Positions 1 through 64,000 of a stretch of DNA of 64,000 nucleotides are shown here, in pieces. Position numbers and translations under genes: made by a program. The stretch's first letter is position 1. Each line of letters begins with the position of its first letter. The stretch comes from Candidatus Thioglobus sp. REDSEA-S12_B1. Lineage in GTDB: Bacteria > Pseudomonadota > Gammaproteobacteria > PS1 > Pseudothioglobaceae. The notes under the pieces are model-generated. The model was not told where the DNA came from, searched no databases, and worked only from the letters and a program-made list of their open reading frames with translations. The stretch is taken from the NCBI GenBank assembly GCA_001628405.1, contig LURN01000011.1, positions 1 to 64,000 on the forward strand, given 5' to 3'.

Positions 1-432
1 GCATTTAATGACGGCTTCTGGCTTTGTAAGCACACTTGGAAGCGAAGCAGAGTGAATACCTTATGGTGCCTACTGGGTTGTTCGATTGGCGACTTTGGTA
101 CTATTTTTGTTTTTCAAAATATAGAACATAGCTGGTCTGTCTGGCAGGTGATGACTCTTGCAATAATTAATGGTCTTCTCACCAGTATTGCTTTAGAGAC
201 CATCATTCTTACTAAACAAATGGCATTAAGGTTAGCTTTTAAAACTGCTATCGGTATGAGTTTTATTTCAATGATTGCTATGGAGCTAGCAATGAATTTG
301 ACAGATATTTTGCTTACTGGTGGAGCGATATTAACCTGGTGGGTGATTCCCTTTATGTTAGCAGCAGGCTTTGTTACTCCACTGCCATATAACTATTGGC
401 GTTTAAAGAAGTTTGGAGTAGCTTGTCATTAA
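1..432 (+). CDS. DUF4396-like membrane protein, 3' part
   Basis: The reading frame is open from base 1 to the TAA at 430-432, so the gene starts before the window and about 143 codons are visible. The GTG at 52 is internal, because the codons before it (ending HTWKRSRV) continue into the conserved part. Visible features are a Cys/Gly segment (LLGCSIGDFG), three or four hydrophobic segments, a Met-rich helix and a tail ending NYWRLKKFGVACH. From memory this fits DUF4396 integral membrane proteins, which carry a Cys/His-containing tail and have no established function. The next gene starts 31 bp downstream on the same strand. The family call is by recall only. Confidence 0.6.
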   Translation, partial: AFNDGFWLCKHTWKRSRVNTLWCLLGCSIGDFGTIFVFQNIEHSWSVWQVMTLAIINGLLTSIALETIILTKQMALRLAFKTAIGMSFISMIAMELAMNLTDILLTGGAILTWWVIPFMLAAGFVTPLPYNYWRLKKFGVACH

Positions 433-463
433 TCATGATTTCTTTTTATTATAAAATTTAACC

Positions 464-907
464 ATGGATGAATTATTGAGTGAATTCTCTTTTATAACCC
501 AGATGAATATCGAATGGGGTGATATGGATGCTCTTCAGCATGTAAATAATGTTGAGTATTTCAAATATTTTCAAAAAGCGCGGATTGCCTATTTTGAAAA
601 AAATAGTTCTGAAGACCTTTTTGTAGAGTCAAGAATTTCAACAATTTTGGCTTCTACTGAATGCAAATTTATTTATCCACTCAAATACCCAGATACTATA
701 TCAATAGGAGCTAGGGTTGATTCAATCGCTGATCAATACTTTACTATGAGATATGCTGTAATTAGTGATAAAAATCAAAAGCTTGTAGCTATTGGAGGTG
801 CCAAGGTAGTTATGTTTGATTATGATAAGAATATGAAAGCCTCAGTGCCTCAGGAAGTCAAAAAACGGATTCTAAATTTTGAAAAAACCAAAGTTGAAAT
901 AGTTTAG
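464..907 (+). CDS. 4HBT hotdog-fold acyl-CoA thioesterase
   Basis: A 147-residue single-domain protein of typical YbgC/FadM-type size. The N-terminal motif WGDMDALQHVNN carries the Asp (residue 22) that is catalytic in this family, followed by the helix beginning VEYFKYFQKAR. The central strands contain the pattern leading to YPLKYPDTISIGARV and the C-terminal part the typical GGAKVVMFDYD. The expected reaction is hydrolysis of acyl-CoA thioesters in the cytoplasm; the substrate chain cannot be read from sequence. It lies 31 bp after the DUF4396-like gene and before a 300-bp gap, so it probably ends that transcript. Confidence 0.82.
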   Translation: MDELLSEFSFITQMNIEWGDMDALQHVNNVEYFKYFQKARIAYFEKNSSEDLFVESRISTILASTECKFIYPLKYPDTISIGARVDSIADQYFTMRYAVISDKNQKLVAIGGAKVVMFDYDKNMKASVPQEVKKRILNFEKTKVEIV

Positions 908-1206
908 GAAAAGCCTTCAATAGAAACTATAAGAAAAGGGTGGTAGTAGTCGATCAAAGAAAAGGAGAACTTTGATGTGAGAGGACTACTATCATAATGG
1001 CTAATCTCACAATAGCCTAGGAGACTTATCTAAATTATATTAAGTGTCCAATTTAGGTTTGTGTTGAATTGATGAATTTATGATGTAGTATTTTTCTGAG
1101 TAATTTACTTAAAAACCTAGTCCTTTTCTTAAAAAAAGTATAAACTTCTTTATATCCTCATTAATTTAGGGAGGATTTGTATTTTTTTATTATTAAGGAG
1201 AGAAAT
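908..1206 (+). other. Intergenic leader with nested hairpin, upstream of oppA
   Basis: A 299-bp stretch without a credible gene. It holds a two-part inverted repeat: 942-951 pairs with 984-993 (10 bp, one G-U), and inside it 953-959 pairs with 970-976 (7 bp) around the A/G-rich loop 960-969. An alternative pairing, TGTGAG 976-981 with CTCACA 1006-1011, overlaps the outer stem. There is no T-run, so it is not an intrinsic terminator. It could be a structured 5' leader, a small RNA or a remnant of an inverted-repeat element. The oppA ribosome site AAGGAG is at 1195-1200. I see no confident promoter. Confidence 0.4.
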
Positions 1207-2835
1207 ATGAACTATTTGCCAAAATCTTTGGCTACGGGTTTCCTATTGGCGATTTTTGCATCTTCATCGGTGATGGCTGCTGCAACTCATCCAGTCACTG
1301 GAGAAACTCTTGCTGATGATCAAACATTTACCTACAGTTTGCTCGATGAATTTACTTCAGTCGATCCTCAAATTGTTGAAGATGTTTCAGGTTCAGACAT
1401 TGTTCGTGACCTTTTTGAAGGTTTAATGAATCAGGATGCTGATGGTAATCTTGTTCCGGGTGTAGCAACTGGATATACAACTAATGACGCAAAAGACGTA
1501 TACACATTCACACTTCGTGACAATGCAATGTGGTCTGACGGTAATCCTGTTACTGCTCATGACTTTGTTTATGCTTGGAGGCGTCTTGCAGATCCAGCTA
1601 CCGCTTCACCTTATTCTTGGTTCGCTGAAATTATGGCGCTTGAGAATGTTGGAGCTGTTATGTCTGGTGAAGCCTCACCAGAAACTTTGGGTGTGACTGC
1701 TTTGGATAACCATACTCTTGAAGTAAGGTTAAGCTCGTCGCTACCTTATTTTGCAGCGATGACAACTCATTCATCAACTTTCCCAACTCCAGAGTGGAGA
1801 GTGAGAACGTTTGGTAATGATTGGACAAAGCCTGGAAATATTGTATCTAACGGTGCTTATGTTTTAACAGAGCATATTCCTAATGAGCGTTCAGTTCGTG
1901 AGCGTAACTCAATGTACTGGAATGATGATGCTACTATCATAGAAAAAGTAGTTGCTCTAGTGATTAATGATGAGAATGTTGACTTTACTCGTTATTTGGC
2001 TAATGAGCTTGATAAAGGTACGGTTCCATCTGGTCAATTTATTCGCTTAAAGCAGGATTATCCTGATGAAGCGACTTCATTTCCAAGACTATGTAACTAC
2101 TACATGACATTTAACTTGTCAGATAGTGGTCCTGAGGCATTTAAAGATGTTAGGGTTCGCCAGGCGTTAGCTTACGCACTTGACCGCTCAGTGATTACTG
2201 AGAAGATTCTTCAGGCTGGACAAATCAATGCGTTTACCTTTACTCCTGGTGCAACCGCTGGTTTTGAAGTTCCACCGGTAGCATTTGGTCAAATGTCACA
2301 GAGTGAACGTGAAGCTAAAGCTAAAGAACTACTTGCTGATGCTGGTTATGGGCCTGGAAACCCATTGAGCTTTGAGTACATTTACAATACTTCAGAGGGA
2401 CATAAGAAGATTGCAATTGCTGCTCAGCAAATGTGGAAAGAGGTTCTTGGTGCTGAAGTTACACTAGCTAATCAAGAATGGAAAACATTCCTGAAGACAC
2501 GTGGCTCTCAAGACTTTGAGCTAGCTCGTGGTGCTTGGTGTGGTGACTATAATGAAGCTTCAACATTCCTAGATCTAATGACTACTCCATCAGGTTATAA
2601 CGATGGAAAGTTCAGCAATGCTGAGGTAGATTCATTAATGTTAGAAGCAAGAACTATGGACGATGCATCGGCTAACTACACACGTGTAGAGGAAATTTTG
2701 GCGAATGAAATGCCAACAATTCCGGTATACCACTATGCAGGTGTGTTCATGCTTAAGACTAACGTCAAAGGCTGGCCATATAACAACGTAGAACAAAACT
2801 GGTATTCTCGTAATTTATATAAAGTTGCGAAGTAA
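1207..2835 (+). CDS. oppA: Oligopeptide-binding protein OppA
   Basis: A periplasmic solute-binding protein of family 5 for an oligopeptide ABC importer. I start at the ATG at 1207 because AAGGAG lies at 1195-1200 and the product then begins with a normal signal peptide (MNYLPK, hydrophobic core, cleavage near VMA-A). An upstream ATG at 1177 would add ten residues ahead of the signal. The mature protein shows the family layout: start near LADDQTFTYSLLDEFTSVDP, the LFEGLMNQD segment, FTLRDNAMWSDG and the DFVYAWRRL helix characteristic of OppA. At 542 residues it has normal length. A strong terminator follows before oppB, which should give more binding protein than membrane subunits. Peptide length preference cannot be judged. 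Confidence 0.93.
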   Translation: MNYLPKSLATGFLLAIFASSSVMAAATHPVTGETLADDQTFTYSLLDEFTSVDPQIVEDVSGSDIVRDLFEGLMNQDADGNLVPGVATGYTTNDAKDVYTFTLRDNAMWSDGNPVTAHDFVYAWRRLADPATASPYSWFAEIMALENVGAVMSGEASPETLGVTALDNHTLEVRLSSSLPYFAAMTTHSSTFPTPEWRVRTFGNDWTKPGNIVSNGAYVLTEHIPNERSVRERNSMYWNDDATIIEKVVALVINDENVDFTRYLANELDKGTVPSGQFIRLKQDYPDEATSFPRLCNYYMTFNLSDSGPEAFKDVRVRQALAYALDRSVITEKILQAGQINAFTFTPGATAGFEVPPVAFGQMSQSEREAKAKELLADAGYGPGNPLSFEYIYNTSEGHKKIAIAAQQMWKEVLGAEVTLANQEWKTFLKTRGSQDFELARGAWCGDYNEASTFLDLMTTPSGYNDGKFSNAEVDSLMLEARTMDDASANYTRVEEILANEMPTIPVYHYAGVFMLKTNVKGWPYNNVEQNWYSRNLYKVAK

Positions 2836-2853
2836 TATTTAGTTTTTTCAAAG

Positions 2854-2890
2854 AAGCACCGCACTGAGAATGTGCGGTGCTTTTTTGTTT
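2854..2890 (+). terminator. Intrinsic terminator after oppA
   Basis: The stem 2854-2864 pairs with 2872-2882 (11 bp, GC-rich core CACCGCAC/GTGCGGTG) around a 7-nt loop, followed by a T-run. It sits between oppA and oppB, so it probably gives partial termination within the operon. Confidence 0.9.
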
Positions 2891-2936
2891 GTCGGGTACA
2901 ATAATTCAATAAATTTTTTTCTGGTCAATTTCGGAT

Positions 2937-3860
2937 ATGATCAACTACATTATTAAGCGAATTGGCGTCGCTATCCCGACACTCCTAATTCTTATTGCAG
3001 TTACTTTTTATTTGATGCATGCTGCACCTGGAGGGCCATTTACGTCCGAAAGACCATTGCCTCCCCAAGTTTTAGCAAATATTGAGGCTAAATATGGCCT
3101 AGATCAACCTATATGGCGTCAAATGATAAATTATTTGTGGGGTATATTAACTGAGTTTGATTTTGGTCCTTCCTATAAATATCATGACAGAACAGTCAAT
3201 GAAATTATTAGCCATGGTTTTCCAATTACTCTAAAGTACGGCTTCTGGTCTTTCATTGTTGCCATTGGAGTTGGTATCCCGTTAGGAGCAATAGCAGCAA
3301 TCCGAAAAAATACTTGGATAGACTATCTTGCTGTTGGTGTATCGATTGGAGCTCAGGTGCTTCCAAATTTTGTCATGGCACCATTATTGATAATTGTCTT
3401 CACTTTGTGGCTTGATTGGTTGCCTGGTGGTGGTTGGAATGGCGGTGAATGGCAGTATTTGGTCATGCCTGTTATAGCTCTTTCAACAAGCTACATGGCA
3501 TCTATTGCAAGAATTACGCGCTCATCAATGCTTGAAGTATTAAATACAAACTATATAAGAACTGCTAAATCCAAAGGACTGCCAACAAAAGTCATTTTCT
3601 TTAGGCATGTATTAAAACCCTCACTTCTTCCAGTAATCTCTTATCTTGGGCCAGCATTTGTTGGACTAATAACTGGCTCTGTGCTGATTGATATTTATTT
3701 TTCAACAGGCGGGATGGGTTATTTCTTTGTTAATGCAGCATTTAATCGTGATTATTCAGTCATGATGGGAATCACAATAGTGGTAGGTGCGTTGACAATT
3801 CTATTCAGTTTGATTGCTGATTTGTTGTATGCATGGATTGACCCAAAGATTAGGTATTGA
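2937..3860 (+). CDS. oppB: Oligopeptide ABC transporter permease OppB
   Basis: An inner-membrane permease of the binding-protein-dependent type (307 residues, about six membrane helices). It begins MINYIIKRIGVAIPTLL, typical for OppB/DppB, has the conserved periplasmic segment around LPPQVLANIEAKYGLDQP, and the cytoplasmic EAA loop near YIRTAKSKGLP, where the ATPase docks. It pairs with OppC to form the channel. It follows the oppA terminator by about 50 bp and precedes oppC by 4 bp. No strong ribosome site is visible before the ATG at 2937, but no alternative start fits better. Confidence 0.93.
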   Translation: MINYIIKRIGVAIPTLLILIAVTFYLMHAAPGGPFTSERPLPPQVLANIEAKYGLDQPIWRQMINYLWGILTEFDFGPSYKYHDRTVNEIISHGFPITLKYGFWSFIVAIGVGIPLGAIAAIRKNTWIDYLAVGVSIGAQVLPNFVMAPLLIIVFTLWLDWLPGGGWNGGEWQYLVMPVIALSTSYMASIARITRSSMLEVLNTNYIRTAKSKGLPTKVIFFRHVLKPSLLPVISYLGPAFVGLITGSVLIDIYFSTGGMGYFFVNAAFNRDYSVMMGITIVVGALTILFSLIADLLYAWIDPKIRY

Positions 3861-3864
3861 TTAA

Positions 3865-4791
3865 ATGATAGCGTTAAATAAAAATAAAATAAAAGTGATG
3901 GCAGAGAACCTTTCTGATTCCTCTGCTGGACGCTCGCTTTGGAAAGATGCACGCATGAGATTTATGCAAAACAAAGCAGCGACTATTAGTCTATTTATTT
4001 TAATGTCTATAGTTTTATTCTCTTTCATAGGTCCTTACTTTGCTGTTTGGAGTTATGAGCAGATTGACTGGAATGCAATGGGATCAGCGGCTAGAGTTGG
4101 AATGCCTTCGATAGAAAGTGGCCACTTCTTTGGAACTGATGACCTTGGTCGAGACCTTTACTCAAGAGTAATTCAAGGTACTCAAATATCTTTAATGGTT
4201 GGGGTTTTAGGGGCATCAGTAGCAGTGATAGTTGGAACTCTCTATGGTGCTACATCTGGATATTTAGGTGGAAAAACGGATCAAATCATGATGAGAATTG
4301 TTGATATATTAATGTCAATACCTTACATGTTTGTACTCATTCTTCTCCTTGTGGTTTTTGGAAGATCAATTGGAATGCTGTTTATAGGGATTGGACTTCT
4401 CTCATGGTTAGACATGAGCAGAATAGTGCGCGGTCAAACTTTAAACCTAAAAAATAAAGAGTTTATCGAAGCTGCCCGTGTAACCGGTGTTAGCGATTTC
4501 AAAATTATTACAAAGCATATTGTTCCTAATTTGTTAGGTATCGTTGCTGTATATGCAACCCTCCTGGTTCCAGGGATAATCCTAGCTGAAAGCTTTATCT
4601 CATTCCTTGGCCTGGGAGTTCAAGAACCTTCAACAAGCTGGGGAGCGCTTATCAAGGAGGGTGCTGGCACCATCAGTTATGATACAGAGTGGCAACTTCT
4701 CTTTCCGTTAGCTTTTTTTGTCGTCAGTCTTTTTTGTTTTTATTTTATCGGCGATGGTCTTCGTGACGCGCTTGACCCAAAGGAGAGGTAG
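3865..4791 (+). CDS. oppC: Oligopeptide ABC transporter permease OppC
   Basis: The second permease subunit (308 residues from 3865). An ATG at 3898 would give a 297-residue protein beginning MAENLSDSS; neither start has a clear ribosome site, so the first 11 residues are uncertain. Signatures are SLWKDARMRFMQNKAA before the first helix, FFGTDDLGRDLYSRV in the periplasmic loop and the EAA loop EFIEAARVTGVSDFKI. It ends with the family tail LRDALDPKER. It is translated between oppB and oppD in a compact operon. Confidence 0.93.
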   Translation: MIALNKNKIKVMAENLSDSSAGRSLWKDARMRFMQNKAATISLFILMSIVLFSFIGPYFAVWSYEQIDWNAMGSAARVGMPSIESGHFFGTDDLGRDLYSRVIQGTQISLMVGVLGASVAVIVGTLYGATSGYLGGKTDQIMMRIVDILMSIPYMFVLILLLVVFGRSIGMLFIGIGLLSWLDMSRIVRGQTLNLKNKEFIEAARVTGVSDFKIITKHIVPNLLGIVAVYATLLVPGIILAESFISFLGLGVQEPSTSWGALIKEGAGTISYDTEWQLLFPLAFFVVSLFCFYFIGDGLRDALDPKER

Positions 4792-4797
4792 TCTTTA

Positions 4798-5769
4798 ATG
4801 AGTTTATTAGAGGTCAAAAATCTCAAGGTTGAGTTTGAGACTGCGGATGGTGTTGTCAATGCAGTAAATAATGTTAATTTTTCCATTGAGGAGGGAAAAA
4901 TTTTAGCCATTGTAGGCGAATCAGGAAGTGGCAAAAGCCAAACAGTATTCGCAATGACTGGACTTCTTGATCATAATGGAAGTGCAACCGGAAGCGTTAA
5001 GTTTGAGGGAGAGGAGATTTTAAATATTTCTAACCAGAAATTAAATCAAATAAGAGCTGAAAAAATTGCCATGATCTTTCAAGATCCTATGACAAGTCTT
5101 AATCCTTACGTCAGAGTTTCAGATCAAATGACTGAGGTTTTAGTTCATCACCATGGCGCCTCGAAGTCAGACGCTCTTAAGCAATCTATTAATATGTTAG
5201 ATGCAGTTCGAATACCCGATGCTAGTAATCGAATACGAATGTACCCCCATGAATTTTCTGGGGGTATGAGGCAGCGAGTCATGATTGCTATGTCTCTTTT
5301 GTGTAAGCCTAAACTCCTTATTGCTGATGAGCCTACTACTGCACTTGATGTTACAGTTCAAGCGCAAATTATGAAGCTTTTGGCAGACCTCCAAAAAGAC
5401 TTTGGAATGTCTATTATTTTGATAACACACGACCTAGGTGTAGTTGCTGGCAACAGCGACGATATGCTTGTCATGTATGGCGGTGAAATAATGGAGATTG
5501 GTAAAACTGAAAACATTTACTCAGCACCAACTCATCCTTACACCCAAGGGTTAATGAGTGCAGTTCCTAGACTCGATGATTCAGAGGAAAGATTAATTAC
5601 AATTCCTGGTAACCCACCAAACATGATGAAGTCCCCTGAGGGTTGTCCATTTTCGCCAAGGTGTAAGTTCGCTGTTGATAAATGCAATAGTGATTCACCC
5701 GCTTTATTGAAGATTGGTAATAGTGATCACTTCAGATCCTGTCATGTAGATAAAGAGAAGATATTATGA
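4798..5769 (+). CDS. oppD: Oligopeptide ABC transporter ATPase OppD
   Basis: A cytoplasmic ATP-binding subunit of 323 residues. Walker A is GESGSGKS near residue 40, the Q-loop lies in IFQDPMTSLNPY, the signature is FSGGMRQR, Walker B is LLIADEPT, and the switch His lies in ITHDLGV. The C-terminal oligopeptide/dipeptide extension has the Cys cluster CPFSPRCKFA, which in some family members binds an iron-sulfur cluster. Its last four bases overlap the start of oppF (ATGA arrangement), indicating coupled translation and a D/F heterodimer. Confidence 0.94.
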   Translation: MSLLEVKNLKVEFETADGVVNAVNNVNFSIEEGKILAIVGESGSGKSQTVFAMTGLLDHNGSATGSVKFEGEEILNISNQKLNQIRAEKIAMIFQDPMTSLNPYVRVSDQMTEVLVHHHGASKSDALKQSINMLDAVRIPDASNRIRMYPHEFSGGMRQRVMIAMSLLCKPKLLIADEPTTALDVTVQAQIMKLLADLQKDFGMSIILITHDLGVVAGNSDDMLVMYGGEIMEIGKTENIYSAPTHPYTQGLMSAVPRLDDSEERLITIPGNPPNMMKSPEGCPFSPRCKFAVDKCNSDSPALLKIGNSDHFRSCHVDKEKIL

Positions 5770-6752
5770 GCAGTAATACGATTCTTGAAGTGAACAATCT
5801 CAAAGTAACCTTCGATGTTAGATCGGAGGGAGATATGCCATGGACTAAGGCAAAAAAGCTTCAGGCGGTCAATGATATTTCATTCTCTTTAAATGCCGGA
5901 CAGACTCTCGGAGTTGTTGGAGAATCGGGATGTGGAAAGTCAACCCTTGCTAGAGCTATTGTCAAAATGGTGCCTGTAGAGTCTGGTGAAGTTGTTTGGT
6001 TGGGTAACGACCTCCTTGGTTTGAATGACTCTGAAACTAGGCCATTTCGTAAACAAATCCAAATGATTTTTCAAGACCCTTTGGCGAGTCTTAATCCGAG
6101 AATGAATATTGGAGAAATAATTGCAGAGCCCTTGAGAACTCATTACCCAAAAACTCCAGAGTCTGACGTTCAAGCCAGAGTGAGTGACGTGATGAATAAA
6201 GTCGGCTTACTTGATAATTTGAAGAATCGTTATCCACATGAGTTTTCTGGGGGTCAATGTCAAAGGATTGGTATAGCGCGTGCTTTAATTCTTAAACCAA
6301 AGCTTATCATTTGTGACGAACCTGTCTCTGCATTGGATGTTTCTATACAAGCTCAGGTGGTTAATTTATTGATGGATTTGCAAGAGGAAATGGATTTAGC
6401 TTTGATTTTTATTGCTCATGATCTCAGTGTAGTAAAACACATTAGTTCTAAAATTATGGTTCTATATTTAGGCAATATGGTTGAAATTGCAGAAAGCGAT
6501 GACATCTATAAAAACCCAAGCCATCCATATACACAAGCACTGATATCCGCAGTCCCAATCCCTGACCCTAGTATTGAAAAGAATAAAAATTTAATTCTGA
6601 TTGAAGGAGATTTGCCGTCTCCAATTGACCCTCCATCAGGCTGTGTATTTAGAACTAGATGTCCAAAAGCTCAGGAAATTTGTGCTCAGAAAAAGCCTGA
6701 GTTTAAAGAATTTACTAAAGGCCATAGTGTCGCTTGCCACTTTAGTGATTAA
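5766..6752 (+). CDS. oppF: Oligopeptide ABC transporter ATPase OppF
   Basis: The partner ATPase of OppD (328 residues), overlapping it by 4 bp. It carries Walker A GESGCGKS, the signature FSGGQCQR (the usual third motif residue pattern with Q-C-Q-R), Walker B LIICDEPVSALD and the C-terminal Cys cluster CVFRTRCPKAQEIC. Its early segment DMPWTKAKKLQAVND matches the OppF type, which has an N-terminal insertion before the beta-strand preceding Walker A. It closes the oppABCDF set; a small membrane ORF overlaps its stop. Confidence 0.93.
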   Translation: MSSNTILEVNNLKVTFDVRSEGDMPWTKAKKLQAVNDISFSLNAGQTLGVVGESGCGKSTLARAIVKMVPVESGEVVWLGNDLLGLNDSETRPFRKQIQMIFQDPLASLNPRMNIGEIIAEPLRTHYPKTPESDVQARVSDVMNKVGLLDNLKNRYPHEFSGGQCQRIGIARALILKPKLIICDEPVSALDVSIQAQVVNLLMDLQEEMDLALIFIAHDLSVVKHISSKIMVLYLGNMVEIAESDDIYKNPSHPYTQALISAVPIPDPSIEKNKNLILIEGDLPSPIDPPSGCVFRTRCPKAQEICAQKKPEFKEFTKGHSVACHFSD

Positions 6753-6876
6753 CTATCTTAAAAAACGTATTAAAAATAAATGGCTTTTAATTGTAATACC
6801 TTTTTTATTTTTTCTAATCAAGGGTTTGATTTGGCTAGCTATTTTCTATGGTCTATGGGATCTCGTTAAAAGTTGA
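6745..6876 (+). CDS. Small one-helix membrane protein after oppF
   Basis: A 43-codon frame starting at the GTG at 6745, which overlaps the oppF stop by 8 bp and so could be translationally coupled. The product has a basic start (INYLKKRIKNKW), one or two hydrophobic stretches (LLIVIPFLFFLIKG and LIWLAIFYGLW) and a short tail DLVKS. The positive-inside pattern fits a small inner-membrane protein. I do not recognise a family and no function is claimed. The overlap, the clean end and the hydrophobic composition favour a real gene, but in AT-rich DNA short hydrophobic frames arise by chance. Confidence 0.5.
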   Translation: MINYLKKRIKNKWLLIVIPFLFFLIKGLIWLAIFYGLWDLVKS

Positions 6877-6904
6877 GCTAAATATAAACCAGAAATACAA
6901 ATTA

Positions 6905-7249
6905 TTACTGAATTCCTTCGTCAACTCTCAATTTTGTAATTTTTTTTGGATTCAAATTTAATTTTTTTATAAGAGGGTGATGCTCATCGATAACCCTCCA
7001 ATAGGGCAAGTCATCTCCTAGCTCTTCGATTGCTTTTCTTAAAAAAATTCCTGTGGTTAAAGGGCATGTATTATCAGCATCCTCACTTTTGGCTAAATCT
7101 AATCGCATCTCTTTGATGGTTTTTGAGGAGCCTAGATGAATTTGGTTGATATATTTTGCGATTTTTTCTGGAGAAGAAATGAGCATTCTTTGACCAGCTT
7201 TCATGTCAGAAAAGCTCTTATCAAGAACTTTAACAATATTCTTACTCAT
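6905..7249 (-). CDS. Small MGMT/ATL-fold-like protein, unknown role
   Basis: A 114-residue protein at the end of the nucleoside operon, 27 bp after the phosphoribosyltransferase gene. The order of conserved pieces, a segment like KYINQIHLGSSKTIKEM, then TCPLTTGIFLRKAIEE, then PYWRVIDEHHPLIKKL, resembles the DNA-binding winged helix of O6-alkylguanine methyltransferases and alkyltransferase-like proteins (IPxGxVxTY, then VGxAL, then PxHRVI). The alkyl-acceptor PCHR motif is absent, so methyltransferase activity is unlikely. I recall similar small conserved proteins in alphaproteobacteria but no assigned function. A structure prediction would settle the fold. Confidence 0.55.
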   Translation of the reverse strand: MSKNIVKVLDKSFSDMKAGQRMLISSPEKIAKYINQIHLGSSKTIKEMRLDLAKSEDADNTCPLTTGIFLRKAIEELGDDLPYWRVIDEHHPLIKKLNLNPKKITKLRVDEGIQ

Positions 7250-7276
7250 TGGAATTTAAGGGGGCGCATAACTAAT

Positions 7277-7843
7277 TTACTTGCTCACTTGAGAAAGAAT
7301 CTCCTTCATGCCTTTTTTGTTTTCAAAAATTTCCTCTTCAGTAAGTCCATCCATTTCGTGAGGAAATACTAACCAGTCATCAGTTTCATGAACAAAATAA
7401 TCTGGCTCAACATCAATAATATTTCTCTCAGGTTTATACCAGGGCATCGCCATTCTAATATCATGAGGAATATTTTTTCTAGATTTTTCTTTAAGCGTGT
7501 CTAGAATAGCTTTAATACTTCTTCCTGAGTCAAATACATCATCAACGATCAGTAACTTGTCTTCAGCATTCATGTTGCTAATAAGATAGTCTATACCATG
7601 CACTCTAACCTCTTTGGATTGCTGATTAATGCCGTAATATGATGAGGTACGAATTGCGATATGATCTGAGTCGTTTCCAAGGTATGCAAGTATTTCTTGA
7701 ATGGCTATTCCAACTGGAGTTCCTCCCCTCCAAACACCAACAATAAAGTCAGGTTTAAAGCCACTATTGTGAATCTGAACTCCTAGTTTAAAAGAGTCAT
7801 GAAGCAGCTCATCAGCTGTGATATATTTTTTTGCAATTGACAT
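7277..7843 (-). CDS. Purine-type phosphoribosyltransferase
   Basis: A 188-residue type I phosphoribosyltransferase. The PRPP-binding loop is LLIVDDVFDSGRS, and the early segment FIVGVWRGGTPVG matches the loop preceding it in xanthine/guanine/hypoxanthine enzymes. The expected reaction is a free purine base plus PRPP to the nucleotide and pyrophosphate, in the cytoplasm. It is near the end of an operon in which adenosine deaminase and (when intact) nucleoside phosphorylase would release hypoxanthine and guanine, so a salvage role is sensible. Which base it prefers, xanthine/guanine or hypoxanthine, cannot be read from sequence. Confidence 0.8.
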   Translation of the reverse strand: MSIAKKYITADELLHDSFKLGVQIHNSGFKPDFIVGVWRGGTPVGIAIQEILAYLGNDSDHIAIRTSSYYGINQQSKEVRVHGIDYLISNMNAEDKLLIVDDVFDSGRSIKAILDTLKEKSRKNIPHDIRMAMPWYKPERNIIDVEPDYFVHETDDWLVFPHEMDGLTEEEIFENKKGMKEILSQVSK

Positions 7844-7884
7844 ATTAGGATTCCGAAATTTAATACCTAAATTTTAAAGGGTTT

Positions 7885-8883
7885 TTAACTCTTAAATTTC
7901 TGAATTTTTTCTATCAAGAGGGTTTTAATTTTGGAGTTAGCAAATGAGGCTCTCATTGCCATCAATGAAATCTTCTTTAAGTCTTCAATATCTAAGTTAA
8001 AGTTTTTTGCGCTATTTTGATATTCTTGGCCTACAGTTGTATTGAAAAACGGTGGATCATCTGAATTTAAACTAATACTTATAGATTTATTCATAATTTC
8101 TGGAAGTGGATGCGCATCCCAACTAGGGAAAATGGAAAGTGCTAAATTACTTCCTGGACAGATCTCTAAATGAATATTTCGTTTTAGGAGTTCATTCATA
8201 AGTTTCTCATCTTTGAAGCTGTTCACTCCATGACCAATCCTGCTTACTGGTAGATAATTAATTGCATCCCAAACACTCTCGGGCCCACAGATTTCCCCAG
8301 CATGAACTGTGCATTCATAGCCTGCCTCTTCAGCAACTTTATACACTGGCGCAAACTCCTCCAATGTGAATGCATTTTCATCACCACCCATCCCAAAACC
8401 TACAATGTATGGATGTGGATTGTTGACCATGGTTTGAACAACATTCAACCCTTGTTTTGGTCCTAAATGTCTTACGCAGGTAACTATAATTCGACCAATA
8501 ATTCCAAAATCACGCTCTGCATCATCTATTCCACTTACAATACCTGAGATCATGTCATCATAAGGAATTCCACACTCTGAAGCGTGGTCTGGTGAAATAA
8601 AGGTCTCGGCATAGATTACGTTTTCTTTGGCGCACTCTTTAAGATATTCATAGGTAATATCTTTATAGTCTTTGCCCGATCTTAGGCATGAGCTCACGCT
8701 ATCATAAGCTGTTAAAAAATCAGCAAAATCATGCCAAGCATAGCTACCATCGTTAAGAAATAGGTCTTTGTCTAGTGAGACAGAGTTGCGTCTAGCAATC
8801 TCTTGTGCAACATCAGGCTTAATAGTTCCCTCAAGATGACTATGAAGCTCAATCTTTGGAAGTTTTTGGATAAGCTCTTGCAT
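7885..8883 (-). CDS. add: Adenosine deaminase
   Basis: A 332-residue metal-dependent deaminase of the ADA family. Zinc ligands lie in IELHSHLEG (His14, His16), in the central TVHAGEICGP, which also gives the catalytic Glu, and in the C-terminal SLNSDDPPFF, the Asp pair that binds metal and water. GHGVNS supplies the conserved His region. It converts adenosine and deoxyadenosine to inosine and deoxyinosine in the cytoplasm. The ATG is immediately after the deoB stop (8884-8886), so translation is coupled. Its inosine product feeds the nucleoside phosphorylase of the same operon, which appears broken here. Confidence 0.93.
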   Translation of the reverse strand: MQELIQKLPKIELHSHLEGTIKPDVAQEIARRNSVSLDKDLFLNDGSYAWHDFADFLTAYDSVSSCLRSGKDYKDITYEYLKECAKENVIYAETFISPDHASECGIPYDDMISGIVSGIDDAERDFGIIGRIIVTCVRHLGPKQGLNVVQTMVNNPHPYIVGFGMGGDENAFTLEEFAPVYKVAEEAGYECTVHAGEICGPESVWDAINYLPVSRIGHGVNSFKDEKLMNELLKRNIHLEICPGSNLALSIFPSWDAHPLPEIMNKSISISLNSDDPPFFNTTVGQEYQNSAKNFNLDIEDLKKISLMAMRASFANSKIKTLLIEKIQKFKS

Positions 8884-10098
8884 TTAATGTATCTCGCAAG
8901 GTTTACCATGGGCAAGAGGTTTTATTTGAAGATGGGTGGCAATAGTTTGCCCCATATCTGCAAAGGTATCTCTTTTGCCTAAATTTTGTGCCTTAATAGA
9001 TTTTCCATAAAAAACGACAGGAACGTGCTCACGGGTGTGATCACTCCCTGGCCAAGTTGGGTCGCAACCATGGTCAGCGGTTATTAGAACAAGATCATCA
9101 TTATCAAGCTTTGACTCGATTTCAGGAATCCGCTTGTCGAACTCTTCAAGAGCTAGTGCGTAGCCAGGTACATCTCTTCGGTGTCCAAAATTTGTATCGA
9201 AGTCAACCAGATTAACGAAAATTAAACCTCCTTCAGCTTTATCCATTTCATTCAATAGTTGATCTACTAGCGCCATATTATTTGGCCCTTTGACAGTATA
9301 AGTAACACCTTGATTTGAAAATATATCACCAATCTTGCCAACAGAAACAACCTGGCCATTTGCTTCCTGGATGTTGTCAAGAAGGGTAGGTTTATTCGGA
9401 GGTGTTGTTAAATCTTTACGATTGGACGTCCTCTTGAAGCCATCCTTGGAGTTCCCTACGAAGGGTCTTGCAATTACTCTTGTTATATTTAATGGATCTA
9501 CCAATCTCTTGGCGACTTTACAGAGCTCATAGAGTCTTTCGAGACCGAAGTGTTCTTCGTGAGCTGCGATTTGAAATACAGAGTCTGCTGAGGTATAACA
9601 AATTGGAAATCCTGATTCAATATGTTCGTCTCCAAATTCTTCAATAACTTGAGTACCTGAGGCATGCTTATTAGCAAGTGTTCCAAGAATATTTCCTTGT
9701 TTCATAAGGTCATTAATTAGACTCTCAGGAAAACAGTTATCAACTTTTGGAAAGGTCCCCCACTCAAATGGGACGGGGAGACCGCAGATTTCCCAATGCC
9801 CACTTGGAGTATCTTTTCCAGCACTTAGTTCTTTAGCAAAGCCATAAGCGCCTTCAGGCTTAATTCTATCAATTGGAAGAGGCTGTCCTCGACTTTCTAT
9901 GGCGGCTTCTCCAAGACCCCATCTAAGTAAATTTGGAATTTTTAGGGGCCCATTTCGTTTTTTACTATTGGCTTTGCCTAAGTCGCATTCCTCAATGATG
10001 TGACCTAAAGTATCGGAGCCTTTATCTCCATAAAGGCTAGCATCATCGCTTGAACCCAGTCCAAGTGAATCTAATACCAAAATGATTGCCTTTTTCAT
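8884..10098 (-). CDS. deoB: Phosphopentomutase
   Basis: A 404-residue enzyme of the alkaline-phosphatase-like superfamily. Metal-binding motifs are the N-terminal LVLDSLGLGSSDDAS, the central VNLVDFDTNFGHRRD and the C-terminal ITADHGCDP with SDHTREHVP. It interconverts (deoxy)ribose-1-phosphate and (deoxy)ribose-5-phosphate, passing phosphorylase products to DeoC or the pentose phosphate pathway. It overlaps the end of deoA by 4 bp and abuts add, both in the same minus-strand operon. Length and motif order are normal. Confidence 0.95.
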   Translation of the reverse strand: MKKAIILVLDSLGLGSSDDASLYGDKGSDTLGHIIEECDLGKANSKKRNGPLKIPNLLRWGLGEAAIESRGQPLPIDRIKPEGAYGFAKELSAGKDTPSGHWEICGLPVPFEWGTFPKVDNCFPESLINDLMKQGNILGTLANKHASGTQVIEEFGDEHIESGFPICYTSADSVFQIAAHEEHFGLERLYELCKVAKRLVDPLNITRVIARPFVGNSKDGFKRTSNRKDLTTPPNKPTLLDNIQEANGQVVSVGKIGDIFSNQGVTYTVKGPNNMALVDQLLNEMDKAEGGLIFVNLVDFDTNFGHRRDVPGYALALEEFDKRIPEIESKLDNDDLVLITADHGCDPTWPGSDHTREHVPVVFYGKSIKAQNLGKRDTFADMGQTIATHLQIKPLAHGKPCEIH

Positions 10099-11447
10099 CG
10101 CTTTAGATCTCCATTTGAAGTAAGCACTTCTTTTATTAAACTCGAAGCCTCGGGTTTATTCTTGTTGACTTGAATAAGTTTAGGGATCTCAGATTGAAGA
10201 AAATCTAGCTGTTTTTGGTCTCGACAATGTGCTATTGCAAGAGTCTCGCCCTGATCAAGCCATTGCCCTTTACTTACAACTTTACTGAGACCAACACCAT
10301 GATCAATTGGATCGCTTGACTTTGTTCTACCAGCTTTTAAATGAATCATGCTAAGTCCAATTGCTCTGGCATCAATATCTGAGATGTACCCAGATGAATT
10401 AGATTGGATAGCGCCAATAACTGGCATCGCTTTTAAGTGTTTTTGAGGATGCTCTATCAAATCAGATGGGCCTCCAAGCTCACTAATCATTTTCCCAAAA
10501 ATTGAGGCAGCTTCACCAGACTCTAGAGCCTTATGAGATTTGTTTCTTGCAGAATCTAAATCTGACTCCAAACTACTTAATTGAAGCATGTAGGCTGATA
10601 GCTCAATAGTTAGCTCTAAAAGTCTTTGATCAGCATTTTTAGGGTTTTTTAGGAAATCAATACACTCAGTTACTTCGACCGCATTTCCAACACTATGCCC
10701 AAGTACTTCGTTCATATCTGTAATTAAACAGCTTGTAGGAACGCCAGAATTACTAGAAACATTGGCTATACTTTGAGCCAACTCTTGTGCCATTTTATAG
10801 TCTGCAGCAAACGCACCATTGCCGGTTTTAATATCCATGACAAGAGCATCAAGCCCAGATGCCAGTTTCTTGGACAAAATCGAAGCAGTAATTAAGTCAA
10901 TCGATTCTACAGTAGCTGTAACATCCCGAGTAGCATAGAAGCGTTGATCAGCTGGAGCTAGTTTTGCAGTTTGACCGATAATTGCACATCCTACTTTTTT
11001 GACAAGAGACTGAAATTTTGAGTTATTTGGGGAGCCATCATAACCAGGAATACTCTCAAGTTTGTCAAGTGTTCCTCCAGTATGACCAAGCCCTCGACCT
11101 GAGATCATTGGGACATAACCCCCACACGAGGCCACGATTGGTGCAAGCATTAAGCTAATTTTATCTCCAACTCCACCTGTCGAATGCTTATCAACAACAG
11201 GGCCATCAAGATCAAGCTGATCCCAGTTTAAGGTCTCACCTGAGTTCATCATGTGTCTTGTCAAATTGACTCTCTCATCCATAGACATGCCGCATTTAAA
11301 GACGGCCATAGCAAAGGCTCCTAATTGAGCATCTGTCAGGCTACCATCAGAAATGCCTTCGACCATAAACCCAATTTCGGGATTACTCAACGAGATTCCA
11401 TCACGTTTTTTTCTGATGATTTCTTGAGGTAAGAATTGATCACTCAT
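10095..11447 (-). CDS. deoA: Thymidine phosphorylase
   Basis: A 450-residue pyrimidine nucleoside phosphorylase. Conserved elements are the start FLPQEIIRKKRDG, the phosphate-binding KHSTGGVGDKIS, SGRGLGHTGGTLDKLESIPG, and the Lys-containing VMDIKTGNGAF. It splits thymidine and deoxyuridine to base and deoxyribose-1-phosphate, in the cytoplasm. The upstream cytidine deaminase supplies (deoxy)uridine, so the pair covers pyrimidine nucleosides. It starts 6 bp after the aldehyde dehydrogenase gene and overlaps deoB by 4 bp. Confidence 0.95.
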   Translation of the reverse strand: MSDQFLPQEIIRKKRDGISLSNPEIGFMVEGISDGSLTDAQLGAFAMAVFKCGMSMDERVNLTRHMMNSGETLNWDQLDLDGPVVDKHSTGGVGDKISLMLAPIVASCGGYVPMISGRGLGHTGGTLDKLESIPGYDGSPNNSKFQSLVKKVGCAIIGQTAKLAPADQRFYATRDVTATVESIDLITASILSKKLASGLDALVMDIKTGNGAFAADYKMAQELAQSIANVSSNSGVPTSCLITDMNEVLGHSVGNAVEVTECIDFLKNPKNADQRLLELTIELSAYMLQLSSLESDLDSARNKSHKALESGEAASIFGKMISELGGPSDLIEHPQKHLKAMPVIGAIQSNSSGYISDIDARAIGLSMIHLKAGRTKSSDPIDHGVGLSKVVSKGQWLDQGETLAIAHCRDQKQLDFLQSEIPKLIQVNKNKPEASSLIKEVLTSNGDLKR

Positions 11448-11453
11448 TCTTAA

Positions 11454-13811
11454 CTAGTCACCGTATGGCGTCCAAATATTTTTAACTTCTGTCGCATTTC
11501 TAAGAAATTCAAGACCTTCACCCTGCAAAGGGTCTGTCCAGTCTCTATCTCCATCAGCATTAGCCCATAGGCGCTTTAAATCATTAGCGCTTATTGATTC
11601 TATTAAGGACAACACTTCATGTTCAGCCCAGCACCAAATTGCATCGACTTCAGCATGACCTGCGAGCTGCTCTGATAGTGTTTGCTTATCGCCGCTTACT
11701 ATATTAATCACACCAGCAGGGACATCTGAAGTTTCAAAAGTCTGAACGAGTTCTAATGCAACGCTGGCATATTTTTGGCTTGGTATTAGTACAACTCGAT
11801 TTCCCATTGCAATAGCTGGAGCAATCAATGAAATGGTTGATAGTAAAGGAGAATCCTCTGGAGCAATTTGAGCAAGAACTCCTATAGGTTCAGGGAGAGC
11901 CATAGTAACCCCTCTGTATGGAGCGCTATGAACTGCACCATCATATTTGTCGGCCCATGCGGCATAACTAAACAATCGGCAGATGCTCTCATCAAACTCG
12001 GCCTTAGCTTGTTTTTTTGTGACACCACATAGAGAAGTTAAGCGCTCAGTCCATTCAGACTCTCTTACGGATAAGTTTTCTGCAATGAAATAGATGATTT
12101 GAGCTCGACCATGACCACTCAGTGATCCCCATGACAAGGCCTTAGAAGCTGCGCTTACTGCGTTTCGAATATCCTTCCTGTTTCCAGAGCCTACATAAGA
12201 CGCGTGAGAGCCATCAGAATTAAACGTTTCAATACTATGGCCACCATCAGGCCTTACTTGCTTGCCTCCGATATAAAGCTTGAGTGTGCGGTCAATGACT
12301 ACTTCTTTAGCTTTCATTGGTTTAGATTGAGGTTTAGACGCAGGTTTCAAGCCTAAGGGTTTGAGATATTCAAATAGCCCTTCCTTTCCACCTTCTCTGC
12401 CAAATCCAGATTCCTTAACCCCTCCAAAACCGCATGATGCATCAAACTGATTATGACAGTTAATCCAGATGACGCCAGCCTTTACTTTTGGAGCGACATC
12501 CATAGCACGATTTATATTTTCACTCCAAACACTAGCTGCAAGACCATACCGACTATTATTTGCCAGCTTAACTGCTTCAGATTGAGTTCTAAATGTCATT
12601 GAAACAAGTACTGGGCCAAAAATTTCTTCTTGAACAAGTGGGTGGCTTGATTCAACATCTGTAATGAGAGTAGGCGGATAGAAATTTCCTTCTGGATCCA
12701 AATCGCAGGATTGATAAATTACACCTCCATGGTTTAAACCAGAATCGACCATTGAGCTTACTCTATTGAACTGGGTTTGACTCACAAGACTGCCTATATC
12801 AGTTGACTTATCGAGCGACGATCCAAGACGAAGTGATTTAATTCTCTGTTTAATTTTTTGATGAAGCTCATCAGCAACCTCAGCCTGAACTAACAATCTT
12901 GAACCAGCACAGCAAACCTCACCTTGGTTAAACCAAATTGAGTCAACTAATCCCTCTACTGCTGCATCAAGATCTGCATCCTCAAACACAATGAATGCTG
13001 ACTTGCCTCCAAGCTCAAGAGTTAGTTTTTTACCTTGACCCGCTGTACTCTCTCTGATCGATCTGCCAACAGCTGTTGAGCCAGTAAATGCAACTTTATC
13101 GACCCCTTTATGCGCTGCAAGCTCTGCACCAATCACTCCATCACCATTAACCATGTTGATGACGCCTGGCGGGAGACCTGCCTCCTCACAAAGTTGAGCA
13201 AAAAACATTGCGGTTAATGGCGTTTGTTCGGCGGCTTTAAAAACAATCGTATTTCCCATAGCTAGTGCAGGTGCAATCTTCCAAGAAAGCATAAGTAGTG
13301 GAAAGTTCCAAGGAACAATTTGTGCCACAACACCAATAGCTTTATAACCTGAAAACTCTTTTTCTTGAAGCTGAGCCCAGCCCGCATGATGATAAAAATG
13401 CCTTATCGCTAAAGGTATATCAATGTCACGACTCTCTCTTATTGGTTTTCCATTGTCAAGAGACTCAAGAACAGAAATGAGTCTTGAGTGTTTTTGAATT
13501 AAACGTGCAAGAGCGTAAAGTACTTTAGCTCGCTTATGACCCCCTGACTTCTCCCAAGCAGTTTGTGCTTTTCTTGCTGAGTTGACAGCTAAATCTAGTT
13601 GGCTAGAGTTAGCTACTTCAATATTTGCTAAAAGCTCTCCATTTGAAGGGTCAAAGGAGGGAATCAGTTTAGAGTTTTTATTTGAAATAAATTGACCATT
13701 AATAAGCTGACCAAATCTTCGATTATTTTTTTCAAGCCATTCATTAGCCTCTTTGTTGCTTTCAAATGCTTCGCTATATTCAAGATTATCAAAAGATTTT
13801 AGAACTGTCAT
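11454..13811 (-). CDS. Two-domain aldehyde dehydrogenase
   Basis: A 785-residue protein made of one complete and one incomplete aldehyde dehydrogenase unit. Residues 1-480 hold the full active site: PWNFPLLML, the cofactor-loop FTGSTAVGR, the general base Glu near 266 in LELGGK, and nucleophilic Cys near 300 in NQGEVCCAG. After a Lys/Pro-rich linker, residues 510-740 repeat the fold start ([35 protein letters not shown]) but the ELGGK and Cys motifs are absent. Its place between deoC and deoA suggests oxidation of the acetaldehyde released by DeoC, to acetate or acetyl-CoA. The second unit may be structural. The substrate is inferred from context. Confidence 0.85.
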
Positions 13812-13820
13812 AATTAAATC

Positions 13821-14867
13821 CTATGCAATGGGATGACGATATGAAGAAGAGTAGAAGCCTGTTGAGTAGTGATCTAGTTGTCGTTCAATATCTCCAAGTA
13901 GACTCGAGGCGCCAAATCTAAATAGATCAGGCTCTAACCAACGGCGGCCCAGCTCCTCTTTAATCATAGTCATATATAAAAGTGCTGTCTTGGTATCACT
14001 AATACCACCTGCAGCTTTAAAACCTACAGCAATACCAGTTTTATTATAGTAATCTCTAATCATTCTGACCATAACAAGGCTCACAGGAAGGGTGGCGTTG
14101 ACTGGCTCTTTTCCAGTCGATGTCTTAATAAAATCTGCACCAGCCATCATACAAATTTGGGAAGCTTTTGCAATGTTTGTTAGGTTCCCTAATTCTCCAG
14201 TAGCTAGTATAGTTTTCATGTGCGCATCCCCACATTTTTCTCTAAACATTTTGACCTCATCGTAGAGCGCTCTCCAGTTTCCTTCTAAGACATGTCTTCT
14301 ACTAATAACTATGTCAATTTCGTTTGCACCAGATTCTACAGAATACTCAATTTCTTGGAGCCTCAGTGATAGTGGAGACAATCCCGCTGGGAAACCAGTT
14401 GAGACTGCAGCAAGATTAATTGAAGTGTCTTTTAGGGATTCATTCGCAGCGCTTAGCATATCGTGATATACGCAAACAGCTGCAACGCTTATATTTAAAG
14501 ATTCAACACCTAGCTCCCTTTCAAGATTGATGCTTATAGGTTGCCTTGCCTTACTGCAGAGTCTTCTTACCCGTGCAACTGTATCGTCACCTGAAAGAGT
14601 GGTTAAGTCAATTAAAGTAATAGCTTTTAGTAACCAAGCAGCTTGCTTATCTTTTTTAATGCTTCGCCTTGGCCCATAACTGTTACATCTTCTTTCAACA
14701 CCACTTCGGTTCACAGAAATGCCGGAAATAAGGTCAAGACTGAAATCTATGCCAGGATTTCTTACATCAGCCTGTGTGTTTTCCGGGTCATCAGAGGGAA
14801 TGAGATTAAGAATTTTCTTATCTTTCTCTAATGTTTTATTATTTGATGAATTTTTATTTGTATTCAT
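13821..14867 (-). CDS. deoC: Deoxyribose-phosphate aldolase
   Basis: A 348-residue class I aldolase that splits 2-deoxyribose-5-phosphate into glyceraldehyde-3-phosphate and acetaldehyde. The Schiff-base lysine is Lys248 in DFIKTSTGK and the second essential lysine is Lys284 in VGFKAAGGI. The acidic strand GANEIDIVIS is also present. It is longer than E. coli DeoC by an Asn/Lys-rich, low-complexity N-terminal extension of about 75 residues, as in the longer DeoC class. It lies 21 bp after the purine nucleoside phosphorylase remnant and 9 bp before the aldehyde dehydrogenase gene, which would use its acetaldehyde. Confidence 0.94.
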   Translation of the reverse strand: MNTNKNSSNNKTLEKDKKILNLIPSDDPENTQADVRNPGIDFSLDLISGISVNRSGVERRCNSYGPRRSIKKDKQAAWLLKAITLIDLTTLSGDDTVARVRRLCSKARQPISINLERELGVESLNISVAAVCVYHDMLSAANESLKDTSINLAAVSTGFPAGLSPLSLRLQEIEYSVESGANEIDIVISRRHVLEGNWRALYDEVKMFREKCGDAHMKTILATGELGNLTNIAKASQICMMAGADFIKTSTGKEPVNATLPVSLVMVRMIRDYYNKTGIAVGFKAAGGISDTKTALLYMTMIKEELGRRWLEPDLFRFGASSLLGDIERQLDHYSTGFYSSSYRHPIA

Positions 14868-14888
14868 AATATTCCTAACTAATTGATT

Positions 14889-15615
14889 TTAATAGTTTTT
14901 TAGATAAGAATTTAATAATTTCTCTACAGTATCTGCAGCTTTACTTGCATAAGCAATAGTCTGTTCATGACTAATATCGGTTTCGCTCATACCCGCAGCA
15001 TAATTTGTAATGACTGAGAGTGCACAAACCGGCATACCTTGATGGCGAGCTAAAATGACTTCAGGTACAGTTGACATTCCTACTGCATCGGCTCCAAGTA
15101 TTGTTACAGCTCTAATCTCAGCAGGTGTTTCAAATTGAGGTCCACTGAACCAAGCATAGACACCCTCATGTAAGGTGATATTGTTAGCTTTTGCAGCTTC
15201 TCTCATATCATTACTCAGTTTTGGGTCATAAGCATTGACCATATTGACGAATCGCTCGTTACCATCAGCTCCAAATAGAGGGGATATTCCAGTCATATTG
15301 ATATGATCTGTAATTAGCATGACACTACCAGGTGGCGACTCTTCTAAAGTGCTTCCAGCAGCATTTGTTAAAACCAAACTTTTACAACCAATTGCATTCA
15401 ATACTTCGATAGCAACAGCCATAATATTAGCTTTACCATGCTCATAGTAATGGGCTCTACCCTGCATGACAACGACATTGGTTCCCTGTATTTCACCAAA
15501 CAATAGTTTCCCTGCGTGACCACCGACCCCCAGAACCTAGAATAAGACCTACATCAGGCTTAAAGTTCTTAATGTGTTGGTTGATGATTTGAACACAGTT
15601 CTGAACCTGGTTCAT
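14889..15615 (-). pseudogene. Purine nucleoside phosphorylase, disrupted by internal deletion and frameshift
   Basis: Read on the minus strand, an ATG at 15615 overlaps the cdd stop (TAATG) and opens a frame whose end KPDVGLILGSG is the phosphate-binding start of PNP. At the five-G run 15527-15531 this frame runs into unrelated codons and stops soon after. The rest of the enzyme continues in another frame as VGGHAGKLLFGEIQG, then MQGRAHYYEHG, NAAGS, FETPAEIR and GMSTVPEV, to the stop at 14889. In intact XapA/PunA-type enzymes some 25-27 residues lie between LGSG and VxGHAG. They are missing, and the lost length is not a multiple of three. A TTG at 15503 could in principle restart a 204-residue fragment lacking the phosphate loop. 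It is either a genuine lesion or an assembly error. Confidence 0.85.
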
Positions 15616-16007
15616 TAGAGATGCTCCGGCCCGAATGATTGAGGTAGTAGTTTCGATAAATGAATTCTATCTTTGATGCCATCAGGTGAGCACATAATGA
15701 CCTCAGTAGATTCATCAGAAAACTCTCTTATCCTTTGCCTACAGCCGCCACAAGGAATGCCTCCTTCATCATTTCTCGTCATGACATAAATTTTATTGAT
15801 TTTATTTTCACCTCCCATCACCATAGACGCAATAGCTGAGGCTTCAGCACAATTACCAAGAGGGTAGCTTGCATTTTCCACATTACAGCCAGTATATTGG
15901 TTGCCCTTATCGGTAATAATTAAAGCACCAACTGGATAGTTTGAATAAGGCACATACGCCTTACTCATTGCTTCTTTGGTTAATTTGATGTAACTCTCTT
16001 CGCTCAT
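15615..16007 (-). CDS. cdd: Cytidine deaminase
   Basis: A 130-residue homotetrameric-type cytidine deaminase. Zinc ligands and catalytic Glu lie in NCAEAS (Cys53, Glu55) and PCGGC (Cys86, Cys89). VPYSNYPVGA and GCNVENASY bind the nucleoside. It converts cytidine and deoxycytidine to uridine and deoxyuridine. I take the ATG at 16007, because AAGGAG lies at 16015-16020 and the upstream extension to 16112 would only repeat, in another frame, the end of the permease gene. The stop overlaps the ATG of the phosphorylase gene (TAATG). Confidence 0.94.
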   Translation of the reverse strand: MSEESYIKLTKEAMSKAYVPYSNYPVGALIITDKGNQYTGCNVENASYPLGNCAEASAIASMVMGGENKINKIYVMTRNDEGGIPCGGCRQRIREFSDESTEVIMCSPDGIKDRIHLSKLLPQSFGPEHL

Positions 16008-16008
16008 T

Positions 16009-16983
16009 CTATAACTCCTTAATATAAGGCTGCGCTGAAGCTTTAGGTGGAACAGCTTTACCAATAAATCCAGCCAAAAGAATGATAGTAAGGATATAAG
16101 GAGTTGCTTCAATTAGCTGAACTGGAATTTCTCCAATTCCAGGAATAATGATGCCTTGAAGTCTGATTGAGATGGCATCTAAAAAAGCAAATAAAAAGCA
16201 TGCTGCAAGTACCTTGTATGGATGCCACTTTCCAAAAATAAGGGCAGCAAGAGCAATAAATCCACTTCCAGCAGTCATATCTTTAACAAACTGAGCATTA
16301 TAGGCTGTGGAAAGGTATACGCCACCAATTCCGCATAGTATCCCGCCAATTAAAAGAGCCTTATATCTGAGAGATTCGACAGATATTCCCGCAGTATCAA
16401 CTGCTTTTGGATTCTCTCCAACTGCCCTCAATCGAAGTCCAAAACGAGTTTTAAAGACAACCCACCAAACCATTGGAACAATTGCGAAAGCAAGATAGAC
16501 CAAGATATTGTGTCCGCTAATTAGTTCCCTGTAGATTACTCCTAGAATGGGAACATGATCCATTAACTCAATTCCAGGTAAATCAATCGATAGAAATCTT
16601 TGATCATTTTTCAAGGTTGGGGTAATTCCAGCCTTCCTAAACCAAGCCAAGCTCAGAATCATCGTTAGTCCAGCCGCCAAGATATTAATTGCAACTCCGC
16701 TGACAATCTGATTTCCCTTGTAAGTTATCGATGCAAAACCATGCACCATTGCTAAAACTGAAGAGGCGAAGATTCCAGCCAATAATCCAATCCATGGTGA
16801 ACCAAATACTACCGCAGCACTTGCAGCTATAAATGCGGACATAAGTAACTTACCCTCTAGTCCAATATCGACAACTCCTGAGCGCTCAGCGAACAAACCT
16901 GCCATGGATGCAAAAATGAGAGGGATGCATACTCGAACAGAGGCATCTAATGTTAATACAGTATTTATAAAGATATCACTCAT
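16009..16983 (-). CDS. Nucleoside ABC transporter permease (BMP-type), second subunit
   Basis: A 324-residue inner-membrane permease of the BPD_transp_2 type, like NupQ/YufQ. It begins with the ATG at 16983 and shows ASMAGLFAERSGVVDIGLEGKLL, the sugar/nucleoside-type loop, and the cytoplasmic coupling segment TRFGLRLRAVGENPKAVDTAG. About eight or more hydrophobic helices follow the usual spacing. It overlaps the preceding permease gene by 4 bp. With the first permease and the double ATPase it should import nucleosides bound by the BMP-type protein at 19783. The substrate follows from the deo, add and cdd genes in the same operon. Confidence 0.9.
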   Translation of the reverse strand: MSDIFINTVLTLDASVRVCIPLIFASMAGLFAERSGVVDIGLEGKLLMSAFIAASAAVVFGSPWIGLLAGIFASSVLAMVHGFASITYKGNQIVSGVAINILAAGLTMILSLAWFRKAGITPTLKNDQRFLSIDLPGIELMDHVPILGVIYRELISGHNILVYLAFAIVPMVWWVVFKTRFGLRLRAVGENPKAVDTAGISVESLRYKALLIGGILCGIGGVYLSTAYNAQFVKDMTAGSGFIALAALIFGKWHPYKVLAACFLFAFLDAISIRLQGIIIPGIGEIPVQLIEATPYILTIILLAGFIGKAVPPKASAQPYIKEL

Positions 16984-18080
16984 TCTGTTGCCTCAATTGG
17001 TGCTAAAAAGCGAATTAAAATTGGCCTGTAAAGATACTCAAGACCGCCACAAAACAAAATAACCAGTCCCTGCATAACTACCACAATGTCTCTTGATACA
17101 TTTTGAAGTTCAAAGTCTAGCTCAGCACCACCTTGGTAGAGGATTCCAAATAGGAAGGCTGCAATCAGAATTCCAACCGGATGGTTTCGACCCATCAGTG
17201 CCACAGCGATACCACCAAAACCATAACCATAATTAAAGTTAAGGAACAGGCGATGCTGAACTCCCATGAGTTCATTGATACCAACAAGCCCAGCTAAAGC
17301 GCCAGAAATACACATTGTTATAATAATAATCTTCTTTGGATTGATACCTCCATAAACAGCAGCATCATTACTCTTTCCAACCGCCCTGATAGCAAATCCC
17401 CAGCGTGTATGCCAGAGAAAAAACCAAACCAGTCCTGAGAAAAACAAAGCGACAAGGATAGATAAATTAAGTGGTGATTTTGCTATCTTATAGCCAAAAC
17501 TAGCGAAAACATCATGAACAAAAGGAAGCCAAGAGGCCTTGATAAAATCTGCACTCTCTGGAGACATTTCTCCAACCTCTCTCAAAACATTTACCAATAC
17601 GTAAACCATTAAGGCTGAGGCTAAAAAGTTAAACATAATCGTTGTTATAACAATATGACTTCCTCTATAGGCCTGTAAATAGGCAGGAATAATAGCCCAC
17701 AGAGCACCAAACAGAAGGCCTCCAGAGATTGCTAGAGGGATAACGATCCATGCACTAAGGGCAGGGTTTAAATAAAGAGCAACTAGAGCAGTACCGAGTC
17801 CACCAACATAGGCTTGACCTTCACCACCAATATTAAACAGTCCAGCATGAAAGGCTACCGCAACTGCTAAACCAGTGAATACAAAGTTGGTTGCATAATA
17901 TAGCGTGTAGCCCAAACCTTCATCATATCCAAGTGCGCCATAGATTAAGATTTTTGTTGCTTTAATGGGGTCAACGCCGATTAGAATAAATACTATAGCT
18001 GTCGCAATAAATGCGGTTAAAACATTAAGGAAAGGCAGCAATAAACCGTTAATCCATGATAAGCGTCTTTCACGAGTCAT
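16980..18080 (-). CDS. Nucleoside ABC transporter permease (BMP-type), first subunit
   Basis: A 366-residue permease of the NupP/YufP type. It contains the GLAVAVAFHAGLFNIGGEGQ motif typical for this subunit and the coupling segment TRWGFAIRAVGKSNDAAVYGG. It overlaps the ATPase gene upstream and the second permease downstream by 4 bp each, so all three are translated together. It forms a heterodimeric channel with the 16009-16983 product. Length is normal and no anomalies are seen. Confidence 0.9.
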   Translation of the reverse strand: MTRERRLSWINGLLLPFLNVLTAFIATAIVFILIGVDPIKATKILIYGALGYDEGLGYTLYYATNFVFTGLAVAVAFHAGLFNIGGEGQAYVGGLGTALVALYLNPALSAWIVIPLAISGGLLFGALWAIIPAYLQAYRGSHIVITTIMFNFLASALMVYVLVNVLREVGEMSPESADFIKASWLPFVHDVFASFGYKIAKSPLNLSILVALFFSGLVWFFLWHTRWGFAIRAVGKSNDAAVYGGINPKKIIIITMCISGALAGLVGINELMGVQHRLFLNFNYGYGFGGIAVALMGRNHPVGILIAAFLFGILYQGGAELDFELQNVSRDIVVVMQGLVILFCGGLEYLYRPILIRFLAPIEATE

Positions 18081-19633
18081 AGCTTAACTCCTTCAGATAT
18101 CTCTTCGGTTGGAAGTGCATTGGCCATCATCATTCCCAGAGTTGCCTCATCCGCATCTTTTCCATTAACCATTCCGGTAATCTCACCATCACACATCACC
18201 ACAATTCGGTCGCTCAGTGACATAATCTCTTCAAGTTCTACTGAGATCAAAATAATAGCTTTTCCGGCATCTCTCATATCAATAATTCTTTTTCTGATAA
18301 ACTCAATCGCACCAATGTCGACACCTCTAGTGGGTTGACCGATAATGAGAAGGTCTGGATCTCTCTCAAATTCTCTAGCTAAAATAAGTTTCTGTTGGTT
18401 ACCTCCAGAAAAATTCGAAGACATCAGATTAGGATTATTTGGTCGAACGTCAAATGCTTCCATCATCGATTCACAATTGGCTTTAACTAGTGCACGTTTT
18501 AGCCAAACTCCCTGGTTAATTGTTTTATCTTTGTGATAACCTAATAATGCAGTTTCACTTGCGGTGAATTCTGAAATCATTCCCATTCTTTGCCTATCTT
18601 CAGGGACATGGGCAACACCCAAGTCTCTGAGTTGTTCTGGGTTTAAAGAGTTTTTAGAAGTAATTGTTTGACCCATAATTTCAATTGATCCATTTGAAAT
18701 TGGAAGTATTCCAGCCAAAGCCTTTAATAGCGTTCCCTGACCATTTCCGGTTACACCTGCAATTCCAAGTATCTCTCCAGATCGAGCTTCAAAACTGACA
18801 TCTGAAACCCTTTTTAAGCCTTGTTCGTTTTTAATTTCAAGATTTTTTGCAACTAGAACAGGGTTACCAGTTTTTGCTTTGGATTTTTCAATATTTAGTA
18901 GAACTTTTCTACCAATCATGAGTTCTGCTAGTTCTTCGGGATTTGTCTTACTCGTCTCTCTATGGGCAACCATTTTTCCAGCTCGCATTACGGAAACATG
19001 ATCAGTGATGCTCATGATTTCACGAAGCTTATGAGTTATCAGGATAATTGTAACTCCCTGATTTTTAAGGGCTTCAAATATACGAAATAATTCATCTGAT
19101 TCTTGAGGAGTTAAAACGCCTGTTGGCTCATCAAGGATTAGCACTTTAGCGCCTTTATAAAGGCCTTTTAAAATCTCAACCCTCTGCTGCATTCCGACCG
19201 AAAGTTCTTCGACAGCAACATCGAGCTCAACTTCTAAGCCATATTCTTTGGCTAGCCTCGTAAGCTCTATTCGAGCATTAGATAGGCTTTCTGTAATTAG
19301 GGCACCACCCTCACTACCTAGAACAACATTCTCAAGTACAGTAAAGTTATCAACCAACATGAAATGCTGATGAACCATTCCGATACCAGCCTCGATAGAT
19401 TGCTTTGAGCTAATAGCCCTAAAGTCTTTATTGAAAACTTTAATCTGACCAGAATCCGCCTGATAAAAGCCATAAAGAATGCTCATCAGTGTTGATTTAC
19501 CAGCGCCGTTCTCTCCAACAATTCCATGAATTGTTCCAGTTTGAACGCTCAGATTGACCTTATCATTTGCGTGGACTGCACCAAAATGTTTGTCGACGTT
19601 AATCAGCTCAATAGCAATGTTTGACTCAGCCAT
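18077..19633 (-). CDS. Nucleoside ABC transporter ATPase, double domain
   Basis: A 518-residue protein with two fused ABC domains, as in NupO, RbsA and MglA. The first domain has Walker A GENGAGKS, signature LSVGMQQR and Walker B LILDEPTGVL. The second has a degenerate P-loop GVTGNGQG, signature FSGGNQQK and Walker B-like LLIIGQPTRGVD, where Gln replaces the usual catalytic-site partner. This asymmetry is normal for the family. It starts 149 bp after the end of the binding-protein gene, beyond a strong terminator. Confidence 0.92.
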   Translation of the reverse strand: MAESNIAIELINVDKHFGAVHANDKVNLSVQTGTIHGIVGENGAGKSTLMSILYGFYQADSGQIKVFNKDFRAISSKQSIEAGIGMVHQHFMLVDNFTVLENVVLGSEGGALITESLSNARIELTRLAKEYGLEVELDVAVEELSVGMQQRVEILKGLYKGAKVLILDEPTGVLTPQESDELFRIFEALKNQGVTIILITHKLREIMSITDHVSVMRAGKMVAHRETSKTNPEELAELMIGRKVLLNIEKSKAKTGNPVLVAKNLEIKNEQGLKRVSDVSFEARSGEILGIAGVTGNGQGTLLKALAGILPISNGSIEIMGQTITSKNSLNPEQLRDLGVAHVPEDRQRMGMISEFTASETALLGYHKDKTINQGVWLKRALVKANCESMMEAFDVRPNNPNLMSSNFSGGNQQKLILAREFERDPDLLIIGQPTRGVDIGAIEFIRKRIIDMRDAGKAIILISVELEEIMSLSDRIVVMCDGEITGMVNGKDADEATLGMMMANALPTEEISEGVKL

Positions 19634-19726
19634 ATAATGTTATTTTAACTAAGAAGTTAATTAATTATAGTTGTATGTATTTGCAACTGGTATATATAGT
19701 TTTGAAAAAAAATACATAGAAGGGTT

Positions 19727-19767
19727 AAAAAAAAACATCCGGCTCAAAAGCCGGATGTTTTTTTTGT
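19727..19767 (-). terminator. Intrinsic terminator after nucleoside-binding protein gene
   Basis: The stem 19735-19744 pairs with 19749-19758 (10 bp, ACATCCGGCT/AGCCGGATGT) around a 4-nt loop, flanked by A and T runs on both sides. The minus-strand transcript ends in a U-run (from the A-run 19727-19735). It separates the binding-protein gene from the ATPase gene and would reduce downstream transcription. Confidence 0.9.
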
Positions 19768-19782
19768 ATTAAAAGCTACTTT

Positions 19783-20817
19783 TTAAAGTGGGCAGCTATT
19801 ATCACTCATATAGTCATGAACAACAATAGAACCATCAATAATTCCAGCTCTAGCAGCGTTAACAGCGGCAAGCATGTCAGCAGAAACTAGGTCTGCGTTG
19901 TACTCGTCCATTGCGGCACCAACACCATCTTCTGCAACACCGTTGATCTTAAAGCCACCAGCCCATGAACCATCTGCAGCTGCAGCAAAACTTTCGTAAG
20001 CAGCTAAGCCAACTTTCTTGTACATTGAAGTCAGCATAGTTCCAGGTTGCATGTAGTTTTGGTTAGAGTCTACACCAATAGCAAGAACACCCATATCTGC
20101 AGCAGTTTGGTAGACACCAATTCCAGTTCCACCTGCAGCAGCGTAGACTACGTCAGCGCCATTTTCAACTTGGCTACGAGTAATTTCACCACCCTTAGTT
20201 GGGTTACCCCAAGCTGCTGGAGTTGATCCAGTCATCTGTGCTAGAACATTCATAGAGCTGTCATGGTGGGCTACACCTTGCTTATAACCACACTCAAAAC
20301 GACTAATTAGTGGAATATCCATTCCACCAACAAAACCTACTGTGCCTGAATTTGATGCCATAGCAGCCATAATACCTACTAGGAATGATCCCTCATGCTC
20401 CTTGAAAAGAACGTTTTGAACATTTGGAGCATCAACAACACCATCAATAATAGTGAACTGAGTGTCTGGATACTCAGCTGCAGCTGCAGCAACAGCATTC
20501 GCCATAGTGAATCCAACCGCAATAACTGGTGAATAACCACGCTGAGCAAACTTCTTAAGACTTTGTTCCATCATTGCCTCATTAGTTGGCTCTAATTCAG
20601 TAACAGCAATTCCAGTATCATTCATAAACTTCATAACACCGTTTACATAAACAGCCTCGTTAAAAGACTTGTCATTTTTACCCGCAGTATCATATACAAC
20701 TGCCGGCTTAATATCAGCTTGTGCAATTGGTGCTGCTAAAAGAAACGTAGAAGCAATAACCGCTAAGCCAGTTTTTTTGATCAATCCAACAAAATGTGGA
20801 CGTTTCATATTTTTCAT
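19783..20817 (-). CDS. BMP-family nucleoside-binding protein
   Basis: A 344-residue periplasmic binding protein of the BmpA/PnrA family. It has a signal peptide (basic start, hydrophobic core, cleavage near AQA-D) and no lipobox Cys, so it should be soluble in the periplasm. Family landmarks are VYDTAGKNDKSFNEA, a GFTMANAVA segment, FVGGMDIPLISRFECGY, and VYAAAGGTGIGVYQ in the C-terminal lobe. The start at 20817 has AGGAGAG at 20824-20830. Being first in the operon and followed by a terminator, it should be the most abundant product. Nucleosides are the expected ligands. Confidence 0.92.
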   Translation of the reverse strand: MKNMKRPHFVGLIKKTGLAVIASTFLLAAPIAQADIKPAVVYDTAGKNDKSFNEAVYVNGVMKFMNDTGIAVTELEPTNEAMMEQSLKKFAQRGYSPVIAVGFTMANAVAAAAAEYPDTQFTIIDGVVDAPNVQNVLFKEHEGSFLVGIMAAMASNSGTVGFVGGMDIPLISRFECGYKQGVAHHDSSMNVLAQMTGSTPAAWGNPTKGGEITRSQVENGADVVYAAAGGTGIGVYQTAADMGVLAIGVDSNQNYMQPGTMLTSMYKKVGLAAYESFAAAADGSWAGGFKINGVAEDGVGAAMDEYNADLVSADMLAAVNAARAGIIDGSIVVHDYMSDNSCPL

Positions 20818-21153
20818 TGTGTACTCTCCTTAGTTATTAATCTTATTATTAAATAGAAAGAAAACCGTCATTAAAAAAAAGACAGTCAAAATATCTTTAA
20901 TATTAACTCAAGTTTTGTTTTAAAAGTATCTAGAAAATAAATTCCCGAGTTGTTGATATTCTATTCTTGAAAATGGTCTTTGTCAAAAAAATATCAATAT
21001 ATTTTTCAATCCTGATAAATTGGTATCTATAAATTGAGTAAGGCGTATTTTTTCTCTAATATTTGAACTTAAAATAATGATTGTAAACAATAATTGTTAA
21101 CAAATTTCGGCTTATAATTACTCTAATAGAATAAATGATTAGGGTTTACTTAA
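20818..21153. promoter_or_regulatory. Divergent control region of nucleoside and purine operons
   Basis: A 336-bp gap between the minus-strand nucleoside operon and the plus-strand GntR/purine operon. It contains tandem palindromes just before the GntR gene (separate entry), a TATAAT at 21113-21118, and an 8-bp inverted repeat, 20953-20960 with 20990-20997, spaced 29 bp. The ribosome site for the minus operon is at 20824-20830. No minus-strand promoter could be named with confidence, and no riboswitch pattern is recognisable. Confidence 0.55.
21080..21118 (+). promoter_or_regulatory. Tandem TTGTnnACAA boxes with -10 element, probable GntR operator
   Basis: Two palindromes lie 13 bp apart: ATTGTAAACAAT (21080-21091) and the perfect TTGTTAACAA (21094-21103). 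Both fit the TTGT-N2-ACAA pattern that I recall for FCD-type GntR repressors. TATAAT follows at 21113-21118, so a protein bound here would cover the promoter of the downstream gene, which itself encodes an FCD-type GntR regulator. Autoregulation and control of the purine operon are inferred. Confidence 0.65.
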
Positions 21154-21834
21154 ATGAATACAGAAATTAATAAAAATTCTGATGAAGTAGTTGATCTAGT
21201 TTTTGAAGCAATTTTAAAGAATCGTCTAAAGCCTGGGGTAAGGCTTTCAGAAATATCTTTGCAGGAAGAGTTTGGTTACAGTCGTTCTGTCGTTAGACAA
21301 GGATTTGACAAACTTGTTGACTCAGGTCTACTTCAGCATAAAAAGAATCAAGGAGTCAGGGTAGCCTGTCCAACCAAAGAGGAGACGATTCAAATCTATG
21401 AAGCAAGACAAGCTATTGAAAATGCTGTAATCACAATATTAGTTAAAAAGCATAAGAATCAAGAGTTGGATTTATCTTTGATTGATGAGTTGATATCGGA
21501 AGAAAAACGCCTTCACAGCACCTCTCAATATGATGAACACACGAAACTATCATGTGACTTTCATCTAACATTAGCAGAGCTTTGTGATAACAAATATATT
21601 GTAGAAAGTCTCAAGCCTCTTATTCCATTAAGTACTCTAGCTGCATCGGTCTACTCAAATCCAGACTCTACTTTTTGTTCGTATGCGGAACATAATGATT
21701 TAATCCAGGCAATTAAAAGTAACGACCTAAATAAAGCCACCAAATCCATGAACGAACATCTAGATCACTGTGTCAAGTCACTTGATTTTAATAAGCCAAT
21801 TAGAGCTAGGAGTTTTAGCAACATATTTAGCTAA
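21154..21834 (+). CDS. GntR-family regulator, FCD subfamily
   Basis: A 226-residue transcription factor. An N-terminal winged helix-turn-helix (residues about 8-75) contains LKPGVRLSEISLQEEFGYSR and the recognition helix region SRSVVRQGFDKL. The C-terminal helical FCD domain shows YEARQAIENAV and the metal/ligand His pattern DFHLTLAEL. It is the first gene before the purine degradation genes, 5 bp from puuE, so it is the likely local regulator responding to a purine catabolite. Its probable operator is the tandem palindrome upstream. It could also act on the divergent nucleoside operon. Confidence 0.88.
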   Translation: MNTEINKNSDEVVDLVFEAILKNRLKPGVRLSEISLQEEFGYSRSVVRQGFDKLVDSGLLQHKKNQGVRVACPTKEETIQIYEARQAIENAVITILVKKHKNQELDLSLIDELISEEKRLHSTSQYDEHTKLSCDFHLTLAELCDNKYIVESLKPLIPLSTLAASVYSNPDSTFCSYAEHNDLIQAIKSNDLNKATKSMNEHLDHCVKSLDFNKPIRARSFSNIFS

Positions 21835-21839
21835 TTATT

Positions 21840-22766
21840 ATGGACAAGAAAATCATTCAAAGTTTAAGTAACTATCCAAGAAATATGACTGGATATGGCA
21901 AAGACTCAGTTCATCCAAACTGGCCGAATAAAGCAAGAGTTGCAGTGCAATTTGTTTTGAATTACGAAGAGGGTGGAGAAAATTCTGTCCTTCATGGAGA
22001 CAATGCTTCAGAAACCTTTCTTTCAGAAATAATTGGTGCAAAGGCATACGAAGGTGCGAGACATATGAGCATGGAATCTCTATATGAATATGGCTCAAGG
22101 GCAGGAGTTTGGAGAATATTGAGGCTCTTTGAGGAGTTTGATATTCCAATTACTATTTTTGCAGTAGGTCTCGCAATTGCAAGGAATAGAGAGCTGGCTG
22201 ACTATCTTGCAGAAAATGATTATGATTTTTGTGCCCACGGATTTAGGTGGATAGATTATCAATTTGTAGAAGAAAAAGTTGAGCGTCAACACATCAAGGA
22301 TTGCGTAACAATTTTGAAAGAATTTTTAGGTAAGCGACCTGAGGGCTGGTATACGGGAAGAAATAGTCCCAATACCAGAAAATTAGTTATTGAAGAGGGC
22401 GGCTTTTTATATGATAGTGATGCATATGATGATGATTTGCCTTATTGGGCTAGCGAATTTGATACCGATAAAAAACACTTGATCATACCTTATACCCTCG
22501 ATGCAAATGATATGCGCTTTGCATCTCCACAAGGTTTCAATTCTGGAGACCAGTTCTTTAATTATTTGAAGGATAGCTTTGATGCTTTGTATTTAGAAGG
22601 TGAAGCCAGCCCCAAAATGATGTCAGTGGGTATGCATGCAAGAATTTTAGGAAGACCCGGCAGGATTATGGCTATGAGAAAATTTCTTGAATACATCACA
22701 AAGTTTGACCAAGTTTGGTTTTGCACAAGAAGAGAAATTGCCGATCACTGGTATAAGAATTTTTAG
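21840..22766 (+). CDS. puuE: Allantoinase of the polysaccharide-deacetylase family (PuuE)
   Basis: A 308-residue member of the NodB-like fold that hydrolyses (S)-allantoin to allantoate without the metal site of classical allantoinases. It starts with the typical YPRNMTGYGKDSVHPNWP and VAVQFVLNYEEGGENS. It continues with the barrel motifs WRILRLFEEFDIPITIFAVG, CAHGFRWIDYQ, and GWYTGRNSPNTRKL. The assignment as PuuE rather than a sugar deacetylase is supported by the adjacent uraD, allantoicase and ureidoglycolate lyase genes. Confidence 0.92.
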   Translation: MDKKIIQSLSNYPRNMTGYGKDSVHPNWPNKARVAVQFVLNYEEGGENSVLHGDNASETFLSEIIGAKAYEGARHMSMESLYEYGSRAGVWRILRLFEEFDIPITIFAVGLAIARNRELADYLAENDYDFCAHGFRWIDYQFVEEKVERQHIKDCVTILKEFLGKRPEGWYTGRNSPNTRKLVIEEGGFLYDSDAYDDDLPYWASEFDTDKKHLIIPYTLDANDMRFASPQGFNSGDQFFNYLKDSFDALYLEGEASPKMMSVGMHARILGRPGRIMAMRKFLEYITKFDQVWFCTRREIADHWYKNF

Positions 22767-22777
22767 GTTTTAAATAT

Positions 22778-23299
22778 ATGAAGTTACCTCAAGAATTAGC
22801 AAAACAATCTTCTGATAAGTTTTTAGATACTTTTAAAAATTTATATGAGCACTCGCCCTGGTTTGTAGAGCAGTCACTGGATAGGGTTTTGACTGATGAA
22901 CAATACAACAATTTAGAAAAGTTTCATGAATTACTTTGCGAGATTATGCTCTCTGCACCTAGTGATATGCAAGATAATTTAATTACCGCTCACCCAATGT
23001 TGGCAGGTAAAAAGGCACAAAATAATGAGCTTACTGATTTCTCAACAACCGAACAAAAGTCAGCAGGATTAAACGACTGCACTGATGATGAAATTAAACT
23101 TTTTGAACAACTTAATGATGAGTACTATTCAAAGTTTAATTTTCCGTTCATTATGGCGGTTAAAGAGAAAAATAAATCTGAAATTCTCTCAAGCTTTAAG
23201 ATGCGTAAAAATAATTCTAGAGAAGACGAGAGAGATAACGCACTAGAAGAAATTAATAAGATAGCCTGGCTTAGAATTAAGGAGATTTATGGAAGATAA
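22778..23299 (+). CDS. uraD: OHCU decarboxylase
   Basis: A 173-residue protein of the 2-oxo-4-hydroxy-4-carboxy-5-ureidoimidazoline decarboxylase family, the last step from urate to (S)-allantoin. Landmarks are the helix around LYEHSPWFVEQSL, AHPMLAGK, GLNDCTDDEIKLFEQLNDEY and FPFIMAVKEKNKSEIL. In characterised enzymes the catalytic His lies in the region that here reads YEHSPW. It acts in the cytoplasm after UraH. Its end overlaps the allantoicase start by 11 bp. Confidence 0.92.
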   Translation: MKLPQELAKQSSDKFLDTFKNLYEHSPWFVEQSLDRVLTDEQYNNLEKFHELLCEIMLSAPSDMQDNLITAHPMLAGKKAQNNELTDFSTTEQKSAGLNDCTDDEIKLFEQLNDEYYSKFNFPFIMAVKEKNKSEILSSFKMRKNNSREDERDNALEEINKIAWLRIKEIYGR

Positions 23300-24287
23300 A
23301 GGACTCATTGATGTAGCTTGCTCAGATACTGGGACAAAGGTTATCTATTGTAGTGATGAATTCTTTGCCGACTCCTCTCGCATGCTTCAACCTAATGACC
23401 CAGTCTGGATTGAAGGTAAATATGATGAGAATGGCAAGTGGATGGATGGATGGGAAAGCCGCAGAAGAAGGGATGGAAAGGATGATTTTTGCTTCATTAG
23501 GTTAGGGAGAAAAGCATCTATTAAAAGCTTTAATATTGATACAACTCACTTTACTGGAAATTTTGCCCCTGGAATTTCAATTCAGGGCTGCTCAGTTCCT
23601 GGCGGCACTACCGATGACTTGGTAGTTGATAGTAGTGCAGTTTCAGAATGGTTTGATCTTCTCGATAAAAATGAAATTAAGGGCGACTCCCACAATCATT
23701 TTGACTGCGCTGTAAATAATCCAATTACGCATTTAAAAATTACTATTCATCCAGATGGCGGTATTGCAAGATTTAGAGCATATGGAGAGTTTTGGGATGA
23801 AAAAAGAGACTCAAATTTTAGTGGCACTAATGTTCTTTCTAAGGAAAGTGGCGCTAGGGCTATTTATGCCAATGATGAGCATTTTGGCTGTTTAAGTAAT
23901 ATTCTAGAAAAACACGAACCATTGAGTATGGCTGATGGCTGGGAAACTAGAAGAAGGAGAGAGCCAGGGAATGACTGGGGTGTTCTTGCACTTTCAAATC
24001 CCGCTCAGATTGAAGAAATCATTGTCGATACTAAATTTTTTAAGGGCAACTTTCCGCATGCATTCTCTCTTTCCACAGCACTTATTTCTGATGAAGAAGA
24101 GTCTGACATTCTTGAGGGTAGTCAATCCTGGGCAAAACTCATAGACAGACAAAAATTAGGAATGAATCAAATTCATACTTTTATTAAAAAGGATATATTG
24201 CATAATCATCCTTTTAATTATGTTCGAATTGATATCTTTCCTGATGGAGGTATTGCTCGTTTAAAGTTAATTGGTAAATTTATTTAG
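23289..24287 (+). CDS. alc: Allantoicase
   Basis: A 332-residue two-repeat protein that hydrolyses allantoate to ureidoglycolate and urea. Two homologous jelly-roll halves are visible. Each has a DGWE(S/T)RRRR segment, an F(N/I)IDT or IVDTKFFKGNFP strand and a PDGGIAR(F/L) strand, the last at residues near 157 and 320. This duplication is the family hallmark. Its ATG at 23289 lies inside the end of uraD and its stop is 2 bp before the next gene, indicating coupled translation. Confidence 0.93.
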   Translation: MEDKGLIDVACSDTGTKVIYCSDEFFADSSRMLQPNDPVWIEGKYDENGKWMDGWESRRRRDGKDDFCFIRLGRKASIKSFNIDTTHFTGNFAPGISIQGCSVPGGTTDDLVVDSSAVSEWFDLLDKNEIKGDSHNHFDCAVNNPITHLKITIHPDGGIARFRAYGEFWDEKRDSNFSGTNVLSKESGARAIYANDEHFGCLSNILEKHEPLSMADGWETRRRREPGNDWGVLALSNPAQIEEIIVDTKFFKGNFPHAFSLSTALISDEEESDILEGSQSWAKLIDRQKLGMNQIHTFIKKDILHNHPFNYVRIDIFPDGGIARLKLIGKFI

Positions 24288-24289
24288 TT

Positions 24290-24811
24290 ATGAGACACAT
24301 TAAACTAACTCCTGAGGAATTGACTGAAGAAAACTTTGCTGATTTTGGAGAGGTTGTCTCAATTCAAAGCAAACAGTCAAAGACCATCAATAATGGATTC
24401 GCTGAGAAATTTACTGACATTGCATCCCTAGATACAAAAGAAGACCAAGGTCAAACAAGTGTTCATATTTTTGTGGCTAAGAGCAGGCAGTTTCCTCTAC
24501 ATATCTCTATGCTAGAGAAGCATCCTTATTTTAGTCAAACCTTCATTCCAAGACACTCTTCACCATTCATAGTAGTGGTAGCACCTCCGTCAGAAAAACC
24601 ATCTATTGAAAAGATCAAGGCTTTTATTACTAATGGAGAGCAGGGTATAAATTATTCGAGAGGTGTATGGCACTTTCCTCTCATCAGTATTAAAGATAAT
24701 TCACAATTTATAGTGATTGATAGAAAACACAATGAGGATATAGATACGATTGAGCAGTGTGAGGAAATTATTATCGATGATGTGAATGTAACGTTGGAGT
24801 TAAACGCATGA
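24290..24811 (+). CDS. allA: Ureidoglycolate lyase
   Basis: A 173-residue cupin-fold protein like AllA, which splits ureidoglycolate to glyoxylate and urea. Conserved parts are LTEENFADFGEVV near the start, VHIFVAKSRQFPLHISMLEKHPY in the core with its metal-side residues, FIPRHSSPFIVVVAP, and GVWHFPLISI. It is the last step of the ring degradation path in this operon. It overlaps the puuD start by 4 bp. Confidence 0.92.
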   Translation: MRHIKLTPEELTEENFADFGEVVSIQSKQSKTINNGFAEKFTDIASLDTKEDQGQTSVHIFVAKSRQFPLHISMLEKHPYFSQTFIPRHSSPFIVVVAPPSEKPSIEKIKAFITNGEQGINYSRGVWHFPLISIKDNSQFIVIDRKHNEDIDTIEQCEEIIIDDVNVTLELNA

Positions 24812-25977
24812 TGAAACTTTATTTAATTGATTGGCTGAGTCTTTCTCTAAAGCTACTTCATGTAATTGCTGGAATTGCATGGATTGGTGCTTCTTTTTAC
24901 TTTAACTGGCTTGAAAACAAACTGAACCGAGTAAAAAATAGAGATGAAATTGCTGGCCATTTATGGGCTGTCCACGGCGGTGGTTTTTATTATTTAGAGA
25001 AATATAAAAAATATCCTCAAACTCTCCCTGAGCCACTCCACTGGTTCAAATGGGAAGCCTATTTCACTTGGATTTCTGGAATTTTGCTTTTATCAGTCAT
25101 TTACTACTTTAATGCAAGTACATATTTGCTGGCTAGCGATAGTCCTATTTCTTCAACTTACGGAGTTCTATCAAGTCTTATGGGGCTTTTAATTTTTTGG
25201 TTGATATATGATTTGTTATGTAAGTCAAATTTGGTCAATAAATCGTCGATTTTTATCGGAATCATCTTTGTCGTAATTTCACTCAGCGCATATCTCTACA
25301 GTAATGTATTTAACCCAAGAGCTGTATATATGCAGATTGGGGCAATGATTGGAACTGTTATGGTTGCTAATGTCTTTTTTGTGATTATTCCAGTTCAAAA
25401 GAAGCTCGTTGCGGCTTGTGAAACTTCAACCGAGGTCAGTAAGGAGCTTGGTTTGAAAGGCTATACCCGTTCTCGACATAATAACTACTTCACTCTTCCT
25501 GTTCTCTTCATGATGATCAGTGGTCATTATCCAACAATATATAGTGGAGAGTATGGATGGTTAGTCTTGATTGCAATTGTCGGTATTTTGGTAATGATTA
25601 GACATTACTTCAATTTGAGAGGAGTTGGAAAAGCAAAAAATAGCCTGATAGTGATTATAGCTGTTTCAGTTTTGGCTCTGATATATGCTTTAGCGCCAAA
25701 CCAAAGCAGTAAAAAAAGTTCAGAGTCAGTTAACTTTTCTGAAGTGCAGAATATTATTAATAAACATTGTGTTAGCTGTCATGCATCTGAGCCATCTAGT
25801 ACAGTTTTTGCAGTTGCTCCAGGCGGCTTTATGGTTGACACTAAAGAGAAAATTATTGCCCATAAAAATCAAATTTATCAGCAAGCTGTAGTATCAAAAG
25901 CTATGCCACTTGGCAATAGCTCAAATATGACTGATGAAGAGAGAGATGTACTGAGGGTTTGGGCTGAGGCAGAATAG
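24808..25977 (+). CDS. puuD: Membrane urate oxidase with C-terminal cytochrome c (PuuD)
   Basis: A 389-residue membrane protein of the PuuD type. The N-terminal part has eight or so helices and the family's conserved opening LKLLHVIAGIAWIGASFYFNW with GGGFYYLEKYKKYP. The tail, after the last helix, is a small c-type cytochrome domain with heme motif CVSCH (residues 321-325) and the distal-ligand region KAMPLG. PuuD is described as oxidising urate to 5-hydroxyisourate and passing electrons through its cytochrome to the respiratory chain rather than to oxygen directly. It sits between allA and guaD with overlaps on both sides. Confidence 0.92.
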   Translation: MMKLYLIDWLSLSLKLLHVIAGIAWIGASFYFNWLENKLNRVKNRDEIAGHLWAVHGGGFYYLEKYKKYPQTLPEPLHWFKWEAYFTWISGILLLSVIYYFNASTYLLASDSPISSTYGVLSSLMGLLIFWLIYDLLCKSNLVNKSSIFIGIIFVVISLSAYLYSNVFNPRAVYMQIGAMIGTVMVANVFFVIIPVQKKLVAACETSTEVSKELGLKGYTRSRHNNYFTLPVLFMMISGHYPTIYSGEYGWLVLIAIVGILVMIRHYFNLRGVGKAKNSLIVIIAVSVLALIYALAPNQSSKKSSESVNFSEVQNIINKHCVSCHASEPSSTVFAVAPGGFMVDTKEKIIAHKNQIYQQAVVSKAMPLGNSSNMTDEERDVLRVWAEAE

Positions 25978-27290
25978 TGAACGATAATAACTTCTTTAGG
26001 GCGTCCATTTATCACTGTATTGAGACTGATGGCAATATAGAGCCAATTTATATTCCAGATGGCTTAATGGTTGTAAACAAAGAATCTGGAAGAATTGTTG
26101 ATATTGGAAGGTACTCAGACCTGTCTAATAATTGGGATAGCACTAATAACCTGGTTCATTTTAAAGACCGTTTGATCATGCCAGGATTCATTGATACACA
26201 CGTTCATTATCCTCAGTACAAGGTGATTGCTTCATATGGGGCTAGCCTGATAGAGTGGTTAGATAAGTACACTTTTGTTGAGGAGCAAAAATTTTCTGAT
26301 AATGATTATGCTGATCAAATAGCAAATCTATTTTTGGATGAACTCATCAAAAATGGTACGACCACAGTTATGACTTTTTGTACCTCCTACAAGCAGTCAG
26401 TTGATGCATTTTTTAATGCTTCAGAAAAAAGAAACCTAAGGATGGTTGCAGGAAAAGTAATGATGGATCGAAATGCTCCTGAAGAATTATGCGACAACTC
26501 TGAAGACAGCTATAAAGATTCTAAATCATTGATTGAAAAATGGCACAACAAGGGAAGACTTAGATATGCGGTCACACCGAGGTTTGCCTTGACATCGTCA
26601 AAGTCTCAATTAGAGCAGGCCTCGAGGCTATTGAATGAGTTTCCAGATATGGATGGAACGAAAGGAGTTTTACTTCAGACCCACCTAAATGAAAATGATG
26701 AGGAAATAGAAAGGGTTAGAGAACTATTCCCAGATTCCAAAAACTATTTTGGTGTTTATGACGATTTCGGAATTACAGGGCGTAATTCAGTTTTTGGCCA
26801 TTGCATTCATAACACAGATGAGGAATACCAAAAAATGGCCGATACAGGATCCAAAGTCGCGCTTTGCCCGACATCAAATTTGTTTTTAGGGAGTGGTTTA
26901 TTTGAATTAGAAAAGTTAGAGAATTATGGTATTGATGTTTCGCTTGCATCAGATGTTGGTGGGGGCGATAGTTTTTCAATGTTTCAGGTGATGAATGAGG
27001 CTTACAAAGTCTGTCGTATGAATGACTTCAATTTAGATCCAGTCAAAGCATTCTATTTGACTACATTGGGTGCTGCAAAGGTCTTAAATATGGATGACTG
27101 TATAGGTAATTTTGAAGCTGAAAAAGAGGCAGACTTTATTGTTATTGATCTGAATGCAACCGAAATCATAAGCCAAAAAAACAAAATTTCTTCAAATATT
27201 AAAGACACACTATTTAATTTAATGACTTTAGGTGATGATAGACTTATAGATGAAGTGTATATCATGGGTCAAAGAACTTTTAAAAAATAG
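25977..27290 (+). CDS. guaD: Guanine deaminase
   Basis: A 437-residue amidohydrolase. It starts with the GTG at 25977, which overlaps the puuD stop (TAGTG), and no better start exists. Zinc ligands are in PGFIDTHVHYPQ (the HxH), in LLQTHLNEN, in FGHCIHN and in SLASDVGGGDSFSM. The SLIEWLDKYTF segment is typical for GuaD as against atrazine-type relatives. It converts guanine to xanthine for the xanthine dehydrogenase encoded downstream. It is followed by uraH after 9 bp. Confidence 0.93.
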   Translation: MNDNNFFRASIYHCIETDGNIEPIYIPDGLMVVNKESGRIVDIGRYSDLSNNWDSTNNLVHFKDRLIMPGFIDTHVHYPQYKVIASYGASLIEWLDKYTFVEEQKFSDNDYADQIANLFLDELIKNGTTTVMTFCTSYKQSVDAFFNASEKRNLRMVAGKVMMDRNAPEELCDNSEDSYKDSKSLIEKWHNKGRLRYAVTPRFALTSSKSQLEQASRLLNEFPDMDGTKGVLLQTHLNENDEEIERVRELFPDSKNYFGVYDDFGITGRNSVFGHCIHNTDEEYQKMADTGSKVALCPTSNLFLGSGLFELEKLENYGIDVSLASDVGGGDSFSMFQVMNEAYKVCRMNDFNLDPVKAFYLTTLGAAKVLNMDDCIGNFEAEKEADFIVIDLNATEIISQKNKISSNIKDTLFNLMTLGDDRLIDEVYIMGQRTFKK

Positions 27291-27299
27291 GAATAAGCT

Positions 27300-27644
27300 A
27301 TGGGAAAACTTACAACACATATACTTGATACTTCGATGGGCATGCCTGCTCGAGAAGTTGAAATAAGGCTTTATAAGCGAAATGATTCTTCCCAAACGCT
27401 GATTAAAACAGCGAAAACCAATGAAGATGGGCGATGCGATGAGCCTTTATTATCTGGCGATATATTTCAAGAAGGTTGTTACGAGCTTGAATTTATTGTT
27501 GACCAATATTATGCAAAAAAGGGGATTGATTGCCCTTTTTTAAAAGACGTCGTGATTCGTTTTTACATTTCAAGTAATGATGAAAACTATCATGTCCCAT
27601 TGCTTATATCGCCTTATGGTTATTCAACATACCGAGGAAGTTAG
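27300..27644 (+). CDS. uraH: 5-hydroxyisourate hydrolase
   Basis: A 114-residue transthyretin-like enzyme that hydrolyses 5-hydroxyisourate to OHCU. The N-terminal LTTHILDTSMGMPA gives the catalytic His and the C-terminal tetrapeptide YRGS is the family signature. HVPLLISPYGYSTYRGS supplies the second catalytic His and the end of the active site. No signal peptide is present, so it is cytoplasmic. The stop overlaps the GTG of xdhA (TAGTG). Confidence 0.96.
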   Translation: MGKLTTHILDTSMGMPAREVEIRLYKRNDSSQTLIKTAKTNEDGRCDEPLLSGDIFQEGCYELEFIVDQYYAKKGIDCPFLKDVVIRFYISSNDENYHVPLLISPYGYSTYRGS

Positions 27645-29119
27645 TGTCAATCTTATTAAATCAAAGCTTTATCCCATATGAGCTTGGGGAAATCAACCCA
27701 AACACAACAGTTCTTGAGTGGCTTAGAAGTAATCGATTGGTTGGCACCAAGGAGGGTTGTGCGTCTGGAGACTGCGGAGCTTGTACAGCAGTTATTGGTG
27801 AGCTTGTAACGGTCAATAAAAAGGATGTAATTCAATACAAAAGTATTAACACCTGCATAGCTCTTGCTTATACGCTTTTGGGTAAGCATTTGATTACAGT
27901 TGAGGGTTTAAAAGAGGGTGATGATCTTCATCCTGTACAGAAGGCAATGGTTACTGAAAATGGATCCCAATGCGGGTTTTGTACACCAGGCTTTGTGATG
28001 TCATTGTTTGCCATGTATCACAATGAAAAAGTTATTGATTTGACAAAGATTAATGATGCTTTGTCTGGAAATTTATGCAGGTGTACAGGCTACAAGCCTA
28101 TTATAAGTGCAGCATATTTGGCGCTTAGTGAAAAAGAAAAAGGAAGTCAGGATTTTTACGAAAGACACCAGGCAAAGTTTGTAGAATCTTTAGTTAAGCT
28201 CAGAAATGAAAAGGATGTTAGCTTGAGTTATGCTAAAGACCAAAAAACTCTTCTCTTTGATGCGCCGTCAAATATTCATAAGCTTTCTCAACTTTTGTCT
28301 GACAATCCATCAGCAAATATTCTGGCTGCTGGGACTGACTTAAATTTAGAGATTACCCAATCAATGAAGGAGTTTCCTCATATCGTCAGCGTGAATAGAG
28401 TCACAGAGCTTAAACAAATAGTTGATAACGGCTCTGAAATTGAAATTGGAGCCGCGGTGAGTTACGAGGAAGCTAAATCAATACTTGTTAAGCACTGGCC
28501 AAATTTAAATTCCTTTCTGCAGCGCTTTGCTTCCTTGCCAATAAAAAACTGGGCAACTATTGGTGGCAATATCGCTAATGCATCCCCAATAGGAGATATG
28601 GCGCCTGTTCTAATAGCCCTTGAGTCAAAACTCAAGCTTAGAAAGGGGGATTCGAGCCGGGTTATTGCATTGGAAGATTTTTTTATAAGTTATAAAAAAA
28701 CCTTATTGGAGTCTTCAGAATTTATTGAAAGTATCTTAATTCCGAAGCCATCCAGCGATGACCAATTAATTACTCACAAAATATCAAAAAGATATGAAGA
28801 TGACATATCAGCAGTCTGTATGGCCGTTAACGTCAAGAGTGATAAATCTAAGCCCTGCTCTGTAAAGATTGGGATGGGAGGAATGTCAGGTATACCTCAA
28901 AGGGCTATTGAGCTTGAAAAGGCTCTTTTAGATAATTGGAATAGTGAAGAGCTTAAATCAGTCGCCTACGAGGCTCTTAGTAAAGAGTTTTCGCCTTTCA
29001 CAGATGTAAGAGCATCTTCTGAGTATCGTCTGAGGGTCTCAGCTGGACTAGCTCAAAAAACTTCTTTGATAATGCAGGGGTATTCTGTTGAGGATCTTGC
29101 TCATTATTCGGAGCATTAA
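27644..29119 (+). CDS. xdhA: Xanthine dehydrogenase small subunit (2Fe-2S and FAD)
   Basis: A 491-residue protein starting with the GTG at 27644. Residues 1-160 hold two [2Fe-2S] clusters: a plant-type ferredoxin with EGCASGDCGACT and an all-helical domain with SQCGFCTPGF and NLCRCTGY. The FAD domain follows (residues 200-380) with ILAAGTDLNLE and IGGNIANASPIGDM. The CO-dehydrogenase flavoprotein C-terminal domain ends the chain. It passes electrons from the molybdenum site to NAD. It is encoded just before its large subunit. Confidence 0.95.
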   Translation: MSILLNQSFIPYELGEINPNTTVLEWLRSNRLVGTKEGCASGDCGACTAVIGELVTVNKKDVIQYKSINTCIALAYTLLGKHLITVEGLKEGDDLHPVQKAMVTENGSQCGFCTPGFVMSLFAMYHNEKVIDLTKINDALSGNLCRCTGYKPIISAAYLALSEKEKGSQDFYERHQAKFVESLVKLRNEKDVSLSYAKDQKTLLFDAPSNIHKLSQLLSDNPSANILAAGTDLNLEITQSMKEFPHIVSVNRVTELKQIVDNGSEIEIGAAVSYEEAKSILVKHWPNLNSFLQRFASLPIKNWATIGGNIANASPIGDMAPVLIALESKLKLRKGDSSRVIALEDFFISYKKTLLESSEFIESILIPKPSSDDQLITHKISKRYEDDISAVCMAVNVKSDKSKPCSVKIGMGGMSGIPQRAIELEKALLDNWNSEELKSVAYEALSKEFSPFTDVRASSEYRLRVSAGLAQKTSLIMQGYSVEDLAHYSEH

Positions 29120-29170
29120 ACGACATAATGGAGAGTTCATATTAAGCACAAAGGACAAAATTCAGAGCAA

Positions 29171-31450
29171 ATGAAAGGCGTAATTGGATTACCGCTTGAG
29201 CATGATAGTGCTCAAATGCATGTCCAGGGAAGTGCGCAATATATTGATGACATCTCAGTACCAAGTGGGACGCTTCATGTTGCTTTTGCCCTAAGCAATG
29301 TTGCGCATGGAAGGATTAAAAGTATTGACGTCAGTGCAGCCAAAAAGGCTGAGGGTGTTCATAGTGTTTTGATTGCAGAGGATATCGAAAATCTAATGAT
29401 TGGGCCTATCATTCATGATGAGCCCCTGCTAGCGTCAAAAGAAGTCTTGTTTTATGGTCAGGCAATCGCGGCTGTCTTGGCTGAGAGTCATGAACTAGCA
29501 AAAAAAGCCGCACTATTAGTTACCGCTGATGTCGAAGAGCTAAAGTCTATTGTCTCGATAGAAGATGCAATGGAAAGTAAAAGTTTTATTGATGAGCCAA
29601 TTATTGTTAGCACTGGTGACTCCAAAAAAGCCATTCAAAATGCGAAAAATGTTTTAACTGGATCACTCTCCATTGGCGGCCAAGAGCATTATTATCTTGA
29701 AGGGCAGGTTGCTATATCAATACCAACAGAGAGTAATGAAATGGTTGTCCATTCTTCCACTCAAAACCCTACTGAAGTCCAACATCTAGTGGCTCATGTC
29801 TTGGGTGTTCCTCAAAATGCAATTGAAGTTGTTACCAGAAGAATGGGGGGCGGTTTTGGCGGCAAAGAAACAGACTCTTCTCAATTGGCATGTATTTGCG
29901 CTATTTTTTCCGAAAAAACGAAGAAGCCTGTCAAAGCAAGATTATCCAGAAAAGATGATATTTTGTTGACAGGAAAGCGTCATGATTTTGAAGCAAATTA
30001 TGAGGTTGGTTATAGTGATGATGGGCTTATCGAAGGGATAACTATGGACCTTTCGGCAAGGTGTGGATACTCGTTAGATTTGTCAAAGGCGATTGTCTCT
30101 CGTGCTCTTTTTCATTCAGATAATGCATACTTCATTCCGAACGCAACTTTTACAGGTTATTTATGTAAAACTAACACTGCATCAAATACTGCTTTCAGAG
30201 GTTTTGGTGGTCCTCAAGGTATGCTTGCTATTGAAAATATAGTTGAAGAAATTTCTAATACACTTGGGATCGACCCATTACAAGTTCGAAGGACAAACTT
30301 CTACCAGAAAGATACCAATAATGTCACTCCTTATGATCAGGTAATCGAGGATAACATTATCGAGGAAATTACTGACGAATTGATTGATACTAGTAATTAT
30401 CATTCGAGAAGAAAAGAGATTGATAAATTCAACAAAGAAAATAAATTTTTAAAGAAAGGTCTCGCTTTTTCTCCAGTCAAGTTTGGTATTTCATTTACCA
30501 CCCAGCTTCTGAATCAAGCGGGCGCTTTAGTCAGTATCTATAAGGATGGCAGTATCTACTTAAATCATGGCGGAACAGAGATGGGCCAAGGTTTATTTGT
30601 CAAGGTAGCGCAGGTTGTTGCAAACGAATTTAGTGTCGATATTTCAAGAGTTAAAGTGTCCGCAACATCAACCGCAAAGGTGCCGAATACTTCACCGACT
30701 GCGGCCTCATCCGGCTCAGACCTGAATGGTATGGCAGCAAGAGAAGCCTGCCTTCGAATTAAGAGCAACTTAATTGACTTTGCTAAAGAATATTTCGGAG
30801 TCAGCGAGAGTTCTATTAAGTTTGAGGATTCCAAGCTTGTAGCAGGCAAAAAACAAATACCATTTAATGAATTTATCATGTTAGCCTACTTGAATCGAGT
30901 TGAGCTTTTTAGTAATGGCTTCTACAAAACTCCTAAAATTCATTTTGATCTTGACAAACAGAAAGGGCGACCATTCTTTTATTACTCCTATGGAGCTTGT
31001 GTCAGTGAGGTTATAGTGGATTGCTTAACAGGAGAGTACAAACTTCTGGGTGTTGATATTCTGCACGATGTAGGGGCTTCAATCAACCCTGCGATTGATA
31101 CTGGACAAATAGTTGGTGGCTATATTCAAGGAATGGGATGGCTATGCTCAGAAGAACTGAAATGGAGCGATTCAGGGGTCCTTCTTACAACAGGAGCTTC
31201 GACCTATAAGATTCCTGCAATTGGAGACACTCCGGAGCATTTTGAGGTCAAAATCAAGCCTAATATTTCAAATCACGAAAATACCATTCATAAGTCTAAG
31301 GCAGTTGGTGAGCCGCCTTTAATGCTTGCGATCTCAACTTGGCTCTCTATCAAAAATGCAATATATAACGCAGACAAAGAAAATATCAGCGGGCTGAATG
31401 CTCCAGCGAGCTTTGAGCAGGTGTTTTTTAGTTTAAATAAAACTTTTTAA
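29171..31450 (+). CDS. xdhB: Xanthine dehydrogenase large subunit (molybdopterin)
   Basis: A 759-residue molybdenum-binding subunit oxidising hypoxanthine and xanthine to urate. Family landmarks are HVQGSAQYIDDI, GQAIAAVLAES, GQEHYYLEGQ, RRMGGGFGGKETDS, TAFRGFGGPQG with the conserved Arg, and the near-C-terminal KAVGEPPLMLA containing the catalytic Glu. No signal peptide, so it is cytoplasmic. It is separated from xdhA by 51 bp and followed by xdhC after 9 bp, the usual xdhABC order. Confidence 0.95.
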   Translation: MKGVIGLPLEHDSAQMHVQGSAQYIDDISVPSGTLHVAFALSNVAHGRIKSIDVSAAKKAEGVHSVLIAEDIENLMIGPIIHDEPLLASKEVLFYGQAIAAVLAESHELAKKAALLVTADVEELKSIVSIEDAMESKSFIDEPIIVSTGDSKKAIQNAKNVLTGSLSIGGQEHYYLEGQVAISIPTESNEMVVHSSTQNPTEVQHLVAHVLGVPQNAIEVVTRRMGGGFGGKETDSSQLACICAIFSEKTKKPVKARLSRKDDILLTGKRHDFEANYEVGYSDDGLIEGITMDLSARCGYSLDLSKAIVSRALFHSDNAYFIPNATFTGYLCKTNTASNTAFRGFGGPQGMLAIENIVEEISNTLGIDPLQVRRTNFYQKDTNNVTPYDQVIEDNIIEEITDELIDTSNYHSRRKEIDKFNKENKFLKKGLAFSPVKFGISFTTQLLNQAGALVSIYKDGSIYLNHGGTEMGQGLFVKVAQVVANEFSVDISRVKVSATSTAKVPNTSPTAASSGSDLNGMAAREACLRIKSNLIDFAKEYFGVSESSIKFEDSKLVAGKKQIPFNEFIMLAYLNRVELFSNGFYKTPKIHFDLDKQKGRPFFYYSYGACVSEVIVDCLTGEYKLLGVDILHDVGASINPAIDTGQIVGGYIQGMGWLCSEELKWSDSGVLLTTGASTYKIPAIGDTPEHFEVKIKPNISNHENTIHKSKAVGEPPLMLAISTWLSIKNAIYNADKENISGLNAPASFEQVFFSLNKTF

Positions 31451-31459
31451 AAGTTAATT

Positions 31460-32554
31460 ATGAACAGTTGGCTCAAGCACCTAAGGACTGCAATTGCATT
31501 AAATAATGGCTTTGTTTTAATCACGATTATTGCCACTAAAGGATCTACCCCATGTAGTCATGGAGATAAGATTGTCTATACAGATAATGAGGTTATTTTC
31601 GGAAGTATTGGTGGTGGGAATCTTGAATATAAAGCATTATCTACTGCCAAAGAAATGCTTAATCTTAATGATAACAGTAATCAACTTATTAAGTACCCTT
31701 TGGGCGCAACTCTAGGGCAGTGCTGTGGTGGCTATGTAAAGGTTTTATTTGAAAGTTTCGTAGGGAATTATTCCTCTCTTAAGGGTGAAGACTCTTGGGT
31801 TGAAAAAGTTTCAAGGTATTACATTGAAAGTGAAGATTTTATTCTTGCGACGAGCATTGATAATGATAAAGACTCAAAATTAGACAAGCAAAAATTTCTC
31901 TTAAAACAAAACGACTTCTATTCTTCATCAGAAGATAAACAATTATCAAACTTCGTTAAAGATCACTCATTGAAACTATTGCAAAATTCTCAGTGCTCTA
32001 CTTTAATTGAGTTTGAGAATGAGTCAGGTTCAGGTTCTACGATATGTTTGGAAAAGGTTGTCTCCAGTGAACTCCTTCCTGTAGCAATTTTCGGTGCCGG
32101 ACATATATCTCGTGCATTGATGCCAATCCTTATTAATCTTCCAATTAAATTATTTTGGATCGATGACCGTCAAGAGCAATTCGATAAATTTCAGGGAGAT
32201 ACCTCACAAATAAAAATTATTTGTGATGATATGGTGGAAATTACTTCAGATCTTCCAGATAATGTCTATTGTCTTGTGATAACTTATAGCCATCAAATAG
32301 ATTTTGAGGTTTGTGAAAAAATGATTATTCAAAATAACTTTAGTTATTTGGGTATGATTGGGTCATCCATTAAAGGGAATAAGTTTAGGGATCGATTTAA
32401 ACAAAAAAATTATTCAGAAGAAGTGATCAATAAATTTACTTGTCCAATTGGTGAAAAACATAAATTTTTGAAATCTCCAACTGCAATTGCAGTCACAATT
32501 GCAATGGACTTAATGAACTTTATTGAACATAAAAAGCAGATTGAAGCTCTATGA
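31460..32554 (+). CDS. xdhC: Xanthine dehydrogenase maturation protein XdhC
   Basis: A 364-residue accessory factor that binds and sulfurates the molybdenum cofactor for the large subunit. An N-terminal XdhC/CoxI domain contains TIIATKGSTPCSHGDKIVY and SIGGGNLEYKAL with the Cys-Cys region GQCCGGYV. A C-terminal Rossmann-like domain follows with VAIFGAGHISRAL and SYLGMIGSSIKGNKFRDR. It is longer than E. coli-type XdhC relatives by an insertion of charged residues near 120-180. Its end overlaps the next ATPase gene by 4 bp. Confidence 0.92.
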   Translation: MNSWLKHLRTAIALNNGFVLITIIATKGSTPCSHGDKIVYTDNEVIFGSIGGGNLEYKALSTAKEMLNLNDNSNQLIKYPLGATLGQCCGGYVKVLFESFVGNYSSLKGEDSWVEKVSRYYIESEDFILATSIDNDKDSKLDKQKFLLKQNDFYSSSEDKQLSNFVKDHSLKLLQNSQCSTLIEFENESGSGSTICLEKVVSSELLPVAIFGAGHISRALMPILINLPIKLFWIDDRQEQFDKFQGDTSQIKIICDDMVEITSDLPDNVYCLVITYSHQIDFEVCEKMIIQNNFSYLGMIGSSIKGNKFRDRFKQKNYSEEVINKFTCPIGEKHKFLKSPTAIAVTIAMDLMNFIEHKKQIEAL

Positions 32555-34050
32555 ATTATCAACTAGAAGTATCCAATATTACTAAATCCTACGGCGATCT
32601 GAAGGCTAATGATGATGTTTCTTTGAACATTAAAGATTCTAGCATTCATGCACTTCTTGGAGAAAATGGAGCTGGCAAATCAACTTTAGTTAAGATAATT
32701 TATGGCTCTTTAATGCCAGACAGTGGAGAAATGAAATGGGATGGCAGTAACTACAACCCTAAGAGCCCATTCGAAGCCAGAGAGAATGGAATTGCAATGG
32801 TCTTTCAACACTTCTCACTTTTTGAGTCTTTGACTGTTGAAGAGAACATTATTTTGGGCTTAGACGGGGTGGGTCTGAATGAAAACTTTACCGATGAAAT
32901 CCTTAAATATTCAAAGCAGTATGGTCTAGATATAAATCCTCAACAAGTGGTTGGTGATCTGTCCGTTGGAGCTCGGCAAAGAGTCGAGATAATACGTTGC
33001 TTGCTTCAAAAGCCTAAGCTATTGATAATGGATGAGCCCACTTCGGTTCTCACACCACAAGAGGTTTCTGATTTGTTTGTTACGCTTAGAAAGCTAGCAG
33101 ATGATGGCTGTTCAATTCTTTACATCTCTCACAAACTAGAAGAGGTTCGAGAAATTTGTAGTGAAGCAACAATCCTAAGAGGAGGTAAGCTAGTTCAAAG
33201 TTGTGTACCGCAAGAGCATAGTCAAAAAGAACTAGCTGAAATGATGATTGGAAAGAAGCTCACAGAACTTGCAAGAAGTAATATTAATACAGGGTCAGAT
33301 ATTTTTTCAATCAAGAATCTTAGCTGCCCAAGCGACGACATGTTTGGTGTTGATTTAACTGATATTTCTTTAACCTTAAAGCAGGGTAGTATTGTTGGTA
33401 TTGCTGGAGTTGCAGGTAATGGTCAAGATGAGTTAATGGAGCTTCTTATTGGTGAAAAAGCTACTGATAACGATGTGCTTTATTTTGATGGTCATGATAT
33501 TGGCTCCTTAAATTCACATGAGAGACGACAACTTTCAATGTTCTTTATTCCAGAAGAGCGTTTAGGTCATGGTGCGGTTCCTGATATGTCTCTTGACGAG
33601 AATATGTTGTTGAGTAGACCAGAGTCAGACAAAATGACCAGTCGTGATGTTATAGATTGGGATATTGTCTCTACTTTTACGCAGAAAGTTATTAGCGACT
33701 TTGATGTTCAAACACCTTCTGGCAGAATGCTAGCAAAATCTCTTTCTGGAGGTAATTTACAAAAATTTATGGTTGGCAGAGAGCTTATAAGAAAACCAAA
33801 ACTTCTCATTGTTTCTCAGCCCACCTGGGGAGTTGATGCTGGATCAGCTAACAATATCCATCAGTCGCTAATCGCTCTAGCAGATCAAGGGTCAGCAATA
33901 CTTATTATCTCTCAAGATTTAGACGAAATATTAAGCTTATGTGAGCAAATACATGTTCTTTCAGAGGGTAGGCTTTCAGATGCTGTTGATATGAAAAAGG
34001 ATGGATTAGAGAAAATCTCACAGCTTATGGTGGGAGGTGAAAGCTCATGA
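32551..34050 (+). CDS. BMP-type ABC transporter ATPase, double domain (purine operon)
   Basis: A 499-residue fused double ABC protein. The first half has Walker A GENGAGKS, FQHFSLFES at the Q-loop, signature LSVGARQR and Walker B LLIMDEPTSVL. The second half has GVAGNGQD in place of Walker A, LSGGNLQK and LLIVSQPTWGVD. The set is homologous to the nucleoside importer on the minus strand but its place between xdhC and the purine enzymes suggests a purine base, nucleoside or ureide substrate. It overlaps its neighbours by 4 bp on both sides. Confidence 0.9.
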   Translation: MNYQLEVSNITKSYGDLKANDDVSLNIKDSSIHALLGENGAGKSTLVKIIYGSLMPDSGEMKWDGSNYNPKSPFEARENGIAMVFQHFSLFESLTVEENIILGLDGVGLNENFTDEILKYSKQYGLDINPQQVVGDLSVGARQRVEIIRCLLQKPKLLIMDEPTSVLTPQEVSDLFVTLRKLADDGCSILYISHKLEEVREICSEATILRGGKLVQSCVPQEHSQKELAEMMIGKKLTELARSNINTGSDIFSIKNLSCPSDDMFGVDLTDISLTLKQGSIVGIAGVAGNGQDELMELLIGEKATDNDVLYFDGHDIGSLNSHERRQLSMFFIPEERLGHGAVPDMSLDENMLLSRPESDKMTSRDVIDWDIVSTFTQKVISDFDVQTPSGRMLAKSLSGGNLQKFMVGRELIRKPKLLIVSQPTWGVDAGSANNIHQSLIALADQGSAILIISQDLDEILSLCEQIHVLSEGRLSDAVDMKKDGLEKISQLMVGGESS

Positions 34051-35117
34051 TTAAGCTAATCCCAAGGGTTGAAAACTCTAAAGCGATGATTTTATTATCT
34101 CCATTGCTTGCACTGACACTAACCGCGGTATCAGCATTAATAATATTTATCTTTATTTTGGATGACATTAAAGTTTCAAGCGTTTTTTTCACGCTATTTG
34201 TTTTACCACTGACTGACTCCTACTTATTCCCAGAATTATTAGTAAAGGCAGCCCCATTAATGATTATTGGTCTTGGTTTATCAATTGGCTTTAGGGCCGG
34301 AATATGGAATATTGGAGCTGAGGGTCAGTATGTCATTGGTGGAATTGCAGGCGGTGCGGTTGGCCTATATTTTTATAATGTTGAGGGTTTTTGGCTCTTA
34401 CCTTTAATGGCCTTGGCGTCAATCATAGGAGGAATGCTTTATGCGAGTATTGCTGCTTTTCTTCGTATTAGATACCAGGTGAATGAAATTCTGGTTACTC
34501 TTATGTTGACCTATGTTGCTGTTCTATTTCTAAGTGCAATGCTTCAGGGTCCTTTGAGAAATCCTGCTGGATTTAATTTTCCCGAGAGTAGGATATTTCA
34601 TGACAGTGCAATGCTCCCAATTATATGGGAGGGGACTCGTTTACATATTGGATTTATTTTGGCCATTATTCTCTCATTGGTTGCATGGTTCGGAATTAAA
34701 AAACATATGTTTGGAATGCAAATTAAGATTACTGGTAGTGCTCCTAGGGCTGCTAAATTTGCTGGATTTAATGACAATAAAACTGTTCTTTATTCTTTGC
34801 TAATTTCTGGGGGTTTGGCCGGGTTAGCTGGCTTCTTTGAAGCTTCTGGTCCTGCGGGTCAATTAACACCTGGTCTCCCGCAATTCTACGGTTTTACTGC
34901 CATTATTGTTGCCTTCCTAGCTCGATTGCATCCGATTGGAATTGTGTTCTCTTCTTTGTTGATTGCGCTTAGCTATGTGGGCGGTGAGGAAGTCCAGATT
35001 GAATATAACCTGCCAAGTTCGATTACTCAAATTTTTCAGGGGATGCTTTTATTTTATTTCCTCGCTTGCGACATCCTAATTAAATATAAAGTTGTGTTAA
35101 ATAAAACAAAAGACTAA
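34047..35117 (+). CDS. BMP-type ABC transporter permease (purine operon), first subunit
   Basis: A 356-residue inner-membrane permease. The GLSIGFRAGIWNIGAEGQ motif is the form of the NIGxEGQ signature used by BMP-type systems. The coupling segment KKHMFGMQIKITGSAPRAAKFAG lies in the expected cytoplasmic loop. About eight to ten hydrophobic helices. It is the counterpart of the nucleoside permease at 16980-18080, and overlaps the ATPase gene by 4 bp and precedes its partner by 5 bp. Confidence 0.9.
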   Translation: MIKLIPRVENSKAMILLSPLLALTLTAVSALIIFIFILDDIKVSSVFFTLFVLPLTDSYLFPELLVKAAPLMIIGLGLSIGFRAGIWNIGAEGQYVIGGIAGGAVGLYFYNVEGFWLLPLMALASIIGGMLYASIAAFLRIRYQVNEILVTLMLTYVAVLFLSAMLQGPLRNPAGFNFPESRIFHDSAMLPIIWEGTRLHIGFILAIILSLVAWFGIKKHMFGMQIKITGSAPRAAKFAGFNDNKTVLYSLLISGGLAGLAGFFEASGPAGQLTPGLPQFYGFTAIIVAFLARLHPIGIVFSSLLIALSYVGGEEVQIEYNLPSSITQIFQGMLLFYFLACDILIKYKVVLNKTKD

Positions 35118-35122
35118 AGACT

Positions 35123-36052
35123 ATGAATGAAAGCCTATTTATAAGTATTATTATTGGAATAACGATTGCTTCGACGCCACTAATTTTTGCTGCAATTGGC
35201 GAATTATTAGTGGAGCGGTCTGGTGTTCTTAATCTTGGGGTAGAGGGCATGATGATTGTTGGTGCTCTTCTAGGCTTCATAGTGCAATTTCATACTGGGA
35301 GTCCCTATTTAGCTGTTTTAGCTGCTCTTTTAGGAGGTATGGCCATTTCCTCTATTTTCGCTTTTTTAACTCAATTTTTACTGACTAATCAGGTCGCAAC
35401 TGGGCTTGCACTAACTCTTTTTGGACTAGGTTTATCAGCGTTTGCTGGTCGTGGATATACTGAAGAAACAATTGTTCTAATTAAAGCTATCCATATTCCA
35501 TTCTTGTCTGATATTCCAGTTATTGGTCCTTTAATCTTCTCGCTGAATCCTCTTGTTTATTTGGCACTTGTAATGGTTTATTTGGTATGGTGGTTTCTTT
35601 ATAAAACCAAGCAAGGGCTCATATTGCGTTCAATCGGGGATAACCATGATGCAGCTCACGCAATCGGTCATAACGTAGTTAGGTATAGATTTATGGCTAT
35701 CTTGTTCGGAGGAGCTATGGCTGGACTTGGCGGTGCTTTCTTGTCACTTGTTCAGGTCCCAATTTGGGGTGAAGACATGACTGCGGGTAGGGGATGGATT
35801 GCACTTGGGCTGGTAGTTTTTGCTTCATGGCTACCATTCAGAATTATTTTGGGAGCCATTTTATTTGGCGGGATAACCGTCCTCCAGCTTCATGCCCAAG
35901 GCTTCGATATAAGAATAAGTGCCCAATATTTATCAATGTTGCCTTATCTTGCAACCATTATCATACTAGTGAGTTTAAGAATAAGACTAAAAAATAAAAC
36001 AAATCGCACAGTACCCAATTGTTTGGGTAGAATATTTCATTCAACATCCTAG
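35123..36052 (+). CDS. BMP-type ABC transporter permease (purine operon), second subunit
   Basis: A 309-residue permease with FAAIGELLVERSGVLNLGVEG near the start and the coupling loop TKQGLILRSIGDNHDAAHAIG. It completes the heterodimeric channel with the previous product. A 7-bp hairpin (36012-36018 with 36023-36029) lies in its last codons without a T-run; it could affect processing between this gene and the binding-protein gene. The C-terminal tail RTVPNCLGRIFHSTS is unusual and may be a non-conserved extension. Confidence 0.9.
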   Translation: MNESLFISIIIGITIASTPLIFAAIGELLVERSGVLNLGVEGMMIVGALLGFIVQFHTGSPYLAVLAALLGGMAISSIFAFLTQFLLTNQVATGLALTLFGLGLSAFAGRGYTEETIVLIKAIHIPFLSDIPVIGPLIFSLNPLVYLALVMVYLVWWFLYKTKQGLILRSIGDNHDAAHAIGHNVVRYRFMAILFGGAMAGLGGAFLSLVQVPIWGEDMTAGRGWIALGLVVFASWLPFRIILGAILFGGITVLQLHAQGFDIRISAQYLSMLPYLATIIILVSLRIRLKNKTNRTVPNCLGRIFHSTS

Positions 36053-36111
36053 ATTGATGATTGTATTTTTAAAAGTAAGTAATTTTGTTCAACAACTAAA
36101 GGAGAAGAAGT

Positions 36112-37194
36112 ATGTCTATTAGTAGATTCTCTAGTATTTTAAAACTATCTTTTTTGAGTGTAGTTTTAGCGTTTACTAGTAATGTCTCAGCTGATCCTGT
36201 TAAAGCTGCTTTTGTCTATATTGGTCCAACAGGTGACCATGGATGGACTTTTGCGCATGACGAAGGGGTTAAGTATGCAAAGGAAAAGTTAGGTGATGAC
36301 GTCATCATGACAACGATTGAAAACGTTGCGGAGAACTCTGACTCTGAGAGAGTTATTACCAGCCTTGCGAGAAAAAATGATATTGTATTTACAACATCAT
36401 TCGGTTATATGAATCCAACTGTTAAAGTTGCAAAGCGCTATCCAGACGTTAAGTTTGAGCACGCTACTGGTTACATGTTAGAGGATAACTTATCTGTCTA
36501 TTCAGCGAGATTCTATGAAGGAAGACATGTTATTGGTAAGATTGCTGGAAGAATGACAAAGAGCAATGTTATCGGTTACATTGCATCATTCCCAATTCCT
36601 GAAGTAATTCGTGGAATCAACTCTGCATTTTTAGCTGCTAAGTCAGTTAATCCTGACGTCCAAATAAAGGTTGTTTGGGTTTACACTTGGTATGATCCAG
36701 GTAAGGAAGCGGATGCTGCTAACGCTCTAATTGCTCAAGGTGCTGACGTACTGATGCAACACACTGACTCTACTGCTGCAATGTCAGTTGCTGAGGAGAA
36801 AGGTATCTATGCATTCGGTCAGGCTTCAAACATGCGTGAATGGGGTCCAAACGCTCAGTTGACAGGAATTATCAATGATTGGGGTCCTTACTATGCAGAT
36901 AGAATTGCTGCAGTAAGAGATGGAACTTGGACTTCTTCTGACACATTTGCAGGTGTTCAGCAAGGAATGGTTAAGTTTGCTCCAATGAACAATAATATGC
37001 CTACAGAAGTCAAGAATGAGGCAATGCAAACTATTATTGACTTGTCAATGGGTAAAGTTCATCCATTTACCGGTCCAATTAATAAGCAAGATGGTAGCCC
37101 ATGGCTAGCAGAAGGCGAAACGCCTCCTAACTTCCCTGATCTACTGACAATGGATTTCTATGTAGAGGGTATTGACAGTAAGTATCCAAACTAA
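36112..37194 (+). CDS. BMP-family substrate-binding protein (purine operon)
   Basis: A 360-residue periplasmic protein. AAAGGAG at 36098-36104 precedes the ATG at 36112. The signal peptide ends near VSA-D. Family landmarks are FVYIGPTGDHGWTFAHDEG, VFTTSFGYMNPTVKVA, FEHATGY, IGYIASFPIPEVIRGINSAF and VLMQHTDSTAAMSVAEEKG, the last like the ligand-lobe pattern of BMP-type purine binders. Here the binding-protein gene comes last in the operon, the reverse of the other importers in the window, and is followed by a terminator. Confidence 0.9.
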   Translation: MSISRFSSILKLSFLSVVLAFTSNVSADPVKAAFVYIGPTGDHGWTFAHDEGVKYAKEKLGDDVIMTTIENVAENSDSERVITSLARKNDIVFTTSFGYMNPTVKVAKRYPDVKFEHATGYMLEDNLSVYSARFYEGRHVIGKIAGRMTKSNVIGYIASFPIPEVIRGINSAFLAAKSVNPDVQIKVVWVYTWYDPGKEADAANALIAQGADVLMQHTDSTAAMSVAEEKGIYAFGQASNMREWGPNAQLTGIINDWGPYYADRIAAVRDGTWTSSDTFAGVQQGMVKFAPMNNNMPTEVKNEAMQTIIDLSMGKVHPFTGPINKQDGSPWLAEGETPPNFPDLLTMDFYVEGIDSKYPN

Positions 37195-37212
37195 AATTCA
37201 TTAGTTGATATT

Positions 37213-37247
37213 AAAAGCGCGTCTCATTTTAAGGCGCGCTTTTTTTA
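37213..37247 (+). terminator. Intrinsic terminator at end of purine operon
   Basis: The stem 37213-37221 pairs with 37235-37243 (AAAAGCGCG/CGCGCTTTT) around a 13-nt loop, then a T-run. It separates the plus-strand purine operon from the convergent tatABC operon and may serve both directions weakly. Confidence 0.88.
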
Positions 37248-37291
37248 TGCAAGAATAAAAAAAGTAAAGTAGAGATTATTTAAATAACTAA

Positions 37292-38146
37292 TTACTTCTT
37301 TTTTTCATTCTCAATGACGCTATCATTCATCTCTTTCTCAATATTATCCATCATCTCGTTATGAGACTTCGATGACCAATCATTAGCTGGCTTTTTAGGT
37401 TTTTTTGGTTGAGTGCTCTCACGAACTCTGAAAAAGGACGAGAATATTAAACCTGCCTCAAACAAAAGCCAAATAGGGATTGCAATTAGAAACTGTGAAA
37501 TAACATCAGGCGGCGTAAGAATCATCCCGATGACGAATGATCCAATAATGATGTAGGATCGATTCTTTTTAAGTTTTTGAGGTGTGGTTACACCAAAAAT
37601 AATCAATAGAATTGTAACCACTGGAACTTCAAAAGCTACCCCAAAGGCAAAAGAAACTTTGAGAATAAAATCTAAGTAATACTGAATATCAGGAGCGAAA
37701 TTTACTGATTCAGGGCCTACCCCTGCAAGAAAGCCAAAAATGACTGGAAAAACAATATAAAAGGAAAAAATAAGTCCAATATAAAATAAGAGGGTAGATG
37801 AGACAACAAGCGGAAGAATCAATCGTTTTTCATGTCGATAAAGACCAGGTGCAACAAACATCCATAGCTGATAAAGAAGATAGGGCATTGCGATGTAAAT
37901 GGCTAAAATTAATGACATCTTTAATGGCGTTAAAAAAGGAGATATAACACCAATTGCGATGAGATTTGAGCCTGGTATAGCCTGAACAATAGGCGCTGCA
38001 ATAAAATTGTAGATTTCATCAGCGAATGGAAACAATACGATGAAAAAAATAGCAATTGCGATTACAGAGCGCAATAAAGATCTTCTAAGTTCTATAAGGT
38101 GCTGAACTAAAGGAAGCTTTTCCAATGAATGCTTTTGATCAGGCAT
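37292..38146 (-). CDS. tatC: Sec-independent protein translocase TatC
   Basis: A 284-residue, six-helix membrane protein, the receptor of the twin-arginine export complex. It begins with a short basic region and the family motif LVQHLIELRRSLLRS, has the conserved LYQLWMFVAPGLYRHEKRL loop before a helix, and SFAFGVAFEVPVV in the fifth-helix region. A Lys-rich, hydrophilic C-terminal tail of about 50 residues is longer than in E. coli. It follows tatB by 3 bp on the minus strand. Confidence 0.95.
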   Translation of the reverse strand: MPDQKHSLEKLPLVQHLIELRRSLLRSVIAIAIFFIVLFPFADEIYNFIAAPIVQAIPGSNLIAIGVISPFLTPLKMSLILAIYIAMPYLLYQLWMFVAPGLYRHEKRLILPLVVSSTLLFYIGLIFSFYIVFPVIFGFLAGVGPESVNFAPDIQYYLDFILKVSFAFGVAFEVPVVTILLIIFGVTTPQKLKKNRSYIIIGSFVIGMILTPPDVISQFLIAIPIWLLFEAGLIFSSFFRVRESTQPKKPKKPANDWSSKSHNEMMDNIEKEMNDSVIENEKKK

Positions 38147-38149
38147 TAG

Positions 38150-38446
38150 TTATTTTGGTTTTTTATTTGAATATAAATTTTCTTCTTTCAGCGAGTCGAC
38201 ACTGGACTTTATATCTTCGGTGACCTCTGAAAGTATTACCTTTTCTTCGTCCATAGACAACTGTTCTTTTATTTCATCCACTTTCAACTCTTCGTTAATG
38301 TCAGACTTTATTTTGTTTAAAAATTGATTAAGCTTGCCAAAATAAAGCCCAGCCTTTCTTGCAAGAGATGGCATCTTTTCTGGTCCAACGACAATAAGGG
38401 TAATAATGCCTATGATGGCAATTTCCCAAAAGCCAAAATCAAACAT
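38150..38446 (-). CDS. tatB: Sec-independent protein translocase TatB
   Basis: A 98-residue protein with one N-terminal membrane helix beginning MFDFGFWEIAIIGIITLIVVGPEKMPSLAR (the TatB-type FxFxE(I/L) start and GPE(K/R)LP hinge), followed by an amphipathic helix and an acidic/Lys-rich tail. The GPEKMPSLARKAG hinge separates it from TatA. It lies between tatA and tatC, 23 bp after tatA. Confidence 0.93.
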   Translation of the reverse strand: MFDFGFWEIAIIGIITLIVVGPEKMPSLARKAGLYFGKLNQFLNKIKSDINEELKVDEIKEQLSMDEEKVILSEVTEDIKSSVDSLKEENLYSNKKPK

Positions 38447-38469
38447 GAGGTTGAGTGGTTAAAAAGAAT

Positions 38470-38679
38470 TTATTTCTTATCCGATTGATCATCATTAGCC
38501 TCAACTTTGGCCTCAATGATCTCTTCTTTATCTTCAGTTTCAGATTCTTTCATGGAGGTCTTGAAGCCCTTAATCGCACCTCCAAGTTCGTTGCCAATAT
38601 TTTTAAGTCTCTTACCGCCAAATATCAAAAGGACAATCACTAAGATGATAATTAATTCAAACGGTCCCGGCATACCCAT
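38470..38679 (-). CDS. tatA: Sec-independent protein translocase TatA
   Basis: A 69-residue pore subunit. One membrane helix (ELIIILVIVLLIFGGKRL) is followed by an amphipathic helix beginning KNIGNELGGAIKGFKTSM, with the FGG hinge and the LGxAIKGFK signature, then a charged tail. It is the first gene of the tatABC operon, whose promoter must lie in the 261-bp gap shared with the galactoside operon. Tat genes would export folded cofactor proteins; no Tat substrate was noted in this window. Confidence 0.93.
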   Translation of the reverse strand: MGMPGPFELIIILVIVLLIFGGKRLKNIGNELGGAIKGFKTSMKESETEDKEEIIEAKVEANDDQSDKK

Positions 38680-38789
38680 AGTATTTCTCCTGAATAAGAA
38701 TATGTATATTTTACACTTTTATAGATTTTGGTTTTGAAGAAGGTGACACTATTGAAATTACTATAATTTTTGAGTTAAGTTTCATATAA

Positions 38790-38859
38790 TGGAACATTGT
38801 ACTAATAGTTGGACAAATTTATTCAAATGAATTCATATTGATGTATACTTACATTTGAT
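38790..38859 (+). promoter_or_regulatory. Shared sugar-island cis-element, copy A (galactoside operon)
   Basis: Two parts. TGGAACATTGTACTA at 38790-38804 is an imperfect palindrome of the IclR/KdgR kind. TGTATACT at 38842-38849, followed by an ATTTGA stretch ending at 38858, starts 52 bp after the first part's start. TCAAATG (38823-38829) and CATTTGA (38852-38858) form an inverted repeat around it. TATACT could act as a -10 hexamer. The same elements occur at 59787-59858, and TGTATACT with TTTGA also at 52759-52776. The binding protein is presumably the IclR regulator at 51889-52677. Confidence 0.6.
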
Positions 38860-38940
38860 TTGTCATATTGAAGTGAATTTCTTCACTGCAAATATGTAAT
38901 CAAAAAGAAGTTTGCTTTCTTAAAAATAGGAGATAAAAAA

Positions 38941-40179
38941 GTGAAAAAAATATTTAAAAACCAAATAGCGTTAGCACTTGCCGGTATTCTGGCTGGTACT
39001 TCCGCTGTAGCTGGAACACTTGTCATTAATGGTGACACGTCAGATCCAGCACCAAAAGCTGCTTTCCAGGCTGTTATTGATGGATTTGAGGCAGAAAATC
39101 CGGATGTTGATGTTGTTTATAACCTTTTTGATCATGAAGGATATAAAGCAGCAATTCGCAACTTCCTAAGTGCTGATGCACCAGATATCGCATTCTGGTA
39201 TGCAGGAAATAGAATGGCTCCATTCGTTGAAGCTGGACTATTTGCACCGATCGATGATGTATGGGCTGACCAAGGCCTTTATTCATTAATGGCTTCTTCA
39301 GCTCCAGGTATGACAATGGACGGTAAGAAATGGGGTATTCCATATACTTACTACAACTGGGGAGTATACTATCGTCAAGACATTTTTGAAGATTTAGGTA
39401 TTGCAGTTCCAACAAATTGGGATGAGTTTATTGCTGCTGGTGAAACTTTAAAGGCTAACGGCATTACTCCAATTACTATTGGAACTAAATGGTTATGGAC
39501 AGCAGGTGGTGTATTCGACTACTTAAACCTTCGTACAAACGGCTATGATTTCCATATGGCCTTAACAAGTGGTGATATCGCTTGGACTGATGATAGAGTG
39601 CGCGCAACAATGGCGAACTATCAGCAGTTAATTGATGGTGGTTTCTTCCTAGAAAACCATGCTGCACTTAGCTGGCAGGAGGCTTTAGCCCCTATGGCTA
39701 ATGGAGAGGCTGCTATGTACATTATGGGTAACTTTGCTGTAGCTCCGTTAAAAGAGTTAGGTCTTGATGACAGCACTCTTGGCCTATTCCAATTCCCTGA
39801 AATTACTCCAGGAATCCCAATGGCTGAAGAGGCACCTACAGATACAATTCATCTAACTGCTGGTGCTAAAAACGTTGTAGATGCTAAGCGTTTCTTAGCT
39901 TATGCTGCGCGTCCTGATGTTCAGACAGCTTGGAACAAAGCGCTTGGCCAGTTGCCTACAAATGCTGGTGCAGGTGTAACTGATGACAAGTTCTTGAATC
40001 AAGCATTTAGCATGCTAAACAATGATGCTCCTGGTGGTGTTGCTCAGTTCTATGATCGTGACACTAAAGCTGAAATGGCCTCTATTGGTATGGAAGCTTT
40101 CCAAGAGTTCATGGTTAAGCCTGAGCGTTTAGAGAAGATTCTAGAGCGTCTAGAAAAAGCTCGTCAAAGACTTTATTAA
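38941..40179 (+). CDS. Sugar-binding protein of ABC importer 1 (family 1)
   Basis: A 412-residue periplasmic binding protein. The start is a GTG at 38941 with AGGAG at 38928-38932. The signal peptide is basic with a hydrophobic core ending near AVAG. The mature part follows the family 1 layout (LVINGDTSDPAPKAAFQAVIDGF, DIAFWYAG, WGIPYTYYNWGVYY, TNWDEFIAAGETLKANG). The ligand is not directly readable. As first gene of an operon carrying alpha- and beta-galactosidase it should bind a small galactoside. A terminator follows before the permease genes. Confidence 0.88.
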   Translation: MKKIFKNQIALALAGILAGTSAVAGTLVINGDTSDPAPKAAFQAVIDGFEAENPDVDVVYNLFDHEGYKAAIRNFLSADAPDIAFWYAGNRMAPFVEAGLFAPIDDVWADQGLYSLMASSAPGMTMDGKKWGIPYTYYNWGVYYRQDIFEDLGIAVPTNWDEFIAAGETLKANGITPITIGTKWLWTAGGVFDYLNLRTNGYDFHMALTSGDIAWTDDRVRATMANYQQLIDGGFFLENHAALSWQEALAPMANGEAAMYIMGNFAVAPLKELGLDDSTLGLFQFPEITPGIPMAEEAPTDTIHLTAGAKNVVDAKRFLAYAARPDVQTAWNKALGQLPTNAGAGVTDDKFLNQAFSMLNNDAPGGVAQFYDRDTKAEMASIGMEAFQEFMVKPERLEKILERLEKARQRLY

Positions 40180-40197
40180 TCAATAAGGTTTTACAAT

Positions 40198-40236
40198 GTC
40201 CCGTGTTCAAGTATTCTTGACACGGGACTTTTTTTT
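40198..40236 (+). terminator. Intrinsic terminator after galactoside-binding protein gene
   Basis: GTCCCGTG (40198-40205) pairs with CACGGGAC (40221-40228), extended by TCAAG (40207-40211) with CTTGA (40216-40220), then eight T. It sits between the binding-protein gene and its permeases. Confidence 0.92.
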
Positions 40237-40263
40237 CAATTTTCAATATAATCTGAAGTAGAT

Positions 40264-41151
40264 ATGTATTCTTACTGGAAAAATAATCAACTAAAGATAG
40301 CGCCATGGATTTTTCTAGCACCTGGCATCTTGATGTTTTCTGTTTATGTTATTTTTCCAATCTTTCAATCCATTAATTTAAGTTTCTATCAATGGGATGG
40401 CTTGGGAACAAAGACATATATTGGTGTAGATAACTATATCGAACTTATCGATGATGAGTACTTCATTGTTTCATTAAAAAATAATGTTATTTGGCTTGTT
40501 TTATATCTTTTAGCAGTTCCAGCAGGACTTTTTGCTGCATTATTTCTTAATCAAACAGTCAGAGGAATACGAATCTATAAATCTATATTTTTCTTTCCTT
40601 TTGTTATTTCTCAGGTTGTTGTTGGACTAGTATTTAGTTGGTTTTATGACCCTTCCAACGGCCTTCTAAATGTTATATTAGAGTTTTTTGGTTTTGATTC
40701 AATTGCTATTCTTGCCGAGGAGGACTATGTCACCTATGGCATCATTGCGGCAGGATTATGGCCTCAAACGGCATACTGTATGATTCTTTACTTAACTGGT
40801 TTAAATTCGGTTGACCCTGAACAAATCGAGGCGGGCCGAATTGACAATGCTAGAGGTTGGAGAATGTTATGGTATGTCATCTTGCCTCAGCTTAAACCTG
40901 CAACCTTTATCGCAGTAGTTGTGACGATTATTGGGGCTTTAAGATCCTTCGATTTAATTGATATTATGACTGGCGGTGGTCCATGGGGGTCCAGCCGAGT
41001 TCTTGCCTATTATATGTACGAAAAAGCCTTCTCAGAGTATGGATTTCGAATGGGTTACGGCGCTGCTATTGCAGTTGTTCTTCTAATAATAATGATGATT
41101 TATATTGCGACAATTCTTTATAGGCTTTATCGTGATGAGAAGGGGGGCTGA
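40264..41151 (+). CDS. Sugar ABC importer 1 permease, MalF/UgpA type
   Basis: A 295-residue permease with six helices. It begins with a short basic stretch before IFLAPGILMFSVYVIFPIFQS, typical for the UgpA/LacF group, and has the EAA loop QIEAGRIDNARGWRMLWYVILPQLKP. The start at 40264 (ATG) has no strong ribosome site but is the first ATG after the terminator. It precedes the second permease by 2 bp. The substrate should be that of the preceding binding protein. Confidence 0.9.
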   Translation: MYSYWKNNQLKIAPWIFLAPGILMFSVYVIFPIFQSINLSFYQWDGLGTKTYIGVDNYIELIDDEYFIVSLKNNVIWLVLYLLAVPAGLFAALFLNQTVRGIRIYKSIFFFPFVISQVVVGLVFSWFYDPSNGLLNVILEFFGFDSIAILAEEDYVTYGIIAAGLWPQTAYCMILYLTGLNSVDPEQIEAGRIDNARGWRMLWYVILPQLKPATFIAVVVTIIGALRSFDLIDIMTGGGPWGSSRVLAYYMYEKAFSEYGFRMGYGAAIAVVLLIIMMIYIATILYRLYRDEKGG

Positions 41152-41153
41152 AT

Positions 41154-41951
41154 ATGTTTCCAACGCCAATTGAAAGAACAAGGCCATCAACTCAGCTCTT
41201 ATATAAGATTGCACTTCCACTATCGATTATTATTTGGCTTCTTCCACTCCTCGCGGTTGCACTAACCTCAATTCGCTCTGGTGCAGATATTAATTCAGGA
41301 AACTACTGGGGAATGCCACTTGGTTACTATATTCTTAACAGCTTCAAGATTACTATACCAACGGTAGTTGGAGCACTAGTCTTATCAAGTCTTACTGGTT
41401 TTGCATTAGGGGTTTATCGCTTCAAGATGAATCTATTTGTGTTTTTTATGTTCGTTGCTGGAAACTTTATTCCTTTCCAGATACTTATGGTTCCAGTCAG
41501 AGACCTTTCTTTGTCACTTGGACTATATAACTCAGTATGGGGTTTAGTAGCTTTTCATATTGCATTCCAAACCGGTTTTTGTACGTTTTTTATGCGTAAC
41601 TTTATACGAGCACTGCCTTATGAGCTTATAGAGTCTGCAAGAGTTGAAGGGGTTTCAGAATTTAAAATTTTCTGGCATATCGTAGTTCCTCTTATGAGGC
41701 CTGCGATGGCCGCCTTGTCGGTATTGATTTTTACTTTTATATGGAATGATTATTTCTGGGCCATTGTATTAACCCAGGGCGCTGAAGCTATGCCTGTGAC
41801 GGCAGGATTAAACTCATTGAATGGTCAATGGGTATACAACCAACACCTAGTATCAGCTGGCTCAATCATCGCAGCACTGCCTCCTGTACTGATGTTCTTT
41901 CTTATGCAGAAACACTTTATTGCTGGTTTAACACTTGGAGCCGTCAAATAA
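41154..41951 (+). CDS. Sugar ABC importer 1 permease, MalG/UgpE type
   Basis: A 265-residue permease with the typical start of one helix (IALPLSIIIWLLPLLAVALTSI) and the EAA loop ELIESARVEGVSEFKIFWHIVVP. The end GLTLGAVK is characteristic of this subunit (the usual G(A/L)VKG end). The stop overlaps the ATG of the alpha-galactosidase gene (TAATG). There is no ATPase in this operon; the nearest is the UgpC-like gene at 50813-51871 on the other strand. Confidence 0.9.
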   Translation: MFPTPIERTRPSTQLLYKIALPLSIIIWLLPLLAVALTSIRSGADINSGNYWGMPLGYYILNSFKITIPTVVGALVLSSLTGFALGVYRFKMNLFVFFMFVAGNFIPFQILMVPVRDLSLSLGLYNSVWGLVAFHIAFQTGFCTFFMRNFIRALPYELIESARVEGVSEFKIFWHIVVPLMRPAMAALSVLIFTFIWNDYFWAIVLTQGAEAMPVTAGLNSLNGQWVYNQHLVSAGSIIAALPPVLMFFLMQKHFIAGLTLGAVK

Positions 41952-44032
41952 TGAAACAGTGGCGACTTGATACTGAGAATCAGACGTTGGTGTTATCGTC
42001 CAATAATAATAGATTGCCCTGCGTTATTTATTGGGGTCATAGGTTGTCGAGTCATGAAAACTTAGATGAGTTAAAAAAAGCTTCAAAAAAAGACTGGGGT
42101 GATAATCTACTAGATCAAGTTCCTGAGCTCTCAATCTTGCCAGAGCAATCGGCTAACTTTTCTGGCCAATTAGGATGCAAGATTAGAAATATCCATGGTC
42201 ATTTACTTTCACCAAAATTTGTTTTTCATAGTGACAAGTTGGAATCAGCCTCTTTAACTTTAATCTTTAAAGACAAGGCCTTAGGGCTCACTTATACAGC
42301 TTATGTTAATGCAATGAAAGATAATGACGTATATGCTTTAAGCTCAAAGGTTGAAAGCAAGGATAAAGTTATTTTGGAATGGCTCTCTGCTCCAGTTATA
42401 GAGGTCACGCAGGCAAGTGAAGAGATGGTAGATTATGGCGGTCATTGGAGCGGTGAATTCAGGCGACAAGTCACGCCTTGGGTAACCGGTATCCATTTAA
42501 GAGAGTCAAGAGTTGGAACAACCAGTCATGCCCATTTTCCAGGCTTAATTGTTCCAACAATTGAAAGTAGTGAGAATGCTGGCTCCTGCTATGGCTTCCA
42601 CTATGGCTGGTCTGGTGGTCATCGTATGATAGCTGAGCAGCTTCAAGATGGTCGAAGACAAATTCAGTTTGGGAATACTGAGAACAGTGAATTAATTCCT
42701 GGGGAAAGCTTTAAAACCGCAAAACTTTATATCTGCCATTCAAATAATGGAATGGGTGGTCTAGGTTCCATATTTAGAGACTTTGTAGCAAATAGAATTG
42801 TCGATTTCCCACATGATTCTATCAGGCCTGTTCACTATAATTGTTGGGAGGCGGTTTACTTTAATCACAACATTGATGAGCTCAAGGAAATAGCCAGTAT
42901 CGCTGCTGATATTGGGGCTGAAAGGTTCGTGCTTGATGATGGTTGGTTTAAAGGGAGAAATAGCGCTAACTCAAGTTTAGGTGATTGGACTGTTGATAAT
43001 CAAAAATATCCACAAGGAATGCATCCTTTGGTGAGTCATATCCACTCCATGGGAATGACATTTGGTCTTTGGTTTGAGCCTGAGATGGTTAGTCCAGATA
43101 GTGATTTGTTTCGCTCTCATCCAGACTGGATTTTGGGAGAAAAAGATCAGGCTCTCGGAAGAGAGCAATACGTTCTTGATATTTCCATAAAAGAAGTACA
43201 AGAATATCTATTTAAGAGTATTGACAAAATCTTGAATGAATACCCAATAGACTATATTAAATGGGACCATAACAGAGTATTGCCGCATCCAGATGCATCT
43301 CAAACTAGGGCTTTATATCGCCTTTTAAGTCGAATAAGACAGGCACACCCGTCTCTCGAAATTGAGTCCTGTTCTTCTGGCGGCGGTCGAATTGATTATG
43401 GTGTTTTGGAGCATACCCAAAGAGTTTGGTTGTCCGATAGTAATGATGCTTTAGAAAGGTTGCGAATTCAGCATGAGGCGCTTTTATGGCTTCCTTTGTC
43501 TGTAACCGGGAGTCATGTTGGTCCAGAGGTTTGTCATACATCAGGAAGAGTATTATCAATGTCTTTTAGAGCGTGGGTTGCAGCGCAAAGACATATGGGT
43601 TTCGAGATGGATCCAAGAGAGCTTTCTTTAGAAGACAAGTTACTCCTTAAGTCAATAACAAAATGGTGGAAAGAAAATAGAGAATGGATGATGTCAGCAA
43701 ATGTTCTTAGGCTTCCATGTATTGATAATAGTATCGTTGCTGAAATTCAAATTAATTCTAAAGACAATCATTTTGTAGTTTTTGCAGGTCAAAATACTGC
43801 TTCAGAATTAAGTTCATCAGTCTCTCTGGTCCTTGCTGGGCTTGATTCTGAGTCGATGTATAATGTTTCACTTATTAACAAAAATGAAATAAAGTCATTG
43901 GGTAAGTCAAAGGAAGGTCTTATGACCAATAATTTAAGGCTCAGTGGACAATTTCTCATGACTCAGGGCATTCAATTACCTAAAATTTTTCCAGCAAATA
44001 TGATGGTGATAGAGGGAGATAAGGCAGCATGA
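41951..44032 (+). CDS. Alpha-galactosidase, GH36
   Basis: A 693-residue enzyme starting at the ATG at 41951, which overlaps the previous stop; a longer in-frame start inside the permease gene is not credible. The N-terminal beta domain (1-270) and the barrel (280-600) show the GH36 set: VLDDGWF, GLWFEPEMVS, the nucleophile Asp439 in YIKWDHNR, CSSGGGR, and the acid/base Asp near 496 in WLSDSNDA. YIKWDHNR has His where most family members have Met or Cys. No signal peptide, so it acts in the cytoplasm on imported alpha-galactosides and releases galactose. It overlaps the dehydratase gene by 4 bp. Confidence 0.9.
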   Translation: MKQWRLDTENQTLVLSSNNNRLPCVIYWGHRLSSHENLDELKKASKKDWGDNLLDQVPELSILPEQSANFSGQLGCKIRNIHGHLLSPKFVFHSDKLESASLTLIFKDKALGLTYTAYVNAMKDNDVYALSSKVESKDKVILEWLSAPVIEVTQASEEMVDYGGHWSGEFRRQVTPWVTGIHLRESRVGTTSHAHFPGLIVPTIESSENAGSCYGFHYGWSGGHRMIAEQLQDGRRQIQFGNTENSELIPGESFKTAKLYICHSNNGMGGLGSIFRDFVANRIVDFPHDSIRPVHYNCWEAVYFNHNIDELKEIASIAADIGAERFVLDDGWFKGRNSANSSLGDWTVDNQKYPQGMHPLVSHIHSMGMTFGLWFEPEMVSPDSDLFRSHPDWILGEKDQALGREQYVLDISIKEVQEYLFKSIDKILNEYPIDYIKWDHNRVLPHPDASQTRALYRLLSRIRQAHPSLEIESCSSGGGRIDYGVLEHTQRVWLSDSNDALERLRIQHEALLWLPLSVTGSHVGPEVCHTSGRVLSMSFRAWVAAQRHMGFEMDPRELSLEDKLLLKSITKWWKENREWMMSANVLRLPCIDNSIVAEIQINSKDNHFVVFAGQNTASELSSSVSLVLAGLDSESMYNVSLINKNEIKSLGKSKEGLMTNNLRLSGQFLMTQGIQLPKIFPANMMVIEGDKAA

Positions 44033-45744
44033 CCAAATCTAATAACCGTCGTTCATCGAACTGGTATGGAAAAATGGATAAAGATGGATTTATTCATCGT
44101 AGCTGGATGAAAAGTCAAGGTCTTCCTGACCATGTTTTCGATGGCCGTCCAATTATAGGTATTTGTAATACATGGTCTGAGCTTACGCCTTGTAATGCAG
44201 GATTGAGAAAGCTTGCTGAAGGTGTAAAAAGAGGGGTTTGGGAAGCTGGAGGCGTTCCTCTTGAATTTCCAGTAATGTCTCTAGGTGAAACACAAATGAA
44301 GCCTACTGCAATGCTCTTCAGAAATCTCTTATCAATGGATGTTGAGGAGAGTATTAGGGCCTATGGAATTGATGGGGTGGTTCTTTTAGGTGGCTGTGAT
44401 AAGACTACTCCTGGACAACTTATGGGTGCGGCTAGTGTTGACTTACCAACCATTGTTGTCTCTTCAGGTCCAATGCTCAATGGAAAGTATAAGGGTCAAG
44501 ATATAGGTTCTGGAACAGATGTGTGGCGCTTTTCAGAAGAAGTCAGGGCTGGTGATATGACACTCAAAGAGTTTATGGCGGCTGAAACAGGGATGAGTCG
44601 ATCTTCAGGAGTTTGTATGACAATGGGAACTGCTTCAACAATGGCAAGTCTAGTTGAAGGAATGGGTCTGAGTTTGCCGACAAATGCTACACTTCCTGCA
44701 GTCGATGCAAGGCGAATGACCCTTGCACATCTGTCAGGCAAAAGAATTGTGGAAATGGTTGAAGAAGAGCTTAGCCTATCAAAGATTTTAACCAAGGAAA
44801 GTTTTCAAAATGCAATCACTTTGAATAGTGCTATTGGCGGCTCAACTAACTCAGTGATTCATCTTTTAGCAATTGCTGGAAGATCAGAAATTGAGTTAAA
44901 TTTAGAGGATTTTGAAAAAGCTGAAGATATTCCATTATTAGTTAACTGTATGCCTTCAGGAAAATACCTAATGGAAGATTTCTGTTATGCTGGAGGAATA
45001 CCGGCTGTTATGGATCAAATTAAGAACTTTATTAGGCCTGCGAATACAATATTAAATAAAGATATTACTCATTATTTTGATGAGGCCGAAATTTTGAATG
45101 AAGATGTTATTAGGACGATTGACAAGCCTCTAAAGCATTCAGCGGGTTTGAAAGTGCTCAGAGGAAATCTTGCTCCAAATGGGGCCATTATTAAGCCAGC
45201 TGCCGCTTCTGAAGATTTGCTTAAACATGAAGGGGAAGCTTATGTTTTTGAGGATATTGAGGATTTAAAGGAAAATATCGATCGTCCTGACCTGCCAGTG
45301 ACTAAAGATACTGTTCTAGTTCTAAAGGGTTGCGGCCCTAAAGGATATCCTGGTATGCCAGAGGTTGGCAATATGCCAATTCCTAAGGTACTTGTTGAGC
45401 AAGGCGTGAGAGACATGGTGCGTATATCCGATGCAAGGATGTCAGGAACAGCTTTTGGAACCATAGTCTTGCATGTTGCTCCAGAAGCCCATGCAGGTGG
45501 CCCAATTTCAATTGTAAAAACTGGTGATCGAATACAGGTTGATGCAAAGAATGGTCTGCTTGAGTTATTGGTTACAGAGGAAGAAATTAACGAGCGCTTA
45601 AAGTCAAGAAAGCAACCGAAAGAGAATTATTCACGCGGTTACGCGAAACTGTATGTCGAAACCGTTATGCAGGCTGATAAAGGCGCAGATTTAGATTTTT
45701 TGGTGGGTAAAGATACTCGCCTTCCTAACCGAGAATCACACTAA
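44029..45744 (+). CDS. IlvD/Edd-type sugar acid dehydratase, probable galactonate dehydratase
   Basis: A 571-residue iron-sulfur dehydratase of the IlvD/Edd family, of the L-arabonate/D-fuconate-like group. Cluster cysteines lie in GICNTWSELTPCNAG, LGGCDKTTPG and SSGVCMTMGTAST. The C-terminal part has the GCGPKGYPGMPEVGNM loop and the ARMSGTAFG segment. In context it should turn galactonate into 2-keto-3-deoxygalactonate for DgoK, the role filled in many bacteria by DgoD of the enolase superfamily. Substrate assignment is inferred from neighbours; arabonate, fuconate or gluconate are alternatives. Confidence 0.82.
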   Translation: MTKSNNRRSSNWYGKMDKDGFIHRSWMKSQGLPDHVFDGRPIIGICNTWSELTPCNAGLRKLAEGVKRGVWEAGGVPLEFPVMSLGETQMKPTAMLFRNLLSMDVEESIRAYGIDGVVLLGGCDKTTPGQLMGAASVDLPTIVVSSGPMLNGKYKGQDIGSGTDVWRFSEEVRAGDMTLKEFMAAETGMSRSSGVCMTMGTASTMASLVEGMGLSLPTNATLPAVDARRMTLAHLSGKRIVEMVEEELSLSKILTKESFQNAITLNSAIGGSTNSVIHLLAIAGRSEIELNLEDFEKAEDIPLLVNCMPSGKYLMEDFCYAGGIPAVMDQIKNFIRPANTILNKDITHYFDEAEILNEDVIRTIDKPLKHSAGLKVLRGNLAPNGAIIKPAAASEDLLKHEGEAYVFEDIEDLKENIDRPDLPVTKDTVLVLKGCGPKGYPGMPEVGNMPIPKVLVEQGVRDMVRISDARMSGTAFGTIVLHVAPEAHAGGPISIVKTGDRIQVDAKNGLLELLVTEEEINERLKSRKQPKENYSRGYAKLYVETVMQADKGADLDFLVGKDTRLPNRESH

Positions 45745-46514
45745 TGAAAAATTACGCAACTTTTAATGATTTAGAAGACACTTCAGTTTTTATTACTGGC
45801 GGAGGTTCAGGAATTGGAGCCGCGCTCACTGAAGGATTTTTGTCGCAGGGGGCAAAAGTAGCTTTTGTGCAGAGGTCAAAGTGTGATGAGTTTTTAGATC
45901 AAGTTTCATCAAAATATAAGCATAATCCATTGTTTATTCAATGCGACATTACAGATACAAACAATCTAAAGGCTGCAATCTCAGAATCATCTAGAGTTAA
46001 TGGCGAGATTAATGTATTGATTAATAATGCAGCAAACGATACGAGACATTCTCTTGAAGATATGACGCCAGAAGAATGGGATCAGGCAATAAGCATTAAT
46101 CTAAAACCTCATTTCTTTTCAGCTCAAGCTGTTGCACCATCTATGAAGGCCCAAGGTGGTGGAAGCATCATTAATCTTTCTTCTGCCTCCTATCTGATGG
46201 GTAACGCAGGGTATCCAGCCTATGTAGCTTCAAAAGCAGGTATTACAGGCTTAACACGGAGTTTGGCTCGTGAGCTTGGAGGTGATGGCATTAGAGTTAA
46301 TACATTAATTCCTGGCTGGGTTTTAACAGAAAGACAAATGAAGCTTTGGGCTAACGATAAAGACCTATCAAGTCACATGAAAAAACAGTGCCTCAAAGAG
46401 CACTTAGTGCCTGATGACTTGATTGACTCTAGTCTTTTTTTAGCATCTAAAGCGTCTCGAATGATTACTGGTCAGGCCATAGTGGTTGACGGTGGTGTTG
46501 TAGTTACAGGATAG
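45744..46514 (+). CDS. SDR sugar dehydrogenase, probable galactose dehydrogenase
   Basis: A 256-residue classical short-chain dehydrogenase. Cofactor motif TGGGSGIG at residues 18-25, NNAA at 95-98, catalytic Ser near 147, and YVASK with Tyr160 and Lys164. The absence of a conserved Arg after the second strand cannot be judged for NAD/NADP preference with confidence. Between the dehydratase and DgoK it should oxidise galactose to galactonolactone. The ATG overlaps the dehydratase stop (TAATG). No substrate proof is available in sequence. Confidence 0.8.
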   Translation: MKNYATFNDLEDTSVFITGGGSGIGAALTEGFLSQGAKVAFVQRSKCDEFLDQVSSKYKHNPLFIQCDITDTNNLKAAISESSRVNGEINVLINNAANDTRHSLEDMTPEEWDQAISINLKPHFFSAQAVAPSMKAQGGGSIINLSSASYLMGNAGYPAYVASKAGITGLTRSLARELGGDGIRVNTLIPGWVLTERQMKLWANDKDLSSHMKKQCLKEHLVPDDLIDSSLFLASKASRMITGQAIVVDGGVVVTG

Positions 46515-46519
46515 TTAAG

Positions 46520-47431
46520 ATGAGTGAAATTAAAGCTAAATGGATTGCAGCAGACTGGGGAACAACTCATATGCGTGCTTGGGCTATCGGAGAGGAAGAT
46601 AGAGTTTTGGCTTTTAGAGAGTCTAATGAAGGCATGAAAGATCTTCAACAAAATGAATTCGAGCCTGTTTTACTGAGACTCATTGAGAGTTGGCTAGATG
46701 ACACTAAAGTTACAACTGTGATGGCTTGCGGTATGGTTGGAGCTAAGCAAGGATGGGTTGAAACCCCTTACTTAAAAACGCCTTGTGTTCCTCTTGATAA
46801 TAATCAGCTGACCACTGCTAATACTCATGATAAGCGTATTAAAGTTCATCTTGTGCCTGGAGTTATGCAGCATCACCCAGCTGATATTATGAGAGGTGAG
46901 GAGACCCAAATAGCAGGATTCATAAATAAAAATTTAGATTTCAATGGTGTTGTATGCCTCCCAGGTACTCATGCAAAATGGGCTAACATCAAGGAAGGGC
47001 AAATAACAAGCTTTAAAACCTTTATGACAGGTGAGCTCTTTGGTGTTATTTCAAGCCATACTCTGATTAGGCATTCAACTTCGATCAAGGGGTGGAATCA
47101 AGATAGTTTTGAAGCAGGCGTTTTAGAGGGATTTAACAATCCAGGCTCAATTGCGTCAAACCTTTTTTCCCTGAGGTCCGAATCTATAGTTAATGATTTG
47201 AATCGCGACCAAGCAAGATCAACACTGTCAGGACTGCTTCTGGGTGTTGAACTTAATGGGGCTAAAAATTTTTGGCAGGGTAATAACGTTACCCTAATTG
47301 GCTCAGAGCTCTTATCGAATAATTACCATCAAGGGTTAAAAATTCTGGGAGGTCAAAGTCAATTATTTAGTCTCGAGACCGCGACCTTGTCTGGCTTAAG
47401 TTCTGCCTTTAGAGAGCTCAATAATAGTTAA
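46520..47431 (+). CDS. dgoK: 2-dehydro-3-deoxygalactonokinase
   Basis: A 303-residue kinase of the DgoK family phosphorylating 2-keto-3-deoxygalactonate. Landmarks are IAADWGTTHMRAW at the start, ACGMVGAKQGW, ADIMRGEETQIAGF, VCLPGTHAKWAN and FKTFMTGELFGV, all in the family order. It is the feature that most clearly marks the pathway as De Ley-Doudoroff galactose degradation and not a sulfo-Entner-Doudoroff route, which needs no kinase. It is followed by dgoA after 5 bp. Confidence 0.93.
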   Translation: MSEIKAKWIAADWGTTHMRAWAIGEEDRVLAFRESNEGMKDLQQNEFEPVLLRLIESWLDDTKVTTVMACGMVGAKQGWVETPYLKTPCVPLDNNQLTTANTHDKRIKVHLVPGVMQHHPADIMRGEETQIAGFINKNLDFNGVVCLPGTHAKWANIKEGQITSFKTFMTGELFGVISSHTLIRHSTSIKGWNQDSFEAGVLEGFNNPGSIASNLFSLRSESIVNDLNRDQARSTLSGLLLGVELNGAKNFWQGNNVTLIGSELLSNNYHQGLKILGGQSQLFSLETATLSGLSSAFRELNNS

Positions 47432-47436
47432 GTAAC

Positions 47437-48042
47437 ATGGAAAGGAATATCATTGCCATCTTAAGGGGAGTCAGGCCAGAAGAAGTGCTTCAAATAGCAG
47501 CATGTGTTGTAGATTCAGGAATTACTCAAATAGAGGTCCCAATGAATTCTCCAGATGTTTTTGATAGTATTCAATTGCTTCATGATGAACTAGCTGAGCA
47601 TATTTCTGTCGGTGCTGGAACAGTAACCAGTGTAAATCAGGTTAAGACCCTTGAAAGTATAGGTATTGACTTTATTGTTTCTCCAAATTTCGATCCAAAG
47701 GTTGTCGAGGCAACAAAGAATGCAGGAATGTTGAGTTATCCTGGTGTGATTACTCCGACAGAATGCTTTTCAGCTTTAAATTGCGGAGCTGATGGACTCA
47801 AGTTCTTTCCGGCATCCCTTCTTGGAGTGGCTAATTTGATGGCCTTAAAGGCAGTTCTTCCAGATAAAATCCCTTTATACATGGTTGGCGGTGTTGGGCC
47901 AGAAAACTTTTCGTCATGGTTCAGTGCTGGAGCGACTGGCTTTGGTATTGGCTCAGGAATCTACAAGGCTGGAGATACATCTCAGACCGTTGCTTTGAAA
48001 GCTAAACAGATTGTTCAATCATACGACGAAGCAAAAAAATGA
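47437..48042 (+). CDS. dgoA: 2-dehydro-3-deoxy-6-phosphogalactonate aldolase
   Basis: A 201-residue class I aldolase of the KDPG/KDPGal family. The early AILRGVRPEEV, the TQIEVPMNSPD strand, VGAGTVTS and the Schiff-base Lys122 in DGLKFFPAS fit DgoA; PMNSP is the DgoA form of a motif that differs in Eda. It yields pyruvate and glyceraldehyde-3-phosphate. Its end overlaps the lactonase gene by 4 bp. Confidence 0.93.
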   Translation: MERNIIAILRGVRPEEVLQIAACVVDSGITQIEVPMNSPDVFDSIQLLHDELAEHISVGAGTVTSVNQVKTLESIGIDFIVSPNFDPKVVEATKNAGMLSYPGVITPTECFSALNCGADGLKFFPASLLGVANLMALKAVLPDKIPLYMVGGVGPENFSSWFSAGATGFGIGSGIYKAGDTSQTVALKAKQIVQSYDEAKK

Positions 48043-48902
48043 TTAAAGAGTATTTGTCGGTTGATTCTTGCAGTTTGGGAGAGGGGCCTCTATGGCATCC
48101 AAAGCTAGACTCTTTGTTTTGGTTTGACATTAACGCCCATAAGATGTTCAATTGGAAGGACGGTGAATTAAAAGTTTGGAAATTCTCTGAGCCAGTATCT
48201 GCTGCTGGCTGGGTTGATGACGAAAGCTTAGTTGTTGCCACTGCGTCATCACTAATTAGGTTATCGCTCACCTCAGACATCAGAACATCTTTAGTCGACT
48301 TAGAGGCTGACATGCCGCATACACGCTCAAATGATGGCCGAGCTGACCCATGGGGCGGATTTTGGATTGGGACAATGGGACTCAATGCAGAAAAAGAAGC
48401 GGGCTCAATCTATCGTTTTTACAAAGGCCAGTTAAAAAAAATACATCAACACTTGACTATTCCAAATAGTATTTGTTTTTCACCCGATAAAAGATTTGTT
48501 TACTTTGCAGACACTAGACAAGAGAAAATCTGGAGACAAGATCTAGACCTAGATTCAGGCTGGCCAATTAATGAGCCAACTGTATTTATTGATTTTAAAG
48601 CGCAAGGCCTTCATCCTGACGGATCCGTTTGTGATAGCGAGGGCTTTCTTTGGAATGCTCAATATGGAGCTTCTAGGTTAGCTAGATACAGTCCAGAGGG
48701 GTGGTTAGACAGAGTAGAGAACTTTCCAGCTTCTCAAGTCACATGCCCAGCTTTTGGGGGTGAATCCTATAGCACTATTTTTGTTACGTCTGCTAGCCAG
48801 GGGCTTAATGATGGTGATTTGAAAGTTGAACCATTGGCTGGTAAAGTGTTTCATTTTGAATCTGACGCGGTCGGTCTGGCTGAGTATCAAGTCGTATTGT
48901 GA
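48039..48902 (+). CDS. SMP-30/gluconolactonase family lactonase, probable galactonolactonase
   Basis: A 287-residue six-bladed propeller. The N-terminal metal-binding Glu lies in CSLGEGPLWHP, LFWFDINAHKMF follows, then TRSNDGRADPWGGFWIGTMG with the central Asn/Asp pair, IPNSICFSPDKRFVYFADT, and HPDGSVCDSEGFLW with the third metal ligand. It opens the sugar lactone made by the neighbouring dehydrogenase. The galactono- rather than gluconolactone role is inferred from dgoK and dgoA. It is encoded just before the beta-galactosidase. Confidence 0.88.
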   Translation: MIKEYLSVDSCSLGEGPLWHPKLDSLFWFDINAHKMFNWKDGELKVWKFSEPVSAAGWVDDESLVVATASSLIRLSLTSDIRTSLVDLEADMPHTRSNDGRADPWGGFWIGTMGLNAEKEAGSIYRFYKGQLKKIHQHLTIPNSICFSPDKRFVYFADTRQEKIWRQDLDLDSGWPINEPTVFIDFKAQGLHPDGSVCDSEGFLWNAQYGASRLARYSPEGWLDRVENFPASQVTCPAFGGESYSTIFVTSASQGLNDGDLKVEPLAGKVFHFESDAVGLAEYQVVL

Positions 48903-48909
48903 GGCAATC

Positions 48910-50811
48910 ATGAATCCAAAACTAGGAAGCTGTTATTATCCTGAACACTGGCCTGAGGATCAGTGGCAGAAGGATGCAGAGGATATGATTGCTTCAGGTT
49001 TAACCTGGGTTAGAATTGGAGAATTTGCCTGGAGTCGACTAGAGCCAGAAGAGGGTGATTACAACTTCGAATGGCTTGATCGAGCTATTTCCATTTTGGG
49101 CTCTGCTGGTTTAAATGTCGTCATGAGTACCCCAACTGCAACACCTCCTCGATGGGTTGTTGACAAGTGGCCAGATATGCTTATTGTGGATGATGAAGGG
49201 CGGACTCGTCGATCTGGATCCAGAAGACACTATTGCTTTTCGCATGAGGGGTATCTGAATGAGGCGATCAAAATTTCAGAAATCGTTGCCAAGCGATATG
49301 GAGCAAATCCATACATTAAGGCATGGCAGCTCGATAATGAATATGGCTGTCACGACACAACTCTTTCATACAGTGTCTCGGCTTTAAGAGCTTTTAGAAT
49401 CTGGCTTGAAAAAAAATATAAAACGATTGATCGACTCAATGAGTCATGGAAGAATGTTTTCTGGTCTATGGATTACAATGATTTTGAACAAATAGAGTTA
49501 CCAAATTTAACGGTTACCGATCCTAATCCAATTCATGCCCTCGACTTTAGGCGCTTCAGCTCGGACCAAGTTATTAATTTCAATCAAAGTCAGTCTCAAG
49601 TCTTAAGAAAATATACTCAAATGCCCCTGATTCATAACTATATGGGTCGTATTACTGACTTTAATCATTATGAAGTAGGAGAAGATTTGGATGTAGCAAG
49701 CTGGGATAGTTACCCTTTGGGTTTTCTTGAGGATCGATCAAATCAAAGTGATGAATTTAAGACCAAATTTATGCGTTTTGGGGATCCAGATTTTCAGTCT
49801 TTTCATCATGATTTATACCGAACTGTTGGTAATGGCAGGTGGTGGGTTATGGAGCAGCAGCCTGGACCAGTTAATTGGGCGCCATTCAATCCTGAACCTG
49901 CAACTGGAGCGGTCAGACTTTGGACCTGGGAGGCGATTGCTCATGGCGCTGAAGTGGTTAGTTATTTTCGCTGGAGACAAGCTCCATTTGCACAAGAGCA
50001 AATGCATGCAGGACTTCAAAGGCCTGATGGGGTAGCTGCTCCAGGTTTAAATGAGGCATCTCAGGTGTTTTCTGAGTTGAAGAATTTTGAGAGTATTGAT
50101 CAAGTACAATCAAAAATTGCACTTATTTTTGACTACGAGAGTTGTTGGGCCTGGGAAGTTCAACCTCAAGGTAAAGACTTTAACTATTTTGAGTTGGTTT
50201 ATGATTATTACAAGGCTCTTAGAGCGCTTGGACTATCAATAGATATTTTGCCTCCAAATCAAGGTGATTTAAGCGGCTATAAAGTGGTTTTAATGCCCGG
50301 CTTAATGCATATTGGAGATGAGCTCAGCAGAGCAATGAAGGAGTTTGACGGTGTTTTAATTTCAGGACCAAGAACTGGTTCCAAAACTCTTGATATGGCT
50401 ATACCTGAAAAACTACCACCGTTAATACCAGGCATCAACGGGACGGTTGCTCGCGTTGAATCATTAAGGCCAAATGTAACAATATCAATCAAAGAGCTAG
50501 GAAATTTTAAAAAGTGGATGGAGACTTTGGTTGACTCTGACAATGTTATTCAATTCTGTGATGACGGTAGGCCAGCAATTATTGGAAATGAAAACAATTT
50601 TTATATTACTGGTTGGGCTGATCAGGAGACTTTAAAAAATATATTCTCTGGAGTATGCGACTCTCAAGATATAAGTTTTACTGAGTTAAATGATTGTGTA
50701 AGAACAAGAGAGACCTCAAGCTACCGTTTTTGGTTTAATTTTAGTGAAGAGGAGTCAACAGTTGGTTCAATCAAAATTCCAGCCTCAGGAGTGATCTGGG
50801 AAGCTATTTGA
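48910..50811 (+). CDS. Beta-galactosidase, GH42
   Basis: A 633-residue GH42 enzyme starting at the ATG at 48910, 7 bp after the lactonase stop and with GTGAGG just before it; a longer start inside the lactonase gene is not credible. N-terminal LGSCYYPEHWPEDQW and GLTWVRIGEFAWSRLEP are typical. The acid/base Glu144 lies in QLDNEYG and the nucleophile is Glu315 in WWVMEQQPG. A trimerisation domain and a C-terminal beta domain follow. No signal peptide, so it acts inside the cell on imported beta-galactosides. It ends the galactoside operon, 1 bp from the convergent ATPase gene. Confidence 0.93.
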   Translation: MNPKLGSCYYPEHWPEDQWQKDAEDMIASGLTWVRIGEFAWSRLEPEEGDYNFEWLDRAISILGSAGLNVVMSTPTATPPRWVVDKWPDMLIVDDEGRTRRSGSRRHYCFSHEGYLNEAIKISEIVAKRYGANPYIKAWQLDNEYGCHDTTLSYSVSALRAFRIWLEKKYKTIDRLNESWKNVFWSMDYNDFEQIELPNLTVTDPNPIHALDFRRFSSDQVINFNQSQSQVLRKYTQMPLIHNYMGRITDFNHYEVGEDLDVASWDSYPLGFLEDRSNQSDEFKTKFMRFGDPDFQSFHHDLYRTVGNGRWWVMEQQPGPVNWAPFNPEPATGAVRLWTWEAIAHGAEVVSYFRWRQAPFAQEQMHAGLQRPDGVAAPGLNEASQVFSELKNFESIDQVQSKIALIFDYESCWAWEVQPQGKDFNYFELVYDYYKALRALGLSIDILPPNQGDLSGYKVVLMPGLMHIGDELSRAMKEFDGVLISGPRTGSKTLDMAIPEKLPPLIPGINGTVARVESLRPNVTISIKELGNFKKWMETLVDSDNVIQFCDDGRPAIIGNENNFYITGWADQETLKNIFSGVCDSQDISFTELNDCVRTRETSSYRFWFNFSEEESTVGSIKIPASGVIWEAI

Positions 50812-50812
50812 T

Positions 50813-51871
50813 TTATTTAATTCTGAGCTCAGTTTTAGGGTCAAAAAGTAAAACTTTTGAAGTTTTAGCTTCTATCCCAACCATTGAGCCAGTTGCAGGT
50901 AGTTTTTCTTCTCTTGATTCAACTACAATCTTTTCGCCATTTGGTGTTTTAAGGTAGACATAAGAAATATCTCCTAATGCCTCAGTGAATTCAACTTCAA
51001 GGTCCCCTTTATCAACAAGATTTAGATGCTGAGGTCTCATACCAATAAGTAATTCTGAGTGAGAAGAAGAAATTGATTTACTGATCTCAATATTGATCGA
51101 TTTTAGGCTAGGTATTGAAAGTTTAGATCCATTAACCTCGCCTCTGACAAAATTGATTGTTGGCGAGCCAATAAACCCTGCAACAAAAACATTTTTGGGG
51201 TCATCATAAAGCGATAGAGGTGTTCCAACCTGCTGAACTAAGCCATCCTTTAAGACAACTATCTTGTCAGCCAAGGTCATAGCTTCAACTTGGTCATGTG
51301 TAACATAAATAATGGTCGTACCCAGTTCGCGATGAAGTCGGGAGATTTCAACACGCATTTCAACCCTAAGTTCAGCATCAAGGTTAGATAAAGGCTCATC
51401 AAATAAAAATACTTCTGGTCCCCTAACAATTGACCTGCCTATAGCAACTCTTTGTCTTTGACCACCGGAGAGAGTTTTAGGTTTTCTATCAAGATACTCC
51501 TCCAAGTGGAGAATAGCTGCAGCTTCGTTAACCTTTTTATCAATTTCAGCCTGAGGAACTTTGGACATCTTAAGTCCAAAGCCCATATTTTCCTTAACTG
51601 TCATATGAGGGTAAAGAGCATACGACTGAAATACCATCGCAATTCCTCGATCAGCAGGGTGCATACTGGTAACGTCTTTATCTCCAATATGAATTTGCCC
51701 GCTGGTCACCTCCTCTAAACCAGAAATCATTCTAAGTAATGTAGACTTTCCGCAACCTGATGGGCCAACGAAGACGCAAAATTCACCATCTTGAATCTCT
51801 AAGTCAATTCCATGGATGACTTCTAATTCATCATATTTTTTTGTAGCGTTGGATATATTTAAAGATGCCAT
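50813..51871 (-). CDS. Sugar ABC importer ATPase, UgpC/MalK type
   Basis: A 352-residue ATPase of the CUT1 type. Walker [21 protein letters not shown] at the Q-loop, signature LSGGQRQR, Walker B VFLFDEPLSNLD and the switch His in YVTHDQVEAMTLAD, followed by the C-terminal TOBE/regulatory domain (ELLIGMRPQHLNLVDKG). The operon at 38941 lacks an ATPase, so this is its likely partner. It lies on the minus strand after the IclR gene, 17 bp apart, so its expression may follow iclR. Confidence 0.92.
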   Translation of the reverse strand: MASLNISNATKKYDELEVIHGIDLEIQDGEFCVFVGPSGCGKSTLLRMISGLEEVTSGQIHIGDKDVTSMHPADRGIAMVFQSYALYPHMTVKENMGFGLKMSKVPQAEIDKKVNEAAAILHLEEYLDRKPKTLSGGQRQRVAIGRSIVRGPEVFLFDEPLSNLDAELRVEMRVEISRLHRELGTTIIYVTHDQVEAMTLADKIVVLKDGLVQQVGTPLSLYDDPKNVFVAGFIGSPTINFVRGEVNGSKLSIPSLKSINIEISKSISSSHSELLIGMRPQHLNLVDKGDLEVEFTEALGDISYVYLKTPNGEKIVVESREEKLPATGSMVGIEAKTSKVLLFDPKTELRIK

Positions 51872-51888
51872 AACTAATTCAATTTAAA

Positions 51889-52677
51889 CTAATATTTTTT
51901 TTCTGGGAAGCTCCAAGCTCCAGCCTCTCTTCCAATTAATTCAGAAGTCTCGAGTAATTCAGGCTTAAATTTTTCAAGGCTTTTAAGGCTATGAATATCA
52001 ATCGAGCTAGTAATCGAAAGACCGCCAATAACCTTGCCATTAGATGTAAGGATTGGCGAAGAGATGCAAATGATTTTTTCCTCATGCTCCTGTCGATCAA
52101 ACGCAATCCCCTCTTTTTTAATAGAGGCCAGTTCTTTTTTTAGTGCTTTCGCAGAGGTAATCGTGTGTTGCGTATATTTATGAAAAGCTTGCTTCGATAT
52201 TACCTTATTTAACTCTGACTCATCCAAGAAAGCCATCATTGCCTTTCCTACACCCGTACAGTAAGCGGGCCCAACCTTGCCAGCTTGAGAATACATCTCA
52301 ATGGGTGATGCAGGATTTCTCTTGTCAACATACAAAACTTGACCATTATCGAGCTCTGCAAGATGAACTGTTTCTCCAACTTTTGCTGATAAATCATCAA
52401 TAAAAGGAACAGCAACAGGAGCTAGTGAACTTTGTAACCATGCAGAATGAGCCATTCTCACAAGCTTAAGTCCGAGCTTGTAAGTTTGCTCTTCTTCATT
52501 GTAGCTAAGCATATCTTGATTTAAAAGTGTTTGGAGGAGCCTGTAAAGTGTAGCTTTTGGATACTTGCTGGTTTTTAACAAACTTGAGAATCTAACTGGA
52601 GATCCAATTTCAGCAACTTCACTCAGAACGTCAAGCGCTTTTCCAACAGTGCCGTCTCCTCGTTTCTCATTTGTCAT
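51889..52677 (-). CDS. IclR-family transcriptional regulator
   Basis: A 262-residue regulator with an N-terminal winged helix-turn-helix (about residues 10-75, GTVGKALDVLSEVAEIGS, then the recognition region KATLYRLLQTL) and the C-terminal effector domain of the family (GETVHLAELDNGQVLYVDKR, TGVGKAMMAFL, GGLSITSS). It is divergently arranged with glpK and co-directional with the sugar ATPase. It is the only sugar-type regulator in 38680-64000, hence the best candidate to bind the shared TGTATACT elements. Effector unknown. Confidence 0.9.
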   Translation of the reverse strand: MTNEKRGDGTVGKALDVLSEVAEIGSPVRFSSLLKTSKYPKATLYRLLQTLLNQDMLSYNEEEQTYKLGLKLVRMAHSAWLQSSLAPVAVPFIDDLSAKVGETVHLAELDNGQVLYVDKRNPASPIEMYSQAGKVGPAYCTGVGKAMMAFLDESELNKVISKQAFHKYTQHTITSAKALKKELASIKKEGIAFDRQEHEEKIICISSPILTSNGKVIGGLSITSSIDIHSLKSLEKFKPELLETSELIGREAGAWSFPEKKY

Positions 52678-52758
52678 ATCTTAACTCAGTGTATATTCAA
52701 AATTAATGGCTCTAAGCAATGTTTTTAGGGTCATTTTTGAATAAATTTTAACAGATAA

Positions 52759-52776
52759 TGTATACTACATTTGAAT
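52759..52776 (+). promoter_or_regulatory. Shared sugar-island cis-element, copy C (iclR/glpK)
   Basis: TGTATACT at 52759-52766 followed directly by ACATTTGAAT (52767-52776), 118 bp before the glpK start and 82 bp from the iclR start. It matches the copies at 38842-38859 and 59840-59858, one base shorter in the spacer. The TGGAACnnnGTACCA partner of those copies is not clearly present here (only TGG at the matching distance). Confidence 0.55.
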
Positions 52777-52883
52777 AAGTTTTCAATAGTAAAACTATGT
52801 TTCATTATTTGGAAAAACTTGATAAAATTCATTATATTGGTCCTTAAAAAAGGCAAATTTAACAATAAATTTAAGAGAATAAG

Positions 52884-54383
52884 ATGGCAAAAAAGAGTAC
52901 GTATGTTCTATCAATTGATCAGGGGACAACCTCATCGAGAGGTGTTATATTTGATAAAAACTATGAAATTGTTTCAATAGGTCAAAAAGAATTTACACAA
53001 TTTTTCCCAGATTCGGGTTGGGTTGAGCATGATCCAGAAGAGATTTGGATGTCTACGCTTGAAAGTTGTCACAGCGCTCTCAAAGAATCAAAAATAGACC
53101 CGAGCCAGATTCGAGCCGTTGGTATTACAAATCAGAGAGAAACTACAGTAGTGTGGGATAAAGACACTGGTAAGCCTATTTATAATGCAATTGTATGGCA
53201 AGATCGTAGAACTTCTGATCAATGCCAAAATTTGAAGGATTTAGGTCATGAGTCACTCGTTAATGAAAAAACAGGCTTGTTGTTGGATCCATATTTTTGT
53301 GCCACCAAAATTGCTTGGATTCTTGATAATGTTTCAGGAGCAAGGCAGAAGGCTAATGAAGGCCAACTTCTTTTTGGGACAATTGACTGCTTTCTTATGT
53401 GGCGCTTGAGCAATCAACAAATTCACTCAACTGATGCTACTAATGCTTGTAGAACGATGCTATACAATATCCATGATGGTTGCTGGGATGAAGACTTGTT
53501 AAAGCTTTTTAACATTCCATCATCTATGCTACCTAAGGTTTGTGATAATGCTGCTGACTTTGGAAAGGTTGATGAAAGTATCTTTGGTTCAGAAATTCCT
53601 ATTACTGCATCGATTGGAGATCAGCCTTCGGCTCTGGTTGGGCAGGCATGTTTTCAGCCCGGAATGGTTAAGTCTACTTATGGTACCGGATGTTTTGTTT
53701 TAATCAATACCGGCTATCAGCCAGTTAAGTCTAACAATAAATTACTAACTACTCTAGCTTTCCAAGTAAATGGTAAAACCTGCTATGCTCTTGAAGGCTC
53801 AATCTTTGTTGCTGGAGCAGCAGTTCAGTGGCTTCGAGATGGCCTAAAGTTTATTGAGTCAGCGCAAGAATCTGAAAGCCTAGCAATGCAGGCTGATGAC
53901 TCACAAGATGTTTATTTGGTTCCTGCATTTGTTGGATTAGGTGCTCCATATTGGGATCCTGATTGTCGAGGTGCACTTTTTGGTATGACTCGAAATACTG
54001 GCCCCGCTGAAATCACAAAAGCAACTCTTGAGTCTGTCTGCTATCAAACCTCTGATTTATTGAGTGCAATTGCAAAAGATTTAGGTGAAGGTAAACTCAG
54101 CGCTATTAGAGTAGATGGAGGTATGGCTGCATCAAATTGGACTATGCAAATGCTTTCAGATTTAGTTGAGCTCCCAGTTGACAGGCCCAAAAATCTAGAG
54201 ACTACTGCTCTAGGAGCAGCCTACTTGGCTGGAATGCAGATTGGTTTTTATCCGTCAATGAGTGATTTTTCAGATTCTTGGCAATCAGACAGTCAATTCA
54301 ATTCAAAAATGACAAGTGATTCTCGAGAAAGAAAGCTTGCTGGATGGAAAGACGCTGTGAAAAGAACGCTTTCCAATAATTAA
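52884..54383 (+). CDS. glpK: Glycerol kinase
   Basis: A 499-residue FGGY-family kinase. Landmarks are [12 protein letters not shown] at the start, the glycerol-binding [15 protein letters not shown] and [39 protein letters not shown], and the C-terminal ATP-site segment [17 protein letters not shown]. These fit GlpK closely rather than a xylulokinase. It phosphorylates glycerol in the cytoplasm. It stands alone between the IclR gene and the convergent hydroxyacid dehydrogenase gene, which it overlaps by 4 bp. No glpD or glpF is present here. Its placement among glycosidase genes suggests use of glycerol freed from glycosylglycerols. Confidence 0.93.
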
Positions 54384-55306
54384 CTCTCAAGAAAATCAAT
54401 CGTCTTTTCTGCAATAAATTGACTAACTCTGACGTTTGATTCAGATGTTACACCTGAGTTGTGAGGGGTTAGAATACAGTTCATTGAGTTTGAGATTTGT
54501 TTATAAAAGTCCTCTTGAACTGGCTCAGAGCTATACACGTCAAGAGCAAAGCCACTAATTACATTTTGACTATAAGCTTTAATCAAATCAATCTCGTTGA
54601 CAATTGAACCTCTTGAAGAGTTAATAATAATTGGATTGCGCTTCATCAAATTAAATGAATTTTCATTGATTAAGTCTCTTGTGTCATTGGTTAAGGGAAG
54701 GTGAATCGAAATTACATCAGAAAGACTAAAGAGCTTTTCTTGTTCCACAAGAGATATATTGAATTCAGAGACATCGGATTTCTGAACAAAAGGGTCGTAA
54801 GCGATTACTTCTGCTCCAAAGACCTGGGCCAACCGACAGACCTTTCTACCGATGGTACCAAAACCAAGAAGTCCAAGAGTTTTTCCGCCTAACTCTCTCG
54901 ACTCAATAGAGGTTCTTGGCCATTGCCCAGAAGCAGTTCCGGCGTGAGCAATTGGTATATTTTTTAATAATGATAATGCACAAGTAATGACATATTCAGC
55001 TACCGAGTCAGCATTCATGCCTGTTGCTGGTTGAACAAAAATACCATTAGCTGAACAAAAATCAGTATCAATATTGTCTAGACCGACACCTAGTCTTCCA
55101 ACAAAACTTAATTTATTCGCCTTCAATAGAAGTTCTTCAGTAAGCTGAGTCTTATTTCGAACTATGACAGCATCAGTTTCCATAATTAAAGAGCTCAAAT
55201 TCTCGTGATTTTCATGAAGACTAGGATCATAAGTTACTTCAAAAATTTTTGAAATTTTATCAACACTGTCTTGCTCCATGAATTCTGTTATTAGTACTTT
55301 TTTCAT
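54380..55306 (-). CDS. D-2-hydroxyacid dehydrogenase (SerA type)
   Basis: A 308-residue NAD-dependent dehydrogenase. Rossmann motif GFGTIG (148-153), and the catalytic triad Arg233 (SSRG), Glu261 (SSEP), His282 (TPHNS). The start, with [15 protein letters not shown] and RNKTQL, resembles what I remember of (S)-sulfolactate dehydrogenases (SlcC); this is recall and not proof. Glycerate, glyoxylate or another 2-hydroxyacid are alternatives. It is the last gene of the minus-strand sugar operon, 3 bp after the kinase gene, and converges on glpK. Confidence 0.82.
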
Positions 55307-55309
55307 TGT

Positions 55310-56215
55310 CTATATTTGTTTAGATGGTTCTATTTGATTTAAAAATTCTTTTACTTCTGGATAGTCTGGGAGAGTTTTAATTCCTCCAGATCTAGTGCAC
55401 TTGAGGGATGCGGTAGCAGTTGCTAACTCGATAGCCTCCTTTGAGGTTTTAGTCCTGATAAATTGAGCAAACGCTCCATGAAAAACGTCTCCAGCGCCAT
55501 TAGTCTCTTTGACGTTAATCTTTGGGGATTGACAATGGAAAATATCTCCATTTTCAATCCAATAAACGCCTTTAGCTCCAAGAGTTACAGCATAAAACTT
55601 TTGATTTTTTTGGTAAAGACTTTTTAATGCATCAATAATTGGCATATTGTCTGTGAAGCGATTTAATCCAGTTTCAGAAAAAATTGGGTGAGAGGCAAAA
55701 TTAACCACGTCATCTAGAAGATTGCTTTTGGTGAAATTATCAAGGTCGACAACGCAATTAACCTTGTATTTATAAGATTCTACTGCAACGTGATGGGCGG
55801 CTTCAATCCAATTCGTATCCACAAGATATGACTGGTTTTCAGAAAACTCAAATGCGGGTAAGGATTTATCATTAGTCAGCTTTTCTTCGTTAAATACTGC
55901 GAGCATTCTTTCACCTTTTCGATCCTCAAATATATGACTTTGAGATGTTTGAGCATCGACTACATCAATAGACTTTTGGATAGATATTCCAGAATTTAGC
56001 AATTCCGACTTTAAATAATCAGCAGCATCATCGTCGCCAAAACGCCCTATAAATTCAGCTTCGCCACCTAGTGATTTAATTGCAAAACTTGCAACTGGAG
56101 CAGGTCCGCCTAGGCGTTTTTCAAGCCCATTAGCAACCAACTTAATAGGTTTTTCAGGAAATTCCTCAATCTTGATAACTCTATCCAGAAAAATTGGTCC
56201 AACACATGTAATCAT
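55310..56215 (-). CDS. PfkB-family sugar kinase, YihV-like
   Basis: A 301-residue ribokinase-fold kinase. The catalytic Asp243 lies in NGAGDVFHGAF, and the LGGPAPVASFAIKSLGG and FIGRFGDDD segments form the substrate side. Details match my recollection of YihV, the 6-deoxy-6-sulfofructose kinase: the SQS and KGER pieces after the lid, FSETGLNRFT, and ASLKCTRSGG near the end. Other PfkB ketose kinases share some of these. Between a Gfo/Idh/MocA gene and the hydroxyacid dehydrogenase gene, and in an operon with an aldolase, it should phosphorylate the C1 or C6 of a ketose. Confidence 0.82.
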   Translation of the reverse strand: MITCVGPIFLDRVIKIEEFPEKPIKLVANGLEKRLGGPAPVASFAIKSLGGEAEFIGRFGDDDAADYLKSELLNSGISIQKSIDVVDAQTSQSHIFEDRKGERMLAVFNEEKLTNDKSLPAFEFSENQSYLVDTNWIEAAHHVAVESYKYKVNCVVDLDNFTKSNLLDDVVNFASHPIFSETGLNRFTDNMPIIDALKSLYQKNQKFYAVTLGAKGVYWIENGDIFHCQSPKINVKETNGAGDVFHGAFAQFIRTKTSKEAIELATATASLKCTRSGGIKTLPDYPEVKEFLNQIEPSKQI

Positions 56216-56251
56216 GAGGTCAATTGTAATGAAAACAGGTGAACATTGTTG

Positions 56252-57340
56252 TTAGAGGTTAAATTCACTCATTTGAACCACTCTTCCCTCTTTAATTGAT
56301 TTTTCAGCAGCTTCTCCAATTGCGACTGCAAGTAATCCATCTCTCAGAGTAACTTCTGACTCGGTATTGTTTCTAATGGCGTTGATGAAAGAGGTGTGCT
56401 CATAATATGTAGAGCCATGGTGGTGGCCTGCATCATGTATTTTAGGGTCAACCGTTATATTTTCTTTAAATGCAGTTTGTTCGTCTCTCATTCCAATCCT
56501 GATGTCAGAGTTAGTTATCCCAGATGCATTTGATGGAACTTCGGTCTCAATTTTTCCAATAGAGCCGACAGCACACAACTCCTCTTGATATTCAGAGTTT
56601 TCCGCAAACATACATAAATCCAAGAAGGCTCTAACACCATTCTCAAAATCAACAATGACAAAAGCATTATCAATAATATCTGGTGTCATTCCATCATAGG
56701 TCTCATCAAGATGGTTTACATCTATATTGCCACTAGCATAAACTTTAGTGGGTTCACTTTGGGTAATCAGTCTCATAAGGTCAAAAAAATGACAGCACTT
56801 TTCGACTAGAGTTCCTCCAGTTTTAACAGCAAAGCGATTCCAGTCATCTACCTTGTGAAGGAATGGGAAGCGATGTTCTCTGATTGAAAGCATCTTTAAA
56901 TCACCAATAGTTTTATTATGTATCTCCTTGATCATTCTTTGAACTGGAGGCATGTATCGATACTCCATTGCAGTCCAAATGACTCCAGGATAATTTTCAG
57001 CAAGTTTCTCAAACTCTTGACAGTCCTTGACAGTTGTACATAGAGGTTTCTCAATTAGAAGATGAACCTCTGACTTCATGACATCTTTGAGTACATCGAT
57101 ATGGGTAAAGTTAGGAGTTGCAATGATAAATGCATTAGCAATATTCGCTTCAATTAAGTCATTGTAATTATCGAAGATAGCAACGTCGTTAGTAAGCAAA
57201 TCAAGACTCTCTTGGATAGATTTCTCACTCGTATCACACAATGCTACAACCTCAGCATCATCTATCAAGCCAATGTTTAAGATGTGCTCCTGTCCCATAC
57301 AGCCGGCACCTATTATTGCATATTTAATTTTTTCAGTCAT
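56252..57340 (-). CDS. Gfo/Idh/MocA-family oxidoreductase or NAD-dependent glycosidase
   Basis: A 362-residue protein with a nucleotide-binding domain (GAGCMG at 11-16), the family EKP motif at 97-99 (LLIEKPLCTT), and the typical C-terminal domain (RYMPPVQRM, GGTLVEKCCHFFDLMRL, SVKAHDAGHHHGSTYYEH-like His cluster around AGHHHGS). It could oxidise a sugar, or be an NAD-dependent glycosidase like the recently described Gfo/Idh/MocA-type sulfoquinovosidases (GH188). No GH31 sulfoquinovosidase is in this window. It overlaps the isomerase gene by 4 bp. Substrate unknown. Confidence 0.8.
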   Translation of the reverse strand: MTEKIKYAIIGAGCMGQEHILNIGLIDDAEVVALCDTSEKSIQESLDLLTNDVAIFDNYNDLIEANIANAFIIATPNFTHIDVLKDVMKSEVHLLIEKPLCTTVKDCQEFEKLAENYPGVIWTAMEYRYMPPVQRMIKEIHNKTIGDLKMLSIREHRFPFLHKVDDWNRFAVKTGGTLVEKCCHFFDLMRLITQSEPTKVYASGNIDVNHLDETYDGMTPDIIDNAFVIVDFENGVRAFLDLCMFAENSEYQEELCAVGSIGKIETEVPSNASGITNSDIRIGMRDEQTAFKENITVDPKIHDAGHHHGSTYYEHTSFINAIRNNTESEVTLRDGLLAVAIGEAAEKSIKEGRVVQMSEFNL

Positions 57341-58713
57341 AACGTGTAAGTTGGTATGTTCATTTGTTGTCCAAAATGAATAAGTTTGTCAGAAATATCA
57401 CCATAAGTAAATGCCACATGATGCTCTAATCCACCCTTAAACATTTGCTCTAATTTATGTGCGCTGTCATCCCCTAAATTAATTACTCCTGAAGTTCCTG
57501 AGAATGAATTCGGTCGATCGAGAACCTCACCATTCATTACAAAAAACTGAAGCTTTCCTTTTGCCTTAGAGACCCTAAATATCGTAATTTTTCCTTCCTT
57601 CAGGCTAAAGTCATGAAGGAGTGGTTTTTTTCTATTTGAGTGAATTCCTGACCTTGCGGTACCTTCTTTTGCCATACTAATAGGTGCTAAGCCGCAATGC
57701 CAAAAAACTAGAGAATTATCTGATTTATCAACATCAACAATATCGACTAAAAGCGAAGGGTTGTTATTCATTTGATTGAGAATGTTACAACTGATACCTC
57801 CCAAAACATCTGCCTCGCATGCACAACTGACCATCTTTTCATTCATCATTGCCATAGGGCCGCATGAAGCGCATCCATATTCCGTAAATGTTTCAGGCCA
57901 GCATCGAATGGCAAACGCATCTAAATTATGTTTATCTTTTAGGTTTTCAAGTCCGTGAAAAATAGAAAGGCTCTTGTCGAACTCTTCCTGAACCAATTCT
58001 TCTGTGCCTGCTAGGTAGTTAGAGACCTTGTTTTTGGTTTTCACAATCGTCTCCACTTCAATACCCTTTGCTTCATCAAAAAGGTCCTCTAGCTCGAGAT
58101 CTACGAGAGAAACATTAAGCTTGGATGTGACTTCATTAGAGTCATAGTCGCAGGTATCAAAGCCTTCAGGCCTTGTCCCAATAATTCCGATTGTTTGCTT
58201 ATCGATAGAGTAGTCAAAGTCAGCTTGTGGATCAGAAATAGTGGCTATATTCCATGAAGTATCTTTAGATGAATTTTGATTGTTTATGAAGTTAGAAAAT
58301 AGCATTTCGTTTTCAGTTTCATCCTCTTCCATGATTACAAATTCAGGAGTAATACTATTTTTAAGCAATGAGTGCATTGCTAGATTAAGACCGCAAATTG
58401 AATTCAATCTTAATCTTCCACCCGTTCTTGGTTCTGGAAAAGATACAATGCATATTGGTTTCTTGATAGCATTTGCAAAGTTTAGGAGGAACTTGGCATC
58501 TGTAAAAGTAGTTTGAAATAGAAAAACCTTATCAAAATCATGATCATTAAAAAATGCTAAAGCGTCATCAGCTGTTGCATCGTTTGTGATGAGACTATCA
58601 AATCCCATTGCATCTGGTACTAAAGATAGCAGCAGTGATTTTGCTTTTTCAAATTTAGATTCAGCAAATTCAACATCAAAAGTCTCTCTTGCAAGTGCCA
58701 AATATCCAATCAT
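57337..58713 (-). CDS. L-fucose/arabinose isomerase-like protein (COG2407 type)
   Basis: A 458-residue protein of the FucI/AraA-like fold. It has an N-terminal Rossmann-like half (residues 1-200, with FPEPRTGGRLRLNS) and a metal-site half with RCWPE at 270-274, CEADVLGG at 299-306, WHCGLAP and a late Gly-His region LEHHVAFTYGD. The family isomerises aldoses and ketoses with a bound metal. In this operon (aldolase, isomerase, oxidoreductase, kinase) it would make a ketose for the kinase. It overlaps the aldolase gene by 4 bp. It is unrelated to YihS, so if the substrate is sulfoquinovose it would be a different isomerase type. Confidence 0.78.
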   Translation of the reverse strand: MIGYLALARETFDVEFAESKFEKAKSLLLSLVPDAMGFDSLITNDATADDALAFFNDHDFDKVFLFQTTFTDAKFLLNFANAIKKPICIVSFPEPRTGGRLRLNSICGLNLAMHSLLKNSITPEFVIMEEDETENEMLFSNFINNQNSSKDTSWNIATISDPQADFDYSIDKQTIGIIGTRPEGFDTCDYDSNEVTSKLNVSLVDLELEDLFDEAKGIEVETIVKTKNKVSNYLAGTEELVQEEFDKSLSIFHGLENLKDKHNLDAFAIRCWPETFTEYGCASCGPMAMMNEKMVSCACEADVLGGISCNILNQMNNNPSLLVDIVDVDKSDNSLVFWHCGLAPISMAKEGTARSGIHSNRKKPLLHDFSLKEGKITIFRVSKAKGKLQFFVMNGEVLDRPNSFSGTSGVINLGDDSAHKLEQMFKGGLEHHVAFTYGDISDKLIHFGQQMNIPTYTL

Positions 58714-59732
58714 TTAAAGCCTCCAAATTCTTTAGTAAACTGCTCAGGGTTATCAATTTTAAATCCATTATCAAAATAATTTTCAAGAGATTGGGCATTT
58801 TTAGCAGTGAGTTCATTAAGTTTTTTTACATAATCAACAGAGTCATTAATAAGGCCTTTTTCTATTGCATCAATTTGCGGATAGTTCTTAAAAGCATCTA
58901 GCCAAATCGTTCTTCCTGCAAGATAGCCTGAAGCTCCATTTTTGTATGCAAGTTCCAAGCATTTGTAGAAGGAGTCCTTCCCCATTCCTGAAGATAAAAC
59001 AACCCATGGCTTATCATTAGTTGCTTCAGAAAGTTTTCTGAATGCTGTTTCAGTCTCTTCAGATATCTCACCCTCAAGTTCACTGCTGTCGACAGGACTC
59101 TCGAGTTTGAAGATATCAACCTTATATTCATCTTTTGAAAATTCTTTGACGCTATCAATGACATGTTGAGTTTTTTTCTGTTTTTGCTCTTGATATTCAA
59201 TAGTGTGGTTTTCATCATCTTGAAATGGGTAAACAAGAAGCTCAAGCAAGAATGGAATACTGTATTTTTCGCACTCTTCTCCAATCTCTCTTACATATTT
59301 TTTTTGATGCTCTAAGGATTCTTCTTCAGCGTCAGGTCTATACCAAGCTAAAACTTTAACCGCATCACCACCAGCTCTTTTAATTTTCTCAACACTCCAG
59401 TTATCTATATTGCTTGAATAACGACCTTTCTCAGTTTCCACAAAACTGTGCTCTTCGAGGGTAATGACAAGACCTTTTGATTGGTTATATTTCAGAATAT
59501 TTGCTAATGAATAGTGAGGATCCATTAGGATTGCTGTAGCCAGCTTTGACAAGTGCTCAGTAATTAATTTTTTACATTCTACGACTTGAGAGTAGGTGTA
59601 ATTCTTTCCAGTTGAAGAAGTGATGATGTTAAAAATCGGTGGTCTTTGGTCTACAGCGAGCATTTGAAAGTGATGATTATCAGTACAAAGCTTTTTAAGG
59701 TGAATTAGTTTTCCCAGGGTATCAGTTTTCAT
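58710..59732 (-). CDS. LacD/YihT-type class I sugar-phosphate aldolase
   Basis: A 340-residue class I aldolase of the tagatose-bisphosphate aldolase family. The Schiff-base Lys209 is in VDIFKLESPVD, matching the LacD/YihT pattern, after FQMLAVDQRPP at the start and AGGDAVKVLAWYRPD. Near the end are WVVLSSGMGKDSF and NGASGYLAGRTIW. It should split a ketose-1- or -6-phosphate to DHAP and a C3 aldehyde. I start at the ATG at 59732, since the upstream extension to 59840 lacks family residues and runs into the regulatory element. There is no visible ribosome site, so the leader may be short. Confidence 0.85.
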   Translation of the reverse strand: MKTDTLGKLIHLKKLCTDNHHFQMLAVDQRPPIFNIITSSTGKNYTYSQVVECKKLITEHLSKLATAILMDPHYSLANILKYNQSKGLVITLEEHSFVETEKGRYSSNIDNWSVEKIKRAGGDAVKVLAWYRPDAEEESLEHQKKYVREIGEECEKYSIPFLLELLVYPFQDDENHTIEYQEQKQKKTQHVIDSVKEFSKDEYKVDIFKLESPVDSSELEGEISEETETAFRKLSEATNDKPWVVLSSGMGKDSFYKCLELAYKNGASGYLAGRTIWLDAFKNYPQIDAIEKGLINDSVDYVKKLNELTAKNAQSLENYFDNGFKIDNPEQFTKEFGGFK

Positions 59733-59786
59733 GCTATTGATTATTATTAAAAAAAAATGTGGCTTTTTAGACTTGGTTTTAAATAG

Positions 59787-59858
59787 TGGAACGCTGTACC
59801 AAAAATCTAAACTTAATTTTACTGTTATATATGAATTCATGTATACTTCAATTTGAAT
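59787..59858. promoter_or_regulatory. Shared sugar-island cis-element, copy B (aldolase operon / importer 2)
   Basis: TGGAACGCTGTACCA at 59787-59801 is a palindrome with one mismatch per half. TGTATACT at 59840-59847 begins 53 bp after it, followed by TCAATTTGAAT (59848-59858). TGAATTCAT lies at 59832-59840. The arrangement is nearly the same as upstream of 38941 (52 bp there). The site is between two divergent operons, 108 bp from the aldolase start and 112 bp before the binding-protein start, so it could govern both. Confidence 0.6.
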
Positions 59859-59958
59859 AATTTCATATATTTTTTTTACTTTTCCTTTAAATGTATGAAG
59901 TTAATCTTAAAAATAAATTGCATTTTGTGATTTTTGTAATTAATAATTGGAGAGAAAT

Positions 59959-61209
59959 ATGAAAAAAAGTATTTTATTGGCATCCGTTCTTGCCGCCTCC
60001 TCGTTCAGTGTTAATGCAGCAGAGATTAAGTTTGTTTGCTATCAAGACTCGAATGAGTGTGACGTTTTGCAACAGATGTCATCTGTTTGGGAGAAATCAA
60101 CTGGTAACACAGTAAACTTTGAGGTGGTTGGTTATGACGTAGTTAGAGACCAGCTTGAAAACCAACTAGAGGCAGGTTCAGCGCCAGATGTTGCGCGTAT
60201 TACAAATCTAGGTGGATTGAATCAGTACTACCTTGATCTAACTCCTTATGTTGATGCTGGAGCTTGGGAAGCTAACTATGGTGCTACATTGCCATGGTAC
60301 AGAAAACCATCTGGTGACAACGGTATTTATGGCTGGCAAACTCAGTTGACTGTTACTGGCCCATATGTAAACGTAACCATGTTTGAAGATGCAGGTGTTG
60401 ATATGCCAGAAGAAGGTGCTAGTTGGGATGACTGGGCTGATGCTCTAAGAGTAGTTAAGTCTGAGCTTGGTTTAACGTCAGGTCTTGCAATGGATAGAAC
60501 AGCTCATAGATGGGCTGGTCCTGCTTTCTCTTATGGAGCTAAATTCCATGAAAATGGTGTTCCAATCCTAGTTGATGAAGGTTTTAGAGATTTTGCTGAA
60601 ACATTTGTTGGATGGCACGAAGAAGGCCTAATGCCTGCTGAAGGCTGGCCAGCTGGTGGTGGTACTGCATACAGAAATGCCGCACCTCTTTTCCTTGACG
60701 GAACTGTAGCTATGCACATGTCTGGCTCATGGATGCTGAATAACTATGATACTAATATCACTGACTTTGAGTGGAAAGTAGTACCAATTCCTTGTGGTCC
60801 AGGTGGCTGTGGTGCAATGCCTGGTGGTTCTGGAATTGTCGCCTTTAAATCTACTAAGCACCCTGAAGTTGCAGCATCATTTGTTGACTTTTTGTCACAG
60901 GCTGGAAGAGCTGGCTATTTTGCAGCTAACACAAGAAACATTACTGCACACCAAGGCCTTCAAAAGGCAGGAATTGACTATCCTGGTGTAAGTGCTAGAG
61001 TTTCAGAGGGTCTTTCAACTTTTGCGGCTAATGCTGGTAAAGCAGCAGAATCTACGCCACAAGCGTACTGGTTCCAAGGCTACAATAAGAACTTTGCCAT
61101 TTACGGTATTGTTCCTGACTACATCACTAAGGCAATCACAGGTGAAATGAGCCTAGATGATGCTTTAGCAGCAATCGATGCTGATGTTGCAGCGAAGATA
61201 GCTGAATAA
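59959..61209 (+). CDS. Sugar-binding protein of ABC importer 2 (family 1)
   Basis: A 416-residue periplasmic protein. GGAGAG at 59949-59954 decides the ATG at 59959; an upstream TTG at 59947 would lie inside this ribosome site. The signal peptide ends near VNA-A. It follows family 1 layout (EIKFVCYQDSNECDVLQQMSSVW, RDQLENQLEAGSAPDVARI, GIYGWQTQLTVTGPYVNV, HMSGSWML). Cysteines at CYQDSNEC and CGPGGCG may form disulfides. As partner of the isomerase, kinase and aldolase operon across a shared promoter region it should bind that operon's sugar or its glycoside. Confidence 0.88.
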   Translation: MKKSILLASVLAASSFSVNAAEIKFVCYQDSNECDVLQQMSSVWEKSTGNTVNFEVVGYDVVRDQLENQLEAGSAPDVARITNLGGLNQYYLDLTPYVDAGAWEANYGATLPWYRKPSGDNGIYGWQTQLTVTGPYVNVTMFEDAGVDMPEEGASWDDWADALRVVKSELGLTSGLAMDRTAHRWAGPAFSYGAKFHENGVPILVDEGFRDFAETFVGWHEEGLMPAEGWPAGGGTAYRNAAPLFLDGTVAMHMSGSWMLNNYDTNITDFEWKVVPIPCGPGGCGAMPGGSGIVAFKSTKHPEVAASFVDFLSQAGRAGYFAANTRNITAHQGLQKAGIDYPGVSARVSEGLSTFAANAGKAAESTPQAYWFQGYNKNFAIYGIVPDYITKAITGEMSLDDALAAIDADVAAKIAE

Positions 61210-61240
61210 ACATTATTCAGTTATACTAAAGTTCTAAACT

Positions 61241-61272
61241 TTAAGGCCGTCTCTTGAGGCGGCCTTAATTTT
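61241..61272 (+). terminator. Terminator-like hairpin after binding protein of importer 2
   Basis: TTAAGGCCG (61241-61249) pairs with CGGCCTTAA (61260-61268) around a 10-nt loop, followed by a broken T-rich tail (TTTTATT). The U-run is weaker than in the other copies, so read-through is likely. Confidence 0.7.
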
Positions 61273-61293
61273 ATTAAAAATTAAACCCTGATA

Positions 61294-62349
61294 ATGTTTG
61301 AGTCTGTTTTAAATCTTAATAGTTGGTTTTTGTTCTTTGCTATTTATCTTTTGATTGGCTTCGTGCTCTCTAAAGAAGTCTATGGCTTTGTCCCTAAACT
61401 AATGTCAAGTATTGGTTGGCCAATAGAATTTACTCAAAAATTATTCGGCACTAAATCTTTACCCTATTTGTTTTTATTTCCCAATATTCTGATATTTGGG
61501 CTCTTTACGTTTCTTCCACTGTTTATGAATTTTGGTTTTTCAGTAACAGATGGAACAAGCATAAACTTTGAATCGAGAGACTTCTCTGGCCTAGACAACC
61601 TTGCAAGAATTACCCAGGAAGTGCAAATTGATACTGGCGGTATTAATGTTGAGAATGATAAATTTAAGGCTGCCCTTTATGACACCTTTGTATTTGTCAT
61701 TCTTCAGGTTCCAATTATGATTTTGATTGCTCTTTTCACTGCAATTGTTTTGAATAGAGAGATCATTGGAAGAGGTTTTTGGAGAGCTGTTTTTTTCTAT
61801 CCTGTTATGCTCAGTCCGGTTGTGGTTGCTTTTTTGTGGACTCTTATTTTAAAGAGACAGGGAATGCTATCCCAAACCTTAATTGATTGGAACTGGATTA
61901 GTGAACCAATTCAATGGCTGGTGGATCCTTCTTGGACTATGTTCTGGTCAATTTTTGTCTATACCTGGGCACATATGGGCTTTTATATGCTTATACTTCT
62001 TGCTGGTCTCCAGTCTATTCCTAGAGACCTTTATGAGGCAGCACAAATGGATGGTACGTCAGAACAGAGAGTTTTTTGGCGAATTACATTGCCACTATTA
62101 ATGCCCATTTTGCTTGTGGTCACAGTTCTTTCCCTCATAAAGGCTGTTCAAGCATTCGAAGAGTTATATGCCCTCCAAGTTGGTTGGATTTCTTTGGTTT
62201 CATATATTGTTGAGAATGCTGGAATTAGAGGTCAAAAAACATTCTTTGGCTTGGGGATTGCTGCAATGGCATCGCTGATCGTGGCTCTGATTTTGATTAT
62301 TCTATCTTTGTTGCAATTCTATTTAACTAGGAGACAGGTTAAGCTATGA
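61294..62349 (+). CDS. Sugar ABC importer 2 permease, MalF/UgpA type
   Basis: A 351-residue permease with an extra N-terminal helix region (SWFLFFAIYLLIGFVL and a charged linker) before the usual start LPYLFLFPNILIFGLFTFLPLF. The EAA loop is DLYEAAQMDGTSEQRVFWRITLP. Family-sized otherwise, with about seven helices. It overlaps the second permease gene by 4 bp. It pairs with the 62346-63779 product. Confidence 0.88.
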   Translation: MFESVLNLNSWFLFFAIYLLIGFVLSKEVYGFVPKLMSSIGWPIEFTQKLFGTKSLPYLFLFPNILIFGLFTFLPLFMNFGFSVTDGTSINFESRDFSGLDNLARITQEVQIDTGGINVENDKFKAALYDTFVFVILQVPIMILIALFTAIVLNREIIGRGFWRAVFFYPVMLSPVVVAFLWTLILKRQGMLSQTLIDWNWISEPIQWLVDPSWTMFWSIFVYTWAHMGFYMLILLAGLQSIPRDLYEAAQMDGTSEQRVFWRITLPLLMPILLVVTVLSLIKAVQAFEELYALQVGWISLVSYIVENAGIRGQKTFFGLGIAAMASLIVALILIILSLLQFYLTRRQVKL

Positions 62350-63779
62350 CGGACGTCATTAAATTTTTTACAAGAAGACAAGGAAAGAAGAGAGCCAGTC
62401 TCACTGACTGGTTGTCCTACGGATTCTTGTTCCTAGGTTTTTTAATTATATTTTTGCCAGTCCTGTGGCTTGTAATGAATTCTGTTAAGTCGCAATTCTT
62501 GCTTCAAAAATATGACACAAACTTTCTACCAATGGACTACGAGCGTGTTGCAAGGGCAACTACTTATGGTCCAGATGGAAAGGATATTTTGATTATGAAA
62601 GACCTAGAGCCATGGGTTATGTTTTGGAAGAATTTAGATGATGAAGAGCGGGCCGAAAAGGATGTTGTCAACTATATAAAAAATTTCTCTGGAAATGAGT
62701 ACTACGCTCTAAGGTCTCACTTTGGCTTGGTTTCAGTGTTTGCAAAACAGTTAATCGCTGATCAGAATTTACCTGAATGGCTGATTAAATATCCAAGCAT
62801 GTTTCCTAGTGCAAAAAAAGATTACGACCCTCAGTCCATAGTTGACACACTGAATGACGAAGATGCAAGATTGTTATCAGAATACCTTGGACTTAAGCCT
62901 TATAAAGGAAATGGGTTCACTGCTCAAATCCTGGTCTCTATGCCAGATCCTGAAACTGGGGAAATAATTGAATATTCTGTAAGTCGAATCAATCCAACCA
63001 AGGATACCGTGAACGCAAGACTTGTCTCTGATCCGGCAGGAGGAATAACCAAGCTTCCTCAGAATGAAATCATCATCAATAAGAGCTTGAAGCCTTCTTG
63101 GATTAATTACACGGATCCTCTCACCAAGAAAGCGTTAGGAAGTTTTGATGCTGTAAGGTGTTTAAATAATTCAGTATTTGTTACCATTGTTGCAACGATT
63201 ATCACTCTTCTGATTAACTCAATGGCTGCTTTCGCTTTGTCAAAGTATCGCTTTAATGGTCAGATTGTATTCTTTGTGATTATCCTTGCAACGTTAATGG
63301 TTCCAGCATCTGTACTCATTGTTGGGATATTCAAGATGGTCACAATGACTGGATTGTCTGGCTCCCTTTGGGGGGTTATTATTCCAGGAGCGGCAACCCC
63401 CACTGGGGTCTTCATGCTGCGACAATATATGCTAACGATTCCAGATGAACTTCTAGAAGCAGCCAGAATGGACGCAGCGAGTGAGTGGACTATTTATTGG
63501 CGCATTATATTTCCATTGGCGCTTCCTGCTATTGCAGTTCTTGGCATTCTCTCGATTATATGGCGCTGGAATGACTTGATACTCCCAATGATAGCAGTTT
63601 CAACAACAAAAGCTGCTTACACCATTCAGCTTTGTTTATTAGATTTTAACGGTGAGTATCTTGCAAGAGAGCACTATGCCTTAGCAATGACAGTGGTGAG
63701 TTTGATTCCTACTACGCTCGTTTTTGTTTTCCTTCAAAAGTACATTACAACAGGTATTGCCTCAACAGGCATGAAATAA
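62346..63779 (+). CDS. Sugar ABC importer 2 permease, MalG/UgpE type with large insertion
   Basis: A 477-residue permease, about 200 residues longer than normal for this subunit. TM1 is residues 22-47 (ending NSVKSQF). A hydrophilic stretch, residues about 50-270, with DYERVARATTYGPDGKDI and DPQSIVDTLNDEDAR, follows before TM2 (275-295). The remaining five helices and the EAA loop LLEAARMDAASEWTIYWRIIFP are normal. By topology the insert should lie in the periplasm and might contact the binding protein, like the MalF P2 loop, but it is in the other subunit and another position. The reading frame is unbroken. Confidence 0.87.
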   Translation: MTDVIKFFTRRQGKKRASLTDWLSYGFLFLGFLIIFLPVLWLVMNSVKSQFLLQKYDTNFLPMDYERVARATTYGPDGKDILIMKDLEPWVMFWKNLDDEERAEKDVVNYIKNFSGNEYYALRSHFGLVSVFAKQLIADQNLPEWLIKYPSMFPSAKKDYDPQSIVDTLNDEDARLLSEYLGLKPYKGNGFTAQILVSMPDPETGEIIEYSVSRINPTKDTVNARLVSDPAGGITKLPQNEIIINKSLKPSWINYTDPLTKKALGSFDAVRCLNNSVFVTIVATIITLLINSMAAFALSKYRFNGQIVFFVIILATLMVPASVLIVGIFKMVTMTGLSGSLWGVIIPGAATPTGVFMLRQYMLTIPDELLEAARMDAASEWTIYWRIIFPLALPAIAVLGILSIIWRWNDLILPMIAVSTTKAAYTIQLCLLDFNGEYLAREHYALAMTVVSLIPTTLVFVFLQKYITTGIASTGMK

Positions 63780-63782
63780 ATT

Positions 63783-64000
63783 ATGGCAAATTTAAAACTA
63801 ATTGATATTAAAAAATCTTACGGCAAAACTGAAGTCATTCATGGGCTTGACCTTGAGGTCCTTGATGGTGAGTTCTGTGTCCTGGTTGGACCTTCGGGCT
63901 GCGGTAAGTCAACTCTATTAAGAATGATAGCTGGACTTGAGGCAATCACAGAGGGCTCGATATTAATTAATGACGAAAAAGTCAATGACATATCAGCGGC
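63783..64000 (+). CDS. Sugar ABC importer 2 ATPase, UgpC/MalK type, 5' part
   Basis: The first 72 codons of an ATPase beginning [18 protein letters not shown], 3 bp after the permease stop. Walker [10 protein letters not shown] is visible, followed by [16 protein letters not shown]. It is cut by the window end. It resembles the 50813-51871 protein over the visible part, so the importer 2 has its own ATPase and the lone ATPase at 50813 is more likely for importer 1. Confidence 0.9.

Follow-up and report, generated by a model that had tools for sequence, protein, structure and literature searches.

Within a 64,000-nucleotide stretch of a Candidatus Thioglobus genome (the window) we found three promoters, and on another contig a fourth, that carry a composite module, in which the 8-mer TGTATACT would serve as the −10 element and a separate 37-bp tandem palindrome as the operator of an IclR-family protein. 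The four promoters, those of a galactoside operon, of iclR/glpK, of a sulfoquinovose (SQ) operon and the adjoining importer 2, and of ugpBAEC, very probably form one regulon. Control of galactosides, sulfoquinovose, glycerol, and glycerol-3-phosphate by one IclR regulator is well supported in silico, because the palindrome is conserved before iclR in lineages as distant as Pseudothioglobus and the Roseobacters, recurs at the four promoters, and co-occurs with iclR. The initial annotation had placed the galactoside, glycerol, and aldolase operons under one regulator, presumably IclR; this link is supported, but the element that it named, TGTATACT followed by TTTGA(A/T), was the wrong one. This would give an uncharacterised IclR protein an operator that can be tested and a regulon of four operons, and in the marine genus Pseudothioglobus it would tie together the regulation of sulfoquinovose breakdown, galactosides, glycerol kinase, and the uptake of glycerol-3-phosphate.

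The 8-mer and the predicted core promoters

TGTATACT had been reported to occur three times in the window, always in sugar promoters. An exact search of all 64,000 nt agreed and placed the copies at 38842-38849, 52759-52766, and 59840-59847, each on the plus strand and preceding transport or sugar genes. The further claim that there is no fourth copy is true of the window; in the genome, however, another contig carries one (G000:C1:33909) in a promoter whose architecture matches the window sites. By itself the 8-mer is not significant: shuffled windows contained 1.73 copies on average and at least three in 29 of 100 shuffles, the own genome holds 23 copies versus 33 of a reversed control, and 13 of the 19 genomic copies outside the four regulon promoters lie within reading frames. 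Many random genome-wide occurrences, which the initial annotation had taken as grounds against its motif, are what we found for the 8-mer and not for the 37-bp operator.

At the three window sites, TGTATACT is followed by TACA-TTTGAT, ACA-TTTGAA, and TCAA-TTTGAA, respectively. The spacer is 4, 3, and 4 bp rather than the 6-7 bp first given, and a pattern search with a gap of 5-8 bp before TTTGA(A/T) returned no match. In orthologous promoters, TTTGA(A/T) was found after TGTATACT in 2/12 gal, 1/2 ugp, 5/8 SQ importer, and 5/10 glp cases; because of this poor conservation in relatives, it was rejected as half of a regulatory site. Two other candidates were discarded as well, namely, a palindrome at the glpK site (AATGTA-TAC-TACATT), which is lost in relatives, and GAATTCAT, which stands ahead of TGTATACT at two sites, but at different distances (14 versus 8 bp), and which itself varies in relatives.

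TGTATACT is near-invariant across the orthologous promoters of four operon types, and one relative (L012) carries instead TGTTATACT, a perfect extended −10 form. It is most likely the sigma-70 −10 box (TATACT) of the galactoside operon, glpK, and importer 2 promoters. All three have a −35-like hexamer, separated from TATACT by 16-18 bp, which gives predicted plus-strand core promoters at 38822..38849 (TTCAAA-16-TATACT, galactoside operon), 52737..52766 (TTGAAT-18-TATACT, glpK), and 59818..59847 (TTTACT-18-TATACT, importer 2). Each −35/−10 pair reaches 9/12 matches, and singly such pairs are common by chance. For 32 orthologous promoters, the −35 match was 3.92/6, compared with 2.96 ± 0.14 in shuffled upstream sequence (p = 0.0005), the relatives being non-independent samples. 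On the minus strand, TGTTAAAAT, which overlaps the glpK core promoter, is a candidate −10 of iclR, and a candidate SQ operon promoter spans 59845-59816 (TATACA-18-TAAAAT), its −35 being the complement of bases in the importer 2 −10 TGTATACT.

It is rather improbable that TGTATACT, together with the AT-rich sequence upstream, is instead recognised by a second regulator with a more global role or by a special sigma factor, common to these and a few further promoters, with IclR acting as a local switch. −35-like hexamers at the standard distance suffice to account for the promoters, the bases upstream of TGTATACT differ at the gal and glp promoters, and most of the remaining genomic copies are, as counted above, inside reading frames. 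What speaks for such a factor is that the AT-rich stretch plus TGTATACT, TATATNAATTNATGTATACT, has exactly three copies genome-wide, ahead of the SQ importer, of a TRAP transporter operon (G000:C31:11605, L152), and of the ATP sulfurylase gene sat (G000:C49:23195, L153), the latter two copies having similar flanks and no operator; a factor common to these three promoters is possible. Moreover, TGTATACT is kept more exactly than a −10 box requires, and thus another protein could touch it.

The predicted tandem operator and its association with iclR

The iclR gene (51889..52677, minus strand) encodes a protein with HTH_IclR and IclR_C domains (both PF09339 and PF01614 score above their gathering cut-offs), the best solved relative of which is 1mkm, an IclR-family regulator. 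Downstream lies an ABC transporter ATPase gene (50813..51871, minus strand), a neighbour also in Roseobacter loci. Our comparison took in 12 related loci, through their iclR-glpK promoters, and about 29 more distant ones, through their iclR promoters; the distant loci have about 60% protein identity and are nearly all from Rhodobacteraceae. Some 110 bp ahead of iclR, the 12 Pseudothioglobus/SUP05 loci and nearly all Roseobacter-type loci have kept a common block. It is 37 bp long and consists of two 17-bp palindromes with centres 20 bp apart (consensus GTTYYA-N5-TRGAAC-N3-GTNYYA-N5-TGGAMM); it would be the operator of the IclR protein, presumably bound by a tetramer.

Within the window, predicted operators lie on the plus strand at 38779..38815 before the galactoside operon (GTTTCATATAATGGAAC ATT GTACTAATAGTTGGACA; conserved in the relatives' gal promoters), at 52779..52815 between iclR and glpK (GTTTTCAATAGTAAAAC TAT GTTTCATTATTTGGAAA; just downstream of the glpK −10), and at 59776..59812 between the SQ operon and importer 2 (GTTTTAAATAGTGGAAC GCT GTACCAAAAATCTAAAC). 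The last is the weakest of the four, its right half being degenerate, and is nonetheless kept in seven genomes. The fourth, outside the window, precedes ugpBAEC (G000:C1:33845). Every operator-bearing promoter of the own genome also carries TGTATACT; it begins 63 bp after the operator start at gal and 64 bp after it at both the SQ importer and ugp, and TGGAAC is 52-54 bp from TGTATACT in these three promoters. Published group 1 sites of the IclR family read GKTYCRYW3-4RYGRAMC and occur in tandem with centres 18-22 nt apart (PMC8222616), a type to which all four predicted operators conform.

Support for the sites comes from two independent tests with different matrices. The first matrix, built from 27 unique non-Thioglobus sites of iclR promoters, nearly all from Rhodobacteraceae, gave its three highest scores in the window to 38779, 52779, and 59776 (20.2, 19.5, and 10.8), whereas the next unrelated place scored 9.1 and the highest of 50 shuffles 8.1. 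The second, trained on the relatives' gal and glp sites with own-genome, SQ, and ugp sites left out, gave 46.1 for gal, 44.9 for glp, 37.7 for ugp, and 15.6 for SQ; the next unrelated place reached 2.6, and the highest of 100 shuffled windows 14.2, barely below the SQ score. With up to two mismatches allowed, the operator was found at exactly four places in the own genome and the control at none. The 29 genus genomes yielded 30 matches to the operator pattern, as against 5 for the control, and those with an assignable place lie at gal, iclR/glpK (glpD-glpK in L006, L007, and L010), SQ, or ugp. Both iclR and the operator were present in 14 of the 29 genomes and neither in 13; each stood alone in one, the operator without a detected iclR in G017 (a genome 70% complete). 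The one-sided Fisher p for this co-occurrence is 2.7e-6, which, like the shuffle p values, is optimistic, as related genomes are not independent and kinship was uncorrected.

These data leave very little room for the initial reading, in which TGTATACT, a spacer, and TTTGA(A/T) are themselves the IclR binding site. Although the 8-mer is near-invariant in four operon types and accompanies every own-genome operator, TTTGA(A/T) is poorly kept, TGTATACT lacks the palindromic form of the family's sites, and the Roseobacter iclR promoters show the tandem palindrome but not the 8-mer. The operator-free copies before the TRAP transporter and sat also argue against it, as does relative G002, in which iclR was not found and importer 2 still has TGTATACT before it, together with a degenerate operator. 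It is scarcely credible that the shared features stem from promoter duplication or from chance in AT-rich DNA, without joint regulation: the AT-richness of the genome and a frequency of TGTATACT no lower than chance would fit this view, but the operator is far too rare a pattern to be put down to chance, goes with iclR throughout the genus, and precedes an unlinked operon, ugp, which lies on another contig and is carried by 2/29 genomes.

Operons of the predicted regulon

The galactoside operon (38941..50811, plus strand) encodes a binding protein and two permeases, a GH36 alpha-galactosidase and a GH42 beta-galactosidase, and enzymes of the De Ley-Doudoroff route (an IlvD/EDD dehydratase of galactonate type, an SDR dehydrogenase, a DgoK-like kinase, a KDPGal aldolase, and an SMP-30 lactonase). 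The gal binding-protein gene of one relative (G019:C1:262931-264168; L057, L058) is in two pieces, possibly through a frameshift or an assembly error.

glpK (52884..54383, plus strand) certainly encodes a glycerol kinase (TIGR01311, above cut-off). The glpD of the own genome lies elsewhere (G000:C34:24044-27312; L145, L175) near a GlpR-like DeoR gene, and glycerol metabolism therefore seems to be under two regulators. In the SUP05-cluster relatives L006, L007, and L010, glpD stands directly behind the iclR operator, followed in L007 by glpK. The genes behind the operator at G000:C1:33845 are ugpB, ugpA, ugpE, and ugpC, all four of which reach their NCBIfam cut-offs, with UgpB crystal-structure relatives as well; ugpBAEC is thus the predicted glycerol-3-phosphate importer. 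UgpB was found in 2 of the 29 genus genomes (G000 and G007), with the operator upstream in both.

What had been called the aldolase operon is, as judged from its encoded proteins, a sulfoquinovose pathway with a GH188 sulfoquinovosidase. Its genes are all on the minus strand. The first, for which the start was taken at 59735 and not at 59840, encodes a class I DeoC/LacD-type aldolase (58710..59735; best solved relative 8tnf, with sulfofructosephosphate aldolases also among the relatives). It is followed by genes for a sulfoquinovose isomerase-like protein (57337..58713; NF048012 E 2.9e-90, below the equivalog cut-off), the Gfo/Idh protein SqgA (56252..57340), a predicted GH188 NAD+-dependent sulfoquinovosidase, a PfkB kinase (55310..56215), the best solved relative of which is sulfofructose kinase 7ag6, and, last in the operon, a D-isomer-specific 2-hydroxyacid dehydrogenase (54380..55306). 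SqgA aligns best with the GH188 sulfoquinovosidases 8qc2/8qc3 (E 5e-115), and it keeps the sulfonate-binding R166/L170/K172 of ArSqgA and the catalytic Lys107, Tyr136, Glu189, His193, and His321, within the segments EHRFPFLHK, EKP, EYRY, VEKCCH, and HHGSTYYEH. Of the sulfo-EMP steps, isomerase (below the equivalog cut-off), kinase, and aldolase were recognised; no gene of SLA reductase (YihU) or SLA dehydrogenase (SlaB) type was recognised in the operon, which has the 2-hydroxyacid dehydrogenase instead, and this enzyme might act on sulfolactaldehyde or sulfolactate. Importer 2 (59962..63779, plus strand), a solute-binding protein with two permeases, probably takes up sulfoquinovose or SQ-glycerol, as its position suggests.

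Across the genus, the GH188 gene is present in 15 of the 29 genomes. Seven of these (G000, G003, G004, G007, G011, G015, and G019) carry the operator and TGTATACT at the SQ promoter. In G028, G001, G009, and G013, the operator is absent and a DeoR/GlpR-type regulator gene stands directly before the aldolase gene, and in G025, G006, and G002 a DeoR-type orthologue is near the SQ operon. An adjacent or nearby DeoR gene was found in 0/7 genomes with the operator versus 7/8 of the others (Fisher p = 0.0014, for genomes that are not independent; G015 has a 69% identical DeoR copy elsewhere, and the G025 promoter is outside the region read). The genus offers a natural experiment, in which one SQ operon has an IclR operator in seven genomes and a DeoR-type neighbour in others. 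In G028, G001, G009, and G013, the DeoR/GlpR-type gene (in G028, L123:749-1549; G028:C9:5348-6145) lies between importer 2 and the SQ aldolase gene, and GAAAAT-rich repeats in the intergenic region before the gene may be the operator of DeoR itself.

Mode of action, origin, and comparison with known systems

At glpK, the predicted operator begins 13 bp after the −10, where bound IclR would stand in the way of RNA polymerase and so repress. At gal, importer 2, and ugp, the operator is centred some 59-60 bp before the predicted +1, a typical activator position, which would suit activator-like or dual action; for the SQ operon, read from the opposite strand, it sits at the predicted start. Since its position differs between promoters, the sign of regulation cannot be read from position. 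Dual or effector-dependent action of IclR is slightly favoured over pure repression, to which we give an appreciable but smaller chance. The IclR family includes repressors, activators, and dual regulators (PMC8222616).

The four operons have glycerol as a common chemical theme: galactosylglycerol and sulfoquinovosylglycerol would release glycerol for GlpK, and Ugp would import the GlpK product. A tentative extension is that IclR regulates the use of membrane glycerolipid head groups, the module having widened from a local galactoside regulator. The sources would then be MGDG/DGDG for galactosylglycerols, SQDG for sulfoquinovosylglycerol, and phospholipids for glycerol phosphates; one effector (e.g., glycerol-3-phosphate, glycerol, or a glyco-glycerol) would turn on all routes, glycerol kinase would be their common step, and the IclR operator would have replaced the SQ operon's own DeoR-type regulator as the regulon widened. 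If this is true, the polar leftovers of algal thylakoids would be a single class of substrate to a streamlined marine bacterium. Literature searches on galactosylglycerol use and on IclR galactose regulons gave nothing specific; among the open-access papers searched, none described an IclR regulon that covers sulfoquinovose use, and Thioglobus and sulfoquinovose were mentioned together once, in passing.

iclR was not found in 54 sampled genomes of ten other genera of the family, which suggests that Pseudothioglobus acquired it. In the Roseobacter-type genomes, iclR and the genes for a galactoside importer and the De Ley-Doudoroff route are transcribed divergently, and the simplest history is that of a local galactoside regulator, the regulon of which was widened in Pseudothioglobus. 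The Roseobacter loci (Ruegeria, Shimia; L013-L041) share with the present one an orthologous regulator of about 60% identity, the ATPase neighbour, the type of galactoside operon, and the operator. They differ in that the seven Roseobacter-type genomes searched have exactly one operator each, at iclR, whereas the glycerol, SQ, and ugp sites were seen only in Pseudothioglobus.

As for the transport operon, gene order and the NCBIfam equivalogs UgpB, UgpA, UgpE, and UgpC are as in E. coli ugpBAEC. The E. coli ugp operon is controlled by phosphate starvation; here, an IclR-type operator precedes the genes. Similarly, E. coli has the DeoR-family regulator CsqR, whereas the SQ operon here has the IclR operator. 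With the SqgA-containing sulfo-EMP pathway of Arthrobacter (PMC10755693), it shares the GH188 sulfoquinovosidase, a PfkB sulfofructose kinase homologue, and a class I aldolase, and it differs in its fucose-isomerase-like SQ isomerase, its 2-hydroxyacid dehydrogenase, and the lack of a recognised YihU- or SlaB-type gene. Finally, the predicted operator resembles the group 1 sites of Suvorova and Gelfand 2021 (PMC8222616), in the main text of which 'galact' and 'glycerol' do not occur, in its GTTYCA-N5-TGRAAC tandem, in the 20 bp between centres, and in a site adjoining the regulator gene. Most IclR members in that study regulate themselves and one or two adjacent operons, whereas the regulon proposed here would comprise four promoters, that of ugp lying on another contig.
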